Origin: Rhizomonospora bruguierae
GTDB lineage: Bacteria > Actinomycetota > Actinomycetes > Mycobacteriales > Micromonosporaceae
DNA length: 64,000 nucleotides
Reading direction: 5' to 3'
NCBI RefSeq assembly: GCF_018397995.1
Contig: NZ_BBQH01000016.1
Span: 1-64,000 of the forward strand
Shown piece by piece: positions 1 to 64,000 of this stretch. The position numbers and the translations under genes are program-made. How positions within the stretch are numbered: the first letter of the stretch is position 1; every line of letters begins with the position of its first letter. The notes beneath the pieces were generated by a model. It worked only from the letters and a program-made list of their open reading frames with translations. It made no database searches and was not told where the DNA came from.

Positions 1-67
1 TATCCCCGGATCTTCATGCACTGGCGTTGGGTCACGACCGCCTGGTGAGCAGAATGACAAAAGCCCG

Positions 68-127
68 GTGACAGGAGACTGTCACGCGGAAATCTGTGGG
101 AGCCGGAGGGTTAAACTCCCTCCGGCT
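68..127 (-). terminator. Stem-loops behind the P450 gene
   Basis: A perfect 10-bp stem (AGCCGGAGGG at 101-110 with CCCTCCGGCT at 118-127, 7-nt loop) overlaps the P450 stop codon. A second 7-bp stem, GTGACAG/CTGTCAC with a GAGA loop, lies at 68-85. No T-run follows, which is common for actinomycete terminators. Bases 1-67 hold no gene that I can see. Confidence 0.55.
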
Positions 128-1490
128 ACCCGACCCTGGTTACGGGCCGGCGAGGTAATGCTCGCAAGAAGAGGTTACGTGGCTCGAGAACCATTCGCCC
201 CGATGGCCGTACGGGGCGCGACGTAGCGGGGACCAGTCGCCACCGCTGGTGAATCGCGGCCATAGCGAGAACCGCGTTGGTAATGGTGAAGTTCTGACTA
301 ATGCACTTTCGCGGCCCAAAGCCGAACGGGATATAGGTCGTGGCTCTTTCCGCCGTGGTCGCATTAAGACCATCCCACCGGTAGATGTCGAATCGTTCGG
401 GATCGCTGTACAGATCAGCCCGGTGGTGGAGGGCGTAAGGTGTGAGCAGTATCGGGGTGCCAGCCCTCACGAGGTGGTTGCCCAGTGTGATGTCGTTCAC
501 GGCGACCCTGCTGGATAGCCAGGCTGCGGGCGCGATACGGAGTGTCTCCGTGATCGTGTTCGAAATTGTCCGCAAATGAGGGATGTCCTTGTATTCAACC
601 ATCCTATCGCCGCACACACGGCCGACCTCATCTGAAATTGCTTCGTCCACGACGGTGTTACAAGAGATGTAGTAAAGCGTCCAGCCGAGCATGGCCGCGG
701 TGGCACCAATCCCAGCGATCAACGTAGTAATCACTTGATCGCAGATCTCGCCATCAGATAATTGATCGCCATTTTCGTCCGGCCAAAGGAATGCGGAAAG
801 AAGGTCTCCGTAGTCCTCACCGGCATGGCGATAGGTTGCGATGATCTCGCTAATCAGCCTGTCAAGTTCCAGCTTGACCCGGTGATGTCGTCGGTTAACA
901 GGCAGTGGCAGCCTTGTCAGAGCGCGCGGCATCACCATGCGGATAAATGTTCCTCGAACAAGGATGCTGGCGCTGTCGAGAATCTTTTCGGCGACCGCCT
1001 GCTTCTCGAGAACTGGCGACCATGCACTGAACATCGTCGAGACTGTCATCCGCATGGCCAGATCCTGCATGGCCCGGTACGCGTCGAAGGCCTCGCCATC
1101 TGACCAGCTTTCGACTATTCGGGAAATCTCTCGCTGCACTATTTGGCTGTATGCTTCGACACGAGCCTTGCGAAATGCGGGCTGCATCAGCCTCCGCAGC
1201 CTTGCATGTTTCGCATTTGGGCAAGTCGCTAGACCATCGCCGAGGAATGTCGTGAGATTGTCAAAGAAAGGTCCACCCTTGTCGAAATCATGCCGCAAGT
1301 TGAGGAGGACGCTCGCAACAAGGTCGGGCGAGCACACAACGTAGGTGGAGCGAGAGCCGATCTTGATTTCCACCAGATCGCCGTGCTGCGGAAGCGAAGC
1401 CAGAAAGGCGGTAGGATCCGTGATCATCTGCCAACCATGGCCGATGACCGGCAAGGCGCCCGGCGCTCGCGGCACAAGACTTCGATTCAT
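126..1490 (-). CDS. Cytochrome P450 paired with a terpene synthase
   Basis: Heme-thiolate monooxygenase of 454 residues, a normal bacterial length. The K-helix ExxR is present as ETLR (near residue 310) and the heme loop as FGFGPRKC with the axial Cys (near residue 390). The I-helix reads AGIGATA where most P450s have AG-x-(D/E)-T-(T/S), so both the acid and the first conserved threonine are replaced by small residues. The gene starts 6 bp after the terpene synthase stop on the same strand, so the two are almost certainly co-transcribed and the P450 probably oxidises the terpene product. GC content is visibly lower than in the rest of the window, suggesting acquisition by transfer. The substrate cannot be read from the sequence. 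Confidence 0.93.
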   Translation of the reverse strand: MNRSLVPRAPGALPVIGHGWQMITDPTAFLASLPQHGDLVEIKIGSRSTYVVCSPDLVASVLLNLRHDFDKGGPFFDNLTTFLGDGLATCPNAKHARLRRLMQPAFRKARVEAYSQIVQREISRIVESWSDGEAFDAYRAMQDLAMRMTVSTMFSAWSPVLEKQAVAEKILDSASILVRGTFIRMVMPRALTRLPLPVNRRHHRVKLELDRLISEIIATYRHAGEDYGDLLSAFLWPDENGDQLSDGEICDQVITTLIAGIGATAAMLGWTLYYISCNTVVDEAISDEVGRVCGDRMVEYKDIPHLRTISNTITETLRIAPAAWLSSRVAVNDITLGNHLVRAGTPILLTPYALHHRADLYSDPERFDIYRWDGLNATTAERATTYIPFGFGPRKCISQNFTITNAVLAMAAIHQRWRLVPATSRPVRPSGRMVLEPRNLFLRALPRRPVTRVG

Positions 1491-1496
1491 ACCGGC

Positions 1497-2507
1497 TCAG
1501 CCGCCCTGCGGAAACAGGAGTGTGGTCGCCCATTCTGGCGTTTCGCGATGGCTTTCGTTCCTCGTGGATACCTGCTCCCACTCGTAGTCGCCAACGATCC
1601 AGTTATGGATGATGTCGGTATAGCCATTGAGGGCCGCTCTGCGTTCGACGCTAATCTCTGCCATGATCCTTGGTAGATTCGTCTGCTCAAGTTCGACGAT
1701 TTCAGCTATCTTGCATTGCGCAATGGCTGAAGCCTCGGCCACGGCTTCCTCTCGTGAACATCCGCGGGTCGCTTCGATGATGTGAATGGTGTTATGCAGC
1801 CCTTGGACATCCTCGTGAGGTGTGGACATGGAGTCGTTGCGTATCGCCACGAGATCGGCACCGAGTTGCCGCAGTCGGGCCAGTGCGGGATGGTGCCACA
1901 CCGTGGGGTCAACCTCCATACCGCCCCATTTCTCGGCCAAATCGTTCTGGCCAAATGCACACGTAGTCGCCGCCCGGAATGCGAAGTAGTCGTCTAGGTT
2001 GCGGAAAACGAAGCCAGTCGCGCGGTCCAGTGCTTCGGTCACTTGTGAAGAGAAGTAACTTGTCCAGTGGAAGCGTAGCCGGGCAAGCAGGGCGGGCGAG
2101 GAACCCGCGGTCATCTGTGGCCACAGGTCGGCGAAGGCCCGCACGGTCGGAGTGTCCACGGCCAGTCGTGGGCTGAACTCGCCGTTCACGATCGAGATCA
2201 GCGTCCCGATCACCTCAGTCACGTTCTCCGCGTTCCGACCGCCCTCGCCATCGAGCTGGTCGTCAAAGGGTAAGAAGTACCAGCCCATCATACGTGCGGC
2301 CACGCAAAGGTCCTCAGCGTTGGCGTGGGGATAGAACCAAGCGGCCACCTCGGCGAGCCTCCAACTCACGAACGCCTGCACCGAGTCCTCGTCGTGCAGA
2401 AGCCCATGGCTCTTCATCCAGTCGATGGCGTCGCCACGTGCGTGGTTCAGATGGGGATTCGTCTGCAAAGGCCATGGTGCCAGGAAGGCGGCACCCGAGC
2501 GCGTCAT
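1497..2507 (-). CDS. Class I terpene synthase (terpene cyclase)
   Basis: Cyclase of 336 residues that would ionise a linear prenyl diphosphate, most likely farnesyl diphosphate given family size, although geranylgeranyl diphosphate cannot be excluded. The aspartate-rich motif is DDQLD (near residue 83) and the NSE metal triad is NDSMSTPHE (near residue 224); both magnesium-binding motifs are intact. The ATG at 2507 is preferred over the one at 2519 because GGAGG sits 6 nt upstream of it. It is the first gene of a two-gene operon with the P450. Low GC compared with flanking DNA suggests transfer. No geosmin- or 2-methylisoborneol-type extra domain is present, so the product is probably a different cyclic terpene. 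An inverted repeat (CATCCCA/TGGGATG) lies upstream at 2573-2591. Confidence 0.93.
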   Translation of the reverse strand: MTRSGAAFLAPWPLQTNPHLNHARGDAIDWMKSHGLLHDEDSVQAFVSWRLAEVAAWFYPHANAEDLCVAARMMGWYFLPFDDQLDGEGGRNAENVTEVIGTLISIVNGEFSPRLAVDTPTVRAFADLWPQMTAGSSPALLARLRFHWTSYFSSQVTEALDRATGFVFRNLDDYFAFRAATTCAFGQNDLAEKWGGMEVDPTVWHHPALARLRQLGADLVAIRNDSMSTPHEDVQGLHNTIHIIEATRGCSREEAVAEASAIAQCKIAEIVELEQTNLPRIMAEISVERRAALNGYTDIIHNWIVGDYEWEQVSTRNESHRETPEWATTLLFPQGG

Positions 2508-2657
2508 CCTAACCTCCAAGGCATAGTCTGACCTTTCCCTTCTTACCGCGAGGGTGACCGGGCGTACTACGACATCCCATTAGCTGGGATGCCTTCTCGC
2601 TACATCGAGTGGGCGACTCTGAGTGACGGCATGGGCAGCTTCGATCCTAATGAGATG

Positions 2658-2925
2658 TCAAGCCCCGGGTTTGATGGAGAGTTGGTTAGCTGGTTTCAGG
2701 GGTGCGGTGAGCGGGTGGGTCATCGCGTGTAGGGCTTCGTGTTCGGCGGGTGGGATGTGCCCGAGTTCGCCGTGTAGGCGGCGGTTGTTGTACCAGTCGA
2801 TGTACTCGACGGTGGCGATTTCCAGGTCGTCGAGTCCGCGTCAGGGGCCGGTGTTGCGGACGAGTTCGGCTTTTAGGGGGAGTTGAATGCTTCGGCCATG
2901 GCGTTGATGCCCCCTATGTCGAGCT
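2658..2925 (-). pseudogene. IS3-family transposase, C-terminal remnant
   Basis: The minus strand encodes the end of an IS3-type OrfB integrase: NAMAEAF, KAELVRN, then DDLEIATVEYIDWYNNRRLH and GHIPPAEHEA. An in-frame TGA replaces the usual Trp after the NTGP stretch, and the N-terminal half is absent. The fragment ends where IS110-derived sequence begins. It cannot encode an active transposase. Confidence 0.8.
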
Positions 2926-2944
2926 GTTTGTGGACTTGATTGTG

Positions 2945-3970
2945 GTGGGGTGAGAGCGCGGCGGATTTCCGGGAAGACTTGGCGGACGATGTAGCGCTCG
3001 AGTATCCGGATGATCTCTTTGCGGCTGGAGCTGGTGGCGGTGCGGCGGGCGGCGTACTCACGGGTGCGGGGGTCGTGGATGAGACGGTTGGTGGCGATGT
3101 CCACAGTGCGCTGTTGGCGGCGCGGTCGCCGCCGCGGTTGAGGCGGTGGCGTGGGGTCTTGCCGCTGGAGTGCTGGACCGGGCTGACGCCGCAGAGTGCG
3201 GCGAAGGCGGCTTCGCTGGCCAGCCGGTCGGGGTTGTCGCCGGCGGTGGCGTTGTAGTTGGGCGGCGCTGACTGGTCCGATGCCAGGGCGGGCCAGCAGG
3301 CCGGGTGCGGTCTGCTGGACGACCTTCTGGATGTGGGTGTCGTTCTCGCGAATCTCAGTGTTGAGGTGCTGCCAGCGGCGGGACAGCGCGGCCAGGGCCA
3401 GGCTGGTGCCGTCGGTGCCGGTGAGCGCGGCGCAGGCGGTGGTCCTCGATGCGTTTGTGGTCGATGCCGGCGCGGGTGTCGTCGTTGAGTTCGAGGATGA
3501 GGCTGCGTAGCTGGAGTTCGGCTAGGTGCGGGACTTGATGGCGCTGCGGCGGGCGACCAGCAGAGCGCGTAGCTGGCCGGACGGGCCGGTGTGGGTCTTC
3601 GGCGTGGCGGTGGCGTCGCCGGCCAGCACGGCGCGGGCGGCGTTCTCCGCGTCGACCGGGTCGGACTTGCCGCGCCGGCGCCGGGCGGTCCGGTTCGGGT
3701 GGTTGACCTCGAAGACGGTGACGCCTCGGCCGGTCAGGTACTGGGCCAGCCGATAGCCGAAGCTGCCGTTCCTTCCACGCCGGCTTGCTCGATCGAGCCG
3801 AAGCCGCTGGCCCAGTCCCACATGGCCTGGTGATGGGCGTCGTCCGTCGGTACGCTGGCCACGCCCAAGCGGCGGCCGAGCTGGTCGAGCGTTGACCGCC
3901 CTAACCGATGGCACCGACACACTGCCGCGCAGCAAGCGCGACGAGTTCGCCGAGGTGATCTCCATCAAGC
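2945..3970 (-). pseudogene. IS110-family transposase, frameshifted
   Basis: Three minus-strand frames together give most of an IS110 (DEDD/transposase_20) protein. The N-terminal RuvC-like part includes FEVNHPNRTARRRRGKSDPVDAEN at its core (3600-3720). The middle includes SEAAFAALCGVSPV and RHRLNRGGDRAAN (3090-3240). The C-terminus includes KEIIRILERYIVRQVFPE (2950-3015). Several frame changes mean that the gene is dead. No intact ends or target duplication could be recognised. Confidence 0.82.
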
Positions 3971-4145
3971 CCCCTGAAGCGCTACCTTCGCCGCACCCCC
4001 AGCGGACTGCTGCGCGTTGACGCCGCTACCAACAAAGACCGAGGCGAACCTCGACGGCAAGGTACCCGCTGCGCACCTCCGACCCCACTCTGTCCACCGA
4101 GGACATCGCCATGGGCTACAGCAGCTGCTGGAGGTTGAACCGGGG
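3893..4145 (+). pseudogene. IS1634-type transposase remnant
   Basis: Plus-strand frames give pieces typical of the C-terminal half of IS1634-like DDE transposases: LTDGTDTLPRSKRDEFAEVI, then RRTPSGLLRVDAATNKDRGE, then YPLRTSDPTLSTEDIAMGY. The frame changes at least twice within about 250 bp. It abuts the N-terminal end of the IS110 wreck, so three different IS families are stacked in 1.5 kb between the terpene operon and the rhamnose cluster. Confidence 0.7.
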
Positions 4146-4154
4146 CAGGCATGC

Positions 4155-4166
4155 TAGAACGTTTCA
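4155..4166 (+). promoter_or_regulatory. Rhamnose LacI operator, distal copy
   Basis: TAGAACGTTTCA matches 10 of 12 positions of the inferred operator TGAAACGTTTCA, which also occurs in the regulator/importer divergent region. It lies about 120 bp upstream of the rhamnosidase start and 88 bp from a second copy. Confidence 0.6.
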
Positions 4167-4208
4167 ATTCACAGCCGTGGCCGAAAGCGGTCATCTCTTC
4201 CCGGCCAG

Positions 4209-4254
4209 TTGTGAGGCGCGACAAGTCTTGCCTACTGTCCCCTATAACGTTTCA
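4209..4254 (+). promoter_or_regulatory. Promoter and operator of the first rhamnosidase
   Basis: A plausible sigma-70 promoter, TTGTGA (4209-4214) and TACTGT (4233-4238) with an 18-bp spacer, is followed immediately by the operator-like TATAACGTTTCA at 4243-4254. A LacI repressor bound there would sit on the transcription start. The promoter call is an inference; the repeated 12-mer is seen directly. Confidence 0.55.
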
Positions 4255-4288
4255 CTGGCACAGCGGCGTCCAGCAAGAGGTGGCCCCC

Positions 4289-7200
4289 ATGCGGTACATG
4301 CCTGATAGAGCTCGTCGTCTCGTCGGCGTGCTGACGGTGCTGGCGCTGACCCTGACCGGGCTCGGCGTACCGACGGCGAGCGCGAGCGCGCGGCCGGCGA
4401 AGGGCGATGGGGTCGCGCTCGTCGACCTCAAGGTCGAGCGCAAGCGCGAGCCCGTCGGCATCGACCTCGACCATCCCCGGTTCTCGTGGATCATCAGCAC
4501 CACCGGGCGCGACGTCCGTCAGGAGTCGTACCGCGTACGGGTCACCACGGGACGGAACACCGTCTGGGACAGCGGAGTCGTCAGATCCGACCGTTCCTTC
4601 GACGTGGAGTACGACGGACCGGTCCTGCGGTCGACGACCGGGTACGAGTGGACGGTCGACGTGATCACCACCGCCGGCAAGGCGAGCGGATCGGCACGGT
4701 TCCGGACGGGGTTGATGACCGCCGCGGACTGGGGCGACAGCAGGTGGATCGGCGCGCGGCCGCCATCGAGCGACCCGCTCGTCGGATGGGACAACTACAC
4801 CGCGGAGTTCGACTTCACCATCGACCACGTCGCGTTCGGTGCCTTCGTGCGCGCGCCGAGCCCGAACAACGCTCTGATGTGGCAGGTCTCCGTCGACGGT
4901 GGCACGCCCCGCCTGCGCCCCCACCGTCGGGTGGACGGGGGCTACACCCTGCTGGCGAACCCCGGTATCGACATCTCCTCGGCGGTGACGGTCAACCAGC
5001 TCACCACGCAGTCCAACAAGCTGAGTGTCACCGTGGGACCGGGTATCGACCAGTCCAGCGTCCACGTGCTCACCCGCATCAACGGGATCGAGGTCGACTC
5101 GCGCAACGTGACGCAGGCCGGCAATATGCAGCGCGGCTTCGTCGGCTTCCGTTCCGACTTCGCCAGCGGACAGCCGGAGCGGTCGCGGGCCCACGCGGTC
5201 AAGGTGACCCGGAGCGAGGACGGCCAGGTGCTGGCTGACGTCGACTTCTCCACCGGCTTTAACCCGTTCAGCGGCGGCACGGTCGTCAACGGCTCGCTGG
5301 AGCTCGTGGGGACCGTCAACACGGTCCTGGCGCCCGCGCCGGCCGCCGCCCCGCTGCTGCGCAAGGAGTTCGCCGTCGGTGGGCGGGTGCGCAACGCGAC
5401 GTACTACGTCGCGGCCGGCGGCTACGCCGACGTCAGCCTCAACGGGTCGCCCGTCAGCGACGCCATGCTCTCCCCGGGCTTCACCGACTACGACGACACC
5501 GTGCAGTACGCGGCGTTCGACGTCACCGACCGGCTGGTCAAGGGGACGAACGTGATCGGCATGGAGCTCGGCCGCGAGTTCTTCTCGATGACCGGCGGCA
5601 ACGTCTGGAACTGGGAGCGGCCGACCTGGCGCGATGAGCCGATGGCCCGGGGCATCCTGCACATCGAGTACGCCGACGGCAGTACCGGGCGTGTGGTGAC
5701 GGACGACTCCTGGACCTACCGCGAGGGCCCGACCCGTTTCGACGATCTCTACGCCGGTGAGCGTTACGACGCGCGCTTCGCGGTTCCGGGTTGGAACTCT
5801 GCCGGCTTCGACGACTCCGCGTGGCAGGCCCCGAGGATCGCGACCGGGCCGAAGGGTGTCCTGGTGAATCAGCGGCAGCAGCCGGTCCGGGTGACCCGGT
5901 CCTTCCCCGCCGTCGGCATCACCGAGCCCGCGCCGGGCGTGTACGTGGTGGAGTTCCCCAACGTCATCGCCGGCATGGTCCAGTACACCGTCCGGGGCCC
6001 GGCGGGCACCACGATCCGGGCCGCCCACGCGGAGAAGCTGCTGGCCGACGGCCGCGTCAACATGAGCAACAACGGTGGCTTCCAGGCCGGTTTCCAGACC
6101 GACTACTTCACGCTGGCCGGGACCGGCAAGCCGGAGACCTGGATGCCCAAGTTCTCCTACAAGGGCTTCAAGTACATCGAGGTCACCGGTTGGCCCGGCG
6201 ACGCCCCGCCGCCGCTGAGCGCCTTCACGGCCAAGCGGGTCAACACCGACGCCGAGCAGACCGGTCGGTTCGAGGCCGCGAACGGCACGCTGAACGGCGT
6301 CCACGAGATCGTGGTGAACACGCTCTACAACAACATCCACCACATCCCGACCGACACTCCGATGTTCGAGAAGAACGGCTGGACCGGCGACGCCGCGGTC
6401 GGTGCCGAGATGTTCATGCTGAACATGGATACCCACGAGCTCTTCGCCAAGTGGCTGCGCGACATCCACGAGAGCCGGGAGGTCAGCGGCTCCCGCGCCG
6501 GTGCCCCCATGGTGATCGCGCCCAGCTCGGGCAACTGGGGCGCCTGGGGGCCGTCTCAGCCCTGGCACGCGGCCTACATCGTGATCCCGTACTGGCTGTA
6601 CCAGTACGGCGGTGACGACCGGGTGATGACCGAGCTCTACGACGGCATGAAGGGCTACGTCGACCTGGAGTACGCCCAGCGTCGAGCCAACGGCACCGTG
6701 ATCAGCAACCGGCTCGGTGACTGGGTGCCGCCCACGGGCAGCCCGGCCGGCGGTCACGCCCCGGACGAGGACAACCGCGTGGCCGGCACGGCGTACCTCT
6801 ACCTCATGCTGCGCACGATGCAGCGGGTCGCACAGCACCTGGGCAAGCCGGCCGACGCCGCGCAGTTCGCGGCGAAGGCGGAGGCCACCAAGACGGCGTT
6901 CAACGATGTCTACTTCCAGAGTTCCCAGGACCGCTACCGCGGTGAGGGTGCGGACGCCAACCGCTACCGGCAGGTCCACAACGTGCTGGCGCTTGCCTTC
7001 GATCTCACCCCGAACGGGGAGGTGGCCCAGCGGGTCGCCGACCGGCTCGCGCAGGACGTGGCCGAGCGGGACTACCACCTCGACACCGGCACGCTGGGCA
7101 CGAAGTATCTGCTGCCGGTGCTCACGCAGTACGGTCACGAGGACGTGGCCTACCGGGTGGCGACCCAGACGACGTACCCGAGTTGGGGTTACAAGCTCGC

Positions 7201-9052
7201 GAACGGTGCGACCACGGTCTGGGAGCACTGGTCCCTGCAGGCCCGGTCGTTGGGCCACTACTTCCTCGGCACCATCGAGGACTGGAACTACCACTACGTC
7301 GCCGGCATCCGACCCTCGGCCACGACGGGCTACCGCGACGTCACCATCGCCCCGGCCCTCACCGCTCAGCTCGACCACGCGTCCGCGACCACGCAGACCC
7401 CGTGGGGTCCGGTCGCCAGCGACTGGCGCCGCCAGGGTCGCCGGCTCTCGCTCAACGTGCACGTCCCGGTCGGTACGACCGCCACGGTCGAGCTTCCGGG
7501 GGCCAGCCGCTGGGCCGTGTCCGAGGGCGGACGGCCGGTGGCCGGTGCTGCCGGCGTACGCGAGGTGACCGTCGCCGACGGCGTCGTACGGGTGGTCGTC
7601 GGCTCCGGAAACTACCGGTTCGTCTCCGACGAGCAGCTTGGCCTGATCGGCGCGGCGATCGAGGCGACGCAGCCCCTCGCGGCCCTCGTCGACGCCGCCC
7701 GCCGGGCCGGCGACCTCAACCCGGGGCATGCGCAGCGGCTCTCCGCCGCGGCCGCCACCGCCGAGACGAAGGCCCGCAACGCCCACGCCGCCCTGCTCAC
7801 GGGCGACACCCGCACGGCCGCCCGGCACCTGGCGGCCGCGCACCTGGCGCTGGAGTCGATGGCCGACATCCTCGCGAAACGGGGCACCACCGGCCTGGCA
7901 ACGCTCGTGACCGCGGTCGACCGCGCGATGTCCGCCGTGTCGACCGCCGCGTCGGACCTGTTGGGTCTGTCGCTGAAGGCCGAGGCCGCTCCCGACGCGC
8001 TGCGGCCCGGGGACCGGGTCCCCGTGCGGCTCACCGTGGCCAACGACGGCTCCGAACGGGTGGTGAACGTGCGGGCCACGCTGACCGGGTTCGGTAAGGG
8101 CTGGACCACCACGCCCTCGTGGGTGCGGCTGACCAACCAGTTGCCGCCCCGCGGCACCGGCGAAGGCCGGATCGAGCTGGCGGTTGCCGAGCAGCAGCAA
8201 CCGGGCACCGTGCGCGGCGACGCCGAGGCGACCTACGTGTACGCCGACGCGACCCTGACCGTGCGTGGCCCGCTCGAGGTTTCCGTGCAGTCGCCGGTGG
8301 TCGTGGAGTCGGTCACCGCCGAGCCGGCCGAGGTGCGGCCCGGGGCGTCCGCGAGGGTCACCGTGACGGTGCGCAACGTCGGCCGCGCCCCGACGCCCGG
8401 CAAGCTCCGGCTCGACCTGCCCGAGGGATGGCAGCCGGTCGCCGGGGCCGACCTGACGGTCCCGGCCGGCCAGGCCCGCAGCGTGGCCCTCGACGTGGTC
8501 GTCCCGCGCGCCGCCCGCCAGGCGGTCGAGGACGGCACGCTCACCGCGCGGTTCGTCCGCGACGGCGAGGTCCTCGCGACCGGAACCGGCTCGGTCCGGG
8601 TCGCGATCACCCCGGACGTCACCGACGCCCTCGACCATGTCGACCTCGGCGATGCCTCGTCCGAGCAGGCGCACCGGCTGACGGCGGCGCCGTCCTCCGG
8701 GACCAGCACGGAGGCCGGACTGACCCGGCGCTACGCCGGACACCTCACGCCGTTCTCGTGGTTCGAGTTCGACCTGGCCGTGACCCCGGGCAAGGCGTTC
8801 GTGGTCCGCGCGGTCGAGACCTACGACCGTGCCCAGACCAAGCGCTACAAGGTCTACGTCGACGGTGAGGAGGTGCTGCTGCGCACCTTCGAACGCTCCG
8901 CCGCCGGTGCCGGCACCCAGACCTACGAGCTGGTCGTCCCGGCCTCGCTCGCGGCCGCCGACGGGTCGGTCCGGATCCGGTTCGAGAACCAGGACGACCC
9001 GGCCTACTTCGACCCGTCGATCGCTGACGTCTGGTCGCGCCCGGTCTCCTGA
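4289..9052 (+). CDS. Secreted GH78 alpha-L-rhamnosidase, multidomain
   Basis: Extracellular inverting enzyme that releases L-rhamnose from rhamnosides; 1587 residues from the ATG at 4289, which has AAGAGG about 8 nt upstream and is followed by a signal peptide (LVGVLTVLALTLTGLG, cut near ASASA). Order: Fn3-like N-domain (about 45-150), a concanavalin-like insert (about 170-345), Bac_rhamnosid_N beta domain (about 365-520), GH78 (alpha/alpha)6 barrel (about 660-1010), beta cap. The likely general acid is Glu in FEKNGWTGDA (about 693) and the base is Glu in WEHW (about 979). The last 500 residues are extra: a helical stretch, two NEW3/Ig-like domains (about 1215-1400) and a terminal domain with SWFEFDL and RIRFENQDDP resembling DUF6805. 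The rhamnose catabolic genes downstream fit this role. Confidence 0.93.
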   Translation: MRYMPDRARRLVGVLTVLALTLTGLGVPTASASARPAKGDGVALVDLKVERKREPVGIDLDHPRFSWIISTTGRDVRQESYRVRVTTGRNTVWDSGVVRSDRSFDVEYDGPVLRSTTGYEWTVDVITTAGKASGSARFRTGLMTAADWGDSRWIGARPPSSDPLVGWDNYTAEFDFTIDHVAFGAFVRAPSPNNALMWQVSVDGGTPRLRPHRRVDGGYTLLANPGIDISSAVTVNQLTTQSNKLSVTVGPGIDQSSVHVLTRINGIEVDSRNVTQAGNMQRGFVGFRSDFASGQPERSRAHAVKVTRSEDGQVLADVDFSTGFNPFSGGTVVNGSLELVGTVNTVLAPAPAAAPLLRKEFAVGGRVRNATYYVAAGGYADVSLNGSPVSDAMLSPGFTDYDDTVQYAAFDVTDRLVKGTNVIGMELGREFFSMTGGNVWNWERPTWRDEPMARGILHIEYADGSTGRVVTDDSWTYREGPTRFDDLYAGERYDARFAVPGWNSAGFDDSAWQAPRIATGPKGVLVNQRQQPVRVTRSFPAVGITEPAPGVYVVEFPNVIAGMVQYTVRGPAGTTIRAAHAEKLLADGRVNMSNNGGFQAGFQTDYFTLAGTGKPETWMPKFSYKGFKYIEVTGWPGDAPPPLSAFTAKRVNTDAEQTGRFEAANGTLNGVHEIVVNTLYNNIHHIPTDTPMFEKNGWTGDAAVGAEMFMLNMDTHELFAKWLRDIHESREVSGSRAGAPMVIAPSSGNWGAWGPSQPWHAAYIVIPYWLYQYGGDDRVMTELYDGMKGYVDLEYAQRRANGTVISNRLGDWVPPTGSPAGGHAPDEDNRVAGTAYLYLMLRTMQRVAQHLGKPADAAQFAAKAEATKTAFNDVYFQSSQDRYRGEGADANRYRQVHNVLALAFDLTPNGEVAQRVADRLAQDVAERDYHLDTGTLGTKYLLPVLTQYGHEDVAYRVATQTTYPSWGYKLANGATTVWEHWSLQARSLGHYFLGTIEDWNYHYVAGIRPSATTGYRDVTIAPALTAQLDHASATTQTPWGPVASDWRRQGRRLSLNVHVPVGTTATVELPGASRWAVSEGGRPVAGAAGVREVTVADGVVRVVVGSGNYRFVSDEQLGLIGAAIEATQPLAALVDAARRAGDLNPGHAQRLSAAAATAETKARNAHAALLTGDTRTAARHLAAAHLALESMADILAKRGTTGLATLVTAVDRAMSAVSTAASDLLGLSLKAEAAPDALRPGDRVPVRLTVANDGSERVVNVRATLTGFGKGWTTTPSWVRLTNQLPPRGTGEGRIELAVAEQQQPGTVRGDAEATYVYADATLTVRGPLEVSVQSPVVVESVTAEPAEVRPGASARVTVTVRNVGRAPTPGKLRLDLPEGWQPVAGADLTVPAGQARSVALDVVVPRAARQAVEDGTLTARFVRDGEVLATGTGSVRVAITPDVTDALDHVDLGDASSEQAHRLTAAPSSGTSTEAGLTRRYAGHLTPFSWFEFDLAVTPGKAFVVRAVETYDRAQTKRYKVYVDGEEVLLRTFERSAAGAGTQTYELVVPASLAAADGSVRIRFENQDDPAYFDPSIADVWSRPVS

Positions 9053-9261
9053 GCGCGCATCGCCGCTTCCCGGTCCCCGCCCAGCCCCGAAGAAGCTGTG
9101 AGGTTTGACCCCAAGGAGACCACGACCACCGGCGCGGTAGTGGGCCCCACCCGTACCCGACGAGCCCAGACATCCAGGTCGTCGGCGGCGTCAGACCCGT
9201 GAAGCGTGGGTCGAGGGGGTTGCGGGCGGCGATGGAAACCCTTCACGAGATGGTGGTTTTG

Positions 9262-12200
9262 ATGCGATCTATCCTCATGCCTGTCAACCTCGGCCAGGGG
9301 CCTCGGAAACGCGGCAGGCTGGCGCTGGCGTCGCTGCTCGTGGTGGTCGTGTCGTTGGCGCCCGGCACGGCCGGTGCGAGCCCGGGTGTGCGCGGCTCCG
9401 CCTCGCCGCCGGGCGTCGGAACGCTGGCGCCGCTCGACCTGAGAGTCGAGGGCACCGCTCGGCCGCTCGGCATCGACGACCCGGCGCCGAGCCTGAGCTG
9501 GCGGGTGGAGAGCCGACAGCGCGACGCCCAGCAGTCCGGCTACCGGATCATGGTCGCGACAACTCCCGACCGGCTCGTTTCCGGTCGGGCCGACGTATGG
9601 GACAGCGGTCGGGTCGAGAGCACCGAGACGATCGGGATCCCCTACGGCGGGCCCGCGCTAAAGTCCAGTACGCGCTACTACTGGAGGGTTCAGGTCCGAG
9701 ACTCCCGCGGTCGAGCCGCTGACTGGAGCCCCGTGAGCTGGTGGGAGACCGGCCTGCTCGACGACGCCGACTGGCGGGGCGCCGCGTTCGTCGGGCCTGA
9801 CACCGCGGCCGAACTCATGTGGCGCGACTTCACCTACGAGGCGGACTTCACCATCGACCAGGCGGCCGCCAGCTTCCTGTTCCGGGTGAAAGACTCCGCC
9901 AACTTCTACCTGTGGCAGATCAACGCGGTCACCCGGCCGGGCTCGGTCATGCTGCGGCCGCACGTGAACCGGGGCGGCCGCTTCGCCAATCTCGACGACG
10001 TTGACCTCAGCCCGGTGCTCACCCCGCAGAACGCGGACGAATCGCATCACATCCGGATCGGGGCGTCCGGCGCCGTGATCACCACATGGTTGGACGGCGT
10101 GCAGGTCGACCGGCGTGCGGACGACTCCTTACCCGGCGCGGGTACCCTCGGATTCCGCGCCAGTAGCACTGCCGGACAGGCGGAGCGGGTCAGGTACGAC
10201 AACCTCAAGGTGACCAGCCCGACCGGGGAAACGCTCTTCACCGACGACTTCTCCACCAACCCCGATCCGTACTTCCCTGGCACGCCGATCGTCGACGGCC
10301 AGCTGGCGCCGACCGCGGAGCTGACGATCTTGGCGCGCGATCCGGCCGCACCCCTTCTGCGGTCAGACTTTGCGGTGACCAAGCGCGTGGCTTCGGCCCG
10401 GGCCTACGTCTACGGTCTCGGCCTCTATGAGATGCAGCTGAATGGTCACAAGGTGGGTGACCGGGTACTCACCCCCACCAACGGTCAGTATGCGACGCAC
10501 GCCCTCTACGACACCTATGACGTGACGGATGGCCTGCGGTCGGGTAGGAACGCGGTCGGGCTGTGGCTGGCCGACGGCTACGGCCAGGGCTACAGCCCCT
10601 ACGCCTGGCGGTTCCTCGGTGAGAAGCGAGCCCGGATGCTGATCCGCATCACCTATGTCGACGGCACCGTCCAGTACGTCACCACGGGTGCGAAGGACTG
10701 GTCGTGGTCGACCGGGCCGATCGTTAGTGCTGACCTCTACGACGGGGAGGCATACGACGCACGCCTAGAGCAGCCAGGCTGGTCCTCGCCCGGCTTCGAC
10801 GACCGGTCGTGGAAGCCGGTAACGAGCCTCCCCGCCCCCCAGGGACGGCTGGTGGGAGACCCGATCCCGCCTCGCCGGGTCGTCCAGACACTGCGTCCGG
10901 TCGCGCTCGATGAGCCCAAGCCCGGTGTCTTCGTCTTCGACCTGGGGCAGAACATCGCGGGTTGGGCACGGCTGCGCGTATCGGGCAGGGCCGGTGCGAC
11001 CGTCCGGATGCGGGCCGCCGAGGAGGTCTATCCAAACGGCGGTCTCGACACCCGCACCAACCGCAACGCCGAGGTCACCGACACGTACGTCCTCAAAGGC
11101 GGGGGACCGGAGACCTACGAGCCGCGGTTCACCTATCACGGGTTCCGCTACGTGGAGGTGACCGGCTTCCCGGGTCGACCGACCCTGAACTCCCTCGAGG
11201 GCCGCGTCGTTCACGCCGACGTGCAGTCCACCGCGACGTTCGACTCCTCGGACAAATTGCTGAACGCCATCTGGCGCAACAACCGCTGGAGCATTGTCAA
11301 CAACTCGATGAGCACACCGACCGACACGCCGGTGCGCGACGAGCGCACACCTCCGGCCATGGATGTGCAGGCCTATGCCGACGCGTCCACCCGGGAGTTC
11401 CGCATGGACACCTTCTACGCCAAGTACCTGCGCGATCTGCCGCCCGGCACCGCCCTGCCGACGGATGACGTGAAGTCGCAGTACCCGGACATGGCCGGCG
11501 GGCAGGTGGCACTGGCGTGGACGCTGTACGAGCAGTACGGCGATCCCGCCGTCCTGGTCGAGCACTACGACGACATGGTCCGGTTCATCGACCGTAACGT
11601 CGAGGAGAAGCCAGCTCTGATCTGGCCCAACAACGAGGGGTTCGGCGACTGGTGCCCGCCGGTGCACGGAGAGCAAGCCAACGGTGGTATGGGTGGGCCG
11701 GGCGTCACCAGCTGCTTCAGCGAGGTCTCCCTGGTCAACACCGCGCTCTGGTACCGGCAGGCACGTGACCTGGCCGCGACCGCCGCCGCGCTGGGCAAAA
11801 CCAAGGACAAGGCGCGCTTCGAGGCGTTGGCCAAGCGGATTCGCGACGCCTTCAACGACGAGTTCCTCTCCGCCGCGGGGGACAGGTACGGCAGTGGCCG
11901 GATGACCACCAGCGTGCTGCCCCTGGCCTTCGGCATGGTGCCCGAGGCGAACGTGGAGGCGGTGGGCCGCCACCTCGTCAGGACCATCCTGGTCGACAAC
12001 AACGGTCATCTCGACACGGGGATCTTCGGCACCCGCTACCTCATGGACGCGCTCGCTGCCATCGACAGGATGGACGTGGCGATGACGGTGCTGGGCAAGC
12101 ACACCTACCCCAGCTTCGGCTTCCAGATTGACAATGGGGGCACCACACCCTGGGAGCAGTGGGTCTACAACGCGCCGATGATCACCCACGACCACGCCAT

Positions 12201-12564
12201 GTTCGCTGGGATCAGCGCATCGTTCTTCACCCGCTTGGGCGGGATCGTCCCGACCGCACCGGGTTACGCCGCGATGACGGTCGCACCCCAGGTGCCGCGA
12301 GGTCTGGACCACGTGCGTGTCACCCAGGAGACGGTGCGAGGTCGTGTCTCGTCCAGCTGGGAGCGCTCGGGTCGCAGTTTCCACCTGATGGTCGAGATCC
12401 CCGCGAACACCACCGCGCGCGTGCATGTACCACGGCTGGGCTCCAAGGCCAAACACGTCACCGCGACCGGCGGTGCCCGGCGGGTCAGCGTCGGGGATGC
12501 CTTCGTCGTGTACGAGGTCGGTTCGGGCACCTACCGCTTCACCGTCGCGGCCATACCTCGCTGA
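9262..12564 (+). CDS. Second secreted GH78 alpha-L-rhamnosidase
   Basis: About 1100 residues with the same plan as its upstream neighbour but without the long C-terminal extension. The start is uncertain: in-frame GTG 9199 and ATGs at 9232, 9250, 9262 and 9277 exist; 9262 gives a compact signal peptide (LALASLLVVVVSLAPGTAGA). The catalytic base Glu is in WEQW (about 963). The general-acid region reads TDTPVRDERTPPAMD: the acidic pair is kept, but the usual G-W-(T/L)-G-D segment is lost, so substrate or activity may differ. It probably arose by duplication or recruitment, and follows the first gene by about 200 bp. A weak operator-like stretch, GGAAACCCTTCA at 9234-9245, is too degenerate to call. 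Confidence 0.9.
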   Translation: MRSILMPVNLGQGPRKRGRLALASLLVVVVSLAPGTAGASPGVRGSASPPGVGTLAPLDLRVEGTARPLGIDDPAPSLSWRVESRQRDAQQSGYRIMVATTPDRLVSGRADVWDSGRVESTETIGIPYGGPALKSSTRYYWRVQVRDSRGRAADWSPVSWWETGLLDDADWRGAAFVGPDTAAELMWRDFTYEADFTIDQAAASFLFRVKDSANFYLWQINAVTRPGSVMLRPHVNRGGRFANLDDVDLSPVLTPQNADESHHIRIGASGAVITTWLDGVQVDRRADDSLPGAGTLGFRASSTAGQAERVRYDNLKVTSPTGETLFTDDFSTNPDPYFPGTPIVDGQLAPTAELTILARDPAAPLLRSDFAVTKRVASARAYVYGLGLYEMQLNGHKVGDRVLTPTNGQYATHALYDTYDVTDGLRSGRNAVGLWLADGYGQGYSPYAWRFLGEKRARMLIRITYVDGTVQYVTTGAKDWSWSTGPIVSADLYDGEAYDARLEQPGWSSPGFDDRSWKPVTSLPAPQGRLVGDPIPPRRVVQTLRPVALDEPKPGVFVFDLGQNIAGWARLRVSGRAGATVRMRAAEEVYPNGGLDTRTNRNAEVTDTYVLKGGGPETYEPRFTYHGFRYVEVTGFPGRPTLNSLEGRVVHADVQSTATFDSSDKLLNAIWRNNRWSIVNNSMSTPTDTPVRDERTPPAMDVQAYADASTREFRMDTFYAKYLRDLPPGTALPTDDVKSQYPDMAGGQVALAWTLYEQYGDPAVLVEHYDDMVRFIDRNVEEKPALIWPNNEGFGDWCPPVHGEQANGGMGGPGVTSCFSEVSLVNTALWYRQARDLAATAAALGKTKDKARFEALAKRIRDAFNDEFLSAAGDRYGSGRMTTSVLPLAFGMVPEANVEAVGRHLVRTILVDNNGHLDTGIFGTRYLMDALAAIDRMDVAMTVLGKHTYPSFGFQIDNGGTTPWEQWVYNAPMITHDHAMFAGISASFFTRLGGIVPTAPGYAAMTVAPQVPRGLDHVRVTQETVRGRVSSSWERSGRSFHLMVEIPANTTARVHVPRLGSKAKHVTATGGARRVSVGDAFVVYEVGSGTYRFTVAAIPR

Positions 12565-12576
12565 CTGAAGAACGTC

Positions 12577-12610
12577 GCCGCCCGCCCGGCCACAGTGCGG
12601 GGCGGGCGGC
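12577..12610. terminator. Bidirectional terminator between convergent genes
   Basis: A 10-bp perfect stem (GCCGCCCGCC at 12577-12586 with GGCGGGCGGC at 12601-12610) lies between the rhamnosidase stop and the convergent LacI gene stop. It could serve both genes. There is no T-run. Confidence 0.6.
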
Positions 12611-12737
12611 GGGGCCATCCCCGCCACGGTGAACCGCTGCGCGATCAGCCAGTCACGCATCTTCCGTAGATCCGGCATCACGTGGTGAAGGAGCGCACCT
12701 GCTTACGATGGCGGCCTCCCGGGCGCGACCGCCGGAG

Positions 12738-13760
12738 TCACCGCCGGGGCCGGTCGCTTGATGCCCGGATGACGAGCTCGGGTTGGAACACCACGTGCCG
12801 GTGCCGGTGCGTCGCACCAGCGTCGGCCTCCTCCAGCAGCAGTTGGGCCGCGGTCCGCCCCAGTTGCTCGCGGGGCTGGCGTACCGACGACAGCGGGATG
12901 GCAGCGGCGCCGGCGAACTCGATGTCGTCGTAGCCGACAATCGCCACGTCATCCGGCACCCGCCGCCCGTGCTTGGTCAGTTCCTGAAGTACGCCAAGGG
13001 CGATCAGATCGTTGGCGCAGAAGACCGCGGTGGGGCGCTGCGCGGCGGGTAGGGTCAACAGCTCCGCCGCGGCTCGCCGGCCGGCGGCTACGGTCAGGTT
13101 GGTGGTCTTCGCGATTCGCAGCTGTGCGTCGGCGTCGCGTTCGGCAAGCGCTGCCGCGGCGCCGGCATGCCGGTCGGCCACCTGCGGGATGGAGAAGGGT
13201 CCACCGAGGTAGGCGATGCGGCGGTGGCCTTGGTCCAGGAGATGCTCCATGGCCAGTCGGCCGCCCAGCAGGTCGTCGACCGCCACCGAGCATCGGCCGG
13301 CCCGACCGGATCCACGATCGACGAGCACCACCGGAATGCCCCGCTCGTGAAGCCGGTCGAGGCGGGGCTGTTGGCCATGGCCGACCGGGGTGATGAGCAC
13401 CCCGCGTACCCGCTGCTCCTCCAGCAGCTCGAGGTGCCGGCGTTCCCTGGCATCGTTCTCGCCGCTGTTGCAGACGACGAGCATGGCGTCGGCCTCCTCA
13501 ACCACCTGCTCGGCGCCGCAGACCACATCGGTGAAGAAGGGGTTGGCCACGTCGAGGACGACGATGGCGATGGTGCGGCTCTGGCCGGCGCGTAGCTGCC
13601 GCGCGGAGTCGTTGCGAACGTAGCCGAGCTCGGCGATGGCGTCGAGGACCCGCTGACGGGTGGCCGGAGCGACGGCGTTCGGCCGGTTGAGCACGTTGCT
13701 GACCGTCCCCAGCGACACGCCGGCGTGCCTGGCCACCTCCTTGATGCTTGCCGCTGTCAT
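12738..13760 (-). CDS. LacI-family regulator of rhamnose use
   Basis: Cytoplasmic repressor of 340 residues. The HTH is at the N-terminus (ASIKEVARHAGVSLGTVSNV), followed by the hinge and a periplasmic-binding-like effector domain. The start is ATG 13760 with GAGGGA upstream; longer in-frame starts would run into the divergent promoter. It is transcribed away from the importer operon. Its inferred operator TGAAACGTTTCA occurs in front of itself (13853), in front of rhaT (14019) and twice before the first rhamnosidase, so it probably represses uptake and hydrolysis genes until L-rhamnose or a derivative is present. The effector identity is an inference from context. Confidence 0.92.
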   Translation of the reverse strand: MTAASIKEVARHAGVSLGTVSNVLNRPNAVAPATRQRVLDAIAELGYVRNDSARQLRAGQSRTIAIVVLDVANPFFTDVVCGAEQVVEEADAMLVVCNSGENDARERRHLELLEEQRVRGVLITPVGHGQQPRLDRLHERGIPVVLVDRGSGRAGRCSVAVDDLLGGRLAMEHLLDQGHRRIAYLGGPFSIPQVADRHAGAAAALAERDADAQLRIAKTTNLTVAAGRRAAAELLTLPAAQRPTAVFCANDLIALGVLQELTKHGRRVPDDVAIVGYDDIEFAGAAAIPLSSVRQPREQLGRTAAQLLLEEADAGATHRHRHVVFQPELVIRASSDRPRR

Positions 13761-13852
13761 GGCTCCCTCGATGACGTGTACCTGCGATGGTGCGGGCGTT
13801 CGGTGCCCGAGGTCTGGATTGGGGCGATGATCGGCAGTAGTGTAGAACGCCC

Positions 13853-13864
13853 TAAAACGTTTCA
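13853..13864 (-). promoter_or_regulatory. Rhamnose LacI operator before the regulator
   Basis: TAAAACGTTTCA has one mismatch to TGAAACGTTTCA. It lies 93 bp upstream of the LacI start, next to a possible minus-strand -10 (TACACT at about 13837-13842), consistent with autoregulation. Confidence 0.65.
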
Positions 13865-13973
13865 TCCACCGCGGACCGCGTGTGGAGAATCTCCTCGATC
13901 CATGGCGCGAGGCCAGGCGCCCTCTTTCGCGCCGCTGGCCGGTGGAATCGCGAAGAAATCTCCTGGAAACCTC

Positions 13974-14030
13974 TTGACGCATGCAAATCCTAACCCCTAC
14001 CGTCCTAGCCACCGACGATGAAACGATTCA
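13974..14030 (+). promoter_or_regulatory. Promoter and operator of the rhamnose operon
   Basis: TTGACG (13974-13979) and TACCGT (13998-14003), with an 18-bp spacer, form a plausible promoter. The palindrome-like TGAAACGATTCA at 14019-14030 lies just downstream of the expected start point and 13 nt before the rhaT ATG. A repressor there would block elongation. Confidence 0.65.
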
Positions 14031-14042
14031 GAAGGGGGTCGG

Positions 14043-15566
14043 ATGAGCCCCGACACGGACGGGACGCAGACGTCCCCGCTGCTCGTCCTCGACGACATCA
14101 CCAAGTCGTTCGGCGCCGTGGCCGCGCTGCGCGGGGTGCACCTGGCGCTGCACCGCGGTGCGGCCCACGCGCTCGTCGGGGAGAACGGGGCCGGCAAGTC
14201 CACCCTGGTCAAGGTTTTGGCCGGCGCCCACGCCCCGGACTCCGGCCGCATGACCCTCGATGGACAGCCCCTGGTGCTGCGCGGCCCCGCCGACGCCCGC
14301 GCCGCCGGCATCGCGGTCATCTACCAGGAGCCCACCCTGTTTCCGGACCTGTCGGTCGCGGAGAACATCTTCATGGGCCGGCAGCCGCTGCGCGGCGCGC
14401 GCCGCATCGATAGCAGGGCGATGAACCGCGCCACGGAGCGGCTGTTCGCACGCCTCGGCGTCCGGATCGACCCCACCCGCCCGGCGCGCGGGTTGTCCAT
14501 CGCCGACCAGCAGCTCGTCGAGATCGCCAAGGCGCTCTCATTCGATGCCCGGGTTCTGGTGATGGACGAGCCGACCGCCGCGCTCTCCGGAGTCGAGGTG
14601 GAGCGGCTCTTCGGGGTCGCCCGGTCGCTGTGCGAGCGGGGCGCCGCGGTGCTGTTCATCTCGCACCGCTTCGACGAGGTGTTCGACCTGTGCCAGCGGA
14701 TCACCGTCATGCGCGACGGGGCGTGGGTGTCCAGCGACCCGGCCGCCGACCTCACCGTCGACGAGGTGGTCCGGCGCATGGTTGGCCGCGACGTCTCCTC
14801 GCTCTACCCGAAGCAGGACACCACGCTGCGCGACACCCTGCTGGATGTGCGTGGGCTCAGCCGCGCCGGTGTCTTCTCCGACGTGTCCTTCACCGTCCAT
14901 GGCGGTGAGATCGTCGCACTGGCCGGGCTGGTCGGAGCCGGGCGCAGCGAGGTGGCCCGCGCCATTTTCGGTGTCGATCGCTACGACGCCGGCCAGGTAC
15001 GAGTCGCCGGCCGGGTCCTGCGGCCGGGCAACCCGCGCAAGGCCATCGCCGCCGGTATGGCGCTCGTGCCCGAGGACCGCCGCCAGCAAGGCTTGGTGAT
15101 GGAGCTGTCGGTGGAACGTAACGCCACCCTGGCCCGCCGCCGGGCGCTGAGCCGGCTCGGCCTGCTACTCGGCGGCGCCGAGCGGGCCGAGGCCCGTTGC
15201 TGGACTCGCCGGCTACAGGTCAAGACCTCCCGGCTCGCCGCGCCGGTGGCGACCCTCTCCGGCGGTAACCAGCAGAAGGTTGTGCTGGCCAAGTGGCTGG
15301 CAACCGAACCACGAATCCTGATCATCGACGAACCCACCCGCGGCATCGACGTCGGCACCAAGGCCGAGGTGCACCGGCTGCTTTCTGAACTGGCCGGTGC
15401 GGGCCTGGCCATTCTGATGATCAGCAGTGAGCTGCCCGAGGTGCTCGGCATGGCCGACCGGGTCCTGGTCATGCACGAGGGCCGCGTGGTCCGCGAGCTG
15501 CCCCGAGCCGAGGCCGACGAGACCTCCGTGATGTTCGCCGCCACCGGTCAGGGAGCCGCCGCATGA
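14043..15566 (+). CDS. rhaT: Rhamnose ABC importer, ATPase
   Basis: Sugar-type (CUT2) ABC ATPase of 507 residues with two tandem nucleotide-binding modules. Module 1 has Walker [10 protein letters not shown] (about residue 40) and LSIADQQ as its signature region. Module 2 has the degenerate P-loop GLVGAGRSE and signature [13 protein letters not shown], the usual pattern in RbsA/XylG relatives. It is the first gene of the rhamnose operon, with AGAAGGGGG upstream of ATG, and overlaps the next gene by ATGA. Rhamnose specificity is inferred from the downstream catabolic genes, which form the full pathway. It acts at the inner face of the membrane. Confidence 0.92.
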
Positions 15567-16624
15567 GTCGCACCGACACCGGCGCGTCCGAGCGGGTCGC
15601 GGATCACCCGCCGTCCGGCCCCGGCCGGCCGCGCCGCGGCCTCACCGAGCGGCTACTCGCCGTACGGGAGCTGAGCCTGTTGATCGCGCTCGCCGCGCTG
15701 ATCCTGGTCACCACCATGCGCAACGACCGCTTCCTCAGCGCGCAGAGCATCAAGGATCTTCTGCTGGGCTGCGCGATCCTGGTGATCCTCGCGGTCGGCC
15801 AGACCCTGGTCATCGTCACCCGCAACGTCGACCTGTCCATCGGGTCCATTCTGGGACTCGTCGCCTTCGCCACCGGTGAGCTCTTCCTCGCCGCGCCCGG
15901 CACGCCCTGGCCGGTCGCCCTCCTGGTCGGCGTCGCGCTGGGCGGGCTGTGTGGGGTGGTCAACGGCGGGCTGATCGCGGTGGCCAAGGTCCCGGCGCTG
16001 GTCATCACCTTGGGCACCCTCTACGCCTTCCGTGGCATCGATTACTACTGGGCTGCCGGCCGGCAGATCAACGCCGCCGATATGCCCCGGTCGTTCCTGC
16101 GTCTGGGCAACCAGACGGTGCTCGGTGTACCCGTGCTCTTCCTGGTCGCCCTGGTCGTGGTCGCCGCCGCCGGCTTCTACCTGCGCTCCTACCGCAGCGG
16201 TCGGGAGCTCTACGCGATCGGCTCCGAGCCGGCCGCCGCCCGGCTGTCCGGAATCCCGGTGGGCCGGCGGGTGTTCGCCGTCTTCGCCGCCAACGGGGCG
16301 CTCGCCGGCCTCGCCGGCGTGCTGTACGCCGCCCGGTTCGGCACGCTCGACGCGGCCGCCGGCGCCGGACTGGAGTTGCAGGTCGTCGCCGCCGCGGTGG
16401 TCGGCGGGGTGGCCATCTTCGGCGGCAGCGGCAGCGTGTACGGTGCCGCGCTCGGTGCCGTCCTGCTCACCACGATCGGCAGCTCGCTGGCTGTCCTGCG
16501 CATCGACCCGTTCTGGCAGCAGGCCGTGGTCGGCGCGCTCATCCTCGCCGCCATCGGCCTGGACCGACTCCTGGCCCTCCGGACGGCGGCCCGGCTCAGA
16601 GGGGGAAGCGCCCATGGCGCATGA
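15563..16624 (+). CDS. rhaP: Rhamnose ABC importer, permease 1
   Basis: BPD_transp_2 (RbsC-like) membrane protein of 353 residues. Hydrophobic helices run from about residue 35 to the end; the N-terminal 30 residues are polar and proline-rich. The conserved [11 protein letters not shown] stretch (about 90) and the [10 protein letters not shown](S)GS motif (about 275) are typical of CUT2 sugar permeases. The start overlaps rhaT (ATGA), and the stop overlaps the second permease by 11 bp, so translation is probably coupled. It pairs with the second permease to form the channel. Confidence 0.92.
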
Positions 16625-17681
16625 CAGCCTGTATACCGCGCCGCCGTCCGGCGCGGGCGTCGAGACCGAGCGGGAGGGGGGCCGGTTCGCCGCCCTGCGC
16701 CGGGCGCTCGGCTCCTGGGATGCGGCGGTCGTGGCCGCACTGGTGGTCGCCGTGCTGCTGGCCAGCGCGTCGGTGCAGAACTTCGCCACCGGCCGCAACG
16801 CCCAGTTCCTGCTGCTCGACCTGGTGCCGCTGGCGCTACTCGCGTTGCCCATGACGCTGATCGTGATCACCGGCGAGATCGACCTGTCGGTGGCCAGCAT
16901 GGTCGGGCTGTCCAGCACGCTGATGGGGCAGATGTGGCTGTCCAGCGGGCTGTCGCTGGAGCTGATCTGCGTGCTGGTGGTGCTGCTGGGCGGCGTGCTC
17001 GGCGCGGTCAACGGCGTCTTCATCACCGGGTTCGGCCTGCCGTCGCTGGCCGTCACCATCGGCACCCTCGCGCTGTATCGGGGACTGTCGTTCGTTGTGC
17101 TCGGCGACCAGGCGGTGGCCGACTTTCCGCCCAGCTGGACCGCCGCCGCGGTGCGGAACCTCCCCGGCGCGTCGATCCCCGCCGCCGTCGTCCCGGTGCT
17201 GCTGCTGGCGGTGGTGTTCGGCGTCGTCCTGCACGCCACCCCGGTCGGGCGGGCGCTGTACGCCATGGGCAACAACGACCAGGCCGCCACGTTCGCCGGC
17301 GTCTCTGTCGCCCGGACCAAGTTCTGGCTGTTCGTGGTCTCCGGTGCCGTCTGCGGGTTGGTCGGCGTCTTCTGGACCCTGCGCTACGCCAGCGCCCGCG
17401 GGGACAACGCCACGGGCCTGGAGCTGACCGTGGTCACCGCCGTCCTGCTCGGCGGGGTGTCCATCTTCGGCGGCCGTGGCGGCCTGCTCGGTGTGGTGGG
17501 CGGCGTCCTGCTGCTGGGCGTCCTGCGCAACGCGCTGCAACTCGCCGACGTCGATGCGAACGCGCTGACGATCGTCACCGGTACCTTGCTCATCGCCTCC
17601 GTGGTGCTTCCCAACGCCGTCGCGAACCTCCGCGCCCGGCTGCACCGCCGACGGCAACGCGCGCACCTCACCGCGTCGTAA
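16614..17681 (+). CDS. rhaQ: Rhamnose ABC importer, permease 2
   Basis: Second RbsC-like permease, 355 residues from ATG 16614, which has a GGGGGAAG ribosome site; a much longer in-frame ORF upstream is only the shadow of rhaP. It carries the family stretches EIDLSVASMVGLS (about 85) and VLLGGVSIFGGRGG (about 280), and about ten hydrophobic helices. Having two different permeases in one operon matches the rhamnose transporters described in Rhizobium (rhaSTPQ). Confidence 0.92.
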   Translation: MAHDSLYTAPPSGAGVETEREGGRFAALRRALGSWDAAVVAALVVAVLLASASVQNFATGRNAQFLLLDLVPLALLALPMTLIVITGEIDLSVASMVGLSSTLMGQMWLSSGLSLELICVLVVLLGGVLGAVNGVFITGFGLPSLAVTIGTLALYRGLSFVVLGDQAVADFPPSWTAAAVRNLPGASIPAAVVPVLLLAVVFGVVLHATPVGRALYAMGNNDQAATFAGVSVARTKFWLFVVSGAVCGLVGVFWTLRYASARGDNATGLELTVVTAVLLGGVSIFGGRGGLLGVVGGVLLLGVLRNALQLADVDANALTIVTGTLLIASVVLPNAVANLRARLHRRRQRAHLTAS

Positions 17682-17718
17682 CCGTCTCCGCTTCCCCCAC
17701 CACTCGGAAAGGATATCG

Positions 17719-18801
17719 ATGTCTGCCAATCAAAGGGGCCTCCGCCTCGGAGCCACCGCCCTCACCCTCACCGCGCTGCTGCTCACCACCGCCTGCGGTG
17801 GCACCACCCGCGAGAAGTCCGGCAACGACACCGGCGGCGGCTCGCAGACCAGCGGCGCCGCCAACCCGGACGCCCAGCTCAAGGAAGGACTCAAGATCGC
17901 CTTCCTGCCGAAGCAGGTGAACAACCCCTACTTCACCACCTCCGACAACGGCGGCAAGGAGGCGGTCACCGAGATCAAGGGCGAGTTCAAGGAGGTCGGC
18001 CCATCCGAGGCCAGCGCCTCGTCCCAGGTCAGCTACATCAACACCCTGTCCCAGCAGGGCATGGACGTCATCGTGACCTCGGCCAACGATCCCAACGCGA
18101 TCTGCGGCGCCCTGAACCAGGCGAAGGCGGCCGGCGCCAAGATCGTGACCTTCGACTCCGACACCAAACCGGAGTGCCGCCAGATCTTCGTCAACCAGGT
18201 CACCGCCGAGGGCATCGCCGAGAACCAGGTCAAGCTCATCTCCGAGCAGATCGGCGGCGCGGGTGAGATCGCCATCCTCTCCGCCACCGCCAACGCGACC
18301 AACCAGAACGCCTGGATCGCGTTGATGAAGGAAGAGCTGAAGAAGTCCGAGTACAGCAAGATCAAGCTGGTCACGGTGGCGTACGGCAACGATGAGGACC
18401 AGAAGTCCTTCCAGGAGACCCAGGGCCTGTTGCAGTCGTACCCCAACCTGAAGGGCATCATCTCGCCGACCACCGTCGGTGTCGCCGCCGCCGCCCGCTA
18501 CCTGAGCGGCTCGCAGTACAAGGGCAAGGTCAAGCTGACCGGCCTGGGCACCCCGAACCAGATGCGCGAGTTCGTCAAGGACGGCACCGTCGACGCGTTC
18601 GCGCTGTGGAGCCCCGCCGACCTGGGCTACCTCGCCGCTTACGCCGGCGCTGCGCTCGCCTCGGGCCAGATCAGCGGCGCCGAGGGCGACAAGTTCAAGG
18701 CGGGCAAGCTCGGTGAGTACACCGTCGGCAAGGACGGGGTGGTCGTGCTTGGCCCACCCACCGTCTTTGACCAGAACAACATCGACCAGTTCCAGTTCTG
18801 A
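17719..18801 (+). CDS. rhaS: Rhamnose-binding lipoprotein
   Basis: Periplasmic-binding-type sugar receptor of 360 residues, anchored outside the membrane. Signal peptide with lipobox LTTAC (Cys about residue 26), a Gly/Ser/Thr linker, then a type I sugar-binding fold starting at KIAFLPKQVNNPYF. It lies 37 bp after the second permease, with AAAGGA before ATG, and completes the importer. A polar linker followed by ribose-binding-like domains is usual for Gram-positive receptors. Rhamnose as ligand is inferred from the operon. Confidence 0.92.
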   Translation: MSANQRGLRLGATALTLTALLLTTACGGTTREKSGNDTGGGSQTSGAANPDAQLKEGLKIAFLPKQVNNPYFTTSDNGGKEAVTEIKGEFKEVGPSEASASSQVSYINTLSQQGMDVIVTSANDPNAICGALNQAKAAGAKIVTFDSDTKPECRQIFVNQVTAEGIAENQVKLISEQIGGAGEIAILSATANATNQNAWIALMKEELKKSEYSKIKLVTVAYGNDEDQKSFQETQGLLQSYPNLKGIISPTTVGVAAAARYLSGSQYKGKVKLTGLGTPNQMREFVKDGTVDAFALWSPADLGYLAAYAGAALASGQISGAEGDKFKAGKLGEYTVGKDGVVVLGPPTVFDQNNIDQFQF

Positions 18802-18864
18802 CCGCCGCCTGGCCGGTGCCGGCGCTCCTCGCGGGCACCGGCCGGGCGCACCGACGGGAGAACC

Positions 18865-19218
18865 ATGCCCCGCATCTGCTTCACCCTGCAGGTCGACCCG
18901 AACCGGCTGGAGGAGTACCGGGCCCGGCACGTGCGGGTCTGGCCGGAGATGCTGGCCGCGCTGGCCGAGTGCGGATGGCGCGACTACTCGCTGTTCCTGC
19001 GCGAGGACGGCCTGCTCGTGGGGTTCCTGGTTACCGACGACTTCGCGGCGGCCCGGACCGCCATGCAGGCCCGCGACGTCAACGCCCGCTGGCAGGCGGA
19101 GATGGCGTCCTTCTTTCTCAACCTCGACCGCGGCACCGCCGACCAGTCCATGCGGCCGCTGGACGAGGTCTTCAACCTCGAGGCGCAGCTCGCCGCCCAG
19201 ACGGGAGAAACAGCATGA
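18865..19218 (+). CDS. rhaM: L-rhamnose mutarotase
   Basis: Small cytoplasmic enzyme of 117 residues interconverting the anomers of L-rhamnose. It has the family start (ICFTLQVDPNRLEEYRARH, with a His/Trp-rich region VRVWPEM) and WRDYSLFL further on; the length is close to the usual 105-115. The stop overlaps the isomerase start by ATGA. It sits directly upstream of the isomerase, which uses one anomer, so the position suits the role. Confidence 0.93.
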   Translation: MPRICFTLQVDPNRLEEYRARHVRVWPEMLAALAECGWRDYSLFLREDGLLVGFLVTDDFAAARTAMQARDVNARWQAEMASFFLNLDRGTADQSMRPLDEVFNLEAQLAAQTGETA

Positions 19219-20396
19219 TCCAGCCCGACGCGCCGACCCACGAGCGGGTCAGGCAGGCCCTGCGCGCGCAGCGCATCGAGACCCCCTCCTGGGCGTACGC
19301 GAACTCCGGCACCCGGTTCAAGGTGTTCCCGCAGGAGGGCGTGCCGCGCGACCCGTACGAGAAGATCGCCGACGCCGCGATGGTGCACCGCCTTACCGGG
19401 GTGGCGCCGATGGTGGCCCTGCACATCCCGTGGGACCGGGTCGACGACTACGCCGCGCTGGCGAAGCACGCGACGAACCTGGGGGTGCGGCTCGGCGCGA
19501 TCAACTCGAACGTGTTCCAGGACCAGGACTACATGCTCGGCAGCGTCACCAACCCGGACCCGCGGGTGCGGCGCAAGGCGACCGACCATCTCCTGGAGTG
19601 CGTCGAGATCATGGACGCCACCGGTTCGCGTGACCTGAAGCTGTGGTTCTCCGACGGCACGAATTACCCGGGCCAGGACGACATCCGTACCCGGCAGGAC
19701 CGGCTCGCCGCCGCGCTGCGCGAGGTGTACGACCGGCTCGGTGACGGCCAGCGGCTGCTGTTGGAGTACAAACTGTTCGAGCCGGCGTTCTACACCACCG
19801 ATGTGCCGGACTGGGGTACCGCCTACGTGCACTGCCGGGAACTCGGGCCGAAGGCGCAGGTGGTCATCGACACCGGGCACCACGCGCCCGGTACCAACAT
19901 CGAGTTCATCGTGGCGTTTCTGCTGCGCGCCGGGAAGCTCGGCGGCTTCGACTTCAACTCCCGGTTCTACGCCGACGATGACCTCATGGTCGGGGCGGCG
20001 GACCCGTTCCAGCTGTTCCGCATCATGTATGAGATCGTCCGCGGGGACGCGCTGCGCCCGGAGGCCGGGATCGCGTTCATGCTCGATCAGTGCCACAACA
20101 TCGAGCCGAAGATTCCCGCGATCGTCCGCTCGGTGCTCAACGTGCAGGAGGCCACCGCCAAGGCGCTGCTCGTGGACGCCGACGCGCTGGCCGCCGCGCA
20201 GCGGGCCGGGGACGTGCTCGGCGCGAACGCCGTGCTGATGGACGCCTACGCCACGGATGTCCGCCCGCTGCTGCGCGAGGTGCGCGAGGAGGCGGGGCTG
20301 GACCCGGACCCGTTGGCCGCGTACGCCCGCTCCGGCTACTTCGACAAGATTCGCGCCGAACGCGTCGGCGGCCACCAGGCCGGCTGGGGCGCCTGA
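19215..20396 (+). CDS. rhaI: L-rhamnose isomerase (xylose-isomerase-like)
   Basis: Converts L-rhamnose to L-rhamnulose. 393 residues of the TIM-barrel, metal-dependent RhaI type rather than the E. coli RhaA type. Visible conserved stretches include NSNVFQDQDY (about 98), LLEYKLFEPAF (about 183), DTGHHAPGTNIEF (about 219) and FDFNSRFYADDD (about 247), which hold the acidic and His metal ligands. The start is coupled to the mutarotase stop. The longer in-frame ORF upstream is not coding. Confidence 0.92.
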   Translation: MIQPDAPTHERVRQALRAQRIETPSWAYANSGTRFKVFPQEGVPRDPYEKIADAAMVHRLTGVAPMVALHIPWDRVDDYAALAKHATNLGVRLGAINSNVFQDQDYMLGSVTNPDPRVRRKATDHLLECVEIMDATGSRDLKLWFSDGTNYPGQDDIRTRQDRLAAALREVYDRLGDGQRLLLEYKLFEPAFYTTDVPDWGTAYVHCRELGPKAQVVIDTGHHAPGTNIEFIVAFLLRAGKLGGFDFNSRFYADDDLMVGAADPFQLFRIMYEIVRGDALRPEAGIAFMLDQCHNIEPKIPAIVRSVLNVQEATAKALLVDADALAAAQRAGDVLGANAVLMDAYATDVRPLLREVREEAGLDPDPLAAYARSGYFDKIRAERVGGHQAGWGA

Positions 20397-20430
20397 CCAC
20401 CACCGAGAACGCACAGAGGACGTGAGGACG

Positions 20431-22464
20431 ATGCATTCCGAGGTTCAGGCGCTCATCGCCCGCAGCAACCGGCTCGGCGCCGACCCGGCCACGACCAACT
20501 ACGCCGGCGGCAACACCTCCGCCAAGGGCGAGGCCACCGACCCGGTGACCGGCGGCCCCGTCGAGCTGCTGTGGGTCAAGGGCTCCGGCGGCGACCTCGG
20601 CACGCTCACCGAGGCCGGCCTCGCGGTGCTCCGCCTGGACCGGCTGCGCGCCCTCGTCGACGTCTACCCCGGCGTCGATCGGGAGGACGAGATGGTCGCG
20701 GCGTTCGACTACTGCCTGCACGGACGGGGTGGCGCGGCGCCGTCGATCGACACCGCCATGCACGGGCTGGTCGACGCCGCGCACGTGGACCACCTCCACC
20801 CCGACGCCGGTATCGCGATCGCCACCGCCGCCGACGGTCCCGAGCTAACCAAGGAGATCTTTGGCGACCGGGTGCTCTGGGTGCCGTGGCGGCGACCCGG
20901 CTTCCAGCTCGGCCTCGACATCGCCGCCGTGGCGAGGGCCAACCCGCAGGCGATCGGCGTCATTCTCGGCGGGCACGGCATCACCGCCTGGGGCGCCACC
21001 AGCGAGGAGTGCGAGCGCCACTCGCTGGAGATCATCCACACCGCGCAGGCGTACCTCGACGAGCACGGCCGGTCCGAGCCGTTCGGCCCGATGATCCCCG
21101 GCTACGAGCCGCTGCCCCCGGATCGGCGGCGCGCCAGAGCGGCGGCGTTGGCCCCGATCATCCGTGGCCTGGCATCGACCGACCGCCCCCAGGTGGGGCA
21201 CTACACCGACAGCGACGCGGTGCTCGACTTCGTCGCCCGCCAGCGGCACCCCGCACTCGCGGCGCTCGGCACCTCCTGCCCGGACCACTTCCTGCGTACC
21301 AAGGTCCGCCCGCTGGTGCTCGACCTGCCACCGGCCGCCCCGCTGGCCGACGCGGTGGCCCGGCTCCGGGAACTGCACGCCGCTTACCGCGACGACTACC
21401 GCGCCCACTACGCGCGGCACGCCACCCCGGACAGCCCGCCGATGCGCGGCGCCGACCCGGCCATCGTCCTCGTGCCGGGCGTGGGCATGTTCAGCTTCGG
21501 GGCCAACAAACAGACCGCCCGGGTCGCCGGAGAGTTCTACGTCAACGCCATCAATGTCATGCGGGGCGCCGAGTCCGTGTCGCAGTACGCCCCGATCGAC
21601 GAGGCGGAGAAGTTCCGCATCGAATACTGGGCACTCGAAGAGGCCAAGCTAGCCCGGATGCCCAAGCCCAAGCCCCTCGCCACCCGGATCGCCCTGGTCA
21701 CCGGCGCCGGCTCCGGCATCGGCCGGGCCATCGCCAACCGCCTCGCGGCCGAGGGCGCCTGCGTCGTCGTCACCGACCGGGACACCGCCGCCGCCGAAAC
21801 AGTCGCCGGCGAACTGGGCGGCCCGGACGTCGCGGTGGCCGTACCGCTGGACGTCACCGACACCGAGGCGGTGGCCGCCGCGGTCCGCGCGGCCGTGCTC
21901 GCCTACGGCGGGCTGGACCTCGTGGTCAACAACGCCGGGCTGTCGCTGTCGAAGTCCCTGCTGCAGACCACCGAGGCGGACTGGGACATCCAGCACAACG
22001 TCATGGCCAAAGGCTCCTTCCTGGTCTCCCGCGAGGCCGCCCGCGTCCTCATCGACCAGGGAATGGGCGGCGACATCGTCTACATCTCCAGCAAAAACTC
22101 CCTCTTCGCCGGCCCCAACAACGTCGCCTACGGCGCCGCGAAGGCCGACCAGGCCCACCAGGTTCGCCTGCTCGCCGCCGAGCTCGGCGGCCACGGAATC
22201 CGGGTCAACGGCATCAACCCCGACGGCGTGGTACGCGGCTCCGGCATCTTCGCCGGTGGCTGGGGCGCCCAACGCGCCGCCGTCTACGGCGTGCCGGAGG
22301 AGAAGCTCGGTGAGTTCTACGCCCAGCGCACCCTGCTCAAACGGGAGGTGCTGCCCGAACACGTGGCCAACGCGGTCTTCGTGCTCACCGCCGGCGACCT
22401 GTCACACACGACCGGGCTGCACCTCCCCGTCGACGCCGGCGTCGCCGCGGCCTTCCTGCGCTGA
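20431..22464 (+). CDS. rhaEW: Rhamnulose-1-P aldolase / lactaldehyde dehydrogenase
   Basis: Bifunctional enzyme of 677 residues. The N-terminal class II aldolase-like domain (about 1-420) has [16 protein letters not shown] and [12 protein letters not shown] with metal-binding His residues, and would cleave L-rhamnulose 1-phosphate into dihydroxyacetone phosphate and L-lactaldehyde. The C-terminal short-chain dehydrogenase domain (about 425-677) has [12 protein letters not shown], the catalytic Ser in YISSKNS and YGAAK, and would oxidise lactaldehyde. The fused form is known in Bacillus (YuxG), Chloroflexi and actinobacteria. It lies in the middle of the rhamnose operon. The ATG at 20431 is preceded by a GAGGACGTGAGGACG stretch. 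Confidence 0.93.
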
Positions 22465-22480
22465 TCCGGACGGGCGCGAG

Positions 22481-22699
22481 ATGAGGACGACGGTGATCGT
22501 GGAGAAACCGGTGCTCGACGAGGAGGACTTGCGGCTGCTGCGGCTGCTGGCGGCGGGTCTACCGCTCGAGACGGTGGCCCGGCGGCTCGGGCTCTCCGAG
22601 CGAACCGTGCGCCGGCGGGTACGGGCCGTCTGCGACCGGCTCGGTGTGAGCGCGTCGATCCAGGCCGTGGTATGGGCGGTCCGACGGGGGATGCTATGA
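22481..22699 (+). CDS. Stand-alone LuxR-type HTH protein
   Basis: 72 residues consisting of little more than a LuxR-family DNA-binding domain: LLAAGLPLETVARRLGLSER then RTVRRRVRAVCDRLGVSA, ending QAVVWAVRRGML. There is no receiver or sensor domain. It lies between the aldolase and the kinase and overlaps the kinase start (ATGA), so it is translated within the rhamnose operon. It may regulate this operon or bind a partner; the target is unknown. No obvious AGGAGG site is present (GGGCGCGAG precedes ATG). Confidence 0.8.
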   Translation: MRTTVIVEKPVLDEEDLRLLRLLAAGLPLETVARRLGLSERTVRRRVRAVCDRLGVSASIQAVVWAVRRGML

Positions 22700-24123
22700 G
22701 CGCCACCCTTGCCGCCGTCGATCTGGGCGCATCCGGCGGCCGGGTCATGGTCGGTCGCGTCGGCGCCGGAAGGTTGGACCTGACGGAGGCGCACCGATTC
22801 CCCAACGAGCCGGTACGTGCCGACGGCACCCTGCACTGGGACATCCTCGGCCTGTGGCGGGGCGTCCTCGACGGCCTGCGCGCCGCAGGCCCCGTGACCA
22901 GCATCGGCATCGACTCCTGGGCCGTCGACTACGGGCTGCTCGACTCCTCCGGGGCGCTGCTCGGCAACCCGGTGCACTACCGTGACGCCCGCACGGACGG
23001 AATCCCCGAGCGGGTGACCAGGCACCTCGGCGCGGAGCGGCTCTACGCCACCACCGGGCTGCAGCAACTGCCATTCAACACCCTCTACCAGCTCATCGCG
23101 GCCGCCGGTACGCCGCAGCTGGACATCGCCGACCGGCTGCTGCTGATCCCGGACCTCATCGCGTACTGGCTCACCGGGGAGATCGGCGCGGAGATCACCA
23201 ACGCCTCGACGACGCAGCTGTACGACGTACGCCGCCGGGGCTGGGCGGTCGACCTCATGGCCGACGCGGGGATCCGTACCGACCTGTTCCCGCCGCTACG
23301 CGAGCCGGGCACCCGGATCGGGCCGGTCCTGGCGGACCTCGGGCTGCCCGGCGAGCCGGGCGTCGTGGCGGTAGGCTCGCACGACACCGCGTCCGCGGTG
23401 ATGGGCGTGCCGGCGGCGGGGGAACACTTCGCCTACATCTCCTGCGGCACCTGGTCCTTGGTGGGCGTCGAACTCGACGCCCCGGTGTTGACCGAAGCGA
23501 GCCGGCGCGCCAACTTCACCAACGAATCCGGTGTGGACGGAACGATCCGCTACCTGCGCAACATCATGGGCCTGTGGCTGCTGCAGGAATCCCTGCGTAC
23601 CTGGGGCACCAGCGACCTGCCCGGTCTGGTGCGCCACGCGACCCAGGAGCCAGCACTCCGGTCCGTCATGGACCCGGACAACCCAGCGTTCCTGCCACCC
23701 GGGGACATGCCGGCGCGCATCGCCGATGCGTGCCGGCGCGCCGGTGAGCCGGTGCCCACAACCCCCGCCGCCATCGTCCGGTGCATCGCGGACAGCCTGG
23801 CCCTGGCCCACCGCCGCGCCGTGCGCCAGGCGCAACAGCTCTCCGGCCGCCACGTCGACGCCGTGCACATCGTCGGCGGCGGCGCCCGCAACGAACTACT
23901 GTGCCAGCTCACCGCCGACGCCTGCGCGCTCCCCGTCCTCGCCGGACCGGTCGAGGCCACCGCGCTCGGCAACATCCTGGTGCAGGCCCGTGCCGCCGGT
24001 GCCATCGACGGTGACCTCGCAGCCATGCGAACCGTGCTGCGCCAGACCCAACACATCGTGCGGTACGAGCCGCGCGGCGACGAGGTGGCCTGGCGCGCGG
24101 CCGAGGACAGGATTGGTGGTTGA
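22696..24123 (+). CDS. rhaB: L-rhamnulokinase
   Basis: FGGY-family sugar kinase of 475 residues that phosphorylates L-rhamnulose. The ATP-site loop AAVDLGASGGRVMVG is at the N-terminus, IDSWAVDYGLLD follows (about 78), SHDTASAV (about 233) and the C-terminal ATP motif HIVGGGARNELL (about 395) are present. The start overlaps the HTH gene stop. It is the last gene of the operon; no clear terminator was found in the following 160 bp, which hold no gene. Confidence 0.93.
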   Translation: MSATLAAVDLGASGGRVMVGRVGAGRLDLTEAHRFPNEPVRADGTLHWDILGLWRGVLDGLRAAGPVTSIGIDSWAVDYGLLDSSGALLGNPVHYRDARTDGIPERVTRHLGAERLYATTGLQQLPFNTLYQLIAAAGTPQLDIADRLLLIPDLIAYWLTGEIGAEITNASTTQLYDVRRRGWAVDLMADAGIRTDLFPPLREPGTRIGPVLADLGLPGEPGVVAVGSHDTASAVMGVPAAGEHFAYISCGTWSLVGVELDAPVLTEASRRANFTNESGVDGTIRYLRNIMGLWLLQESLRTWGTSDLPGLVRHATQEPALRSVMDPDNPAFLPPGDMPARIADACRRAGEPVPTTPAAIVRCIADSLALAHRRAVRQAQQLSGRHVDAVHIVGGGARNELLCQLTADACALPVLAGPVEATALGNILVQARAAGAIDGDLAAMRTVLRQTQHIVRYEPRGDEVAWRAAEDRIGG

Positions 24124-24285
24124 GGGTCCCGCCGGTCGCAGTGCCAGCGCCGCTTACGCCACCGCAGCCGACCAGGGCGCCCACCTACCGGCAAGTCCCG
24201 TATGACCGTCCGATCCAGACACTCAGATGATCACTGAAGAGCCGCGAACCCGCACACCCGGGTCGCGCCACCCCACCAACCCCAC

Positions 24286-24795
24286 TCAAGTTCGAAGAGC
24301 CCGATGGCCCGGGTCGCCGGTACGCGCGGACCCGGCCTCCCTCGCTATGCGGTGACCGGGTCGGAGGAACATTCCGAGTGCGAGCGCGGCGAGCAGGGCG
24401 ACGATGCCGCCAACGAGCATCGCGATGTGGAGGCCACCCGTGAGTTCGTTGGTAGAGCCGCGCTCTGCGAGTTGCGCGTGGCCGAGTGCGCCGAGAACGG
24501 CGATGCCGAGCGCGGTGTCGGACTGGCGTGCCGCGCTGACAGTGGCGGCGGCAATGCCGGCCCGTTGGGGCGGCACGATGTGCAGCACGGCGGCGGTGGC
24601 AGGGGTAATGGCGAGGCCTTGGCCGATTCCGTTGACGAGGAACAGGATCGCTGTCACCCCGTACGGGGTATCGGGCCGGAGGACGAGCATCCCGAGCAGG
24701 GATGCGCCGACGAGCGTGTATCCGATGGTCATGGGGAGGCTGGCGCCGTGCTTGCCGGTCAGCTTTCCGGCGACACCTGCTACCGCGAAGACCAC
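24286..24795 (-). pseudogene. MFS drug-efflux transporter, C-terminal half only
   Basis: About 165 residues match the C-terminal half of a DHA2-type (EmrB/QacA) exporter: KLTGKHG, then NGIGQGLAITPATAAVLHIV, then RQSDTALGIAVLGALGH and the terminal helix. The N-terminal half is missing, because at about 24780 the sequence changes to an ISAs1 transposase remnant read on the other strand. It is not expected to function. Confidence 0.8.
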
Positions 24796-24957
24796 TCCCG
24801 AGTCCGCACCCGCTCCGGACCTCGCGTCCTGGCCTCGCTACGCAACCTGGCCATCAACGCGCTACGCCTGGCCGGACGCTCCGACATCACCGAAGCCACC
24901 CGATGGGCCAGCCGGAACATGACCAGGCCCTTCACCATCCTCGGATTCACATCGTGA
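24778..24957 (+). pseudogene. ISAs1-family transposase, C-terminal remnant
   Basis: The plus strand encodes the typical ISAs1 tail: EDHSRVRTRSGPRVLASLRN, then LAINALRLAGRSDITEATRW, ending TRPFTILGFTS. It interrupts the MFS gene. The matching N-terminal part of an ISAs1 protein is found separately at 28216-28346. The region 24958-25373 holds no gene that I can see. Confidence 0.75.
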
Positions 24958-25373
24958 TCTTGAAACGCCCGTGGACACACGATCAGCACGGCCCAGACGC
25001 CCCACTCATCTCCTTGAATGCCCTCGCTGGACATCGCTCCCGCCGCGAAGGTTGACCAGGGCGAACCAGTACACCCCGGCCACGACGGACACCGGTTCCA
25101 GGTGCCGTTCCGGTCGCAGTAAAGTGCTGCCGCTGGAGATTGGGGTTCAAGCAATCAAGCCTTCGCCATACCGCGCGGGTCCCCCGACACGCTGTCCCAG
25201 GCGCCTGGACCCAGCCGCCGGTTTCCTGGCATGCTCTTGTCCCCTTCACCTTTCGGCTCCAGGTAAGCCATCAGACCCAGCAGACCTCCCTTCGAGTCTG
25301 TCCCGCCTGCGGCGGGGATGTGTCAGAGCGCCTCGTGGCGCACTGGTTGCCCTTGACCGGGATCAACAGGTGA

Positions 25374-25873
25374 GCGCCTTGGCTGGCGGTCTCGCGCGAC
25401 GGTGATCTGTTCGGCCGTGGGGCCACGTGTGGGATGCGTAGCCAGCGGCGGTGCTGGCCGTGCACGAGGCGGGCGGCGGTGTGCAGGATCCGGCAGCGCA
25501 GCCGTTCGGTTCGGCCTTGGCCAGTGCTGTCGAGGCCGATGAGCTGCAGCCAGGCGATCAGGTTGATGGCGATCGCCGCAGCAGTGCACCAGGCGGCGTG
25601 GCGAACTCGCGGGAGGGTAGCCGGCGAAGGCCGGTGTCCTTGGCGCAGCGGATCCGGTCCTCGACACGAGCGTGGGTCCGGTGAGGGGCCTCCAACCACT
25701 GCAGGGCCCTTGTCGGGGTGTTGGTGATGAAGGCGGTGTAGCGCCAGCCGTCGCGGTGCTCGAACAGTGTCAGTTGGGCGCCGGGATGGGGGCGTTCCCG
25801 CCGACGATGACCCGCAGCTCATGACGCGCCAGATCGACTGGCCGGCGAGGACGTCAATCGGGCAAGCGGACAT
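25374..25873 (-). pseudogene. IS1380-family transposase, frameshifted remnant
   Basis: Minus-strand frames together give the C-terminal half of an IS1380 protein: TNTPTRALQWLEAPHRTHAR, RIRCAKDTGLRRLP, then AAAIAINLIAWLQLIGLD and RCRILHTAARLVHGQHRRWL. At least two frame changes break it. From 25874 to 26200 nothing coding is visible. Confidence 0.75.
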
Positions 25874-26294
25874 AGTTCGATTCGATTAGGGCGCCTGAAA
25901 TTTGGACACGGGTGTAGTGACTTTTGGCGTCCATGTATCAACAATGATGATCATCCAGTTCGTTGGTCGCAGCGGAGGTGCCCACCGTGACCGCGCTACC
26001 CACCCCCAACCGCTGGCGCGGAAGCCCGGCTCGGCCCGGCGTCTGCAGGAGGCCGTGAGGTGCCACCACCTCCTACGGCCCTTTCTTGGAGGCGTCGGTG
26101 GCCCGTATCGATTGGTGGCGATGAGCTTGGCTAAGCCGCGGATATGACCAGACCCGGGTGAAAGTCAGTACCCTTGAGCGTGTTCTAACGTAGCTCCTGC
26201 CTTCAAGATTACCGACACGCCCGGTGCGAATGCCGCGCGGCTCGCCAATCGTTTAGTTGCCTTCAGTTCAAGCCTGCCTAAAAGTAGGGATTGT

Positions 26295-26312
26295 ATAGAT
26301 TGTGCTATCTAT
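26295..26312. promoter_or_regulatory. Inverted repeat in AT-rich leader
   Basis: ATAGAT-N6-ATCTAT lies in the unusually AT-rich stretch 26240-26350 upstream of the flavin oxidoreductase. It is of the size bound by dimeric repressors, but no regulator is adjacent, so the role is speculative. The rest of 26150-26530 holds no gene. Confidence 0.3.
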
Positions 26313-26534
26313 CAAATTCCTGCACCGCGCCAAATTCGTTGCATACATTGCGAACCCGGATTTCTCGGCAAGGCATGGTGATCGCCGGCGTGGTCGTACG
26401 GTTGTTCTGCTTGGGGGATGACCCGCCTATTCGGCGAGCCGGAACTGCTGACTCTCAAGTGTGGGAGCTCCTTTGCAGCGCTTGTGGCTGACTCGGACGT
26501 GCCGAATTCTTCAACTCACAGGAGGGTCATCTCT

Positions 26535-27995
26535 ATGAATGCTCGCGAAGATGTAGTCAGCTATCGAGAATTCGTGAACAGATTGAGGTTGCGAGGAATT
26601 CAGGTCGAGGAGACAAATGGCATCGATTTCCCGGCGAACGCCGCGATGCACGACCGCGCGGCCGTCGTACCGGCCGTCGTCGTCTCTCCGCGCAGCGAAT
26701 GGGGCGTCGTGCAGACGCTGCAACTGATGGCTGAGTTGAAACTGAACGGGAAGGTCCCGCTGTCAGTCAAGAGCGGCGGCCATGGCTACTTTAACGGCGC
26801 GACCTGCACGGGCATCATGATCAACCTAGCGAACATGACCCAGCGTCGCATTGCCGACGATACCTTGTTCCTGGAGCCGGGCTGCGTGCTCGGGCAGACC
26901 ATCAACATCCTGGCCAAGAACCACAAGGCAGTGCCGCATGGCGACTGCTTCGGAGTCGGCGCGGGCGGGCACTTCCTCACCGCCGGGTGGGACCTTATCC
27001 TCGCGCGCAAATACGGACTGGGGTGCCAATCCGTCGCGGGCGGTCGAGTCGTGCTCTGGGACGGCAGCGTCGTCGACGTAGATGAAGAAAGCCACCCAGA
27101 CCTGCTGCTGGCGATGCGTGGCGGTGCCACCGCCGGCGTGGGAGTCGTCACCGAAATACGCTTACGTCTGATAGACGAGCCGGCGCTGGCGACTTGGCGG
27201 TTCACGCGGATCACCCGAGAACAACTGGCCACCTGCGTGGGCCATGGCTTCTTCGGACGGTCGGCCAAGCTGCCCCAGGAGGTGTCAGTCTCGGTCCGCA
27301 TCCACTTCGAGCCGGATCAGCTGGCGCCAGTGTGCTCATTCAACGTTGTAAGCCTACTGTCCGCCGAGGCCACCGTGCAACTGCTGCGGGAAAACCTGGG
27401 AGACGAGGTTACGGACATCGTGGCCGATCTTTCGGCATGGTCGGAAAAGACTCTGCTCGATCTGCGCATGTTGCCGGCTTCGGACTTTCTGGCAGCCCAC
27501 CCAGAGATGCTGGGAGAGGTGAACGCGCAGGCGCTACACGCCAATCCCTTACTGTACTGGAAGCAGACCTCGTCCGCGCGCGAGATGGCCAGCTCCTACT
27601 TCACGTCCATCTCGAATTGGGTCGTTCCGGACTGCGAGCCCATGCTCCTCGAACTATACGCCGCCTTCGAATCGGCGCAGGCGCATCCGTTGCGCGAGCG
27701 GATGTACACGCTCGTCATTTTAGGCGGCGGCCGGATGACGGACCTGCAAGAAAGCTGTTCCATGCCCTTGGGCGAGGCGCTGGCGCGGTTCGAGCTGCAC
27801 TGGGATGACCCCGAAACCGAGGAGGCATGGAGCCGCGACTTCACGGACAAGGTTCACTCGATCCTGCTGTCGAAGCAGGATCCGGGGCCCGGGCGCCCCT
27901 ACCGGGGAGACATCTGGCTGCCCGAGCAGGCGCACGACCCGCGTCTGGAGGCCATCCGCAAGACATACGATACCGGAACAATATCGCGCGCCTGA
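26535..27995 (+). CDS. FAD-linked oxidoreductase, BBE-like
   Basis: 486-residue flavoenzyme of the PCMH/berberine-bridge type. Start ATG 26535 with GGAGGG 8 nt upstream. The FAD domain has VKSGGHGYFNG, whose His is the usual covalent flavin anchor, and GDCFGVGAGGH, whose Cys sits where the second (6-S-cysteinyl) bond forms, so bicovalent flavin attachment is likely. A substrate domain follows (about 210-420). The C-terminal BBE segment is short and lacks the usual N-Y-x-R-L run. GC content is well below that of the neighbours and IS remnants lie on both sides, so it looks imported. The substrate is unknown; sugars, alkaloids and polyketides are all used in this family. Confidence 0.85.
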   Translation: MNAREDVVSYREFVNRLRLRGIQVEETNGIDFPANAAMHDRAAVVPAVVVSPRSEWGVVQTLQLMAELKLNGKVPLSVKSGGHGYFNGATCTGIMINLANMTQRRIADDTLFLEPGCVLGQTINILAKNHKAVPHGDCFGVGAGGHFLTAGWDLILARKYGLGCQSVAGGRVVLWDGSVVDVDEESHPDLLLAMRGGATAGVGVVTEIRLRLIDEPALATWRFTRITREQLATCVGHGFFGRSAKLPQEVSVSVRIHFEPDQLAPVCSFNVVSLLSAEATVQLLRENLGDEVTDIVADLSAWSEKTLLDLRMLPASDFLAAHPEMLGEVNAQALHANPLLYWKQTSSAREMASSYFTSISNWVVPDCEPMLLELYAAFESAQAHPLRERMYTLVILGGGRMTDLQESCSMPLGEALARFELHWDDPETEEAWSRDFTDKVHSILLSKQDPGPGRPYRGDIWLPEQAHDPRLEAIRKTYDTGTISRA

Positions 27996-28215
27996 ACGGA
28001 TGCAGGCACCGAACCAATGCTCATGAGGTGCTGACGCTCCAAGGCTCCGGCAAAGGCGAGACGGGGTCCGGCTTGATGTGGTTGGTGTAGACGCGCCCCT
28101 TGCTGGTGGTAGCAGGGCGGGCTTGACGCGTTCAGATGATCATCGAGGTTCCTGCGCCTTTGTTGATCGCCCGAAGTGAGTCCTGCCCTCCCTGCCATCA
28201 TCGCTGATCTCGTCC

Positions 28216-28346
28216 TTGTCCGGCGCACCGGCGGTCACCGTGCCCGAAATCGCTGCTGGGCTGCCTGCGGCGCTGCCGGGTCTGCCGGATCCTCGCGCCC
28301 GTCGCGGTGTACGACACCGGCTGACGGTCGTGGTCACCGCAGCGGT
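28216..28346 (+). pseudogene. ISAs1-family transposase, N-terminal remnant
   Basis: The plus strand encodes AAGLPAALPGLPDPRARRGV then RHRLTVVVTAAVC, the typical beginning of ISAs1 transposases, and then runs into transporter sequence. A C-terminal ISAs1 piece lies 3.3 kb upstream; the two could be parts of one broken element. From 27996 to 28215 nothing else is visible. Confidence 0.65.
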
Positions 28347-28830
28347 CTGTGTCAGCGGTCGCCGTCTACCTACTGGTGGGCGTGGCGGCACTCTGGGGCG
28401 CTGGACCGGAACGGCTCGCCGCCGCGGCGGCGCCGCTGACCACCGCCGTCCAGGCGGCCGGCGCCGGTAACCTGGCCCCCGTGGTGCGCGTCGGCGCCGC
28501 GTTCGCCGCGCTCGGTGCCCTGTTGGCGCTGGTCGTCGACATCGGTCGCACCGGCCTGGCGATGGCCCGCAACCGCGGCCTGCCGGGCTGGCTGGCCGCC
28601 GTCCACCCCCGCTACCGCGTCCCGCATCACGCCGAGGTCGCGCTCGCGGTCCTGGTGGGCGTCGTCGTGGCCACCAGCGACCTGCGCGACGTCGTCGGCT
28701 TCTCCTCGTTCGGCGTGCTCATCTATTACGCCATATCTAACGCCGCGGCCTTCACTCAGCCCGCCACGCAGCGCCGCTGGCCGCGGGCTCTCAACGTGCT
28801 CGACGTCCTTGGCTGCCTTGATGCTGGCGT
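28347..28830 (+). pseudogene. APC-family amino-acid permease, internal fragment
   Basis: About 160 residues with hydrophobic helices (VAVYLLVGVAALW, AAFAALGALLALVVDIGRTG) and the family-like loop MARNRGLPGWLAAVHPRYRV, then HHAEVALAVLVGVVVA and FGVLIYYAISNAAAF. This is the second half of an APC permease. The N-terminal helices are replaced by ISAs1 sequence, and the end is lost after RRWPRALNVL. It is not functional. Confidence 0.75.
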
Positions 28831-29135
28831 CGCCACCAGGACCAACGTAAGTGGTGGCTGGTGGAGCGGCAGACGCGGGTGGCCAGGTTGAACAGCGTTT
28901 CATATCGAACATAGTCAATGGGATTAGATCGGAGTCATCGGGTGGCGGCTGGTTCGGACTGGTCGGTGTGGGAGGGGTTTCGGTGTTGATACGGGCGTGC
29001 GCCGTGGCGACGGCGCGGGCCGCGAGGGCGGCCATGACCGGCACGATGGCGCATGATCGGGGTATATAGGCGGGTCTGGGACTGGTTGAAGGCGAACCGG
29101 TCCTTGCCGACCTCGTGCTCTTCCTACCAGCGGGC
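28830..29135 (-). pseudogene. DDE transposase, C-terminal remnant
   Basis: Minus-strand frames give EEHEVGKDRFAFNQSQTRLY, VMAALAARAVATAHARI, PPPDDSDLIPLT, and after a frame change LFNLATRVC and WSWWRRQHQ. This resembles the tail of a common actinobacterial DDE transposase, but I cannot name the IS family with certainty. Several stops and frame changes are present. Confidence 0.5.
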
Positions 29136-29340
29136 CGAACTCGTCGAACGCGAACACCCGCCGCGGGAAGTTGCTGGTCACGCGCCCGATGCGGGCGAGT
29201 TTCGCATCCCAGTCTGGGGCAGTCGACTCTTTTCAGATCTTGGTCCGCTGGAACGTGATCCCGTGCTTGACCAGCAGTCGCCGCAGCCGTTCCCACCCGA
29301 TCTCGATCGGCGGGTGGCCTGCTCCAGCGAGTAAACATCC
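29135..29340 (-). pseudogene. IS630-like transposase fragment
   Basis: The minus strand encodes GWERLRRLLVKHGITFQRTK, a stop, then WDAKLARIGRVTSNFPRRVF and AFDEFGPL, matching the start of the IS630 DDE domain. It then switches to the other DDE remnant. From 29341 to 29617 I see no gene; a short plus-strand ORF there looks vaguely PIN-like but is not convincing. Confidence 0.6.
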
Positions 29341-29617
29341 CGCCCCAACTTGTCAAGATTCGGGCAAGTTCACCTGCTGATGTACCTATGCACATTGACT
29401 GTGTCATATTAGGCCGACCGGTAAGCCGTCTGTGCCAACGAGACACCGTGGTCACCGACGCCGTCGACTGCGGAGCCGACCCGATCATCACGGCGGACGT
29501 GGGCCAGCACGCTGCGGCATTCGCGCGGCGTGCCGAGGCCGTCGGCGATGTCCTGCCGACAAAGCACCTTCGCGGTGCCTGCGCGGTGACAGACCGCACG
29601 ACGATGGAGGGATAAGA

Positions 29618-31537
29618 GTGTCGGAGCGGCTGGGCGATCGGGTCGCGGCCGCACGGCGCGACCGGGGGCTGACTCAACGAGAACTGGCGCAACTGGCCGG
29701 CGTCGCGCTCGGGACGGTGCGTGATCTCGAACAGGGCCGGACTCGCCGGCCCGACGCCAGCGTCGTCCGGCGGCTGTCCGCCGTACTCGGCGCGGTGCGC
29801 GAGCCGGTGCCAGGGGTGCCGTCCGGGAACCGGTGGTCCGGGCTCATCAGCGCACCACGACTCTCGATTGAGGTGCTCGGCCCGCTGCGGGTTACCGTGG
29901 CAGGCCAGCCGCGGCCGGTCGAGGCGGACCGGCTTCGCACGCTGCTGACGTTGCTGGCGCTCGGGGCCGGTTGGCCCGTCGAGACGGAAACGATCGTTTC
30001 GGCTCTGTGGGGCGAGCGGCCACCGGAGACGGCGGCGAACCTGATCCAGACCTACGTCAGCCGACTACGCCGGCTGCTGGGTTCGTCGCGAACCACGCAG
30101 CCGTGGGACGCTCTGCTGGTCCGGTCCGCCCAGGGGTACCGGCTCGCCGTCTCACCGCCCGAGCTCGACCTACTGCGGTTTCAGCAGCACTTGCAGGAGG
30201 CCCGCGGCGCGGCAGCTCAGGACGGCCAATCCCGTGCACTGGCCGGTTACCGGGCCGCGCTGGCGGTGTGGTCGGGCGACGTCGCGGCGGATGTGCCGGC
30301 GCTGCGCGGTCATCCCCGTGTGGTACGGCTTCACCGGGAGCGGCTTTCGGCGACCGTCGAGTACGCCTCGCTGGCCATGGCGATGGGTGCGCACCGTCAG
30401 GCACTGCCGGTGCTGGAGGCGGCAGCGGAGGCGGAACCATTGCACGACGGCGTGCACGCACAGCTCATCCTTGCGCTCGGCGGGACCGGGGACCGTGCCC
30501 GGGCGATGCGCGTGTTCGAACTGTTCCGGCAACGGATCGCTGAGGAGCTTGGCGTCAGCCCGGACCGCGCCGTCCTCGACGCGTACCGGCAGGTGCTGGA
30601 TGTGGCGTTGTCGGCGACGTCTGCCGCCGACATCTCCGAGTCGGACGCCGGTCCGGAGCCGGCGCCCGGCCGCGTGCCCGTCGAGCCGGCCGGTGGTGTG
30701 CTTCCCGTCCCGCGGCAGCTGCCGGCCGACACTGTGGACTTCACCGGCCGCGCTGACCTCCTGCACCAGCTCGACACCGTCCTCGGCGAGGCCGGCACGA
30801 ATCTGGTCGCGGTGCTTAGCGGCTCTGCCGGGGTGGGCAAGACGGTGCTGGCGACACACTGGGCGCATCGCGCCGCAGCCCGGTTTCCCGACGGTCAGCT
30901 CCACACGAACCTGCGAGGGTACGCCACCGGTGACCCGATGCACCCGTTGGCCGTGCTGGCCCTGTTCCTGCGTGCGTTGGGCATCCCACCGCAGCACGTG
31001 CCGTCGGATGTGGACGAGGCGGCCTCGCTGTACCGGAGCGTTCTTGCCGACCGGCGGGTCCTGGTGGTCCTGGACAACGCGGCCTCGCCGGAACAGGTCC
31101 GTCCACTGCTGCCGGGCAGTCAGAGGTGCCGGGTGCTGATCACCAGCCGGGACCGGCTGGTCGGCCTTGTGGCGCGGGAGGCCGCCGCGTCCGTGCACGT
31201 CGACGTGCTCGCCGAGGCCGAGGCGCTGCACCTGCTGGCCCGTGTCGCCGGCACGGGGGTGGCCGCCGAGCCGGCCGCCGCGGCACAACTGGTGCGGCTG
31301 TGTGCGAGGCTGCCACTGGCGTTGCGGATCGCGGGCACCAACATCAGCGAGGACCCACACCTGTCCGTCTCGGGATACGTTCACCGCCTCACCGTCGGCA
31401 ACCTGCTCGACGAGCTCGCTTTGGAGGATGAACCCGGGACTGCGGTCAGTGCGGCGTTCGAACTGTCGTACCGGGGTCTCGACCCATTCCCGCGGCGCAT
31501 GTTCGGGCTGCTGGGTGCGGCTCCGGGGCCGAGCTGA
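29618..31537 (+). CDS. XRE-SARP-NB-ARC regulator, N-terminal part
   Basis: Pathway-type activator of the AfsR/SARP class. It starts at GTG 29618 with GGAGGGATAAGA upstream. Order: XRE HTH (about 1-60, LTQRELAQLAGVALGTVRDL), OmpR-like winged helix (about 75-150), BTAD domain (about 155-310), NB-ARC ATPase with Walker A GSAGVGKT (about 407). The frame ends at 31537 just after LGAAPG, while the expected continuation lies in the -1 frame. A single G missing from the GGGG run at 31525-31528 explains this. It is either a real inactivating frameshift or a sequencing error. Its place upstream of the lanthipeptide genes suggests that it controls them. Confidence 0.85.
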   Translation: MSERLGDRVAAARRDRGLTQRELAQLAGVALGTVRDLEQGRTRRPDASVVRRLSAVLGAVREPVPGVPSGNRWSGLISAPRLSIEVLGPLRVTVAGQPRPVEADRLRTLLTLLALGAGWPVETETIVSALWGERPPETAANLIQTYVSRLRRLLGSSRTTQPWDALLVRSAQGYRLAVSPPELDLLRFQQHLQEARGAAAQDGQSRALAGYRAALAVWSGDVAADVPALRGHPRVVRLHRERLSATVEYASLAMAMGAHRQALPVLEAAAEAEPLHDGVHAQLILALGGTGDRARAMRVFELFRQRIAEELGVSPDRAVLDAYRQVLDVALSATSAADISESDAGPEPAPGRVPVEPAGGVLPVPRQLPADTVDFTGRADLLHQLDTVLGEAGTNLVAVLSGSAGVGKTVLATHWAHRAAARFPDGQLHTNLRGYATGDPMHPLAVLALFLRALGIPPQHVPSDVDEAASLYRSVLADRRVLVVLDNAASPEQVRPLLPGSQRCRVLITSRDRLVGLVAREAAASVHVDVLAEAEALHLLARVAGTGVAAEPAAAAQLVRLCARLPLALRIAGTNISEDPHLSVSGYVHRLTVGNLLDELALEDEPGTAVSAAFELSYRGLDPFPRRMFGLLGAAPGPS

Positions 31538-32907
31538 GCATCGACGCGCTGGCCGCGCTCGCGGGCGCTTCCCGGGACTCCGCGCATCGGGCGGTGCGCC
31601 GTCTGCTGCGGGCGCACCTCGTCGAGCAGCCTGCTCTCGACCGGTACACCTGCCATGACCTGCTGCGGCTGTACGCGCGTGAGCAGTTGCCCGACGACGA
31701 CCGCGCGATGTCGATCGCGCGGCTCCTCGACTGGTACCTCGCGCGCGTCGACGCCGCCGCACGACTGCTGTATCCCGCGATGCTACGCCTTGACGTCGAC
31801 AAGGGCTTCGAGTTCCTCCACCGCGGCGAGGCGCTGGAGTGGCTCGATGCCGAGCGGGCCAACCTCGTCGCGGCGATCCGCTACGCCGCCGACCACGGGC
31901 GCCTGCACCACGCCTTCCAACTGTCCGACGCACTGCGCGGCTATTTCATACTGCGCCGCCCGATCGCGGACTGGACTGCCGCCGCCGCAGCCGGGTTGGC
32001 CGCGGCGCAGGCGGCCCGGGACGTCCGAGGCCAGGTTACGGCGCACCGCAACCTGGCCAACCTGCACCAAAGCATCGGGCAGCAGGGGCTGGCGCTGCGG
32101 CACCATTCGGTGGCGATCCAGCTGGCCGAGGATTGCGGCTGGACCGAGGCCGAGCTCGGCACGTACAGCGACCGGGCGACGATCTACATCGAGCTCGGCC
32201 AGCTACGAACCGCCTCCGACCTGCTGACCCGCGCGCTGGCACTGTGCGCCGGGGTGGACGTGCCGCACATCGAGGTACATGTGCACAACAACCTCGCGGT
32301 CACGCTGCTGCGGATGGGCGCGGTGGAGTCGGCACTCGACCATCTCGAGCAGGTGCTGCGCCTGGCCGCCGACCAGCAACAGCTCGTGGGGCTGGCGATG
32401 GCGAACAAGGCCGAGGCGTGCCGGTTGCTGCGTCGCTACGCCGACGCCCGTGACTTACTCAGCCGAGCCTTGGCCATCCACTGGGAGATGGGCAACCGCT
32501 ACGGTGAGGCCGACGTGCTGGTGATCATGAGTCGAGTGCAGTGCGAGGTGGGCCAGACCCGTCAAGCGCTCGACACGGCGCGGCAGGCCCTCGCGATCAC
32601 CGTCGAGAGCGACGACCGCAACACCGAGGCCCGCGCGCATCACGCCATCGGTGAGGCGCTGCGGGTATCCGGGGCGATCGGCGCGGCGCTCGCGGCACAC
32701 CGGGAGTCGCTGCGCATCGCAGAGGCCGTCACCGACCAGTACCTGGTCACCGAGGCGCATCTCGGCCTGGCCGCCGCATACCGCTCAGCGGGCGAGTCGG
32801 AGCTCGCCCGCCGCTACGGCCGCGTCGCGGCGGAGGGGGCGCGGCGGGGAGAGTTTCGCCACCTGCACGATCTCGCACTCGCGTTGCTGGCAGGCGTGCC
32901 CGGCTGA
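31525..32907 (+). CDS. SARP regulator, TPR C-terminal part
   Basis: The -1 frame continues the regulator directly: AELSIDALAALAGASRDSAH, then LVEQPALDRYTCHDLLRLYA, the winged-helix tail of AfsR-like NB-ARC modules, followed by tetratricopeptide repeats to the end (for example AHRNLANLHQSIGQQGLALR). It has no good start codon or ribosome site of its own, so it is best read as part of the preceding gene; joined, they make about 1096 residues. A TTA leucine codon occurs at 32455-32457, rare in high-GC actinomycetes and a possible target of bldA-type control. Confidence 0.8.
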   Translation, partial: GAELSIDALAALAGASRDSAHRAVRRLLRAHLVEQPALDRYTCHDLLRLYAREQLPDDDRAMSIARLLDWYLARVDAAARLLYPAMLRLDVDKGFEFLHRGEALEWLDAERANLVAAIRYAADHGRLHHAFQLSDALRGYFILRRPIADWTAAAAAGLAAAQAARDVRGQVTAHRNLANLHQSIGQQGLALRHHSVAIQLAEDCGWTEAELGTYSDRATIYIELGQLRTASDLLTRALALCAGVDVPHIEVHVHNNLAVTLLRMGAVESALDHLEQVLRLAADQQQLVGLAMANKAEACRLLRRYADARDLLSRALAIHWEMGNRYGEADVLVIMSRVQCEVGQTRQALDTARQALAITVESDDRNTEARAHHAIGEALRVSGAIGAALAAHRESLRIAEAVTDQYLVTEAHLGLAAAYRSAGESELARRYGRVAAEGARRGEFRHLHDLALALLAGVPG

Positions 32908-32913
32908 CCGCCG

Positions 32914-32962
32914 GTACCGCTGTCCAGCGGTACGGGACACGCCGTCGACCGACTCCCGTACC
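32914..32962 (+). other. Two mutually exclusive hairpins
   Basis: GTACCGCT (32914-32921) pairs with AGCGGTAC (32926-32933) around a 4-nt loop. Alternatively GGTACGGGA (32929-32937) pairs with TCCCGTACC (32954-32962). The two share bases 32929-32933. They lie just after the SARP stop codon, before the LuxR gene. This may be a terminator with an alternative fold, or chance from repeated GTACCG motifs. Confidence 0.35.
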
Positions 32963-33093
32963 GGCCCGCCAAGGCGCCGCCGACGTGCACTGATGTCAAT
33001 GGCCTGATGGTGCGCTGGCGTCAAGTGCTCGGTCGGCGGCATCTGTCACGCTGCGGTCATGTCTGTGTATCCCAACGCATTTGGGGAGTGACG

Positions 33094-34164
33094 TTGTCAG
33101 GACGTGCGAGGACGGGGGCCGCGTTCAGCACCGACCTCAGCGACGCGGCGTTGACCGTCTACGGATTCGCGGAACGCCGTCCGGGCGCGACCGCCGGCAT
33201 GGTGGCGACGGCCACCGGGATCGCGTTGCGGGTCGTCAACGATGCGATTGGTGAGCTTGTCGACGCCGACCTGCTGTACCGGAGCGACTCCGGCCGGTTG
33301 AGCCCGACGAACCCTTGCCTGGCCCTCGACGAACTGGCCAACCGGCACTGGCGTGACCTGGCCGCCCGGCATCGCCGGCTGCAAGGCGTCTACCAGGCGC
33401 AGCAACGGGTGTTCGAGGCGCTGAGCGCGGTGCCCGGCGCCGAGGGTGAACCGGCGGCCGGGTGTGCCGCCGCACAGGTCGAGCCGGTGTGCCCGCACCG
33501 CCTCGGGCCGCTGCTGAGCGGCGTGCGTCATGTGCTGCGGCTCGTGTGCCCGACGCCGCTGTTGACCCAGCTGCACAGCGGTGAACCGGCAGCCGGCCTG
33601 GCCTATCCGGCCCTGGCGCGGATGGCCGGACGGATGAACCTGGTCGTGCAGCGGTCGTGCCTGAACTCGCTGAGCACGTACCGTCTCCTGCGGATGCTGG
33701 GCCGGCGCGGTGCCAGACTGCGGGTGGCGGACGCGGTGCCGTTGCCCTTCGCGATTCTGGACGAGGCAGCGGTACTGGCGGGACATCCTGTCCGTGCGGA
33801 CCAGGACGTGATGATGTTGCGCGGCCGGCCGGTGGTGGACCTGTGGGCCGCGGTCTTCGATCACCTCTGGTCCACATCCGATCACCTGCCGGCACGTCAC
33901 CCGGTCCGGGTGCGCGACGAGCCCGAACCGGACGGGCTCGGCGCGCAGCAACAGGCGGTGCTGCGCCTGCTGGCCTGCGGAGCCAAGGATGAGGCGATGG
34001 CTCGACACCTGGGTGTCTCGCTGCGCACGCTGCGCCGCATCGTGTCCGAGACCATGACGAAACTCGGTGCGCAGTCGCGGTTTCAGGCCGGCCTCATCGC
34101 CGCGTCATACGGGTTGCTCGACCGGAATGCGCCGGGTCGCCCGCCGGTCGACCGAGTCGGCTGA
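33094..34164 (+). CDS. LuxR-type transcriptional regulator
   Basis: About 356 residues from TTG 33094, which has GGGGAG at good spacing; GTG 33088 and ATG 33007 are in frame but less convincing. The N-terminus looks like a TrmB-type winged helix (ALTVYGFAERRPGATAGMVA), the middle contains a region without a recognisable motif, and the C-terminus is a LuxR HTH (LGAQQQAVLRLLACGAKDEA then LGVSLRTLRRIVSETM). It lacks a receiver domain. It is the last gene before the first lanthipeptide precursor and probably regulates the cluster. Family members of this shape are common next to actinomycete RiPP and lipopeptide genes. Confidence 0.85.
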   Translation: MSGRARTGAAFSTDLSDAALTVYGFAERRPGATAGMVATATGIALRVVNDAIGELVDADLLYRSDSGRLSPTNPCLALDELANRHWRDLAARHRRLQGVYQAQQRVFEALSAVPGAEGEPAAGCAAAQVEPVCPHRLGPLLSGVRHVLRLVCPTPLLTQLHSGEPAAGLAYPALARMAGRMNLVVQRSCLNSLSTYRLLRMLGRRGARLRVADAVPLPFAILDEAAVLAGHPVRADQDVMMLRGRPVVDLWAAVFDHLWSTSDHLPARHPVRVRDEPEPDGLGAQQQAVLRLLACGAKDEAMARHLGVSLRTLRRIVSETMTKLGAQSRFQAGLIAASYGLLDRNAPGRPPVDRVG

Positions 34165-34335
34165 CGGCTGGCAGGTTGCGGCACTGGCCGCTGGGCGCCA
34201 GCGGGGGCCGTGGCGGTTCCGGCGACCGGCGCCGACGATGAGATCGGCCCGGTGCCGCCGGTCGTTCCGACACCGGTGCTGCGCGCTCGGCGGGCCGTTC
34301 GTTGTTCCCAACCGCAGACGCCTGAGGAGGCGTAG

Positions 34336-34581
34336 ATGAACCACGTACGGGCTTGGAAGGATCTCGACTACCGCGACTCGATCTCCGGCGAGGAGCTTGC
34401 CACGCTGCCGGCGCACCCGGCTGGCGGCATCCTCGCAGACGCAGAGCTGGCTCAGATCTCCGGTGGCACGCCCACCACGCCGGTCTGCGGAGTCATCACG
34501 ATTGTCACGCTGAGCGCCGCCTACTGCACCAAGAACTCGGTGTGCGGGACGTGCGGTTTGTGGACGAGCGGTTGCTGCTGA
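34336..34581 (+). CDS. lanA1: Class II lanthipeptide precursor 1
   Basis: 81-residue precursor with TGAGGAGGCG upstream. The leader (1-44) has AWKDLDYRDS, LPAHPAGG and a DAELAQISGG end, the double-glycine type cut by C39 proteases and typical of mersacidin/lichenicidin-like precursors. The predicted core after GG is 37 residues with six Cys (core 7, 20, 26, 29, 36, 37) and eleven Ser/Thr, ending in CC. The neighbouring LanM would dehydrate Ser/Thr and form thioether rings. It shares leader motifs but not core sequence with the second precursor 3.5 kb downstream, suggesting a two-peptide lantibiotic. The core lacks the CTxTxEC lipid II motif. Confidence 0.92.
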   Translation: MNHVRAWKDLDYRDSISGEELATLPAHPAGGILADAELAQISGGTPTTPVCGVITIVTLSAAYCTKNSVCGTCGLWTSGCC

Positions 34582-34597
34582 CGCATCGGGCGTACTC

Positions 34598-34628
34598 GGT
34601 GTGGTCGCCTCGCGTGGGCGGCCACACC
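34598..34628 (+). terminator. Attenuating hairpin after lanA1
   Basis: GGTGTGGTCGCC (34598-34609) pairs with GGCGGCCACACC (34617-34628), 12 bp with one G-U pair and a 7-nt loop. It separates the precursor gene from its LanM gene and would allow more precursor than enzyme mRNA. Confidence 0.6.
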
Positions 34629-34667
34629 GTCGCATCCCGACCCGGCACGGGGATCTGGAGGAGATCG

Positions 34668-37600
34668 ATGGGGCAAGTTCGCGGAGCCGAGGGCGGTGGC
34701 GAGCCGTTCGATTTCGACCCGGGTGCGTGGCGCCCGGCGGCACATCTGCACGAGCGGGATCCCGCCGCCGGGGACCAGGAGTTGGGCCGCCGACGCAGAC
34801 GGCGGTGGGCCACCACGTTCGGCTCGGAGACGGCGCTGGAGGCCGGCTTGCGCTGTCTTGGCCTCGATGAGCCGCTGTTTGACGGGCTGCTGGGCGTGCT
34901 TGCCTCAAGCGGCGCGACCAGCGGCGCAGAGCCGCCGGGTGCCGCTTCCGGCGACGCGGGACGCCCGGCGTGGGTCGGCGAGGTCACCGCGGTGGTGGCC
35001 GACGGGACTGCCGGCCCCGAGCCCTATCTCGCGGCGGACGACCGGCTCGGCCTGCTGCGCGTCGTGGGGCCGCAGGTGCGTGGCTACCAACGCCGCTTGC
35101 ACCGCAAGGTGACCACCGTGGTGGGTGCGGGCGCGGCCGGCGGCCGGCTGGCGGCGCTGCCGGACCTGCTGGCCTCGGCATGGCCGGAGTCGGCGGTTAC
35201 GTCGGCGGTGCTGCGGACCTCCGTGCTGGAGTTGGCGGTGGCGCGGGTGGAGGACCGGCTCGTCGGGTCGACCCCGGAGGAACGCTTCGTGTCGTTCGTC
35301 GAGATGCTCGGCCTCCCGGCGACCCGGCACACCATCTGGAACGAGTATCCGGTGCTCGTCCGGTACGTCAACGACGTCCTGCGGCATTGGTGCGAGGCGA
35401 GCCTCGAACTCGCCGCACGGCTGTGCGAGGATCTGCCGGCTCTTGACGCGCTGGCGCCGGGTGTGAGCGGTCTCGGCGAGGTCGTGGCGGTCGGCCTCGG
35501 TCAAGGCGACACACACCGGCGCGGCCGCAGCGTCGCGACGATTGAGTTCGCCCGCGGAAAGGTGGTCTACAAGCCGCGGTCGCTCAAGGTCGATCTGGCC
35601 TGGCGGGCGGTGCTCGACTGGTTCAACAACGGGGTCACGGCGCACCGACTGCGCACCCCGGAGACGTTGACCCGCCCGGGCTACGGCTGGGCGGAGTTTG
35701 TGGAGCGGCGGGGGTGTGCCACGGTTGCCGAGCTGGCGGCGTTCCACTGGCGGCTCGGCGCGCTGCTTGCCCTGCTGCATGCGCTGCATGGGGTCGACGT
35801 GCACTTGGAGAACGTGATCGCCTCCGGCGCCGATCCGGTGATCATCGACCTCGAGGCGCTGTTCCACGCCGCACCGGCGGCCGGGCGGCACAATATGTGG
35901 ACTGACCCGGCTGCGCAGCTGATAGATACCGGGGTGACCGCGGTCGGCATCCTTCCCGAGAAAATGATCATCAAAGGGAATCAGCCCGCCCGGGCGCTCG
36001 ATCTCAGCGCCGTGGGCTCCGGGGGCGACCAGATGACGCCGATCGCCGTGCCGTCACTCGTCGGGCTCGGCACCGATGCCGTGCGAGTCGTGGACGAGCA
36101 CGCCCCGTTGCCGCATCTGAGCCTCAGCCGTCCGAGCTTCGGCGGGCGGGACGTCGACCCGGCCGAGTTCGAGGACGAGCTGGTCGAGGGGTTCACAGCG
36201 ACGTACCGGCGCATCGCCACGGAACGGGCGCGCTGGCTTGGGCCTGGCGGGCTGGTCGACGGTTTCGCCGAGGTGCGCCTGCGATACGTGGCCCGTCCCA
36301 CGGCGTACTACGGTCGGGTCCTGCTGGACAGCCTGCACCCGGACTTTTTGCGCGACTCGGCGGAGCGGGACCGCGCGCTGGCGCGGATCGCGGTCGGCGC
36401 CGACGGCGACCAGCGCTGGGAGTGCCTCGTCGCGAGTGAGCTCGCCGACCTGCGGGTCGGTGACATCCCATGTTTCGAGATGCGACCCGGGGAACGCAAT
36501 CTTTACGCCGCATCCGGCGACGTGATCGCCGATTTCCTCGACGACGCCCCGATCGCCCGGGTACGGCAACGGGTCGAGCAGGTGTCCGAGCCTGCACTGC
36601 GCCATCAGGTGGACCTCATCCACCGCACGTTCGAATCACTGCGGGTCGGGCACCGGACCCAGCTGTCAACGGAGAAACTGCCGGTCGAGCCGCTCGGCGC
36701 CGAGGAGGGCCGAGCCGCCGCGCTGCGGATAGCACACCGCCTCGTCGACGGCGCCATCCGCGACGGCGACGACCTCGGCTGGATCATTCTGCGGTTCGTC
36801 GACGAGTTGCACTGGCAGGTGGGCGCGGCCGAACTGGACCTGTACTCGGGACTATCCGGCATCGGACGGTTCCTGTCCGCAGTGGCCGGTCGCACTGCCG
36901 ATCCGCGGACCACTGAGGCCGCGTTACGCGTCGCTGATATCGTCGCCGGGCGGGCGAGCCGGATGGCCGAGGCGTTCCCGCGGAAGATGAACAGCAACCG
37001 CCTGCTGCTGGACGTCGTGACCGAGAACGCCGATCTCGGCGCCTTCGGCCCGCTCAGCGGCACGGTCTACTACCTGGCGCACGCCGCCGCAGCGCACGAT
37101 CGGCCTGACCTGCTCGACGTCGCAGAGCAACTGCTGGACGTGCTCGCGCTGTCCATCGACCGGAGCGGCTGCTTTGACCTGCTCGCCGGTGCCGGTGGGG
37201 CACTGCTGGCGCTGTTGGCGCTGCATCGGATGCGGCCCGGCTCACGGGCGCTGCCGCTGGCTCGGCAGGCCGCCGCCCGCCTGGTCGAGGGTGCGATACC
37301 GGCCGGCGACGGGCTCGGCTGGCCGTCGAACTTCGGTGACCGGCCGCTGCTAGGCATGTCGCACGGCACGAGCGGCATCGCGTACGCGCTCGCCCGGCTC
37401 CACGCCGTCGAACCGCAGGACGTCTACGCCGCCACGATCGAGGCGGCACTGCGCTACGAGGCCGGCACGTTCGACGCCGGTGCCGGCGGCTGGCCGGACC
37501 TGCGTCGGCCCGAGCACGGCGGCTCCGCCACGCCACTGGTCGCCTGGTGCCACGGCGCACCCGGCATCGCGCTGTCCCGGATCGGTATCCTCGGCGCACC

Positions 37601-38060
37601 GCTGCCGGCGGCGGTGCGCACCCTGGCCACCGACAGCCTGGCGGACGCGGAGCTGATCGTGCGGCGGGAGACGTTCGGAGCGCACCGTGGCCAGTTCGTC
37701 AGCCAGGGCAGCAACGTGCTGTGCCACGGTGACCTGGGCAACCTGGAAGCTCTGGTGCTGGCGGCACGCCGGCGTGGCGACGACGATGCGCACCTGGCAT
37801 GCCTGCGTGCGCTGCGGCAGATCGTCCGGCACGGCGCTGCTGCCGACTACCGGACCGAGCCGATGAGTTCGGCCGCCGTGCCCGGGCTCATGTACGGATT
37901 GGCCGGCATCGGGTACAACCTCCTGCGACTGTCTGATATGGATAGTGTGCCGTCGGTGCTACTGCTCGATCCGCCGATGCAGGCAGGCGACGGCCGTTGC
38001 AGTTTGCTGCCAGCGCAAACGCTTCAGCCGGCCATGCTGCCCGGCGAAGAATTGGGTTAA
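34668..38060 (+). CDS. lanM1: Class II lanthipeptide synthetase LanM1
   Basis: Bifunctional cytoplasmic enzyme of 1130 residues, start ATG 34668 with GGAGGAG upstream (the longer ORF in frame is not coding). The N-terminal DUF4135 dehydratase/kinase-like domain contains GDTHRRGRSV, VVYKPRSL (about 300) and VIIDLEALFH (about 395). The C-terminal LanC-like cyclase domain starts near LYSGLSGIGRFLS (about 725) and keeps the zinc ligands: Cys in WCHGAPG and Cys-His in NVLCHGDLG. It follows precursor 1 directly and most likely modifies it. All key residues that I can check are present. Confidence 0.95.
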   Translation: MGQVRGAEGGGEPFDFDPGAWRPAAHLHERDPAAGDQELGRRRRRRWATTFGSETALEAGLRCLGLDEPLFDGLLGVLASSGATSGAEPPGAASGDAGRPAWVGEVTAVVADGTAGPEPYLAADDRLGLLRVVGPQVRGYQRRLHRKVTTVVGAGAAGGRLAALPDLLASAWPESAVTSAVLRTSVLELAVARVEDRLVGSTPEERFVSFVEMLGLPATRHTIWNEYPVLVRYVNDVLRHWCEASLELAARLCEDLPALDALAPGVSGLGEVVAVGLGQGDTHRRGRSVATIEFARGKVVYKPRSLKVDLAWRAVLDWFNNGVTAHRLRTPETLTRPGYGWAEFVERRGCATVAELAAFHWRLGALLALLHALHGVDVHLENVIASGADPVIIDLEALFHAAPAAGRHNMWTDPAAQLIDTGVTAVGILPEKMIIKGNQPARALDLSAVGSGGDQMTPIAVPSLVGLGTDAVRVVDEHAPLPHLSLSRPSFGGRDVDPAEFEDELVEGFTATYRRIATERARWLGPGGLVDGFAEVRLRYVARPTAYYGRVLLDSLHPDFLRDSAERDRALARIAVGADGDQRWECLVASELADLRVGDIPCFEMRPGERNLYAASGDVIADFLDDAPIARVRQRVEQVSEPALRHQVDLIHRTFESLRVGHRTQLSTEKLPVEPLGAEEGRAAALRIAHRLVDGAIRDGDDLGWIILRFVDELHWQVGAAELDLYSGLSGIGRFLSAVAGRTADPRTTEAALRVADIVAGRASRMAEAFPRKMNSNRLLLDVVTENADLGAFGPLSGTVYYLAHAAAAHDRPDLLDVAEQLLDVLALSIDRSGCFDLLAGAGGALLALLALHRMRPGSRALPLARQAAARLVEGAIPAGDGLGWPSNFGDRPLLGMSHGTSGIAYALARLHAVEPQDVYAATIEAALRYEAGTFDAGAGGWPDLRRPEHGGSATPLVAWCHGAPGIALSRIGILGAPLPAAVRTLATDSLADAELIVRRETFGAHRGQFVSQGSNVLCHGDLGNLEALVLAARRRGDDDAHLACLRALRQIVRHGAAADYRTEPMSSAAVPGLMYGLAGIGYNLLRLSDMDSVPSVLLLDPPMQAGDGRCSLLPAQTLQPAMLPGEELG

Positions 38061-38138
38061 GCCGGGACCCGGAGTGTGTCTACCGAGCGGACATTCGCCG
38101 CGAGCTGCCGGAACTCATCATCGACCAAGGAGTCCCCT

Positions 38139-38384
38139 ATGGACATTGCACGTGCGTGGAAGGACCCACAGTACCGAGCGGGCCTTCCGGTCGCCGAGCG
38201 CGAATCGCTGCCAATGCACCCGGCCGGCGAGCCGGGTCTGGAGCGGATCGACGACGCGGAGCTGGAGGCCATCGGCGGTGCCGGCACCGCCTGGATCGCG
38301 ACCCTCGGCTGCTGCAACTGGTACATGACGCTCACCGGGGGGACCACAATCCTGCCCTGCACCGCTATATACATCTGCTACTGA
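38139..38384 (+). CDS. lanA2: Class II lanthipeptide precursor 2
   Basis: 81-residue precursor from ATG 38139 with AAGGAG 7 nt upstream. The leader mirrors precursor 1 (ARAWKDPQYRAG, SLPMHPAGEPG, DDAELEAIGG). The core after GG is 34 residues with four Cys (core 11, 12, 27, 33) and seven Thr but no Ser. The TLTGG...PCTAIYIC part recalls the ring layout of mersacidin (TLPGGGGVCT...C), but the conserved Glu needed for lipid II binding is absent. The adjacent Cys-Cys pair is unusual. It is followed by its own LanM. Confidence 0.92.
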   Translation: MDIARAWKDPQYRAGLPVAERESLPMHPAGEPGLERIDDAELEAIGGAGTAWIATLGCCNWYMTLTGGTTILPCTAIYICY

Positions 38385-38428
38385 GCGACCTGACTGACCG
38401 GCGTGACCGCGCCTGACGCAGTCACCTG

Positions 38429-38464
38429 TTCCGCGGGCCCGCCGCCTCCCGTGGGCCCGCGGAA
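38429..38464 (+). terminator. Attenuating hairpin after lanA2
   Basis: A perfect 12-bp stem, TTCCGCGGGCCC (38429-38440) with GGGCCCGCGGAA (38453-38464) and a 12-nt loop, lies between precursor 2 and LanM2, in the same position as the hairpin after precursor 1. Confidence 0.7.
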
Positions 38465-38528
38465 CCCCAGGTCTCTGCCGGACTCCCCGCAGACCACGTG
38501 TCACCGTCGATGGGACGAGTAAAAAGAG

Positions 38529-41500
38529 ATGACCGTCGCTGACCAAACCACGCCCGGCTCGACGTCATGGCACCGGGCACTGCGACTGGGCGAACGGGCC
38601 ACCACCGCACCGTACGGCGCCCGCCGCCCGACGCCGGACCTGAGCGGCTTCGCCGACGTGCTGAACGTGCCCGTCGACGGGGCGGAACTACCCCGGGCAG
38701 CCGGGATGTTCGGCCTCGGCGTCGACGACCTGCTCCGCCCGCCCGTGCCGAACGACCCGACAGAGCCGTCCTGGCTGCGGGATATGACGGCGGCGCGGGC
38801 GTACCCGGGCCCGCCGGAGCCCTGGATGGTCACCGACGGACAGCTCGGCCTGCTCCGGCTCGTCGGCCCGTACGTACGAGCCTTCCAGCGCCAACTCCAC
38901 AACCTCGTCGCTGACGCGCTGCCGGCCGGAGAATCGCGGCAGCGGCTGTCCGGCCTCCCGGCACTGCTCGCCGCCCAGTGGCCGGCGGAGCAACTCAGTA
39001 CGGCACTCGGACCGACGATGGTGCTGGAGCTCAACGTCGCACGGGTGCGTGGCGAACTCGCCGGCGACACGCCCGAAGCCCGGTTCGCCGACTTCGTGCG
39101 GCGGCTCGACATGGCCGCGGATGAGTTCTGGGTCGAGTATCCGGTCCTGCTTCGGTACCTGCACGACGTCTTCCAGGGCTGGGTCGAATCACGCACGGCG
39201 TTCGCCCGGCACCTGGTGCAGGACCTCCCGCTGCTGGACGGGACGTTCGGCGACGACGCGTCGTTGGGCGACTGTCAGGCAGTCGAGTTCGGAGCCGGTG
39301 ACCGGCATCGGGGGGGCCGAAGCGTCGCGATCGTGAGTTTTGCCGGTGGCCGGGTCGTCTACAAGCCGCGTTCCCTGGCCGTGGACGAGGCGTGGCATGC
39401 GGTGGTCGCGTGGTTCAACGGGCGCGGACCGAGACACGATCTCGTCACCCCGGTCGTCGTCTCGCCGCCCTCCACCGGCGACCGCGGCTGGGCGGGCTTC
39501 ATTGCCGCCGGGGAGTGTGCCGACCGCGGCGAGGCACAGGCCCACTACTGGCGGACCGGTGCCCTGCTCGCCCTGCTTTACGCGGTCCGCGCGACCGACG
39601 CGCACACGGAGAACCTGATCGCTGCGGGGCCGTACCCGGTGCTCGTTGATCTGGAGACCCTGCTGCACCCCGCCCCTGCCCGACCGGCGATGCCGTGGAA
39701 CGATCCCGCGGCCGCCGCCATCGCCGGCGGCGTGACCTCCATCGGCCTGCTGCCCCGGAAGCTTTTCGTGCCCGGCGAGCGGGGGCTTGCGGTGCTTGAC
39801 TTCAGCGCCATCGGCGTGCCGGAGCGGCAGTTGACGCCGTTCACCGTGCCCACGCCCACCGACGCCGGCACCGATGCCATGCGGCTTGTCGACCAGCGGG
39901 CGCCGGTGGCCGTGAACGGCGCCAGCCGGTTGCGCGTGGCAGGTCGGCTCGCAGATCCGCGGCATTACCAGCAGGATGTGCTCGACGGCTTCAGCTGGGC
40001 GTACCAGGCCATCTGCGCCGACCGTGACGCCTGGTTGGGGGCGGGCGGCCTGTTGGACCGGTTCGCAACGGTGCCGGTCCGGTACATTTCCCGGCCTACG
40101 TCGTACTACGCGCGGCTGCTCGGCCAGAGCCTGCATCCGGACTACCTGCGCAACGCGGCGGACCGGGACAGGACGTTCTTCCGCCTCGCGTTCGGCGTCG
40201 ACCCTGGCAGCCTCAGTGAGCGCCTCGTGGTATCCGAGTTCGCGGACCTGCGTGCCGGCGACATCCCGTACTTCGCCGCCCGGCCTGACTCCCGTGACCT
40301 GTGGAACAGCCGCGGGGAGCGAATCCCGGACGCCCTGGACCGTCCCTCGCTCGCCGAGGTCACCGAGCACGTCCGCGGGCTCGGTGAGCCCGACCTCGCC
40401 GCACAGACGTTGCTCATCCGCCAGGCGTTCGCCTCCCTGCAGAGCGGTCCGGTCTCCACGCTCGCTCCGCCGGTGCCGAGCCCGCTGGTCAACGCTCCGC
40501 TGAGTCCTGCCGAGGCGCATGAACTGGCCGCGATGCTGGCCCGCCGGGTGTGCGCGTCGGCGGTCCGGCTCGGCACGGACATCGGCTGGATCACCATGCG
40601 TCTCATCGAGGATGTGCACTGGGCGGTGGATGCCGCACCGGCGGACCTCTACTCGGGTGTCGCGGGCATCGGCCTGTTCCTGTCAACGGTGGCGGCACTG
40701 ACCGGTGACCCCGAGATCGCCGAGACGGCCCTCGCCGCTGCTGAGGCGGTCGCCGCCCGCGCGCATCTCGTCGGCGGGGAGATCGCCCGCGAGGTGACCC
40801 GCCGCGGCACGTTGCCGCCGCTGCTGCGGCGCACCGCGGACGCCGGCGTGTTCGGCATGTTCGGCGGCACGATGTACTACCTCACCCACGCCGGCGCGCT
40901 GCACCATCGGCCCGACTTCCTCGATGCCGCCGAGGCCCTGCTGCCCGTGTTGCGCCGCTACGTTGCCGACGATCCGTCTGCCGACCTGGTGTCCGGTGCG
41001 GCTGGCGCGATCGTCGCCGCCCTGGTGCTGGACCGGACCCGTCCCTCGGACGAAGCCGTGGACGTGGCGGTCGCGGCGGGCCGGCGCCTGCTCGACACCG
41101 CGGTCGCCGCTCGTGGCGGCCTGGCCTGGCCGGCGCGGTTCGACCACAGTCCGCTCACCGGTATGGCCCACGGCGCCGCCGGGGTGGCGTTCGCCCTCGC
41201 CCGCCTTGACCGGCTGGTCCCGGGACTGGGCTTCGCCGAGGCGGTTGCCGGCGCCCTCCGCTACGAACGGGCGGTACGCGACGACACCGCCGGCACTTGG
41301 CCGGACCTTCGCGACCAGGCCCGCGGCGGTGGTGGCGTGCCGCTGGTCGCATGGTGTCACGGCGCGGCCGGGATCGGCCTGTCCCGGTTCGCGGTGCTCG
41401 ACCACCCCGGCCTCTCCGACCTGCATGCGGGCGCCGCCGACGATCTCGCCGTGGCGGAACGTGCGGTCTGGCGGAACCTCGTCAGCACCGATGCCGACGC

Positions 41501-41807
41501 GCAGCCCATGCTGGTCGGGCTGGGCACGGACGCGCCCTGCCACGGCACGCTGGGCAACCTGGAACTGCCGCTGACGCTGGCCCGCCGACGCGGCGACGAC
41601 GAAGCGGTGCGGCGGTGCCTGACCCTGGCCCAGACCGTGGCCCGCGACGGCTTGCAGCGCGGTTGGCGTACCGGGGTGCCCGGTGTCGAGGACATCCCCG
41701 GCCTCATGTACGGCCTCGCCGGCATCGGCTATCAGTTTCTTCGCCTGGTCGATCCGGGCCTCCCGTCACTGTTGCTCCTCGATCCGCCGGTGGGCAGCCG
41801 TGGATAG
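38529..41807 (+). CDS. lanM2: Class II lanthipeptide synthetase LanM2
   Basis: 1092 residues, ATG 38529. The dehydratase domain shows GDRHRGGRSV, VVYKPRSL (about 280) and VLVDLETLLHP (about 370). The LanC domain starts near LYSGVAGIGLFLS (about 705), with zinc ligands in WCHGAAG and APCHGTLG. It resembles LanM1 in layout but is divergent in sequence, as expected of two synthetases dedicated to the two peptides of a two-component lantibiotic. It is followed closely by the membrane-protein gene. Confidence 0.95.
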   Translation: MTVADQTTPGSTSWHRALRLGERATTAPYGARRPTPDLSGFADVLNVPVDGAELPRAAGMFGLGVDDLLRPPVPNDPTEPSWLRDMTAARAYPGPPEPWMVTDGQLGLLRLVGPYVRAFQRQLHNLVADALPAGESRQRLSGLPALLAAQWPAEQLSTALGPTMVLELNVARVRGELAGDTPEARFADFVRRLDMAADEFWVEYPVLLRYLHDVFQGWVESRTAFARHLVQDLPLLDGTFGDDASLGDCQAVEFGAGDRHRGGRSVAIVSFAGGRVVYKPRSLAVDEAWHAVVAWFNGRGPRHDLVTPVVVSPPSTGDRGWAGFIAAGECADRGEAQAHYWRTGALLALLYAVRATDAHTENLIAAGPYPVLVDLETLLHPAPARPAMPWNDPAAAAIAGGVTSIGLLPRKLFVPGERGLAVLDFSAIGVPERQLTPFTVPTPTDAGTDAMRLVDQRAPVAVNGASRLRVAGRLADPRHYQQDVLDGFSWAYQAICADRDAWLGAGGLLDRFATVPVRYISRPTSYYARLLGQSLHPDYLRNAADRDRTFFRLAFGVDPGSLSERLVVSEFADLRAGDIPYFAARPDSRDLWNSRGERIPDALDRPSLAEVTEHVRGLGEPDLAAQTLLIRQAFASLQSGPVSTLAPPVPSPLVNAPLSPAEAHELAAMLARRVCASAVRLGTDIGWITMRLIEDVHWAVDAAPADLYSGVAGIGLFLSTVAALTGDPEIAETALAAAEAVAARAHLVGGEIAREVTRRGTLPPLLRRTADAGVFGMFGGTMYYLTHAGALHHRPDFLDAAEALLPVLRRYVADDPSADLVSGAAGAIVAALVLDRTRPSDEAVDVAVAAGRRLLDTAVAARGGLAWPARFDHSPLTGMAHGAAGVAFALARLDRLVPGLGFAEAVAGALRYERAVRDDTAGTWPDLRDQARGGGGVPLVAWCHGAAGIGLSRFAVLDHPGLSDLHAGAADDLAVAERAVWRNLVSTDADAQPMLVGLGTDAPCHGTLGNLELPLTLARRRGDDEAVRRCLTLAQTVARDGLQRGWRTGVPGVEDIPGLMYGLAGIGYQFLRLVDPGLPSLLLLDPPVGSRG

Positions 41808-41826
41808 CCGGACCGAGGTGCGTGGG

Positions 41827-42255
41827 ATGACCGATGCCGCCGGCCCTGACGCGCCGGACGGCGGCGACCTTCTGGAGCGCCAGCTGCGTCCGCCGGTGCG
41901 GGCCATCATCCTCTGTGTCACCGCCATGGCCCTTCTAGTCGGCATCGGCGCCGGTGTGCGGGTCCCGTGGCAGGTCCGGCTCGTGCCGGTCGACGTCGTC
42001 GGCGTCGAGGTGCTCGCCGTCGCTCCCGCCCGGCAGGACCCGCAGGAACTCGTCGGCGCGGCGGTCACCGCACACACCCGGACAGGTCCGGTGCCGGGGC
42101 GGGTCGTCGCGGTACGGCCGTGGGCACCACGGCCCGGCGACCCGCCACAAGGCGTTGTGGTCGTCGCGTTGCCCACGCCGCCGGCCGAGATCGCCGACCT
42201 CACGGTGGTGTTGGGCCGGCGCTCCTTGTTCACCGACATCGTGGCGGAGGCGTGA
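41827..42255 (+). CDS. Small membrane protein, possible HlyD-like adaptor
   Basis: 142 residues from ATG 41827 (GAGGTGCGTGGG upstream; a GTG at 41800 overlapping LanM2 is the alternative). One membrane helix (AIILCVTAMALLVGIGAGV) is followed by a proline/valine-rich extracytoplasmic beta region with GVVVVALPTPP and LTVVLGRRSLF, resembling the last beta-barrel of HlyD-type membrane-fusion proteins. The coiled-coil and lipoyl domains are missing. Its stop overlaps the exporter start, which suggests that it works with LanT. The function is inferred from position and residual similarity only. Confidence 0.6.
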   Translation: MTDAAGPDAPDGGDLLERQLRPPVRAIILCVTAMALLVGIGAGVRVPWQVRLVPVDVVGVEVLAVAPARQDPQELVGAAVTAHTRTGPVPGRVVAVRPWAPRPGDPPQGVVVVALPTPPAEIADLTVVLGRRSLFTDIVAEA

Positions 42256-44486
42256 TGGGTGTCTTCCGGCGCCGAGTACCGGTGCTGCTGCAGGCCAGCA
42301 TGGCGGAGTGCGGCGCGGCGGCACTCGCCATGATCGCGAGCTACTTCGGTCGCCCGACCAGGGTCCGGGAGTTGCGTGAACGCCTCGGCGTCGGTCGCGA
42401 CGGCACAACGGCAGCGGCGCTCGTCCGCGCTGCCGACGAACTGGGCCTACGTGTGAACGCGCTCCGCTGCGCACCGGGCGCCCTCGACCGGGTGCGGCTG
42501 CCCGCCCTGATCCACTGGCATGGCAACCACTTCGTCGTGCTGGAGCGCTGGAGCCCGACCCGGGCCGACATCGTGGACCCGGGAGTCGGCCGCCGCAGGC
42601 TCGAACGCACGGAGTTCGATGCCGGGTTCAGCGGCGTCGTGTTGGAGATGACTCCGACCGTGCGGATGGTCCCCGCCCGCCGCGACCACGCCGGGCTCGT
42701 CCGGTTCGTGTGGCGTTATCTGCCCCACCGGCCCGCACTGTTCGCGATGATCCTGGTCGCGTCCGTCGTCCTCACCCTGGTCGGCCTGGTGCCACCGCTG
42801 CTGACCCGCTATGTCGTCGACGATGTCGTGCAGGCCGGCCGGGGCGACACCATGGTCGTGCTCTCCGCCGCGGCTGCCGCACTGATCGTCGGCCAGAGCC
42901 TCGTCGGATACCTGCGCCGGGAACTGCTGCTGCGCCTGCGTACCCGGCTCGACCACGGCATGATGTCGGCCTTCCTGCGCCATGTGTTCCGACTGCCGTA
43001 CCGGTACTTCCAGCTACGCACCAGCGGTGACCTGCTGACCCGGATGTCCAGCAGTGCCATGCTGCGCGAGGTCGTCTCCACGCATGTGTTCACCCTGGTG
43101 CTGGACACCGCGTCGGCGGTGGTCTACGCCGTCCTGCTCTGGCGGGTGTGGCCGCCGCTGGCCGCGCTCGTGGCGGGCGTCGCATTGCTGCAGGTGCTGG
43201 TGGCGCTGGCCTACGCGCCGTCGATCCGCCGGGCCACCGACCGTGAGCTGACCGCGATGGCCGCGGCGCAGAGCCGCCTCGTGGAGGCGCTGACCGGTAT
43301 CGAGTCGCTCAAGGCCGCGGGCGCCGAAAATGTGGCACTGTCCCGCTGGAACCGGCTCTACCGTCAGCAGTTGGGCGCAACTGTCAGCCAGGGCGGGCTG
43401 CGCAACACCATGGACGCGCTGCTCGATCTCACCCGGGTCGGCATGCCGATCGTCCTGCTGCTCGTCGGTGCACATGCCGTGCTGGCCGGGAACCTGTCGC
43501 TCGGCACGATGCTCGCGGCCAACCTGCTCGCCGGCATGGCACTGTCACCGATCACTTCGCTGTCCCAGGTGTACCAGAGCTTCCAACTCGTCGGCACCCA
43601 CATCGATCGCCTTCGGGACGTGTTGGAAGAGCCGCCGGAGCAGCCTGAGGGAGCACCGCTGGACACGGTCGAGATCAGCGGCGCCGTGCAGGTGCACGAC
43701 GTCACGTTCCGGTACCAGCCGGACGCGCCGCCCGCGTTGATCGACGTCGATGTGGACGTGCCGGCCGGTGGGTACATCGCCATCGTCGGACGCACCGGCT
43801 CCGGCAAGAGCACCCTTGCCCGGCTGCTGGTCGGCCTCTATCAGCCGGATGAGGGCGAAGTCCGATTCGACGGCGTACCGCTGCGACGCCTCGACGTGCG
43901 CTGCGTGCGACGGCAATGCGGCATCGTCGTGCAGGACGCCGCCGTCTACAGCGGTTCGATCCTGGAGAACCTCACCATCAACGCACCGGACACTCCGCTC
44001 TCAGCGATCGTTGACGCGGCGCGGCTCGCCTGCCTCCACGACGACATCGCCGGCATGCCGCTGGGCTACGCCACTCCCCTCGGCGAGGGCGGCGGCGGCC
44101 TGTCCGGTGGCCAACAGCAGCGCCTGGCGCTCGCCCGGGCGCTGGTGACCCGGCCACGGCTGCTGGTGCTCGACGAAGCCACCAGCCATCTGGATGCGGA
44201 CACCGAGGCCCGCGTTCACGCGAATCTCGCCCGGCTGCGGGCGACCCGGATCGTCGTCGCGCACCGGCTCAGCACCGTCGTCAACGCCGACACGATCCTC
44301 GTCGTGGAGCGCGGCCGGGTGGTGGAGCGTGGCCGGCACGACGACCTCGTCGCGGCCGGCGGCCGTTACGCGGCGCTGGTGAGCGCCCAACTGCCGGCCG
44401 AGGCGCACGGCGGTCACGCCGGGCGAGGGCAGTCGCAGATCGAAGGAGAGGAGGACCAGACGAGGGTGGCCGAGACCGTCCCGTAG
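42255..44486 (+). CDS. lanT: LanT peptidase-containing ABC exporter
   Basis: 743 residues. The N-terminal C39 peptidase (1-130) has the oxyanion Gln and catalytic Cys (LLQASMAECGAAALAM), His (WHGNHFVVLE) and Asp (IVDPG). Six membrane helices follow (about 150-440), then an ATPase with Walker A GRTGSGKST (about 515) and signature LSGGQQQRLALARAL. It would cut precursors 1 and 2 after the double glycine and export the cores. Its start overlaps the upstream gene (TGATG). Confidence 0.95.
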   Translation: MGVFRRRVPVLLQASMAECGAAALAMIASYFGRPTRVRELRERLGVGRDGTTAAALVRAADELGLRVNALRCAPGALDRVRLPALIHWHGNHFVVLERWSPTRADIVDPGVGRRRLERTEFDAGFSGVVLEMTPTVRMVPARRDHAGLVRFVWRYLPHRPALFAMILVASVVLTLVGLVPPLLTRYVVDDVVQAGRGDTMVVLSAAAAALIVGQSLVGYLRRELLLRLRTRLDHGMMSAFLRHVFRLPYRYFQLRTSGDLLTRMSSSAMLREVVSTHVFTLVLDTASAVVYAVLLWRVWPPLAALVAGVALLQVLVALAYAPSIRRATDRELTAMAAAQSRLVEALTGIESLKAAGAENVALSRWNRLYRQQLGATVSQGGLRNTMDALLDLTRVGMPIVLLLVGAHAVLAGNLSLGTMLAANLLAGMALSPITSLSQVYQSFQLVGTHIDRLRDVLEEPPEQPEGAPLDTVEISGAVQVHDVTFRYQPDAPPALIDVDVDVPAGGYIAIVGRTGSGKSTLARLLVGLYQPDEGEVRFDGVPLRRLDVRCVRRQCGIVVQDAAVYSGSILENLTINAPDTPLSAIVDAARLACLHDDIAGMPLGYATPLGEGGGGLSGGQQQRLALARALVTRPRLLVLDEATSHLDADTEARVHANLARLRATRIVVAHRLSTVVNADTILVVERGRVVERGRHDDLVAAGGRYAALVSAQLPAEAHGGHAGRGQSQIEGEEDQTRVAETVP

Positions 44487-44560
44487 ACCGCTGGCAGATC
44501 GTTGTGGCCACCCCGATCGCCCGCCTCCGGTCATCCGCGCACAACCCAGGAAGGCATCCC

Positions 44561-44764
44561 ATGAGGAGCATGCTCACGTTCACCGATCGGCTCGTCGACC
44601 GCCTGGTCCCCAAGGTCCCGGCGGCGGCCGAAACCTACAAGGGAATCACCTGCAGCAACAACCGGTGCGCCATCTTCTGGCGCCAGGAGCTGGAGATCAC
44701 CTGCGTCTACTCGTCGCAGGGTGCGATCTGCAACGTCACCGGTTGGATCGGTTGCGGCTGCTGA
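44561..44764 (+). CDS. Cys-rich peptide, candidate new RiPP precursor
   Basis: 67 residues with AGGAAGG upstream of ATG. The N-terminal part (TFTDRLVDRLVPKVPAAA) is amphipathic, has no hydrophobic signal core, and ends in Ala-Ala-Ala, a signal-peptidase-like site. If cut there, a 44-residue product remains with six Cys (product positions 8, 13, 25, 34, 42, 44), ending GWIGCGC. It shares nothing with the two lanthipeptide leaders: no double glycine and no AWKD. It is followed by a hairpin and then by thioredoxin-like, ABC exporter, S26 peptidase and MauE-like genes, which could fold, export and cut it. Six cysteines and the redox genes suggest disulfides, but thioethers cannot be excluded. I do not recognise a described family. 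Confidence 0.72.
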   Translation: MRSMLTFTDRLVDRLVPKVPAAAETYKGITCSNNRCAIFWRQELEITCVYSSQGAICNVTGWIGCGC

Positions 44765-44781
44765 ACGCAGCCTCGCCGGAT

Positions 44782-44807
44782 GGGCCGCCCGAGCTGTCGG
44801 GCGGCCC
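44782..44807 (+). terminator. Attenuating hairpin after the Cys-rich peptide
   Basis: A perfect 11-bp stem, GGGCCGCCCGA (44782-44792) with TCGGGCGGCCC (44797-44807) and a GCTG loop, follows the peptide gene, exactly as in the two lanthipeptide precursor genes. This supports its being a highly expressed peptide gene. Confidence 0.7.
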
Positions 44808-44828
44808 TGTCGAGAGAGGGCACCTCGG

Positions 44829-45374
44829 ATGGACCTAGGCGACGCCGTCACCGCGCTGGTAGGAGTGGTGACACTTATAAATCTCGTGCTTGCCGTCGGC
44901 ATCGTGCGCCGGCTACGGGAGCACAGCACCCGGCTATCCCGTCTCACCAGCCCGTTCGGCGAGGGCACACCCACGATGCTGCCGCCGGGCCAGGCTCCCG
45001 GGCCGTTCTCGGCCACCACCATCGACGGCGAAACCGTCTCCCTGGATGCCGTTGCCGATGGTGCGCTCGTCGCGTTCCTCGCCGCGGACTGCCGCCCCTG
45101 CCAGGAGGAGACGCCGGCCTTCGTCGATCGCGCGGCCGCGATGCCGGGCGGCCGGTCACGGGTACTCGTCGTCGTCGCTGGCGCGTCGCACCGCGACGAG
45201 TACGTCGCGCGACTCAGCCCGTTCGCCCGCGTCGTCATGGAGCCCGACGGCGGGCCGGTTACCGCCGCCTTCGCCGTGCGCAGCTACCCGTCCTTCGCGC
45301 AGGTCGGCCACGACGGCATCGTCACCGCCACCGGCCACCGCGTCGCCGATCTTCCGGCACCGGCGCTGACATGA
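44829..45374 (+). CDS. Membrane-anchored thioredoxin-fold protein
   Basis: 181 residues, TlpA/MauD-like. An N-terminal membrane helix (ALVGVVTLINLVLAVGIV) is followed by a thioredoxin domain facing outward, with redox motif CRPC in AADCRPCQEETPAF (about 95) and the cis-Pro region RSYPSFAQV. Start ATG 44829 with a GAGAGAGGG site. It overlaps the next gene by ATGA. In methylamine dehydrogenase clusters MauD works with MauE; here a MauE-like gene closes the same operon, so the pair probably controls disulfides in the secreted Cys-rich peptide. That last step is an inference. Confidence 0.85.
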   Translation: MDLGDAVTALVGVVTLINLVLAVGIVRRLREHSTRLSRLTSPFGEGTPTMLPPGQAPGPFSATTIDGETVSLDAVADGALVAFLAADCRPCQEETPAFVDRAAAMPGGRSRVLVVVAGASHRDEYVARLSPFARVVMEPDGGPVTAAFAVRSYPSFAQVGHDGIVTATGHRVADLPAPALT

Positions 45375-47254
45375 CCGGCATCGACATACCCGGTCCGCCG
45401 CCGCCCGCCGTCGGCCGGGGCCCCGGGCGATACGTCAGGGACTGTCTCCACCTCGTCTGGGCAGCAGCCCCGTCCGCGATGATTGTTCTCGTCGCGGCGG
45501 CGTTGCTGGCCGCCGGCGCGCCGGCTGCCGCGGCTTGGCTGACCAAACTGGTGCTCGACGCCGTCGCGGCGTCAGGGAGCGCCGCGCTGCCGCACGCGGC
45601 GCCGCTGGCGCTCGGGCTTGCCGTCCTCGGTGTCGTGGTGGCCGGCGTCCCGCACCTGTCCCGCTACGCGCACCACGAGGTGGAGCGGCGCACGGCCCGG
45701 GTGATGCGGGACCGGCTCTTCATCGCCGTCAATAGGCTGGCCGGCCTGGCTCGGCTGGAGGACCCGGTGTTCCACGACCGGCTCCAGCTTGCCCAGCAAG
45801 CGACCCGGGCGGCACCGCGTCAGGCATTCACCGGCCTGATCGGCATCGGCCAGGCCGGGCTGACCCTGGTCGGGTTCATCGGCACCCTCGTGGTGCTCAG
45901 CCCGTGGATGGTCGCAGTGATCATATTGGCGGCGCTGCCGGCGCTCGGTGTAGAACTACTGATGAACCGCGGCCGAGCCGCTGTCGCGTGGCGGCTCGGC
46001 CAGCCGGAGCGCCGCGACATCTTCTACACTGAGCTGCTGTCGAGCGTGGCCGCCGCGAAGGAGATCCGTCTCTTCGGCCTGGGCCGGCACTTCGCCACCC
46101 GAATGCTCGCCGAACTGTCCACCATCCATCGCGAACAGCGCACCGTGGACCGGCGTGAGCTGCGCTGGCAGCTGGCGCTCGGCGTCTTTGCCGCGACGGT
46201 CGCAGGTGCCGGCCTCATCTGGGGAGTGCGTCAGGCAGCATCGGGCGCACTGACCGTCGGTGACGTCTCCATCCTGATCGCCGTGATCGCCGGGGTGCAG
46301 TCCGCGTTGACCGTCGCCGCCGTGCAGGTCGGCTCGGTCTACGCGGCGCTGCTGCTGTTCCAGCATTACGACGATGTGCTGCACACCCCGTCGGATCTGC
46401 CGGCGCCGGCCCGGACACGGTCTGCGGCGCCGCTGCTCGATGGCATCGAGCTGCACGACGTTTGGTTCCGGTACAGCGACCACCATCCGTGGGCACTTCG
46501 CGGCGTCAACCTCCGCATACCGCGCGGCTCGGCGGTCGCACTCGTCGGCCCGAACGGTGCCGGGAAGAGCACGTTGGTGAAGCTGCTCTGCCGGTTCTAC
46601 GACCCGACGAAAGGCGCCATCACCTGGGACGGTGTCGACCTGCGCGAACTCGACCCCGCGGACCTGCGCCGTCGGGTCGGCGTCGTGTTCCAGGACTTCA
46701 TGCGGTACGACCTCTCCGCTGCGGACAACATCGCCGTCGGCAACCTCTCCGCACAGCACGACCCCGACCGAATCCAGTGCGCCGCCCGGCATGCACACAT
46801 CCACGACGACCTGGTCAGGCTCCACAAGGGCTACGACACGCTGCTCACGAGGATCTTCTCCGGCCACGGCGACAAGGGCCGACCGGAGACCGGCGTCGTG
46901 CTCTCCGGCGGGCAATGGCAACGCCTGGCCCTCGCCCGTGCGTTGGTGCGCTCCGATCCGGACCTGCTCATCCTCGACGAACCCAGCTCGGGCCTCGACG
47001 CCGATGCGGAGGCCGCGATCCACGCGCGGTTGCGCGCGCACGGTGCTGGCCGGACCAGGCTGCTGATCTCCCACCGCCTCAACACGGTACGCGACGCGGA
47101 CCGCATCGTCGTGTTCGACGACGGCCGCATCGCCGAGCAGGGCAGCCACGACGCACTGATCGCAGCCGACGGCGTTTACCGGCGGTTGTTCAATCTGCAG
47201 GCCAGCGGCTACCTCACCGGTGCCACCGAGCCCGCCCGGATGGTGACATCATGA
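45371..47254 (+). CDS. ABC exporter without peptidase domain
   Basis: 627 residues: six membrane helices (about 30-320) and an ATPase with Walker A GPNGAGKST (about 395), signature LSGGQWQRLALARAL (about 510) and Walker B LLILDEP. Unlike the LanT exporter it has no C39 domain, so peptide cleavage must be done by another enzyme; the S26 peptidase gene overlaps its stop codon. Membership in the Cys-rich peptide module makes that peptide the likely cargo. Confidence 0.92.
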   Translation: MTGIDIPGPPPPAVGRGPGRYVRDCLHLVWAAAPSAMIVLVAAALLAAGAPAAAAWLTKLVLDAVAASGSAALPHAAPLALGLAVLGVVVAGVPHLSRYAHHEVERRTARVMRDRLFIAVNRLAGLARLEDPVFHDRLQLAQQATRAAPRQAFTGLIGIGQAGLTLVGFIGTLVVLSPWMVAVIILAALPALGVELLMNRGRAAVAWRLGQPERRDIFYTELLSSVAAAKEIRLFGLGRHFATRMLAELSTIHREQRTVDRRELRWQLALGVFAATVAGAGLIWGVRQAASGALTVGDVSILIAVIAGVQSALTVAAVQVGSVYAALLLFQHYDDVLHTPSDLPAPARTRSAAPLLDGIELHDVWFRYSDHHPWALRGVNLRIPRGSAVALVGPNGAGKSTLVKLLCRFYDPTKGAITWDGVDLRELDPADLRRRVGVVFQDFMRYDLSAADNIAVGNLSAQHDPDRIQCAARHAHIHDDLVRLHKGYDTLLTRIFSGHGDKGRPETGVVLSGGQWQRLALARALVRSDPDLLILDEPSSGLDADAEAAIHARLRAHGAGRTRLLISHRLNTVRDADRIVVFDDGRIAEQGSHDALIAADGVYRRLFNLQASGYLTGATEPARMVTS

Positions 47255-47709
47255 TGTACGCCCTCCCGTCTACCCTGGTCCTGGTCGGCTGCGCATGGTG
47301 GCTCGTGCGGTGGAAACTCGTGGTCGTCACCGTCCACGGCACCAGCATGATGCCCACATACCACGACGGTGATCGGGTCCTGGTGTGGCGCCGGCCGATC
47401 ACCAGGATCCGCCGCGGGCAGGTCGTGGTCGTCGAACGCCCGCACAGCGTGCCGCGACTGGGTATCACACCCTTTGCCCGGACGAGCGCCCGGGAATGGA
47501 TCATCAAGCGGGTGCATTCGGTGCCGGGTGATCCGGTGCCGCGCACACAGTTCCCCGCGCTTCGGTACACCGCCGAACAACGGGTGCCACGGCACCGGCT
47601 CGTGGTTCTCGGCGACAACACTGCGGATAGCCACGACTCCCGCAGCTGCGGCTATGTGGACGCCCGGCTGGTCCTCGGGATCGGTATCCGGCGACTCCAC
47701 CCTTCCTGA
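47251..47709 (+). CDS. S26-family (type I) signal peptidase
   Basis: 152 residues with an N-terminal membrane helix and the Ser/Lys dyad: Ser in VHGTSMMPTYHDGD (about 32) and Lys in EWIIKRVHSVPGD (about 87), plus the LGDNTADSHDSR box (about 122). It is shorter than housekeeping signal peptidases. The start overlaps the ABC exporter stop (ATGA within ATGATG). Placement inside the operon suggests a dedicated role, most simply cutting the Cys-rich peptide after its Ala-Ala-Ala motif on the outer face of the membrane. Confidence 0.9.
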   Translation: MMYALPSTLVLVGCAWWLVRWKLVVVTVHGTSMMPTYHDGDRVLVWRRPITRIRRGQVVVVERPHSVPRLGITPFARTSAREWIIKRVHSVPGDPVPRTQFPALRYTAEQRVPRHRLVVLGDNTADSHDSRSCGYVDARLVLGIGIRRLHPS

Positions 47710-47736
47710 CAGGCCCGGTCTGGAAGAGAAAGGACG

Positions 47737-48303
47737 ATGTCGATGACGCACCTGTCAACCGGCCTGATCGTCACGCTCGTGGTGGTGTTCGCCACCTCCG
47801 GGGCGAGTAAGCTTCGCGGCCCCGACGCGCAACGGACGTTCGCCGCGTCACTGGGCGATCTGCCGTTCCTTCCCGCACGGTCGGTCCGGGGGGTCGCAGC
47901 CGCGCTCACCGCTGGCGAACTGATGGTGGCCGCCGATCTGCTCGCATCGCTTATCGCCGGCTGGGCCGGGTTGCCCGGCGCGGTAGCCATGACCGCGGTG
48001 GCGCTCACGGCTACCGCGATATTGCTGATCACCCTCACCGTCGGGATCGCCATTACGCTACGGCGCGGCGTACGGGCAGGCTGCGCCTGTTTCGGGTCGG
48101 CGCACCGGCCGCTTGGCGTGTCACACCTGGTCCGCAACGTGCTGCTACTTGCCGCAGCCGGGACCGCAGCCGCGCTGCCACCCGCACCCCCGGTCCGGCC
48201 TCAGGACCTGCTTGTGGCCGTGACGGCCGGCGCGGTGGCGGCGTTCCTCATCATCCATGCCGACGACATGGCGGAGCTGTTCGCCGCGAATCCGGGGCAG
48301 TAG
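47737..48303 (+). CDS. MauE/DoxX-type redox membrane protein
   Basis: 188 residues with four or five membrane helices and the MauE-like CACFG motif (about residue 112, in RAGCACFGSAHRPLG), whose cysteines are the presumed redox pair. ATG 47737 with GAAAGGA upstream. MauE relatives pass electrons across the membrane to thioredoxin-fold partners; the TlpA-like gene three genes upstream is the likely partner. It is the last gene of the second peptide module. From 48304 to 48450 there is only non-coding sequence with weak inverted repeats. Confidence 0.85.
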   Translation: MSMTHLSTGLIVTLVVVFATSGASKLRGPDAQRTFAASLGDLPFLPARSVRGVAAALTAGELMVAADLLASLIAGWAGLPGAVAMTAVALTATAILLITLTVGIAITLRRGVRAGCACFGSAHRPLGVSHLVRNVLLLAAAGTAAALPPAPPVRPQDLLVAVTAGAVAAFLIIHADDMAELFAANPGQ

Positions 48304-48452
48304 GCACCGCCCATCCGTCCCGGGCTCCCCGCTTAGCTATTCCGCGCAACCGCGCGGTGATGCTGCGTGAGACCCGATGAGGGGGTGATCTTCAGGACGC
48401 GAAGCCGAGGCTCACGAACGATGATCTGAAGTCGTGGGGAATCGGCCACCCG

Positions 48453-48743
48453 ATGCTAGGACAGGTGAGGAGGCGCGCTCAGCGCGGCGGCCAGGGCCGG
48501 CAGGCGGCCGAAGGCGCGGGCGGCGGCGATGTGGTCGACGTAGCCGCGGGACTCGCGGCGCACGCCCGCCACGGGCATCGCGGCGTCCTCGCCGGCCACC
48601 GCGCGGCGCTCGCCGGCCGCGGCGCCGGGCCCCACCACGCCCTGCGTGCCGTGGCCGCCTACCTGTCGGCCGAGCAGTCGGCGGGTCGCGTCCGGGTCGA
48701 GGTCGACCCCGAGGCGGCCGCGTCGCTCGCGGGCCAGGCGTAG
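48453..48743 (+). CDS. Uncertain ORF, possible gene remnants
   Basis: A 96-codon plus-strand ORF whose last third (HALRAVAAYLSAEQS, GRVRVEVDPEAAASLAG) has very high G/C at third positions and looks like the end of a real protein. In the first half the minus strand is at least as good (ending RGYVDHIAAARAFGRL...AAALS), as if two C-terminal fragments converge here. I recognise neither. It could be decay products at the edge of the peptide cluster. Confidence 0.3.
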   Translation: MLGQVRRRAQRGGQGRQAAEGAGGGDVVDVAAGLAAHARHGHRGVLAGHRAALAGRGAGPHHALRAVAAYLSAEQSAGRVRVEVDPEAAASLAGQA

Positions 48744-48754
48744 CGGGTACCACC

Positions 48755-49822
48755 TCACGCGGACTGGCGGACCACCAGGGTCGGCTCGAAGATCACAGAG
48801 GACGGGTCGGTCGCCGGGTCGGCGACGCGGGCCAGCAGCATGCGGGCGCTCTCCGCCGCCATGTCCTCCAGCGGGTGGCGGATCGTGGTCAGGGTGGGCC
48901 GGGCGGCGAGCGCGGCGCTGCTGTCGTCGAAGCCGACCACGGCGACATCCTGCGGGACCCGCAGGTTCGCGTCCCGCAGGACCATCAGGGCGCCCTGGGC
49001 CATCAGGTCGTTGGCCACGAAGAGACCGTCGACGGCGCGCTCGCTCAGCAGGTGGCGCATGGCTCGCTCGCCGCTGTCGTACGTGAAGTTGCCCTCGACG
49101 CACGGCACGAAGGGCTGCCCGTGCCGGGCCAGCGCGCGGCGGAAGCCGGCGATGCGGTCCTGGCTGGCGGGCACCTCGGCCGGGCCGCTGATCATCGCGA
49201 TCCGGCGGCGGCCGCAGGCGGCGTAGAGGTGGTCGGCGGCGAGGGCGGCACCGGCGTCGTTGGCGAGGTCCACGTAGCTGATCGGCGCGGGGGTGGCCGG
49301 GCGGCCGATCAGCACGGCCGCGATGCCGGCGTTGACGAGCATGCCGGGGAGGCCGTCCTGCGGGTGCAGCGAGAGCACGATGGCGCCGTCGGCCCGGCCC
49401 TGGCGCAGGTCGCCGATCAGCCGCTCGCGGGACTCCCGGTCCCCGACGAACTGGAGGGCGAGTTGCACGCCGCCCGGCCGCAGGACGCTGAGCAGGCCGC
49501 CGACCACCCGACCGAAGAATGGGTCGGCGAAGAAGCGGCTCATGAACGGGTCGTCGTCGTGGCGCACGGAGTCGGAGACGACGAGCGCCACCGTGCCGGT
49601 GCGGCCGGTGACGAGCGAGCGGGCGGCGCGGTTGGGGACGTAGCCGGTGACCCCGACCGCGTTCCAGACCACCTTGTGCAGTTCCGGGTTGACGTTCCGG
49701 ATGCCGTTGATGACCCGCGACACGGTGGCCCGCGAGACGCCCGCGAGCTGCGCCACGTCCTCCAATGTGGGCGGCCGGGACCCGGTTGCGGAGTCACCGC
49801 CCCCACCCGACCCCAGCGCCAT
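48755..49822 (-). CDS. CebR-like LacI regulator of glucoside genes
   Basis: 355 residues; the ATG at 49822 is followed by a glycine-rich N-terminus and the HTH (PTLEDVAQLAGVSRATVSRV). The effector-binding domain follows. The palindrome GGAGAGCGCTCTCC, close to the known CebR site TGGGAGCGCTCCCA of Streptomyces, lies 25 bp upstream of this start, again before the CBM32 glycosidase and again before the GH1 gene. The protein is thus expected to repress itself and both glycosidase genes until a beta-glucoside such as cellobiose or laminaribiose is present; the effector is an inference. Confidence 0.92.
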   Translation of the reverse strand: MALGSGGGGDSATGSRPPTLEDVAQLAGVSRATVSRVINGIRNVNPELHKVVWNAVGVTGYVPNRAARSLVTGRTGTVALVVSDSVRHDDDPFMSRFFADPFFGRVVGGLLSVLRPGGVQLALQFVGDRESRERLIGDLRQGRADGAIVLSLHPQDGLPGMLVNAGIAAVLIGRPATPAPISYVDLANDAGAALAADHLYAACGRRRIAMISGPAEVPASQDRIAGFRRALARHGQPFVPCVEGNFTYDSGERAMRHLLSERAVDGLFVANDLMAQGALMVLRDANLRVPQDVAVVGFDDSSAALAARPTLTTIRHPLEDMAAESARMLLARVADPATDPSSVIFEPTLVVRQSA

Positions 49823-49846
49823 GCCGGCATTTATAGCACAGCGGAT

Positions 49847-49860
49847 GGAGAGCGCTCTCC
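49847..49860. promoter_or_regulatory. CebR-like operator, regulator gene
   Basis: Perfect palindrome GGAGAGCGCTCTCC, 25 bp upstream of the LacI start; one of three identical copies in 4 kb. It suggests autoregulation. Confidence 0.85.
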
Positions 49861-50031
49861 TTGCTGGGCGCGGCCAACCCGGTACGCGGCGACGCGTATC
49901 TCGTCGGCCGGCGCGGGCGGCGATCTTGGTACGGATCTGGCGCCTTGTCGCTCGGGGCCGGGTCGGGCCGGGGCGCAGGGCGGGTGGGTGAGGGGTGGCG
50001 GGCGCTGGCCCGCCCGCCACCCCGGCACCGG

Positions 50032-53000
50032 TCAGCGGTAGACGCCGACCTCCCACAGGGAGTACCCGTACGTCGTCGCCCGTTGCGTGCCATTGACCCG
50101 TACGTACCGGGCGGAGCCGGTGAGCGCGAGGTCGTCGAACCCGCCGTCGCCGCTGGTCGTCGAGTAGATGGTGGTCCAGGAGGCGCCGTCGTTCGACACC
50201 TGGACCTGGTACGCCGTCGCGTACGCCGCCTCCCAGGCCAGCAGGATGCGGGTGAACGAGGTGACGGCGCCCAGGTCCACCTGGAGCCAGGCGGTGGGTA
50301 CCCATTCGCTGGCCCACCGGGTGCCGTAGTCGCCGTCGACCGCGCGGTTCGGGGTCTGCGCGCCGTCGGTGCCGGTCGGCTGGTACGAGGAGGCGGTGGC
50401 GGGCTTGTTCAGCGCCACGTTGGTGCCCGGGATGGTCGGCGGCACCACCCGAATGGAGCGCTGTTCGATGCCGACGTTGCCCTGCCCGTCAAAGGCGTAG
50501 CCGTAGATTTTCCAGACGCCGAGCCGATCCGGCGCCCGGACGGTGAACTGGCCGGGCGCGGTCTCGGTGAAGGTGAGGTTGCTGAACCCGGTGCCGCCGC
50601 TGATGTACTTGTCGCTGGCCATCAGGTTGTAGCGGATCAGGTCGCCCTGTGGGTCGCTGGCGGTGACGCCGACGTTGAACGTGCCGCCGGCGGGTACCGA
50701 GGTCGGCGTCGACACGGTCATGGCGGAGATTTCCGGCGGGGTGTTCGCCGACGCCTGGCCGGTGTACGCCTGGCGCAGCGCGTGGTAGCCGAGCCGGCGC
50801 CAGCCGCCCGTGTACGTGTTGAGCCAGACCCCGCCGAAGTCGTTCTCGAGCCCATAGTGGAATTCGGTGGCGCCCAGTGCCACGCCGGGGTGGGACCTGA
50901 TGGCGTTCCAGCTTGCCGTGTACATCGCCCGCTTCTGTGGGTCGGTCGGCTCGGTGGGTACGCCGTTGGCGTCGTTCGGCACCTCCCATTCGCCGTCCGG
51001 GCCGGCCTCCGTCACCACGTACGGCTTGGTGTACCCGCCCGCGATCCAGTCGGACTTGACGGTGGCGATGGCCCCGTACGCGTTCACCGCGAGCAGATCC
51101 AGGTCGGGGGAGTACTGCCGGTAGTACCCCCACGCGCCGGTCCACGCGTCGGTGGAGGTGACCGGGTGGTTCGGGTCGGCGGCGTGGATGGCGACCGCCA
51201 GTTCGTTGACGAACTTCGCGTACGCGACCCGGCGCGCCTCCACCTCGGCGGCGGGCAGCCCGTGGTCCTGCATGGTGAGGATGACCTCGTTGCCCACGTC
51301 CCACATGAGCACGCCCTGCCGGTTCTTCAGCGCGTTGACCCGGTTCACGATCTCGGTCTTGGCCGAGGTCTTGTACGCGGAGTCGTTGACGTAGTCCGCG
51401 CCCTGGTTCAGCCAGTGGCCCACGATGACGCGGATGCCCTGCTGGGCGGCCCGGTCGAGCAGGGTGGGCGTGGCGGCGTCGTCGACGCCCCAGGTGCGGA
51501 TGGTGTTGACGCCCATGTTCTTCAGGTCGCGCATGTACCCGTCCGCGGCGCCCTGCGGCGGCCCGTACGTGAGGCCCCGGATCTCGTACGGCGCGCCGTT
51601 GACCTGGAGTTGCCAGTTGCCCTGGCTCCCGGTCACCTTGACGAGGCTCGGGCCGGCCGGGGTCGCCGGATCGGTCATCGCCGGCGGGGTCGTGCCGGCG
51701 GACCGGGACACGGTCACCGAGTCGACGCTCAGGATGCCGCCCGACGTGGTGTCGCCGGTCGGCGTGGTCGACCCCGCGATCGCGGTGGGCAGGGAGCCGC
51801 CGATCGCCAGGTCCAGCCGCAGGTAGAAGCCGTGGTGCACGGCCGCCTGCCAGGCCGTCACGCCGACCTGGCTCTCCCGCACCACCCAGGTCTGCCGTCC
51901 GTCCAGGTAGAACCGGATCTCCTCGTCCGTCCTGGTCCGGTCGATGATCTGGGTGTACTCGTGGAAGCCCGTCCGGCAGCCGGCGCAGCTGGCCAGCCCG
52001 CTTGTACGCCCGTTGTATTCGGCGCACGGCCCGTCCGGTGCGGTGCCGCAGTGGAGCGTCTGGGCGAGCTGGCCGCGGCCGTTGACGTCGGTCATGATGT
52101 CGGTCTCGCCGACGCCCGGCCAGTTGGTGAAGGTGCCCCGGTAGGCGGCGCCGGTGGCGCGGAAGCCGGGCCAGTACCCGAGGCCGTTGGCCACGTCGGG
52201 CTGCTTCAGCACGGCGCTGAACCGCAGCTGCTCGCCGGGTTGCGGAGCGAAGTCGGCGCGCTGGGTCTCGATTCGGCCGGAGGTCCAGTTCCCGGCGCCG
52301 TCGCGGGTCGCCCGGATGTTCAGCCGGCCGGCGCCGTCCAGGTACACATTGGACATAGACGCGCTGGCGGTCTCCACCGAGCCGGTACCCCAGTTCGCCG
52401 CGCCGCCGGGGTACTGGGTGCCGGTGCGCAGCAGCCAGTTCGCGGACGACGGCGACGTGTTCGCGGCGCCGGTGAAGTCGTCGCTCCACACGGTGGTCCA
52501 GTTGCCGGGCGGCGGGGTGGTCGTCGGGGGCGGCGTGGTTGCGCCGCCCGTCGCCCCCGTGAACACCTGGAACTCCCACAGCGAGTACCCGTACCCGCCG
52601 CTGCGCGCCGTGCCGTACATGCGTACGTACCGGCCGGTGCCGGAGACGTCGAGGGTCTGCGTGCCGCCGGTGCCGGTGGTGGTGGAGTAGACGCTCGTCC
52701 AGGCGTTCGCGTCGGCGGAGGTCTGGATCTGGAACGCCCTGCCGTACGCCGCCTCCCACACGAGCACGACGCGGCAGATCGGCTGCGCCGCACCGAGGTC
52801 CACCCGGATCCACTGCGGGTCGCTGAACTGGCTGGACCACCGGGTGCCGGCGTCGCCGTCGAACGCGGCGGCGACGGGCGTGCCGGCGCCCTCGGTCGAG
52901 GAGGCCGTGGCGGGCCGCCCCAGCGCCGCGTTGGCGGTTCCGCAGCCGGCCGGTGGGGTCCCGCCGGCCGGCGTGCCGAAGACCTGGAACTCCCACAGCG

Positions 53001-53463
53001 AGTACCCGTACCCGCTGTTGCGCGCCGTGCCGTACATGCGCACGTACCGGCCGGTGCCGCTGACGGTGAGGTTCTGCGTGCCGCCCGTCCCGGTGGTCGT
53101 GGCGTAGACGGTGGTCCAGGCGTTCCCGTCGGCGGAGGTCTGGATCTGGTACGCGGTGCCGTACGCGCCCTCCCACTGGAGGACGACCCGGCTCACGGTG
53201 GCCGTGTCGCCCAGGTCCACACGCAGCCACTGCGGGTCGCTGAACTGGCTGGACCAGCGGGTGCCCGGGTTCCCGTCGACGGCGTTGGCGGCGGTCAGAT
53301 CGTCGCCCTGGATCGATGAGGCGGTCACGGGCCGGCCCTGGGAGAGCAGGGTTTCCGCCGCGCCGGCGCCCGGCGACACGACCATCACGTACGCGCCGAC
53401 CAGCATCGCGAGCAGGACCGATAGCAGCGCCCGCAGCGCGGGCGGCGAGGGTGTGCGGTTCAC
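50032..53463 (-). CDS. Secreted CBM32 / GH16-like / GH-A barrel glycosidase
   Basis: 1143 residues from GTG 53463 (GAGAGGCAGG upstream); the ATG at 53520 would place the operator inside the gene. Signal peptide ALRALLSVLLAMLVGAYVMV. Order: two F5/8 type C (CBM32) domains (about 35-300), a GH16-like jelly roll (about 325-590), a clan GH-A TIM barrel (about 620-910) with acid/base Glu in WDVGNEV and nucleophile Glu in VVTEAGPDGEWE, an Ig-like domain, and a third CBM32. The GH16 active-site motif reads GETDIMTD: the second catalytic Glu of ExDxxE is Thr, so that module may only bind. The likely target is a beta-glucan, judging from the CebR-like operator and the GH1 neighbour. Confidence 0.9.
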   Translation of the reverse strand: MNRTPSPPALRALLSVLLAMLVGAYVMVVSPGAGAAETLLSQGRPVTASSIQGDDLTAANAVDGNPGTRWSSQFSDPQWLRVDLGDTATVSRVVLQWEGAYGTAYQIQTSADGNAWTTVYATTTGTGGTQNLTVSGTGRYVRMYGTARNSGYGYSLWEFQVFGTPAGGTPPAGCGTANAALGRPATASSTEGAGTPVAAAFDGDAGTRWSSQFSDPQWIRVDLGAAQPICRVVLVWEAAYGRAFQIQTSADANAWTSVYSTTTGTGGTQTLDVSGTGRYVRMYGTARSGGYGYSLWEFQVFTGATGGATTPPPTTTPPPGNWTTVWSDDFTGAANTSPSSANWLLRTGTQYPGGAANWGTGSVETASASMSNVYLDGAGRLNIRATRDGAGNWTSGRIETQRADFAPQPGEQLRFSAVLKQPDVANGLGYWPGFRATGAAYRGTFTNWPGVGETDIMTDVNGRGQLAQTLHCGTAPDGPCAEYNGRTSGLASCAGCRTGFHEYTQIIDRTRTDEEIRFYLDGRQTWVVRESQVGVTAWQAAVHHGFYLRLDLAIGGSLPTAIAGSTTPTGDTTSGGILSVDSVTVSRSAGTTPPAMTDPATPAGPSLVKVTGSQGNWQLQVNGAPYEIRGLTYGPPQGAADGYMRDLKNMGVNTIRTWGVDDAATPTLLDRAAQQGIRVIVGHWLNQGADYVNDSAYKTSAKTEIVNRVNALKNRQGVLMWDVGNEVILTMQDHGLPAAEVEARRVAYAKFVNELAVAIHAADPNHPVTSTDAWTGAWGYYRQYSPDLDLLAVNAYGAIATVKSDWIAGGYTKPYVVTEAGPDGEWEVPNDANGVPTEPTDPQKRAMYTASWNAIRSHPGVALGATEFHYGLENDFGGVWLNTYTGGWRRLGYHALRQAYTGQASANTPPEISAMTVSTPTSVPAGGTFNVGVTASDPQGDLIRYNLMASDKYISGGTGFSNLTFTETAPGQFTVRAPDRLGVWKIYGYAFDGQGNVGIEQRSIRVVPPTIPGTNVALNKPATASSYQPTGTDGAQTPNRAVDGDYGTRWASEWVPTAWLQVDLGAVTSFTRILLAWEAAYATAYQVQVSNDGASWTTIYSTTSGDGGFDDLALTGSARYVRVNGTQRATTYGYSLWEVGVYR

Positions 53464-53504
53464 GAGGTCGCCTGCCTCTCGGTGGTGGGGGAGCGGAGGG
53501 GGAG

Positions 53505-53518
53505 GGAGAGCGCTCTCC
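53505..53518. promoter_or_regulatory. CebR-like operator, CBM32 glycosidase gene
   Basis: GGAGAGCGCTCTCC, 42 bp upstream of the GTG start of the minus-strand glycosidase, identical to the copies at 49847 and 53644. Confidence 0.85.
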
Positions 53519-53640
53519 ACAGGCGGCAGTGTGACGCCGCGGTTTCCGTGGTGTCAAGAAGTTCGATCCATTGCCATGCCGTGCCAAGCGTGCGAAAGCG
53601 CCCTTGACAGCGCGGGCGGGGGCGGCGAGGCTGGGTGCGG

Positions 53641-53660
53641 ATTGGAGAGCGCTCTCCAAT
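53641..53660. promoter_or_regulatory. CebR-like operator, GH1 gene
   Basis: A 20-bp perfect palindrome, ATTGGAGAGCGCTCTCCAAT, containing the common 14-mer. It lies 140 bp upstream of the GH1 start. With the copy at 53505 it gives a pair of operators in the divergent region. Confidence 0.88.
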
Positions 53661-53799
53661 TGGGGCGGCGGCCCCGGCCTCGCCGGGGCCGCCGCCCGCC
53701 CGCCTCCCGATCCTGGCTCCGGGCGGCATCGCACGAGCGCGGTCAGTGCGGCCGGTGAGGCCGTGCGGCGCGACGGCACGCGAGAGAGGTGGCGATCGG

Positions 53800-55185
53800 A
53801 TGAGCGCACTGGCGGTGTCGCGTGTGGCGCCGGCCCCGGGCCCGCAGCGGTTCCGGCCGGACTTCTGGTGGGGCGCGGCGACATCCGCCTACCAGATCGA
53901 GGGCGGCGTGGCCGAGGACGGCCGCGCACCGTCCATCTGGGACACCTTCTCGACGGGACCGGGCCGGGTCGACGGCGGCGACACCGGCCGGCGGGCCGCG
54001 GACCACCGGCGCCGCTACCGCGAGGACGTCGCGTTGATGGCCGACCTGGGCCTGACCGCCTACCGCTTCTCCGTCTCCTGGCCGCGGGTGCTGGGCACCG
54101 GCCTCGACTTCTACGACCGGCTGGTCGACGAACTGCTCGGCGCCGGGATCGCGCCGGTGGCAACCCTGTACCACTGGGACCTACCGCAGACGATCGAGGA
54201 CGCCGGTGGCTGGCCCGCCCGCGACACGTCCCACCGCTTCGCCCAGTACGCCGCCACGGTGGCCGAGCGCCTGGGCGACCGCGTGCGGCTGTGGCACACG
54301 CTCAACGAGCCGTGGTGCGCGGCGTTTCTCGGGTACGGGTCGGGGGCGCACGCACCCGGTCGCCGGGACCACGCCGCCGCGCTGGCCGCCGCGCACCACC
54401 TGCTGCTGGCGCACGGGCTCGCGGCGGACGCGCTCCGGGCCGCCGCGCCCGGGGCGCCGGTGTCGCTCGCGCTGAATCTGGGCGTCGTGCGCCCGCTCAC
54501 CCCCGCGCCGGCCGATGTGGACGCCGCCCGCCGGATCGACGGCCTGCTCAACCGCCTGTTCCTGGACCCGCTGTTCCGGGGCGGCTACCCGGCCGACGTG
54601 CTGGCGGACACCGCCCGCGTCAGCGACTGGTCGTTCGTGCGCGACGGGGACCTGGCCGCCATCGCCACGCCGGTCGACGCCCTCGGCGTGAACTACTACC
54701 AGCCCGACCTGGTCGCCGGGAACCGCCCCGAGCCGGACCCCACCACGCCGTACCCGGCCGCGAGCGACATCACCTTCCACCGCACACCCGGTCCGGTGAC
54801 CGGCATGGGATGGTCGATCGATCCCGCGGGGTTGCGGGAGATCCTGCTGCGGATCCGGGACGAGTACCGCGACCTGCCCGTGCACGTGGCCGAGAACGGC
54901 GCCGCCTACCCGGACCGGGTGGACCCGGACGGGCGGGTACGGGACCAGGAGCGGATCGGGTACCTGCGCACCCATCTCGCCGCCGCGCACGAGGCGTACA
55001 CGGCCGGCGTCGACCTGCGCGGATACTTCGTCTGGTCGTTGCTGGACAACTTCGAATGGGCCTACGGGTACGGCAAGCGCTTCGGACTCGTGCACGTCGA
55101 CTACGCGACCCAGGTGCGCACGCCGAAGGACAGCGCGCTCTGGTACAGGGGCGTCATCCGGGCGGGTGGGCTCCCGACCGGGTGA
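53800..55185 (+). CDS. GH1 beta-glucosidase
   Basis: Cytoplasmic retaining glycosidase of 461 residues; ATG 53800 with GAGAGAGGTGG. It shows the family start [14 protein letters not shown], acid/base Glu in TLNEPWC (about 167), nucleophile Glu in HVAENGAAY (about 366) and the C-terminal [16 protein letters not shown]. There is no signal peptide, so it would cut glucosides after import. It is divergent from the large secreted glycosidase and shares its operator, giving an outside/inside pair under one repressor. Confidence 0.96.
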
Positions 55186-55213
55186 CCCCGGCGCTGGCCG
55201 GCACAGCCGGAAA

Positions 55214-55241
55214 CGGCCCGCCCCGGGAAAGGGTCGGGCCG
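55214..55241. terminator. Terminator between convergent genes
   Basis: CGGCCCG (55214-55220) pairs with CGGGCCG (55235-55241), between the GH1 stop and the convergent PspC-domain gene stop. Confidence 0.5.
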
Positions 55242-55246
55242 CTCGG

Positions 55247-55507
55247 TCAGGCGGACGTGCCGGACGTCGGTGGGGCCGGGTAGGTGTACGCGACCGGCCG
55301 CTCGGCGGGCATCAGGATCCACAGGATCGGGTAGATGATGATCTGGCTGCCCGGAATCACCATCAGGATCAGCAGGAACAGCAGCCGGGCCGGCCACGGG
55401 TCGATACCGAAGCGGCGGCCCAGTCCGGCGACGACGCCGCCGAGCAGGCGGCCCTCGGTCGGCCGGACCAGGCCCTGGTCGCGGAAGGTGCGGTGCACGT
55501 CGTTCAT
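55247..55507 (-). CDS. PspC-domain membrane protein
   Basis: 86 residues: a PspC domain (LVRPTEGRLLGGVVAGLGRR, then FGIDPWPARLLFLLILMVIP) with two membrane helices and a short Pro-rich tail. Such proteins sense envelope stress or simply sit in the membrane; a role here cannot be given. The start overlaps the upstream glycosyltransferase stop by ATGA, so the two are co-transcribed. GGAAAG precedes ATG. Confidence 0.88.
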   Translation of the reverse strand: MNDVHRTFRDQGLVRPTEGRLLGGVVAGLGRRFGIDPWPARLLFLLILMVIPGSQIIIYPILWILMPAERPVAYTYPAPPTSGTSA

Positions 55508-56778
55508 GGCTGGGCTTTCCTTCCCGATGGCGGTCGCGCGGGCGGTCGTGCCCGTCGATAACCAGTGTCCGCCAGGGTGGCGCCGAGAACATCGGGGACG
55601 GACCCCGGCCCTACCCTGACCCGCCGGGACGCCTTCGACCCCGAGATCGGCCCCGGGACCGCCCCCGACACCCCGGGGTGGCGCCGGCCGGTGGCGACCC
55701 GGGCGGCCTGCGCGGCGACCCGCTCCGGCGGCACCGCCAGGCAGTCCTGGGCGTACGGGCAGGCGAACTGGCGGCACGGCGCGCAGCCGGTGGGGATCGT
55801 CAGCACCGTGGCGGCGGTGCCCCGGGGCCGGTACTGCTCGACCTCCTCGGTGCCGGCGAACAGCACCACGACCGGCGTGTCGACGGCGTCCGCGAGGTGC
55901 GCGCCGCCGCTGTTGTTGCAGATCACGACCGCGGCACCGGCGATCGCCGCGGCCAGCGCCGGCACGTCCAGGTCGCCGGCGACCGCGACCGCGCCGGCCG
56001 GCTTCGCGACCCGGTTCACCAGCCCGGCCTCCCGGGCGGTGCCCGCCACCACGACCGGCAGCCCCGGCCCGCGGGCCGGGGCCGCCAGCAGGGCGGCCAC
56101 CTCCGCGTACCGGTCGGGCGGGTAGCTGCGGGCGGGGCAGGAGGCGCCGGGCAGGATCAGCGCGTACGGGCGGGCGGGGTCCGCGCCGCGCGCCCGCAGG
56201 GCGCGGCCGGCCGCGGCGGTGGCGCCGGCGGGGATGCTCAGGCGCAGGTGCCGACCGGTGGCCGGGGCGCCCACCCGCTCCAGCAGGTACAGGTTGCGGT
56301 CGACCTGGTGCAGCGGGTCGGGCGGGGCGGGCACCCAGTGGGTCAGCCCGGCACCGCCGAACTCCTTCGAGGTACCCACCCGGATCGGTACGCCCGCCTC
56401 GCGGCACAGGTAGCCGGCGGGCCACGGCGTCTGGGAGAACGAGGTGAGCACCACCGCCGCGTCGTAGGCGCCGGCGGCGATCCGCTCGGCGAGCCGGCGG
56501 TCGTCGGCCGGGGGTCCGGTGACCGGTCCGGTCTGCTGCCACGACACCGATGCGGCGATGACCCCGTCCACCTCGGGCAGCAGCTGCGCCGCGGGGGCGC
56601 CGGCGGGCGCGGCGAGCAGGTCCAGCCGGGCGGACGGCGCGGCCCGGCGCAGGGCGCGCAGCGCGGGACCGGCCAGCACCACGTCGCCCAGGTTGTCGGT
56701 GCGGATCAGCAGGATCGCCCGCAGGTCCCGCCAGCGGATCGGCGGCGAGGCGAGCGCGGCGGGGTGTTCGAGCGTCAC
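55504..56778 (-). CDS. Glycosyltransferase family 9 protein
   Basis: 424 residues, heptosyltransferase-like GT-B fold. N-terminal ILLIRTDNLGDVVLAGPALR; C-terminal sugar-nucleotide region CNNSGGAHLADAVDTPVVVLFAG (here split: NNSGG and HLADA) and the Cys-rich segment PCRQFACPYAQDCL. In actinomycetes GT9 proteins have no LPS to work on and probably act on cell-surface glycans. A long C-terminal tail rich in Arg/Pro follows. It is divergent from the next glycosyltransferase, with 71 bp between them. Confidence 0.9.
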   Translation of the reverse strand: MTLEHPAALASPPIRWRDLRAILLIRTDNLGDVVLAGPALRALRRAAPSARLDLLAAPAGAPAAQLLPEVDGVIAASVSWQQTGPVTGPPADDRRLAERIAAGAYDAAVVLTSFSQTPWPAGYLCREAGVPIRVGTSKEFGGAGLTHWVPAPPDPLHQVDRNLYLLERVGAPATGRHLRLSIPAGATAAAGRALRARGADPARPYALILPGASCPARSYPPDRYAEVAALLAAPARGPGLPVVVAGTAREAGLVNRVAKPAGAVAVAGDLDVPALAAAIAGAAVVICNNSGGAHLADAVDTPVVVLFAGTEEVEQYRPRGTAATVLTIPTGCAPCRQFACPYAQDCLAVPPERVAAQAARVATGRRHPGVSGAVPGPISGSKASRRVRVGPGSVPDVLGATLADTGYRRARPPARPPSGRKAQP

Positions 56779-56849
56779 GCGGGGGCGGCTACCCCACCCG
56801 CCCGGCTGACTAACGGTTTGCCCGGCCGGCCGGCGGGAACGCGGTTGCG

Positions 56850-58028
56850 GTGAGGCAGCTGCGGGTCGCCATGGTGCACGGTGCGGCCGACCCCACCCGG
56901 GACGGCGTCGCGGACTACCTGTACCGGCTCGTCGGCGCGCTGTCGGCGGTGCGGGTCGAGGTGGCGCCGGTGATGGTCTGCCCGCGGGCCGGCGCCGGCG
57001 ACCGCTTCGAGGCGGCCGACTGGTGGCGGGCGGCGTGGCGGGCGGCCGCCGGGGTGCGGATGTTGCGCCCGGACCTGGTCCATGTCCAGTTCGCCCCGTC
57101 GGCGTACCGGTTCACCGGCGCGGCGGGGCTGCTCCCGCTGCTGGTCGGCCGGGGCGTGCCGCTGGTGACCACGCTGCACGAGTACGGGCGGCCGGGCGGC
57201 CCCCGGTGGTGGGAGCGGGCCAGCGGCTGGGACCGGGACAGCGGCCGGCTGGTGCGCGACAGCCGCGCCGTGGTGGTGACGAACGCCGGGCACGCCGCCG
57301 AACTGCGCGAGCGCACGGGCCGGGCGCCGGTGCTGGTCCCCATCGCGCCGAACGTCTCCGACGCCGGGGCCACCGACCGCGCGGCGGCCCTGCGCGCCCG
57401 CTGGGGCGTGCCGCCGGACGCCCGGCTCATCGCCTTCTTCGGCTTCGTGCACCCGGTCAAGGGGCTGCGCTACCTGCTGGCCGCCCTGCCCGAGCTGCGC
57501 CGGCGACACCCCACCCTGCACACGCTGGTGATCGGCGGCTTCACCTCGCAGGCGCTGCCGCGGGAGCAGGCCGAGGCGTACCGGGCCGACCTGGCCGCGC
57601 TGGCCGTGCGGCAGGGGGTGGCCGATGCGATCACGTTCACCGGGTACCTGCCGGCGGCGGACGTGTCGGCGGCGCTGCACGCGTGCGAGGCGGCGGTGCT
57701 GCCATTCGGTGAGGGCGTCACGACGAAGAGCGGGGCGCTGCTGACCACGCTCGCGCACCGGCTGCCGACCGCGGTCACCGTGCCGTACCGCCCCGACCCG
57801 GACCTGGTCGACGGCGCGACCGTGGCGGTCATCCCGCGACGCCGGGACGTGGCCGCGGTCACCGCCGCGGTCGACCGGTTGCTGCGGGACGGGAATCTGC
57901 GCCGCCGGCTCGCCGACGGCGGCGCGCGACTGGTCGCCGGGCGCCGCTGGTGCGACGTGGCGACCGCCCACCGCGACCTGTACGACATGCTGCTGGACCT
58001 GGAGCCGGCCCGTGACGCCGCCGGCTGA
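56850..58028 (+). CDS. Glycosyltransferase family 4/1 protein
   Basis: 392 residues, GT-B fold; GTG start 56850. N-terminal domain starts VAMVHGAADPTRDGVADYLY; the C-terminal domain has FFGFVHPVKGLRYLLAA (about 192) and the donor-binding acidic region PFGEGVTTKSGALL (about 286), where the usual E-x7-E is partly replaced. The stop overlaps the next gene, so it forms an operon with a second GT9 protein. It probably takes part in building a surface glycan. Confidence 0.9.
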   Translation: MRQLRVAMVHGAADPTRDGVADYLYRLVGALSAVRVEVAPVMVCPRAGAGDRFEAADWWRAAWRAAAGVRMLRPDLVHVQFAPSAYRFTGAAGLLPLLVGRGVPLVTTLHEYGRPGGPRWWERASGWDRDSGRLVRDSRAVVVTNAGHAAELRERTGRAPVLVPIAPNVSDAGATDRAAALRARWGVPPDARLIAFFGFVHPVKGLRYLLAALPELRRRHPTLHTLVIGGFTSQALPREQAEAYRADLAALAVRQGVADAITFTGYLPAADVSAALHACEAAVLPFGEGVTTKSGALLTTLAHRLPTAVTVPYRPDPDLVDGATVAVIPRRRDVAAVTAAVDRLLRDGNLRRRLADGGARLVAGRRWCDVATAHRDLYDMLLDLEPARDAAG

Positions 58029-59418
58029 GTCGCTGATCGGGAAGGGTTCGGTCATTGATCCGCCGCCCGAACCACCCCTCGTCGAGCCGCCGCCCGAGCC
58101 GCCGGTGGTGGAACCGCCGCCGCAGCCGCCGGTGGTGGAGCCGCCCCCCGAACCGCCGGTGGTGGAGCCGCCCCCCGAACCGCCCGTCGTGGAGCCGCCT
58201 GGCGAGTCGCCGGTGACCGACGTCCTGGTCGTGGACCTGCTCGGCGGCATCGGCGACCTGGTGATGGCGCTGCCGGTCATCCACGGCCTGGCGCAGCGGT
58301 ACCCGGCCGCGCGGCTGCGGGTGGTCACCCACGAGCCCGGGGCCGCGCTGCTGCGCGGCGACCCCGCGGTGGCCGAGGTCCGCACGCCCCGGCACGGCGG
58401 CCCGGGCGCGGAGCGCGCCGCCGTGGCCGAGGCCGTCGCCCGCCGCCGGCCCGATCTGGCGGTCACCACCACCCGGTACGACGGGATTCCGGCGCTGCTG
58501 ACGGCGACCGGGGCCCGGTGCGTCACCGACCTGTGGCGGAACCCGCCGCCGGACGAGCGGGTGGGGGAGCGGTACCTGCGGATCCTGCGCGCCGAGGGGC
58601 TCGGGGTGGTGCCCCGCGCGCCGCGGATCCGGTTGAGCGAGCGGGAGTTGCGGCGCGGCGAGCGGGCGCTGCCGGGCGGGCGCCGGCCGCCGCCGGTCGT
58701 GCTGGTCGTGGGCGCCGGCATGGCGGTCAAGCGGTGGCCGACGCGGCGCTGGCGGGACCTGTCCGCCTCGCTGCGCCGCACCGGCCACCCGGTGCTGACC
58801 GTCGCCCCGCCCGGTGCCGGCGCCGTCCGGGGCGGCCGTCTCGGCGGCGACCTGCGGGACCTGGCGGCGGCGTTCGCGGCCGTGGCCCGGCGGGGCGGCG
58901 TCGTGGTCGGTGCGGACACCGGCCCGCTGCGGATCGCCGCCGCCGTCGGCGCCGCGACCGTGGGCCTGTTCGGCCCCACCGACGCCCGGCGCTACGGGCT
59001 GACGACCCCCAGATCCGATGTGGACAGACCAGCGTCCGGTGTGGACATCCAGGGGATGCCGGGGTGCCCGCACCGCCGCCCGACCGCCATCACCGAACAG
59101 CCGTGCTGGTGGACGGCGAAGTGCCCGGTCGTCCGGGCGGCGGTACGGGCGGCGAGGCCGGCCTGCATGGCCGACATCGGGGTGCCGGCCGTGCTGGCCG
59201 CGGTGCGCTCCGCCCTACGGTCCACCCGCCGGCCGGTCTCCCGGTCGGCTCCGCGGGTCAGTGGGCCAAGGCGCCGGTTCAGAGGGCGGAGTAGCCGCGG
59301 GTCTGCGTCCACTGCGCCGCGGCGCTGTAGTCCATCCAGTAGCTGGCCTGGCCGTTCACGTACGCCGGATCGGCGATCCTCACCTGGTTGCCGTTGTCGC
59401 GGTAGCCCACGATCGTGA
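58012..59418 (+). CDS. GT9 protein with proline-rich N-terminal repeats
   Basis: 468 residues as read. Residues 17-61 are five 9-residue repeats of the type PPPEPPVVE (58060-58194), then a GT9 domain with LLGGIGDLVMALPVIHG (about 75) and VVGADTGPLRIAAAVGAATV (about 301), and the Cys segment PCWWTAKCP. After AVLAAVRSALRS (about 405) the sequence becomes Arg/Ser-rich and overlaps the convergent C39-fold gene by 140 bp, so the natural end may have been lost or shifted by an indel near 59230. GTG 58012 overlaps the upstream gene. Confidence 0.85.
   Translation: MTPPAESLIGKGSVIDPPPEPPLVEPPPEPPVVEPPPQPPVVEPPPEPPVVEPPPEPPVVEPPGESPVTDVLVVDLLGGIGDLVMALPVIHGLAQRYPAARLRVVTHEPGAALLRGDPAVAEVRTPRHGGPGAERAAVAEAVARRRPDLAVTTTRYDGIPALLTATGARCVTDLWRNPPPDERVGERYLRILRAEGLGVVPRAPRIRLSERELRRGERALPGGRRPPPVVLVVGAGMAVKRWPTRRWRDLSASLRRTGHPVLTVAPPGAGAVRGGRLGGDLRDLAAAFAAVARRGGVVVGADTGPLRIAAAVGAATVGLFGPTDARRYGLTTPRSDVDRPASGVDIQGMPGCPHRRPTAITEQPCWWTAKCPVVRAAVRAARPACMADIGVPAVLAAVRSALRSTRRPVSRSAPRVSGPRRRFRGRSSRGSASTAPRRCSPSSSWPGRSRTPDRRSSPGCRCRGSPRS
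58060..58194 (+). repeat. 27-bp coding tandem repeat
   Basis: Five head-to-tail 27-bp units encoding PPPEPPVVE with small changes (L for V, Q for E). Such repeats gain and lose units easily. The encoded stretch is probably an extended linker. Confidence 0.85.
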
Positions 59419-60001
59419 GGTAGTGCCCGCCCGGGTAGTCGTGCACGACGCCATCCACATCGGAGGCCGCGCCCGCGATGTTCGCCACCACCGGGAACCC
59501 GGAGGTGATCGACTGCACCACGTCGTCGCGCATCCGCTCCGTGTCGGACTGGCTGGCCCGCGGCCCGATGTGCCGGCTGCCGTACCGGTCGGTGCCGTAC
59601 ATGTTCAGCACCCGGGTCACGTCGTCGATCGAGTCGGTGCCGTTGACCGTGGTGCCCAGCCGGCCGGCCACGGTCTCCTGGTCCGGGAAGTACCCGCGGG
59701 ACGAGACGGCGATCCGGGTGGCGCCCGGCCCGCAGTACCAGCCGTTGATCTGGGCCTGGTAGTCGTACTTCAGCTGCTTGGCCACCGGCGCCGGGCGCTG
59801 CGCCCGCTCCGCCGGCCGCTCGATCCGGTCGAGGGTCATCGCCGCGATCGAGGTGTCCCCGCCCACCGGCGGGGCGGTCTGCCCGCGGGTCACGTCGGCG
59901 ATGGCGCCGAGCGAGAAGACGGACAGCAGGCCGGCGGCGGTGGCCGCCACCTTCAGCCGGTTGCCCTCCAGGGCGTCCCGGAGCGTGCGAATAGCGTTCA
60001 C
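59279..60001 (-). CDS. Secreted C39-fold peptidase
   Basis: 240 residues from GTG 60001 with GGAAGGAG upstream. N-terminal membrane helix/signal (VAATAAGLLSVFSLGAIA), a linker, then a Peptidase_C39-like domain with catalytic Cys in INGWYCGPGATRIA (about 90), His in GGHYLTIVGYRD (about 192) and Asp in RIADPAY. It is not linked to the lanthipeptide exporter and stands alone. Its long leader carries a ydaO-type riboswitch, and in actinobacteria these control cell-wall hydrolases and secreted wall-associated proteins, so a role in wall remodelling is likely. Confidence 0.88.
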   Translation of the reverse strand: MNAIRTLRDALEGNRLKVAATAAGLLSVFSLGAIADVTRGQTAPPVGGDTSIAAMTLDRIERPAERAQRPAPVAKQLKYDYQAQINGWYCGPGATRIAVSSRGYFPDQETVAGRLGTTVNGTDSIDDVTRVLNMYGTDRYGSRHIGPRASQSDTERMRDDVVQSITSGFPVVANIAGAASDVDGVVHDYPGGHYLTIVGYRDNGNQVRIADPAYVNGQASYWMDYSAAAQWTQTRGYSAL

Positions 60002-60020
60002 CGAGGAACTCCTTCCACGA

Positions 60021-60165
60021 CGCCTACCGGGTTAGCTGACGGGTTCGGGCGGGAAAGAGCGCCCTACCGCGTGCGATACGCGGATTCACCCCAGGAACCT
60101 GGGTCCCCGGCTCGCGCGGGTGCGCGACTCGGCGGTGCCCCGCGCCGTCGGTTTGACGGCCAGCG
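60021..60165 (-). ncRNA. ydaO-yuaA riboswitch (c-di-AMP)
   Basis: The leader of the C39-fold gene, read on the minus strand, contains the conserved pieces of this class in order: GGGGTGAATCCGCG, then AGGGCGCTCTTTCCCG, then CCGAACCCGTCAGCTAACCC and GGTAGGCG ending at 60021, 20 nt before the GTG start. The 5' boundary near 60165 is approximate. c-di-AMP binding is known to turn such genes off. The rest of 60166-60349 holds no gene. Confidence 0.85.
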
Positions 60166-60349
60166 GACGAGGCACGGGTCGAGGGTACTGGCCGGTCACC
60201 CGGTAGCAAGGCGGCCGCCGACCCGCCGGCCACCGCTTCCACCTCCCGCGGCACAGGCGTCACGCCAGCGGTCCCGAGTAACACCGAGGGTGGTAATCCG
60301 CCCGGATAATTTCTTCGGCCCGTCGTACCCCGGCCGTAGCATCCGCCCC

Positions 60350-60886
60350 ATGCCGAACAGTGGACCCGCGGTGCAGGAGCCGCCCCGCACCCTGGCCGAC
60401 CCCGCCGACCTGCTGGCGGGGTACCTCGACTTCTACCGGGCCGCGGTGCTGCGCAAGCTCTCGGGGCTGACCGAGCAGCAGGCGCGGCGCAGCGTGGTCC
60501 CGTCCGGCTGGTCACCGCTGGAGCTGGTGGTGCACCTGATGTGGGTGGAGCGGCGGTGGCTGTGCTGGGGCTTCCTGGCGGAGCCGACGCCCGAGCCCTG
60601 GGGCGACAACGGCCCCGGCGCCGGGCCGCACGGGCGCTGGCAGGTCCCTGCGGAGGTGACGATGGCGCAGGCGCTGGAGCGCTTCACCGAGCAGTGCGAG
60701 CGGTCCCGGCAGATCGTGGCGGGGGTGCCGCTGGCGCGCCGGGCCGCGCTGGGCGGCCGGTTCCCCACCCCGGAGAAGGCACCCACGCTCGGCTGGATCC
60801 TGTTCCACGTGCTCCAGGAGTACGCCCGCCACGCCGGGCACCTGGACGTGGCCCGGGAAATCATGGACGGGACGACGGGCGAGTAG
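60350..60886 (+). CDS. DinB-fold (DUF664) protein
   Basis: 178 residues with the four-helix DinB fold. Likely metal ligands are His in ELVVHLMWVERRW (about 62) and the His pair in YARHAGHLDVAREIMDG (about 163). ATG 60350. Relatives include mycothiol-dependent transferases, but many have no known substrate. It is convergent with the next gene and overlaps it by 26 bp. Confidence 0.85.
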   Translation: MPNSGPAVQEPPRTLADPADLLAGYLDFYRAAVLRKLSGLTEQQARRSVVPSGWSPLELVVHLMWVERRWLCWGFLAEPTPEPWGDNGPGAGPHGRWQVPAEVTMAQALERFTEQCERSRQIVAGVPLARRAALGGRFPTPEKAPTLGWILFHVLQEYARHAGHLDVAREIMDGTTGE

Positions 60887-61595
60887 CCGGCGGTTCGGCT
60901 CGCGGTTCCGCGGGCCCGGTGAGCCGCCAGTACTGCCGCCGGTTCGCGTCCCGGACCACCACGCCGAGCCGGGCCAGCTCGCCGCGCAGCTCCGCCACGT
61001 CCGCGCTTTCGCCGGCCCGCTGGGCGCGCTCCCGGGCGCTGAACAGGGCGTCGGCGCCGACGGGCAGGGCCGGCTCGCCGGGCACCCAGCGCCGGTACGC
61101 GTCGGCGAACGGGTCGCCGTCCGGGCGCCACGGGTAGCCCCGCGCGGTGAACGCGGCGGCCAGCGGCCCGGCGTCCAGGTCACACGCCTCGCGGGTCAGC
61201 TCGGCGCCGTCCGGACCGAGCAGCACGAGATCCTTGCCGTCCAGAAACGCGGCCGCGACGGCGCGGCGGGCGCGGCTGTTCGGCTCGCCGCCCGGCCGGC
61301 TCGTGGCCACCACGTCCCAGTCCACGGCGACGGTCAGGCTGTCCCGGTGCGCGGCGTACGAGAGGGCGAGCCCGGCGACGCCGCCGAGGGCCAGCGCGCC
61401 GAGCGTGGCGGCCGGCTCCGGCACCGCGTGGATCAGCCGGAACACCAGCCGCAGTGGCAGCCAGCGCAGGTCCAGCAGCCAACCGGCGGCGCGGACGAGC
61501 AGCCAACCGGCCGCGGCGCCGGCGGCCGGCGGGACGGTCCAGACCAGCGAGGTGACCCACCGGGGCCGGCTGACGACGATGCGAGGGGCGTCCAC
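60861..61595 (-). CDS. YqeB-like membrane protein
   Basis: 244 residues. Two N-terminal membrane regions (VPPAAGAAAGWLLVRAAGWL and LGALALGGVAGLALSY), then a cytoplasmic domain with VAAAFLDGKDLVLLGPDGAE and the C-terminal VVVRDANRRQYWRL, as in actinobacterial YqeB-type proteins. The function is unknown. It overlaps the convergent DinB-fold gene slightly. Confidence 0.8.
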   Translation of the reverse strand: MDAPRIVVSRPRWVTSLVWTVPPAAGAAAGWLLVRAAGWLLDLRWLPLRLVFRLIHAVPEPAATLGALALGGVAGLALSYAAHRDSLTVAVDWDVVATSRPGGEPNSRARRAVAAAFLDGKDLVLLGPDGAELTREACDLDAGPLAAAFTARGYPWRPDGDPFADAYRRWVPGEPALPVGADALFSARERAQRAGESADVAELRGELARLGVVVRDANRRQYWRLTGPAEPRAEPPATRPSSRP

Positions 61596-61701
61596 GGTGA
61601 CGAGTGTCCCGGGGCGATCGCGCCCGGTGACACCCGTCTTAAGTCAACACCTCGCGCCGAAGGTCGACGCCCCCGGCACCGGGGATTGCCGCGCGGCCGG
61701 T

Positions 61702-62568
61702 TCAGGTGCCGCGGACCACCGCGACCGGACAGGAGGCGTGGTTCATCAGCGCGCGGCTGACCGAGCCGAGCAGCAGCCCGGCGAAGCCGCCGTGGCCGCG
61801 CGAGCCGACCACCACCAGCCGCGCCCGCTCGGCCGCGTCGAGCATCGCGTTGACCGGGCGGTCGTAGACGAAGCTCTCCTCGACCTCCACGTCCGGGTAC
61901 CGGGCGCGGGGCCCGGCCAGCCGCTCGTGCAGCGCCTTGCGCACCGACTCGGTCAGTCGGTCGGGGTCGGTCAGCGGCGGCGGGACCCCGTCGCCCGGGG
62001 GCGGCGCCCACGCGGTGACCACCCGCAGCTTGACCCCGGCGGCGTCGGCCTGCGACAGCGCGAAGTCCAGCGCCAGCATCGAGCCGTCCGACCCGTCGAC
62101 GCCGGCCACCACCGGCGCCTGCCGGTCCTCGCCGCGGACCACCACCACCGGGCTCGCGGCGTGGCTGGCCACCGCCGTGGTGGTCGAGCCGAGCAGGAAG
62201 TCCCGCACCCCGCCGTGCCCCCCGTCGCCCAGGACCAGCATGCGGGCCTCCGCCGACCGGTCGCGCAGCACCTCCGCCGCCTGCCCCGGGCACAGCTCGC
62301 CGGTGACCTCCACGTCCGGCCGGCGCGCCCCGGCGCTGACCACCGCGGCGTCCAGGCTGCGCTGCGCGCCGCGCCGGACCTCGCCGTCCGGCCAGCCGGC
62401 CGCGATCGGGACCAGCGGGTTGGCCACGCCGGGCCACTCCAGCGCCCGGGTCAGGCGGACCGGGGCCACCAGCAGAGCCGCCTCGTCCAGCGCCCAGTCC
62501 ACAGCGCGGTGGGCACCGGCGGAGTCGTCGGTGCCCACCACGATTGGCCGGTCGTCGGTCGGGTTCAT
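61702..62568 (-). CDS. Universal stress protein, two UspA domains
   Basis: 288 residues with tandem UspA domains. Nucleotide-binding signatures are visible in both: LGDGGHGGVRDFLLGSTT (first) and VGSRGHGGFAGLLLGSVS (second). The start overlaps the upstream L,D-transpeptidase stop by ATGA. Double-domain forms are common in actinobacteria and respond to hypoxia and other stresses in Mycobacterium; the trigger here is unknown. Confidence 0.93.
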   Translation of the reverse strand: MNPTDDRPIVVGTDDSAGAHRAVDWALDEAALLVAPVRLTRALEWPGVANPLVPIAAGWPDGEVRRGAQRSLDAAVVSAGARRPDVEVTGELCPGQAAEVLRDRSAEARMLVLGDGGHGGVRDFLLGSTTTAVASHAASPVVVVRGEDRQAPVVAGVDGSDGSMLALDFALSQADAAGVKLRVVTAWAPPPGDGVPPPLTDPDRLTESVRKALHERLAGPRARYPDVEVEESFVYDRPVNAMLDAAERARLVVVGSRGHGGFAGLLLGSVSRALMNHASCPVAVVRGT

Positions 62569-63839
62569 CGTCCGTTGTTCGCCGGGGTCGCCGGGACACC
62601 GGACCGCTCGGCCGCGGCCGGCGGCGGGGTGGTGGCCTTCGGCGGCGCCGGCTTGTGCACCGCCGCGAGTTCGGACGGTACCGGCAGGGCGCTGCCCTTC
62701 ACGTACTCCGGCCAGCTGAGGTCCCAGGCGGTCCAGCCGTTGCCCTGGGTCAGCTTCGTGCCGGTGCCTTTGATCGTCACCTGGTCGCCGACGTGCGTGA
62801 CCTTCATCAGGTAGTTGGCGTCCTCATCGGAGACGTTGGTGCAGCCGTGCGAGACGTTGTCGTAGCCCTGGTCGCCCGTCGACCACGGCGCCGCGTGGAT
62901 GAACTCGCCGCCGTTGGTCAACCGCTGCGCGTCGTTCACCTGCACCACGTACCCGCCGTCGGGCTCACCGCGGGTGTCGAAGATGGTGCTGTTGAACTTC
63001 TCCATGATCACCATCTTGCCGCTGGACGTGGGCGTGCTCGACTTGCCCAGGCTGACCGGGATCTTCTTGAGCGTCTTGTCGTCCCGGGTCACGGTCATCT
63101 GGTGGGTCCTGTCGTCAATGGACAGGAAGACCGGGTGTTGGACCACCGAGGCGCTGGCCGTCCAGTCCTTGTCCCCGTACTGGCCGTTGCCCATCGGCAG
63201 GCCCGCCAGGCCGGCGCGCATGCTGATCTTCGTGCCCGGCTTCCAGTAGTCCTGCGCCCGGTAGTACACCTGCGAGCCGTCCGGCACCCACGACCAGACG
63301 CCCGGCTGGCTCGGCGTGGTGTCCACCCACAGCCGGTTCTGCACCGCCGCGCGCTGCGCCTTCGGCACCGGCGGATCGAACGACACCGCTACCGGCATGG
63401 CCACGCCGTACGCCTCGCCGGTACGCAGGTAGCTGAATGTCGTGGTGCTCTTGTCCGGCTTATTCATCGTCGTGAACTGGGTGGTTGCCGTCGAACTCTG
63501 ACCGCTGTCGTTGCGCGCGGTCACCGTCGCCGAGTACCGCTGCTTGTACTTCAGCGGCTTGCTCGGCACCCACGCGGAGCCGTCCGGCCGCATCGTGCCG
63601 TCCAGCTTCGCGCCCGCCGCGTCGGTGACCGTCACCGCCGCGACCTTGCCGTGTGTCACCTTCGTGCCGATTTCTGCGCTGATGGGAACCTTCTGCCCTC
63701 CGGTGGCCGGGCTCACCGCGACGTCGGGAGCTGCCGGCTTCACCCCGGGCACCAAATCCTTGCCCGTACAGCCGGCGAGCGCCAACGGCGCCGCGATAAC
63801 CGCCGCCAGGAGCGGTCCCGTGTGCTGCCTCAGTCCCAT
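62565..63839 (-). CDS. L,D-transpeptidase lipoprotein
   Basis: 424 residues. Lipoprotein signal with lipobox LALAGC (Cys about residue 24), two Ig-like domains (about 40-240) and a YkuD catalytic domain with His in FIHAAPW and the SHGCTN motif carrying the catalytic Cys. It makes 3-3 cross-links in peptidoglycan outside the cell. The layout matches mycobacterial LdtMt2-like proteins. CAGGAGAC precedes ATG 63839. Confidence 0.94.
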   Translation of the reverse strand: MGLRQHTGPLLAAVIAAPLALAGCTGKDLVPGVKPAAPDVAVSPATGGQKVPISAEIGTKVTHGKVAAVTVTDAAGAKLDGTMRPDGSAWVPSKPLKYKQRYSATVTARNDSGQSSTATTQFTTMNKPDKSTTTFSYLRTGEAYGVAMPVAVSFDPPVPKAQRAAVQNRLWVDTTPSQPGVWSWVPDGSQVYYRAQDYWKPGTKISMRAGLAGLPMGNGQYGDKDWTASASVVQHPVFLSIDDRTHQMTVTRDDKTLKKIPVSLGKSSTPTSSGKMVIMEKFNSTIFDTRGEPDGGYVVQVNDAQRLTNGGEFIHAAPWSTGDQGYDNVSHGCTNVSDEDANYLMKVTHVGDQVTIKGTGTKLTQGNGWTAWDLSWPEYVKGSALPVPSELAAVHKPAPPKATTPPPAAAERSGVPATPANNGR

Positions 63840-63919
63840 GTCTCCTGTCTAGCCCGGCACCGGAGGGACGCCCTCCCCGCGCGGGCCATTTCATCCCGTG
63901 CGGGTGACGGGCACGAGCG

Positions 63920-64000
63920 TCAACGCGTTGGATCGACCAGGGTGCCGGCCGCGTCGCGGGAGCGGGCGTGCAGCGCGCGGACCACGTCGTCCCGGTGTTC
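63920..64000 (-). CDS. C-terminal end of a gene running off the window
   Basis: The minus strand gives an open frame entering from the right edge and stopping at 63920-63922: EHRDDVVRALHARSRDAAGT, then LVDPTR and TGA. Third positions are G/C-rich. Too little is present to name a function. Confidence 0.55.
   Translation of the reverse strand, partial: EHRDDVVRALHARSRDAAGTLVDPTR

Follow-up and report, generated by a model that had tools for sequence, protein, structure and literature searches.

A gene for a small Cys-rich peptide in Rhizomonospora bruguierae is grouped with the genes of four partners, a thioredoxin-like protein, an ABC exporter, an S26 peptidase and a MauE-like membrane protein, and this grouping is real. 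Viewed from their sequences, the five genes probably constitute a single cassette, which produces a disulfide-rich peptide, oxidises and trims it and sends it out of the cell, on whichever side of the membrane these steps take place. The features lie in a stretch of 64,000 nucleotides, hereafter the window:

44561..44764, + strand: precursor peptide gene, 67 aa (ORF check; family members)
44561..44629, + strand: leader, residues 1-23, amphipathic, ending DRLVDRLVPKVPAAA, with the predicted cut after AAA (alignment A2, position counts, family hydrophobic moment)
44630..44761, + strand: predicted mature core, 44 aa, six Cys (computed)
44829..45374, + strand: membrane-anchored thioredoxin-like (TlpA/ResA-like) protein, CRPC at 45090-45101 (profile match)
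45371..47254, + strand: ABC exporter, permease plus ATPase, without a C39 domain (profile matches; family alignment A7)
47251..47709, + strand: S26 peptidase, one membrane span, Ser32 at 47344-47346, Lys86 at 47506-47508 (profile match)
47737..48303, + strand: MauE-like membrane protein, CxCFG (CACFG), Cys codons at 48082 and 48088 (profile match)

The first-pass annotation had described a 67-residue peptide gene with six Cys and an Ala-Ala-Ala site, and at the base level this description is accurate: the reading frame runs from an ATG at 44561 to a stop codon at 44762-44764, and all six Cys lie downstream of AAA(21-23). The frame is immediately preceded by AGGAAGG, and its GC content by codon position (0.47/0.53/0.90) resembles that of a real gene. 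With three disulfides, the predicted core has a computed monoisotopic mass of 4870.15 Da, compared with 4876.20 Da in the reduced state. The peptide matched no family in Pfam, NCBIfam or PHROGs at the limits used, a PDB sequence search with alignment A2 as the query returned no match up to E 10, and the fold prediction was too weak for use (pLDDT 62.5, pTM 0.25). A scan for sigma-70 promoters and terminators found none, although such a scan is not informative in such DNA.

The tight order of the partners, with ATGA overlaps among the first three (45371-45374 and 47251-47254) and the MauE start 27 bases after the S26 gene, agrees with what had been noted before, as do the partner assignments. 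The thioredoxin-like protein matches the AhpC-TSA profile (6.8e-6); the exporter matches ABC_tran (1.2e-30) and leaves Peptidase_C39 unmatched; the peptidase, with its Ser/Lys dyad, belongs to family S26 (sigpep_I_bact, 73.4 bits against a cut-off of 47), and the last protein to the MauE family (PF07291, 1.5e-17, 64.5 bits against a cut-off of 27). Both Cys of the thioredoxin-like CxxC and the Ser and Lys of the peptidase are invariant in 24 aligned sequences each, and the MauE CxCFG is invariant in 17. These alignments, A3, A4 and A5, hold 24 of 28, 24 of 27 and 17 of 20 sequences, leaving aside L051, whose S26 frame is cut (80 aa), and the near copies L058 and L059; CxxC or CxCFG is also present in every omitted TlpA and MauE protein, and the Ser motif was not seen in the cut L051 frame.

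Recurrence was assessed at 80 loci, the best 80 of 150 relatives retrieved with a pattern built from eight thioredoxin-like proteins, which themselves stem from loci originally found via the peptide; several genomes contribute more than one locus, and some loci repeat those of the first set (e.g. L126, L170, L179, L192). Using partner profiles made from the first set, with score limits of our own choosing (300 bits for the ABC exporter, 60 for the others), we found the exporter at 76/80 loci, the S26 peptidase at 77, MauE at 53 and all four partners together at 50. A leader-type peptide was present at 77 of the 80 (71 by pattern, six by eye) and was not found at L143, L167 (a short contig) and L174. 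MauE, which lay outside the fetched stretch at 27 loci, is the least constant member. By comparison, none of 20 control regions of 20 kb from 14 genomes, placed at fixed positions rather than randomly drawn, contained a gene for any of the four partners. A sixth gene, for a SARP/STAND-type regulator, is often present (55/80 loci against 2/20 controls with one profile, which was derived from the same loci and is thus biased towards them). The first-pass annotation proposed a search for the same five-gene order elsewhere, and named as contrary outcomes a lack of recurrence or neighbours kept without the peptide. Neither came about, as exporter, peptidase and peptide do recur at these counts; what does not hold throughout is the complete set of five, MauE being often missing and the peptides sometimes lying apart from the cassette.

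Starting instead from the peptide, 30 stretches contained the S26 peptidase in 25 cases, TlpA in 24, a cassette-type ABC exporter in 24 (one partial) and MauE in 19. All five stretches without partners are in genomes G004 (four) and G025 (one), both of which have a cassette elsewhere, and the cassette stretches of these genomes (L235-L237) contain no peptide of the pattern type. At three of the 30 stretches (L038, L048, L057) the pattern does not confirm the profile match. The pattern itself matched 83 times in 1.386 Mb of cassette loci, against three times in the reversed sequence; shuffling in 12-base blocks, done ten times, gave one to six matches each time. Of 82 pattern peptides, 77 have a cassette gene within 1 kb, and 70 are on the same strand. 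Among the control regions there was a single peptide match, in G004, which appears genuine. In phylum-wide scans of 396 genomes, the whole-peptide alignment A2 matched at least 2 and the TlpA alignment, at 1e-15, at least 6, each figure counting the own genome; these counts are lower bounds because few first-look candidates were scored per genome. The 80 loci include Streptomyces, Micromonospora, Nonomuraea, Amycolatopsis and many rarer genera, and in two annotated public records the peptides are listed as 'hypothetical protein' or are missing. A 707-kb plasmid of Streptomyces clavuligerus encodes two of the peptides along with MauE, a thioredoxin-like protein, an ABC exporter and S26. General clustering of the neighbours, in which some clusters resembling antisense frames were disregarded by eye, made no immunity gene evident.

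Aligning the small reading frames reveals a family whose leader, conserved and not of the Sec type, ends in A-x-A, and whose Cys-rich core is hypervariable. D, R, L and P positions of the leader are conserved, as is the A-x-A, in its case partly by construction, and the helical moment of the leader is 1.69, compared to 0.82 when shuffled (87 leaders of sufficient length). Its hydrophobicity is low, with a median of the maximum 10-residue hydropathy of 1.17; only 4/120 leaders reach 2.0, and a Sec-secreted peptide, which would have a hydrophobic signal core, was rejected on this ground. Identity is 0.37 in the leader and, excluding Cys, 0.22 in the core, where shuffled sequences give 0.21 (88 of 90 representatives, two site-less ones being omitted and the false positive L055 still included). 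The number of Cys is even in 114 of 120 distinct peptides, after removal of L123:4352 and one L055 match, neither of which has the family leader. Among the 89 representatives below 60% identity that remain once one false positive is dropped, it is even in 83 (P 1.9e-12), measured against a control rate of 0.605 rather than one half because the Cys count begins at 4. Six peptides have 7 or 11 Cys (L116, L138, L140 twice, L150, L161), as does the later-found L239 with 7, so that the parity is not absolute. An even number is what one would expect if every Cys were paired, and its prevalence favours disulfides over lanthionines. With a genetically encoded precursor, a conserved leader and a separate core, the family has the makings of a RiPP; the mostly even Cys numbers and the redox genes point to a putative post-translational modification of the core.

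In the mechanism we propose, the ribosome would produce a precursor whose short amphipathic leader, not a Sec signal, would guide it to the cassette at the membrane. Disulfides would be formed by the thioredoxin-like protein, itself re-oxidised by the MauE protein; the S26 peptidase would cut after A-x-A, doing what the C39 domain does in double-glycine exporters; and the ABC exporter would deliver the product outside. Each enzymatic step, their order and the membrane side are inferred from sequence, and so is the idea that the peptide is secreted and bioactive, for instance as an antimicrobial.

One could instead regard the peptide as a third lanthipeptide of the adjacent cluster with its two LanM genes, relying on LanM for modification and on the C39 transporter for export, given that its start codon lies 74 bases past the C39 exporter on the same strand and that Ser, Thr and Cys all occur in its core. 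We consider this very improbable. The leader does not end in GG or GA, the even Cys number would go without a reason, and in tblastn searches of 119 related stretches the LanM of the window lacks a relative at 118 (L035 has a weak 28% match) and the C39 domain of the window lacks one at every stretch. Since related loci are practically devoid of both, the pathway is not that of the adjacent lanthipeptides. A class II lanthipeptide thus fails on the missing LanM link to the precursor family, and a double-glycine/C39 peptide on the A-x-A leader ends and the lack of C39 in the ABC exporter of the window and at the related stretches, which bears out the earlier suggestion that the logic here is unlike that of the adjacent lanthipeptide genes. 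A metallothionein-like metal-binding or redox-sensing peptide with a dedicated redox pair would fit the high Cys content, and one of 32 members does graze zinc-ribbon models (0.0012-0.0013); it is nevertheless an improbable reading, as the graze is confined to that one member, the cores are unrecognisably different while their Cys number mostly shifts by two, and the exporter and leader peptidase indicate secretion. There is likewise little chance that the redox pair and the S26 enzyme serve another substrate, such as a cell-surface protein, with the small reading frame as a bystander: the loci without MauE nearby and the cassette-free peptides in G004 and G025 would be in keeping with this, whereas the peptide at nearly every locus, its closeness to cassette genes and the control regions devoid of them argue against it.

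On which side of the membrane the cassette would act is more evenly balanced. With close to an even chance, the TlpA domain, the MauE CxC loop and the S26 site are cytoplasmic, so that oxidation and trimming would take place within the cell, at the membrane, and the exporter would receive a completed disulfide knot. Membrane spans called by a crude hydropathy script place net positive charge C-terminal of the TlpA anchor in 110/114 proteins (4 ties) and on the C-terminal side of the S26 span in 83/99 (opposite in 6, ties in 10), and there is net positive charge around the MauE CxCFG loop (17 sequences). By contrast, two S26 enzymes with housekeeping roles in the own genome (L086) carry their charges before the span, and the three of its seven queried redoxins for which the script gave a result either do so or are lipoprotein-like. 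These patterns suggest that the peptidase and redox domains face the cytoplasm. It may equally be, however, that in a classical layout the reduced full precursor is exported and then cut and oxidised by S26 and thioredoxin domains outside the cytoplasm, which is where thiol oxidases and type I signal peptidases of bacteria are known to act. MauD-like proteins, usually assigned outside on account of their substrate, show a fainter version of the same N-terminal charge pattern (results for 10 of the 12 queried), because of which we rate the two orientations about alike. The S26 peptidase of the window, with net charge 0 before and -1 after its called span, itself scores against the inward model.

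Several known systems resemble the proposed pathway in part. In sublancin BdbA/SunT, an exporter and a thiol-disulfide helper accompany a peptide that contains Cys. A double-glycine leader and a C39 exporter characterise disulfide bacteriocins with helper thiol oxidases, whereas here the leader ends in A-x-A, the S26 enzyme is separate and MauE is a partner. The MauD/MauE pair of methylamine dehydrogenase maturation is tied to a product with many disulfides, and the window likewise pairs a thioredoxin-like protein with MauE; this protein, however, has no listed match to the MauD model TIGR02661 up to E 0.1, and the own genome has none at 1e-10. SodX, the NiSOD maturation protease, is an S26 enzyme that trims a non-Sec leader, but against its model TIGR02754 the S26 peptidase of the window scores 40.2 bits, under the cut-off of 63.25. 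Pediocin PedC is described as a helper thiol oxidase for a Cys-containing bacteriocin (PMC4919988), comparable to the thiol-disulfide helper here.

The system may already be partly in print, because the decRiPPter study of 2020 describes Streptomyces clusters with mauE, one also with mauD, whose predicted precursor has at least 8 Cys, under a strict filter that admitted only clusters with transporter, peptidase and regulator genes; its section 7 links the MauE pair to many product disulfides, and its authors propose that MauE modifies the precursor (PMC7794033). Those families are the subject of a prediction paragraph, and section 7 does not mention S26, A-x-A, a leader family or Cys parity (PMC7794033). 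Actifensins, defensin-like bacteriocins of Actinomyces with six Cys and three disulfides, are also made from leader-bearing actinobacterial precursors with diverse cores beside ABC genes, in up to 7 copies per operon, but they have a GA cleavage motif and a subtilisin-like protease, and the words 'S26' and 'thioredoxin' are absent from the main text of the paper (PMC6989792). The actifensin/CS-alpha-beta spacing C-x5-12-C-x3-C-x9-10-C-x4-5-C-x-C occurs in 0/120 peptides, and that candidate was rejected; a looser knottin-like spacing fits 25/120, spacing being no test of fold.

Our best reading is therefore a pathway dedicated to disulfide peptides, in which S26 replaces C39. Since many actinomycetes carry the gene set, with the leader kept and the product ever different, this looks like a widespread and little-studied family of putative disulfide-knotted natural products, reminiscent of venom peptides, in which the leader stays constant and the core changes almost freely. 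A constant leader together with a tolerant disulfide and export machine would serve as a useful platform. If the inward orientation is true, actinomycetes would possess dedicated disulfide formation on the cytoplasmic side, coupled to export, with S26 standing in for C39, and the topology makes it testable whether bacteria can build the disulfides of secreted peptides at the inner side of the membrane.

The five-gene cassette proposed in the first-pass annotation is present in the window, where all five genes were confirmed:

44561–44764 (+), Cys-rich precursor peptide
44829–45374 (+), thioredoxin-like protein (TlpA)
45371–47254 (+), ABC exporter
47251–47709 (+), S26 peptidase
47737–48303 (+), MauE-like protein

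Both proposed ATGA overlaps were found in the window sequence, and the MauE gene starts 27 bases downstream of the S26 gene. The peptide consists of MRSMLTFTDRLVDRLVPKVPAAA followed by a 44-residue core, which holds the six Cys originally described. It matches no Pfam, NCBIfam or PHROGs family at the limits used, and its relatives as a group match none either, single ones among 32 members grazing a model (zinc-ribbon models were grazed by one of the 32). The same genome encodes three more peptides, two on contig C17 and one on contig C53, each with only some partners near by.

Besides its own genome, a query with the single peptide against 61 genomes gave two matches, both weak (0.0064 and 0.0091). 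In one, S26 and thioredoxin-like genes directly adjoin the peptide; the other consists of two tandem peptides without partners. Of 298 genomes in the order, 18 (counting the source genome itself) matched a four-peptide profile, and the 30 stretches of about 20 kb taken around such places contained S26 in 25, a thioredoxin-like gene in 24, a cassette-type ABC in 24 (one partial; 43–57% identity to the window ABC) and MauE in 19. At three places (L038, L048, L057) the profile match was not backed by our leader-type search pattern, of which A-x-A is part. The five partner-free stretches belong to two genomes, G004 and G025, which both carry the cassette elsewhere; that these cassettes serve distant peptides in trans is raised only as a possibility, because the cassette stretches (L235–L237) yielded no pattern-type peptide. 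G004 has several precursor peptides without a cassette near by (L035, L036, L037, L221; three in tandem in L036), its cassette stretch being the peptide-free L235.

For a second set, we used a pattern from eight thioredoxin-like proteins as query and took the best 80 of 150 relatives, all loci with named records; some loci are common to both sets, and partners were scored with profiles made here from first-set sequences. The suggestion that the gene group should recur in other actinomycete genomes was borne out: among these best 80 of 150 relatives, S26 scored at 77 loci, ABC at 76, MauE at 53 and all four partner genes together at 50, while a leader-type peptide was found by pattern at 71 and recognised by eye at 6 of the remaining 9, the exceptions by either route being L143, L167 and L174. 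The genera include Streptomyces, Micromonospora, Nonomuraea, Microbispora, Planobispora, Amycolatopsis, Actinomadura and Thermobifida, and the most frequent gene orders across the 80 loci are pep-MauE-TlpA-ABC-S26 (12) and pep-TlpA-ABC-S26 (11). None of the four partners occurred in 20 fixed-position 20-kb control regions from 14 related genomes, whose single peptide pattern match, in G004, looks like another genuine family member. The pattern matched 83 times in the 80 loci, against 3 times in reversed sequence and 1–6 times per shuffle in ten shuffles. One locus of Rhizohabitans arisaemae (L145, 6715–12431) holds six different precursor peptides with six Cys each.

The precursor set comprises 127 peptides, 121 of them distinct, or 120 once one false positive is removed. 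The leader, of about 23 residues, has conserved D-R-L-L, V-P and A-x-A positions and a high helical moment, lacks a hydrophobic Sec core and contains Cys in no case. The predicted A-x-A site is present in the pattern-found peptides partly by construction, because it belongs to the search pattern, and also in the peptides rescued by eye, where it was not required. Leader-to-leader identity is 0.37; that of the cores (27–64 residues), Cys excluded, is 0.22, against 0.21 for shuffled sequences. The Cys number is even in 114 of the 120 distinct peptides and in 83 of 89 representatives (<60% identity), the latter giving P = 1.9e-12 against the 60.5% even among unrelated ORFs of the same loci (1965 of 3249). 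Five of the 120 have 7 Cys and one has 11; by eye, four of the 7-Cys peptides (L138, L140 twice, L150) look like one subfamily, which a later find outside the count (L239, 7 Cys) resembles, and these possibly carry a free Cys or form a dimer. Also outside the count are L238, a later find with 8 Cys, and, with 6 Cys each by our own count, the G004 control match, two peptides from S. clavuligerus and one from S. atratus.

In the aligned subsets, S26 Ser32 and Lys86 are invariant (24/24), and so is the MauE CxCFG (17/17). The thioredoxin-like protein likewise keeps the two cysteines of its CxxC and a Pro further along in every aligned sequence (24/24). A stand-alone S26 gene on contig C11 of the same genome (L083, 9547–10200, minus strand) scores 119.9 bits with the cassette S26 profile, the housekeeping S26 enzymes scoring 46–63; the fetched 19.5 kb around it contained no TlpA, MauE or pattern-type peptide.

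The charges flanking the membrane spans bear on where maturation might take place. They put the catalytic domain inside in 110 of 114 thioredoxin-like proteins (4 ties; mean K+R 0.04 before the span, 3.78 after), and among the 99 of 104 S26 proteins with a called span 83 point inside, 6 outside and 10 tie; the proteins counted are not all independent, as the first and second sets share some loci. The CxCFG-bearing loop of MauE has a strongly positive charge, and two housekeeping S26 enzymes of the same genome carry charges before the span, unlike the cassette majority. These patterns suggest S26 and redox domains on the cytoplasmic side, and argue against the classical layout with maturation outside; yet the window S26 is itself among the six pointing outside. 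MauD-like proteins of other actinobacteria (L195–L206, all below the MauD cut-off) share the N-terminal charge pattern of the cassette protein, in weaker form, and MauD is usually placed outside on account of its substrate, so that we would give the cytoplasmic arrangement only about an even chance, with outside maturation similarly poised. Archaea may offer a precedent for inverted quinone-linked oxidases, although the literature consulted yielded no passage saying so.

Upstream of the cassette lies a lanthipeptide cluster with its regulators, and downstream a riboswitch:

29432–31537 (+), SARP-type (BTAD plus NB-ARC) regulator, upstream of the lanthipeptide genes
33007–34164 (+), LuxR-type regulator, upstream of the lanthipeptide genes
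34336–44486 (+), two-component class II lanthipeptide cluster, ending with a C39 exporter
34336–34581 (+), lanthipeptide precursor 1 (by eye), LanM next
38139–38384 (+), lanthipeptide precursor 2 (TIGR03898, 2.1e-14), LanM next
60007–60144 (−), c-di-AMP riboswitch (RF00379, 94.7 bits)

The second LanM is 45% identical to the first. Since relatives of the window LanM were absent from 118 of 119 related stretches, and those of the window C39 domain from all 119, the cassette is, judged by gene content, independent of this cluster, which it adjoins in this genome; the proposed difference from double-glycine/C39 logic accordingly stands. A SARP/STAND-type regulator forms a neighbour cluster at 36 of the 80 second-set loci, and a profile from that cluster, itself drawn from these loci, scores at 55 of the 80 against 2 of 20 controls; examples contain BTAD and NB-ARC or, in one case, HTH and NB-ARC. 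The SARP type of the window's upstream regulator is also frequent beside peptide cassettes elsewhere.

Exporter relatives at 1e-80 include 29 plasmid records, 26 of them from Streptomyces, and public annotation was compared in two. In the S. clavuligerus copy MauE, ABC and S26 are named separately, whereas the thioredoxin-like protein and the two peptides are labelled hypothetical; in the S. atratus copy the peptide is missing from the (incomplete) public gene table. In the decRiPPter study, three Streptomyces candidate families have mauE homologues, one also mauD, with precursors of at least 8 Cys (PMC7794033). Clusters passed the strict filter of that study only with a transporter, a regulator and a predicted peptidase, so these families may well represent clusters of this type. 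Thioredoxin, S26 and signal peptidase were all absent from the main text in a term search, and the full record counts one 'S26' (PMC7794033). Among titles and abstract openings of the open-access literature, we recognised no other account of this system. The cassette is real, recurrent and partly anticipated in print, and is best described as a putative system for disulfide-rich peptide biosynthesis, in which a dedicated S26 peptidase would remove the leader at A-x-A and a non-C39 exporter would carry the product out.
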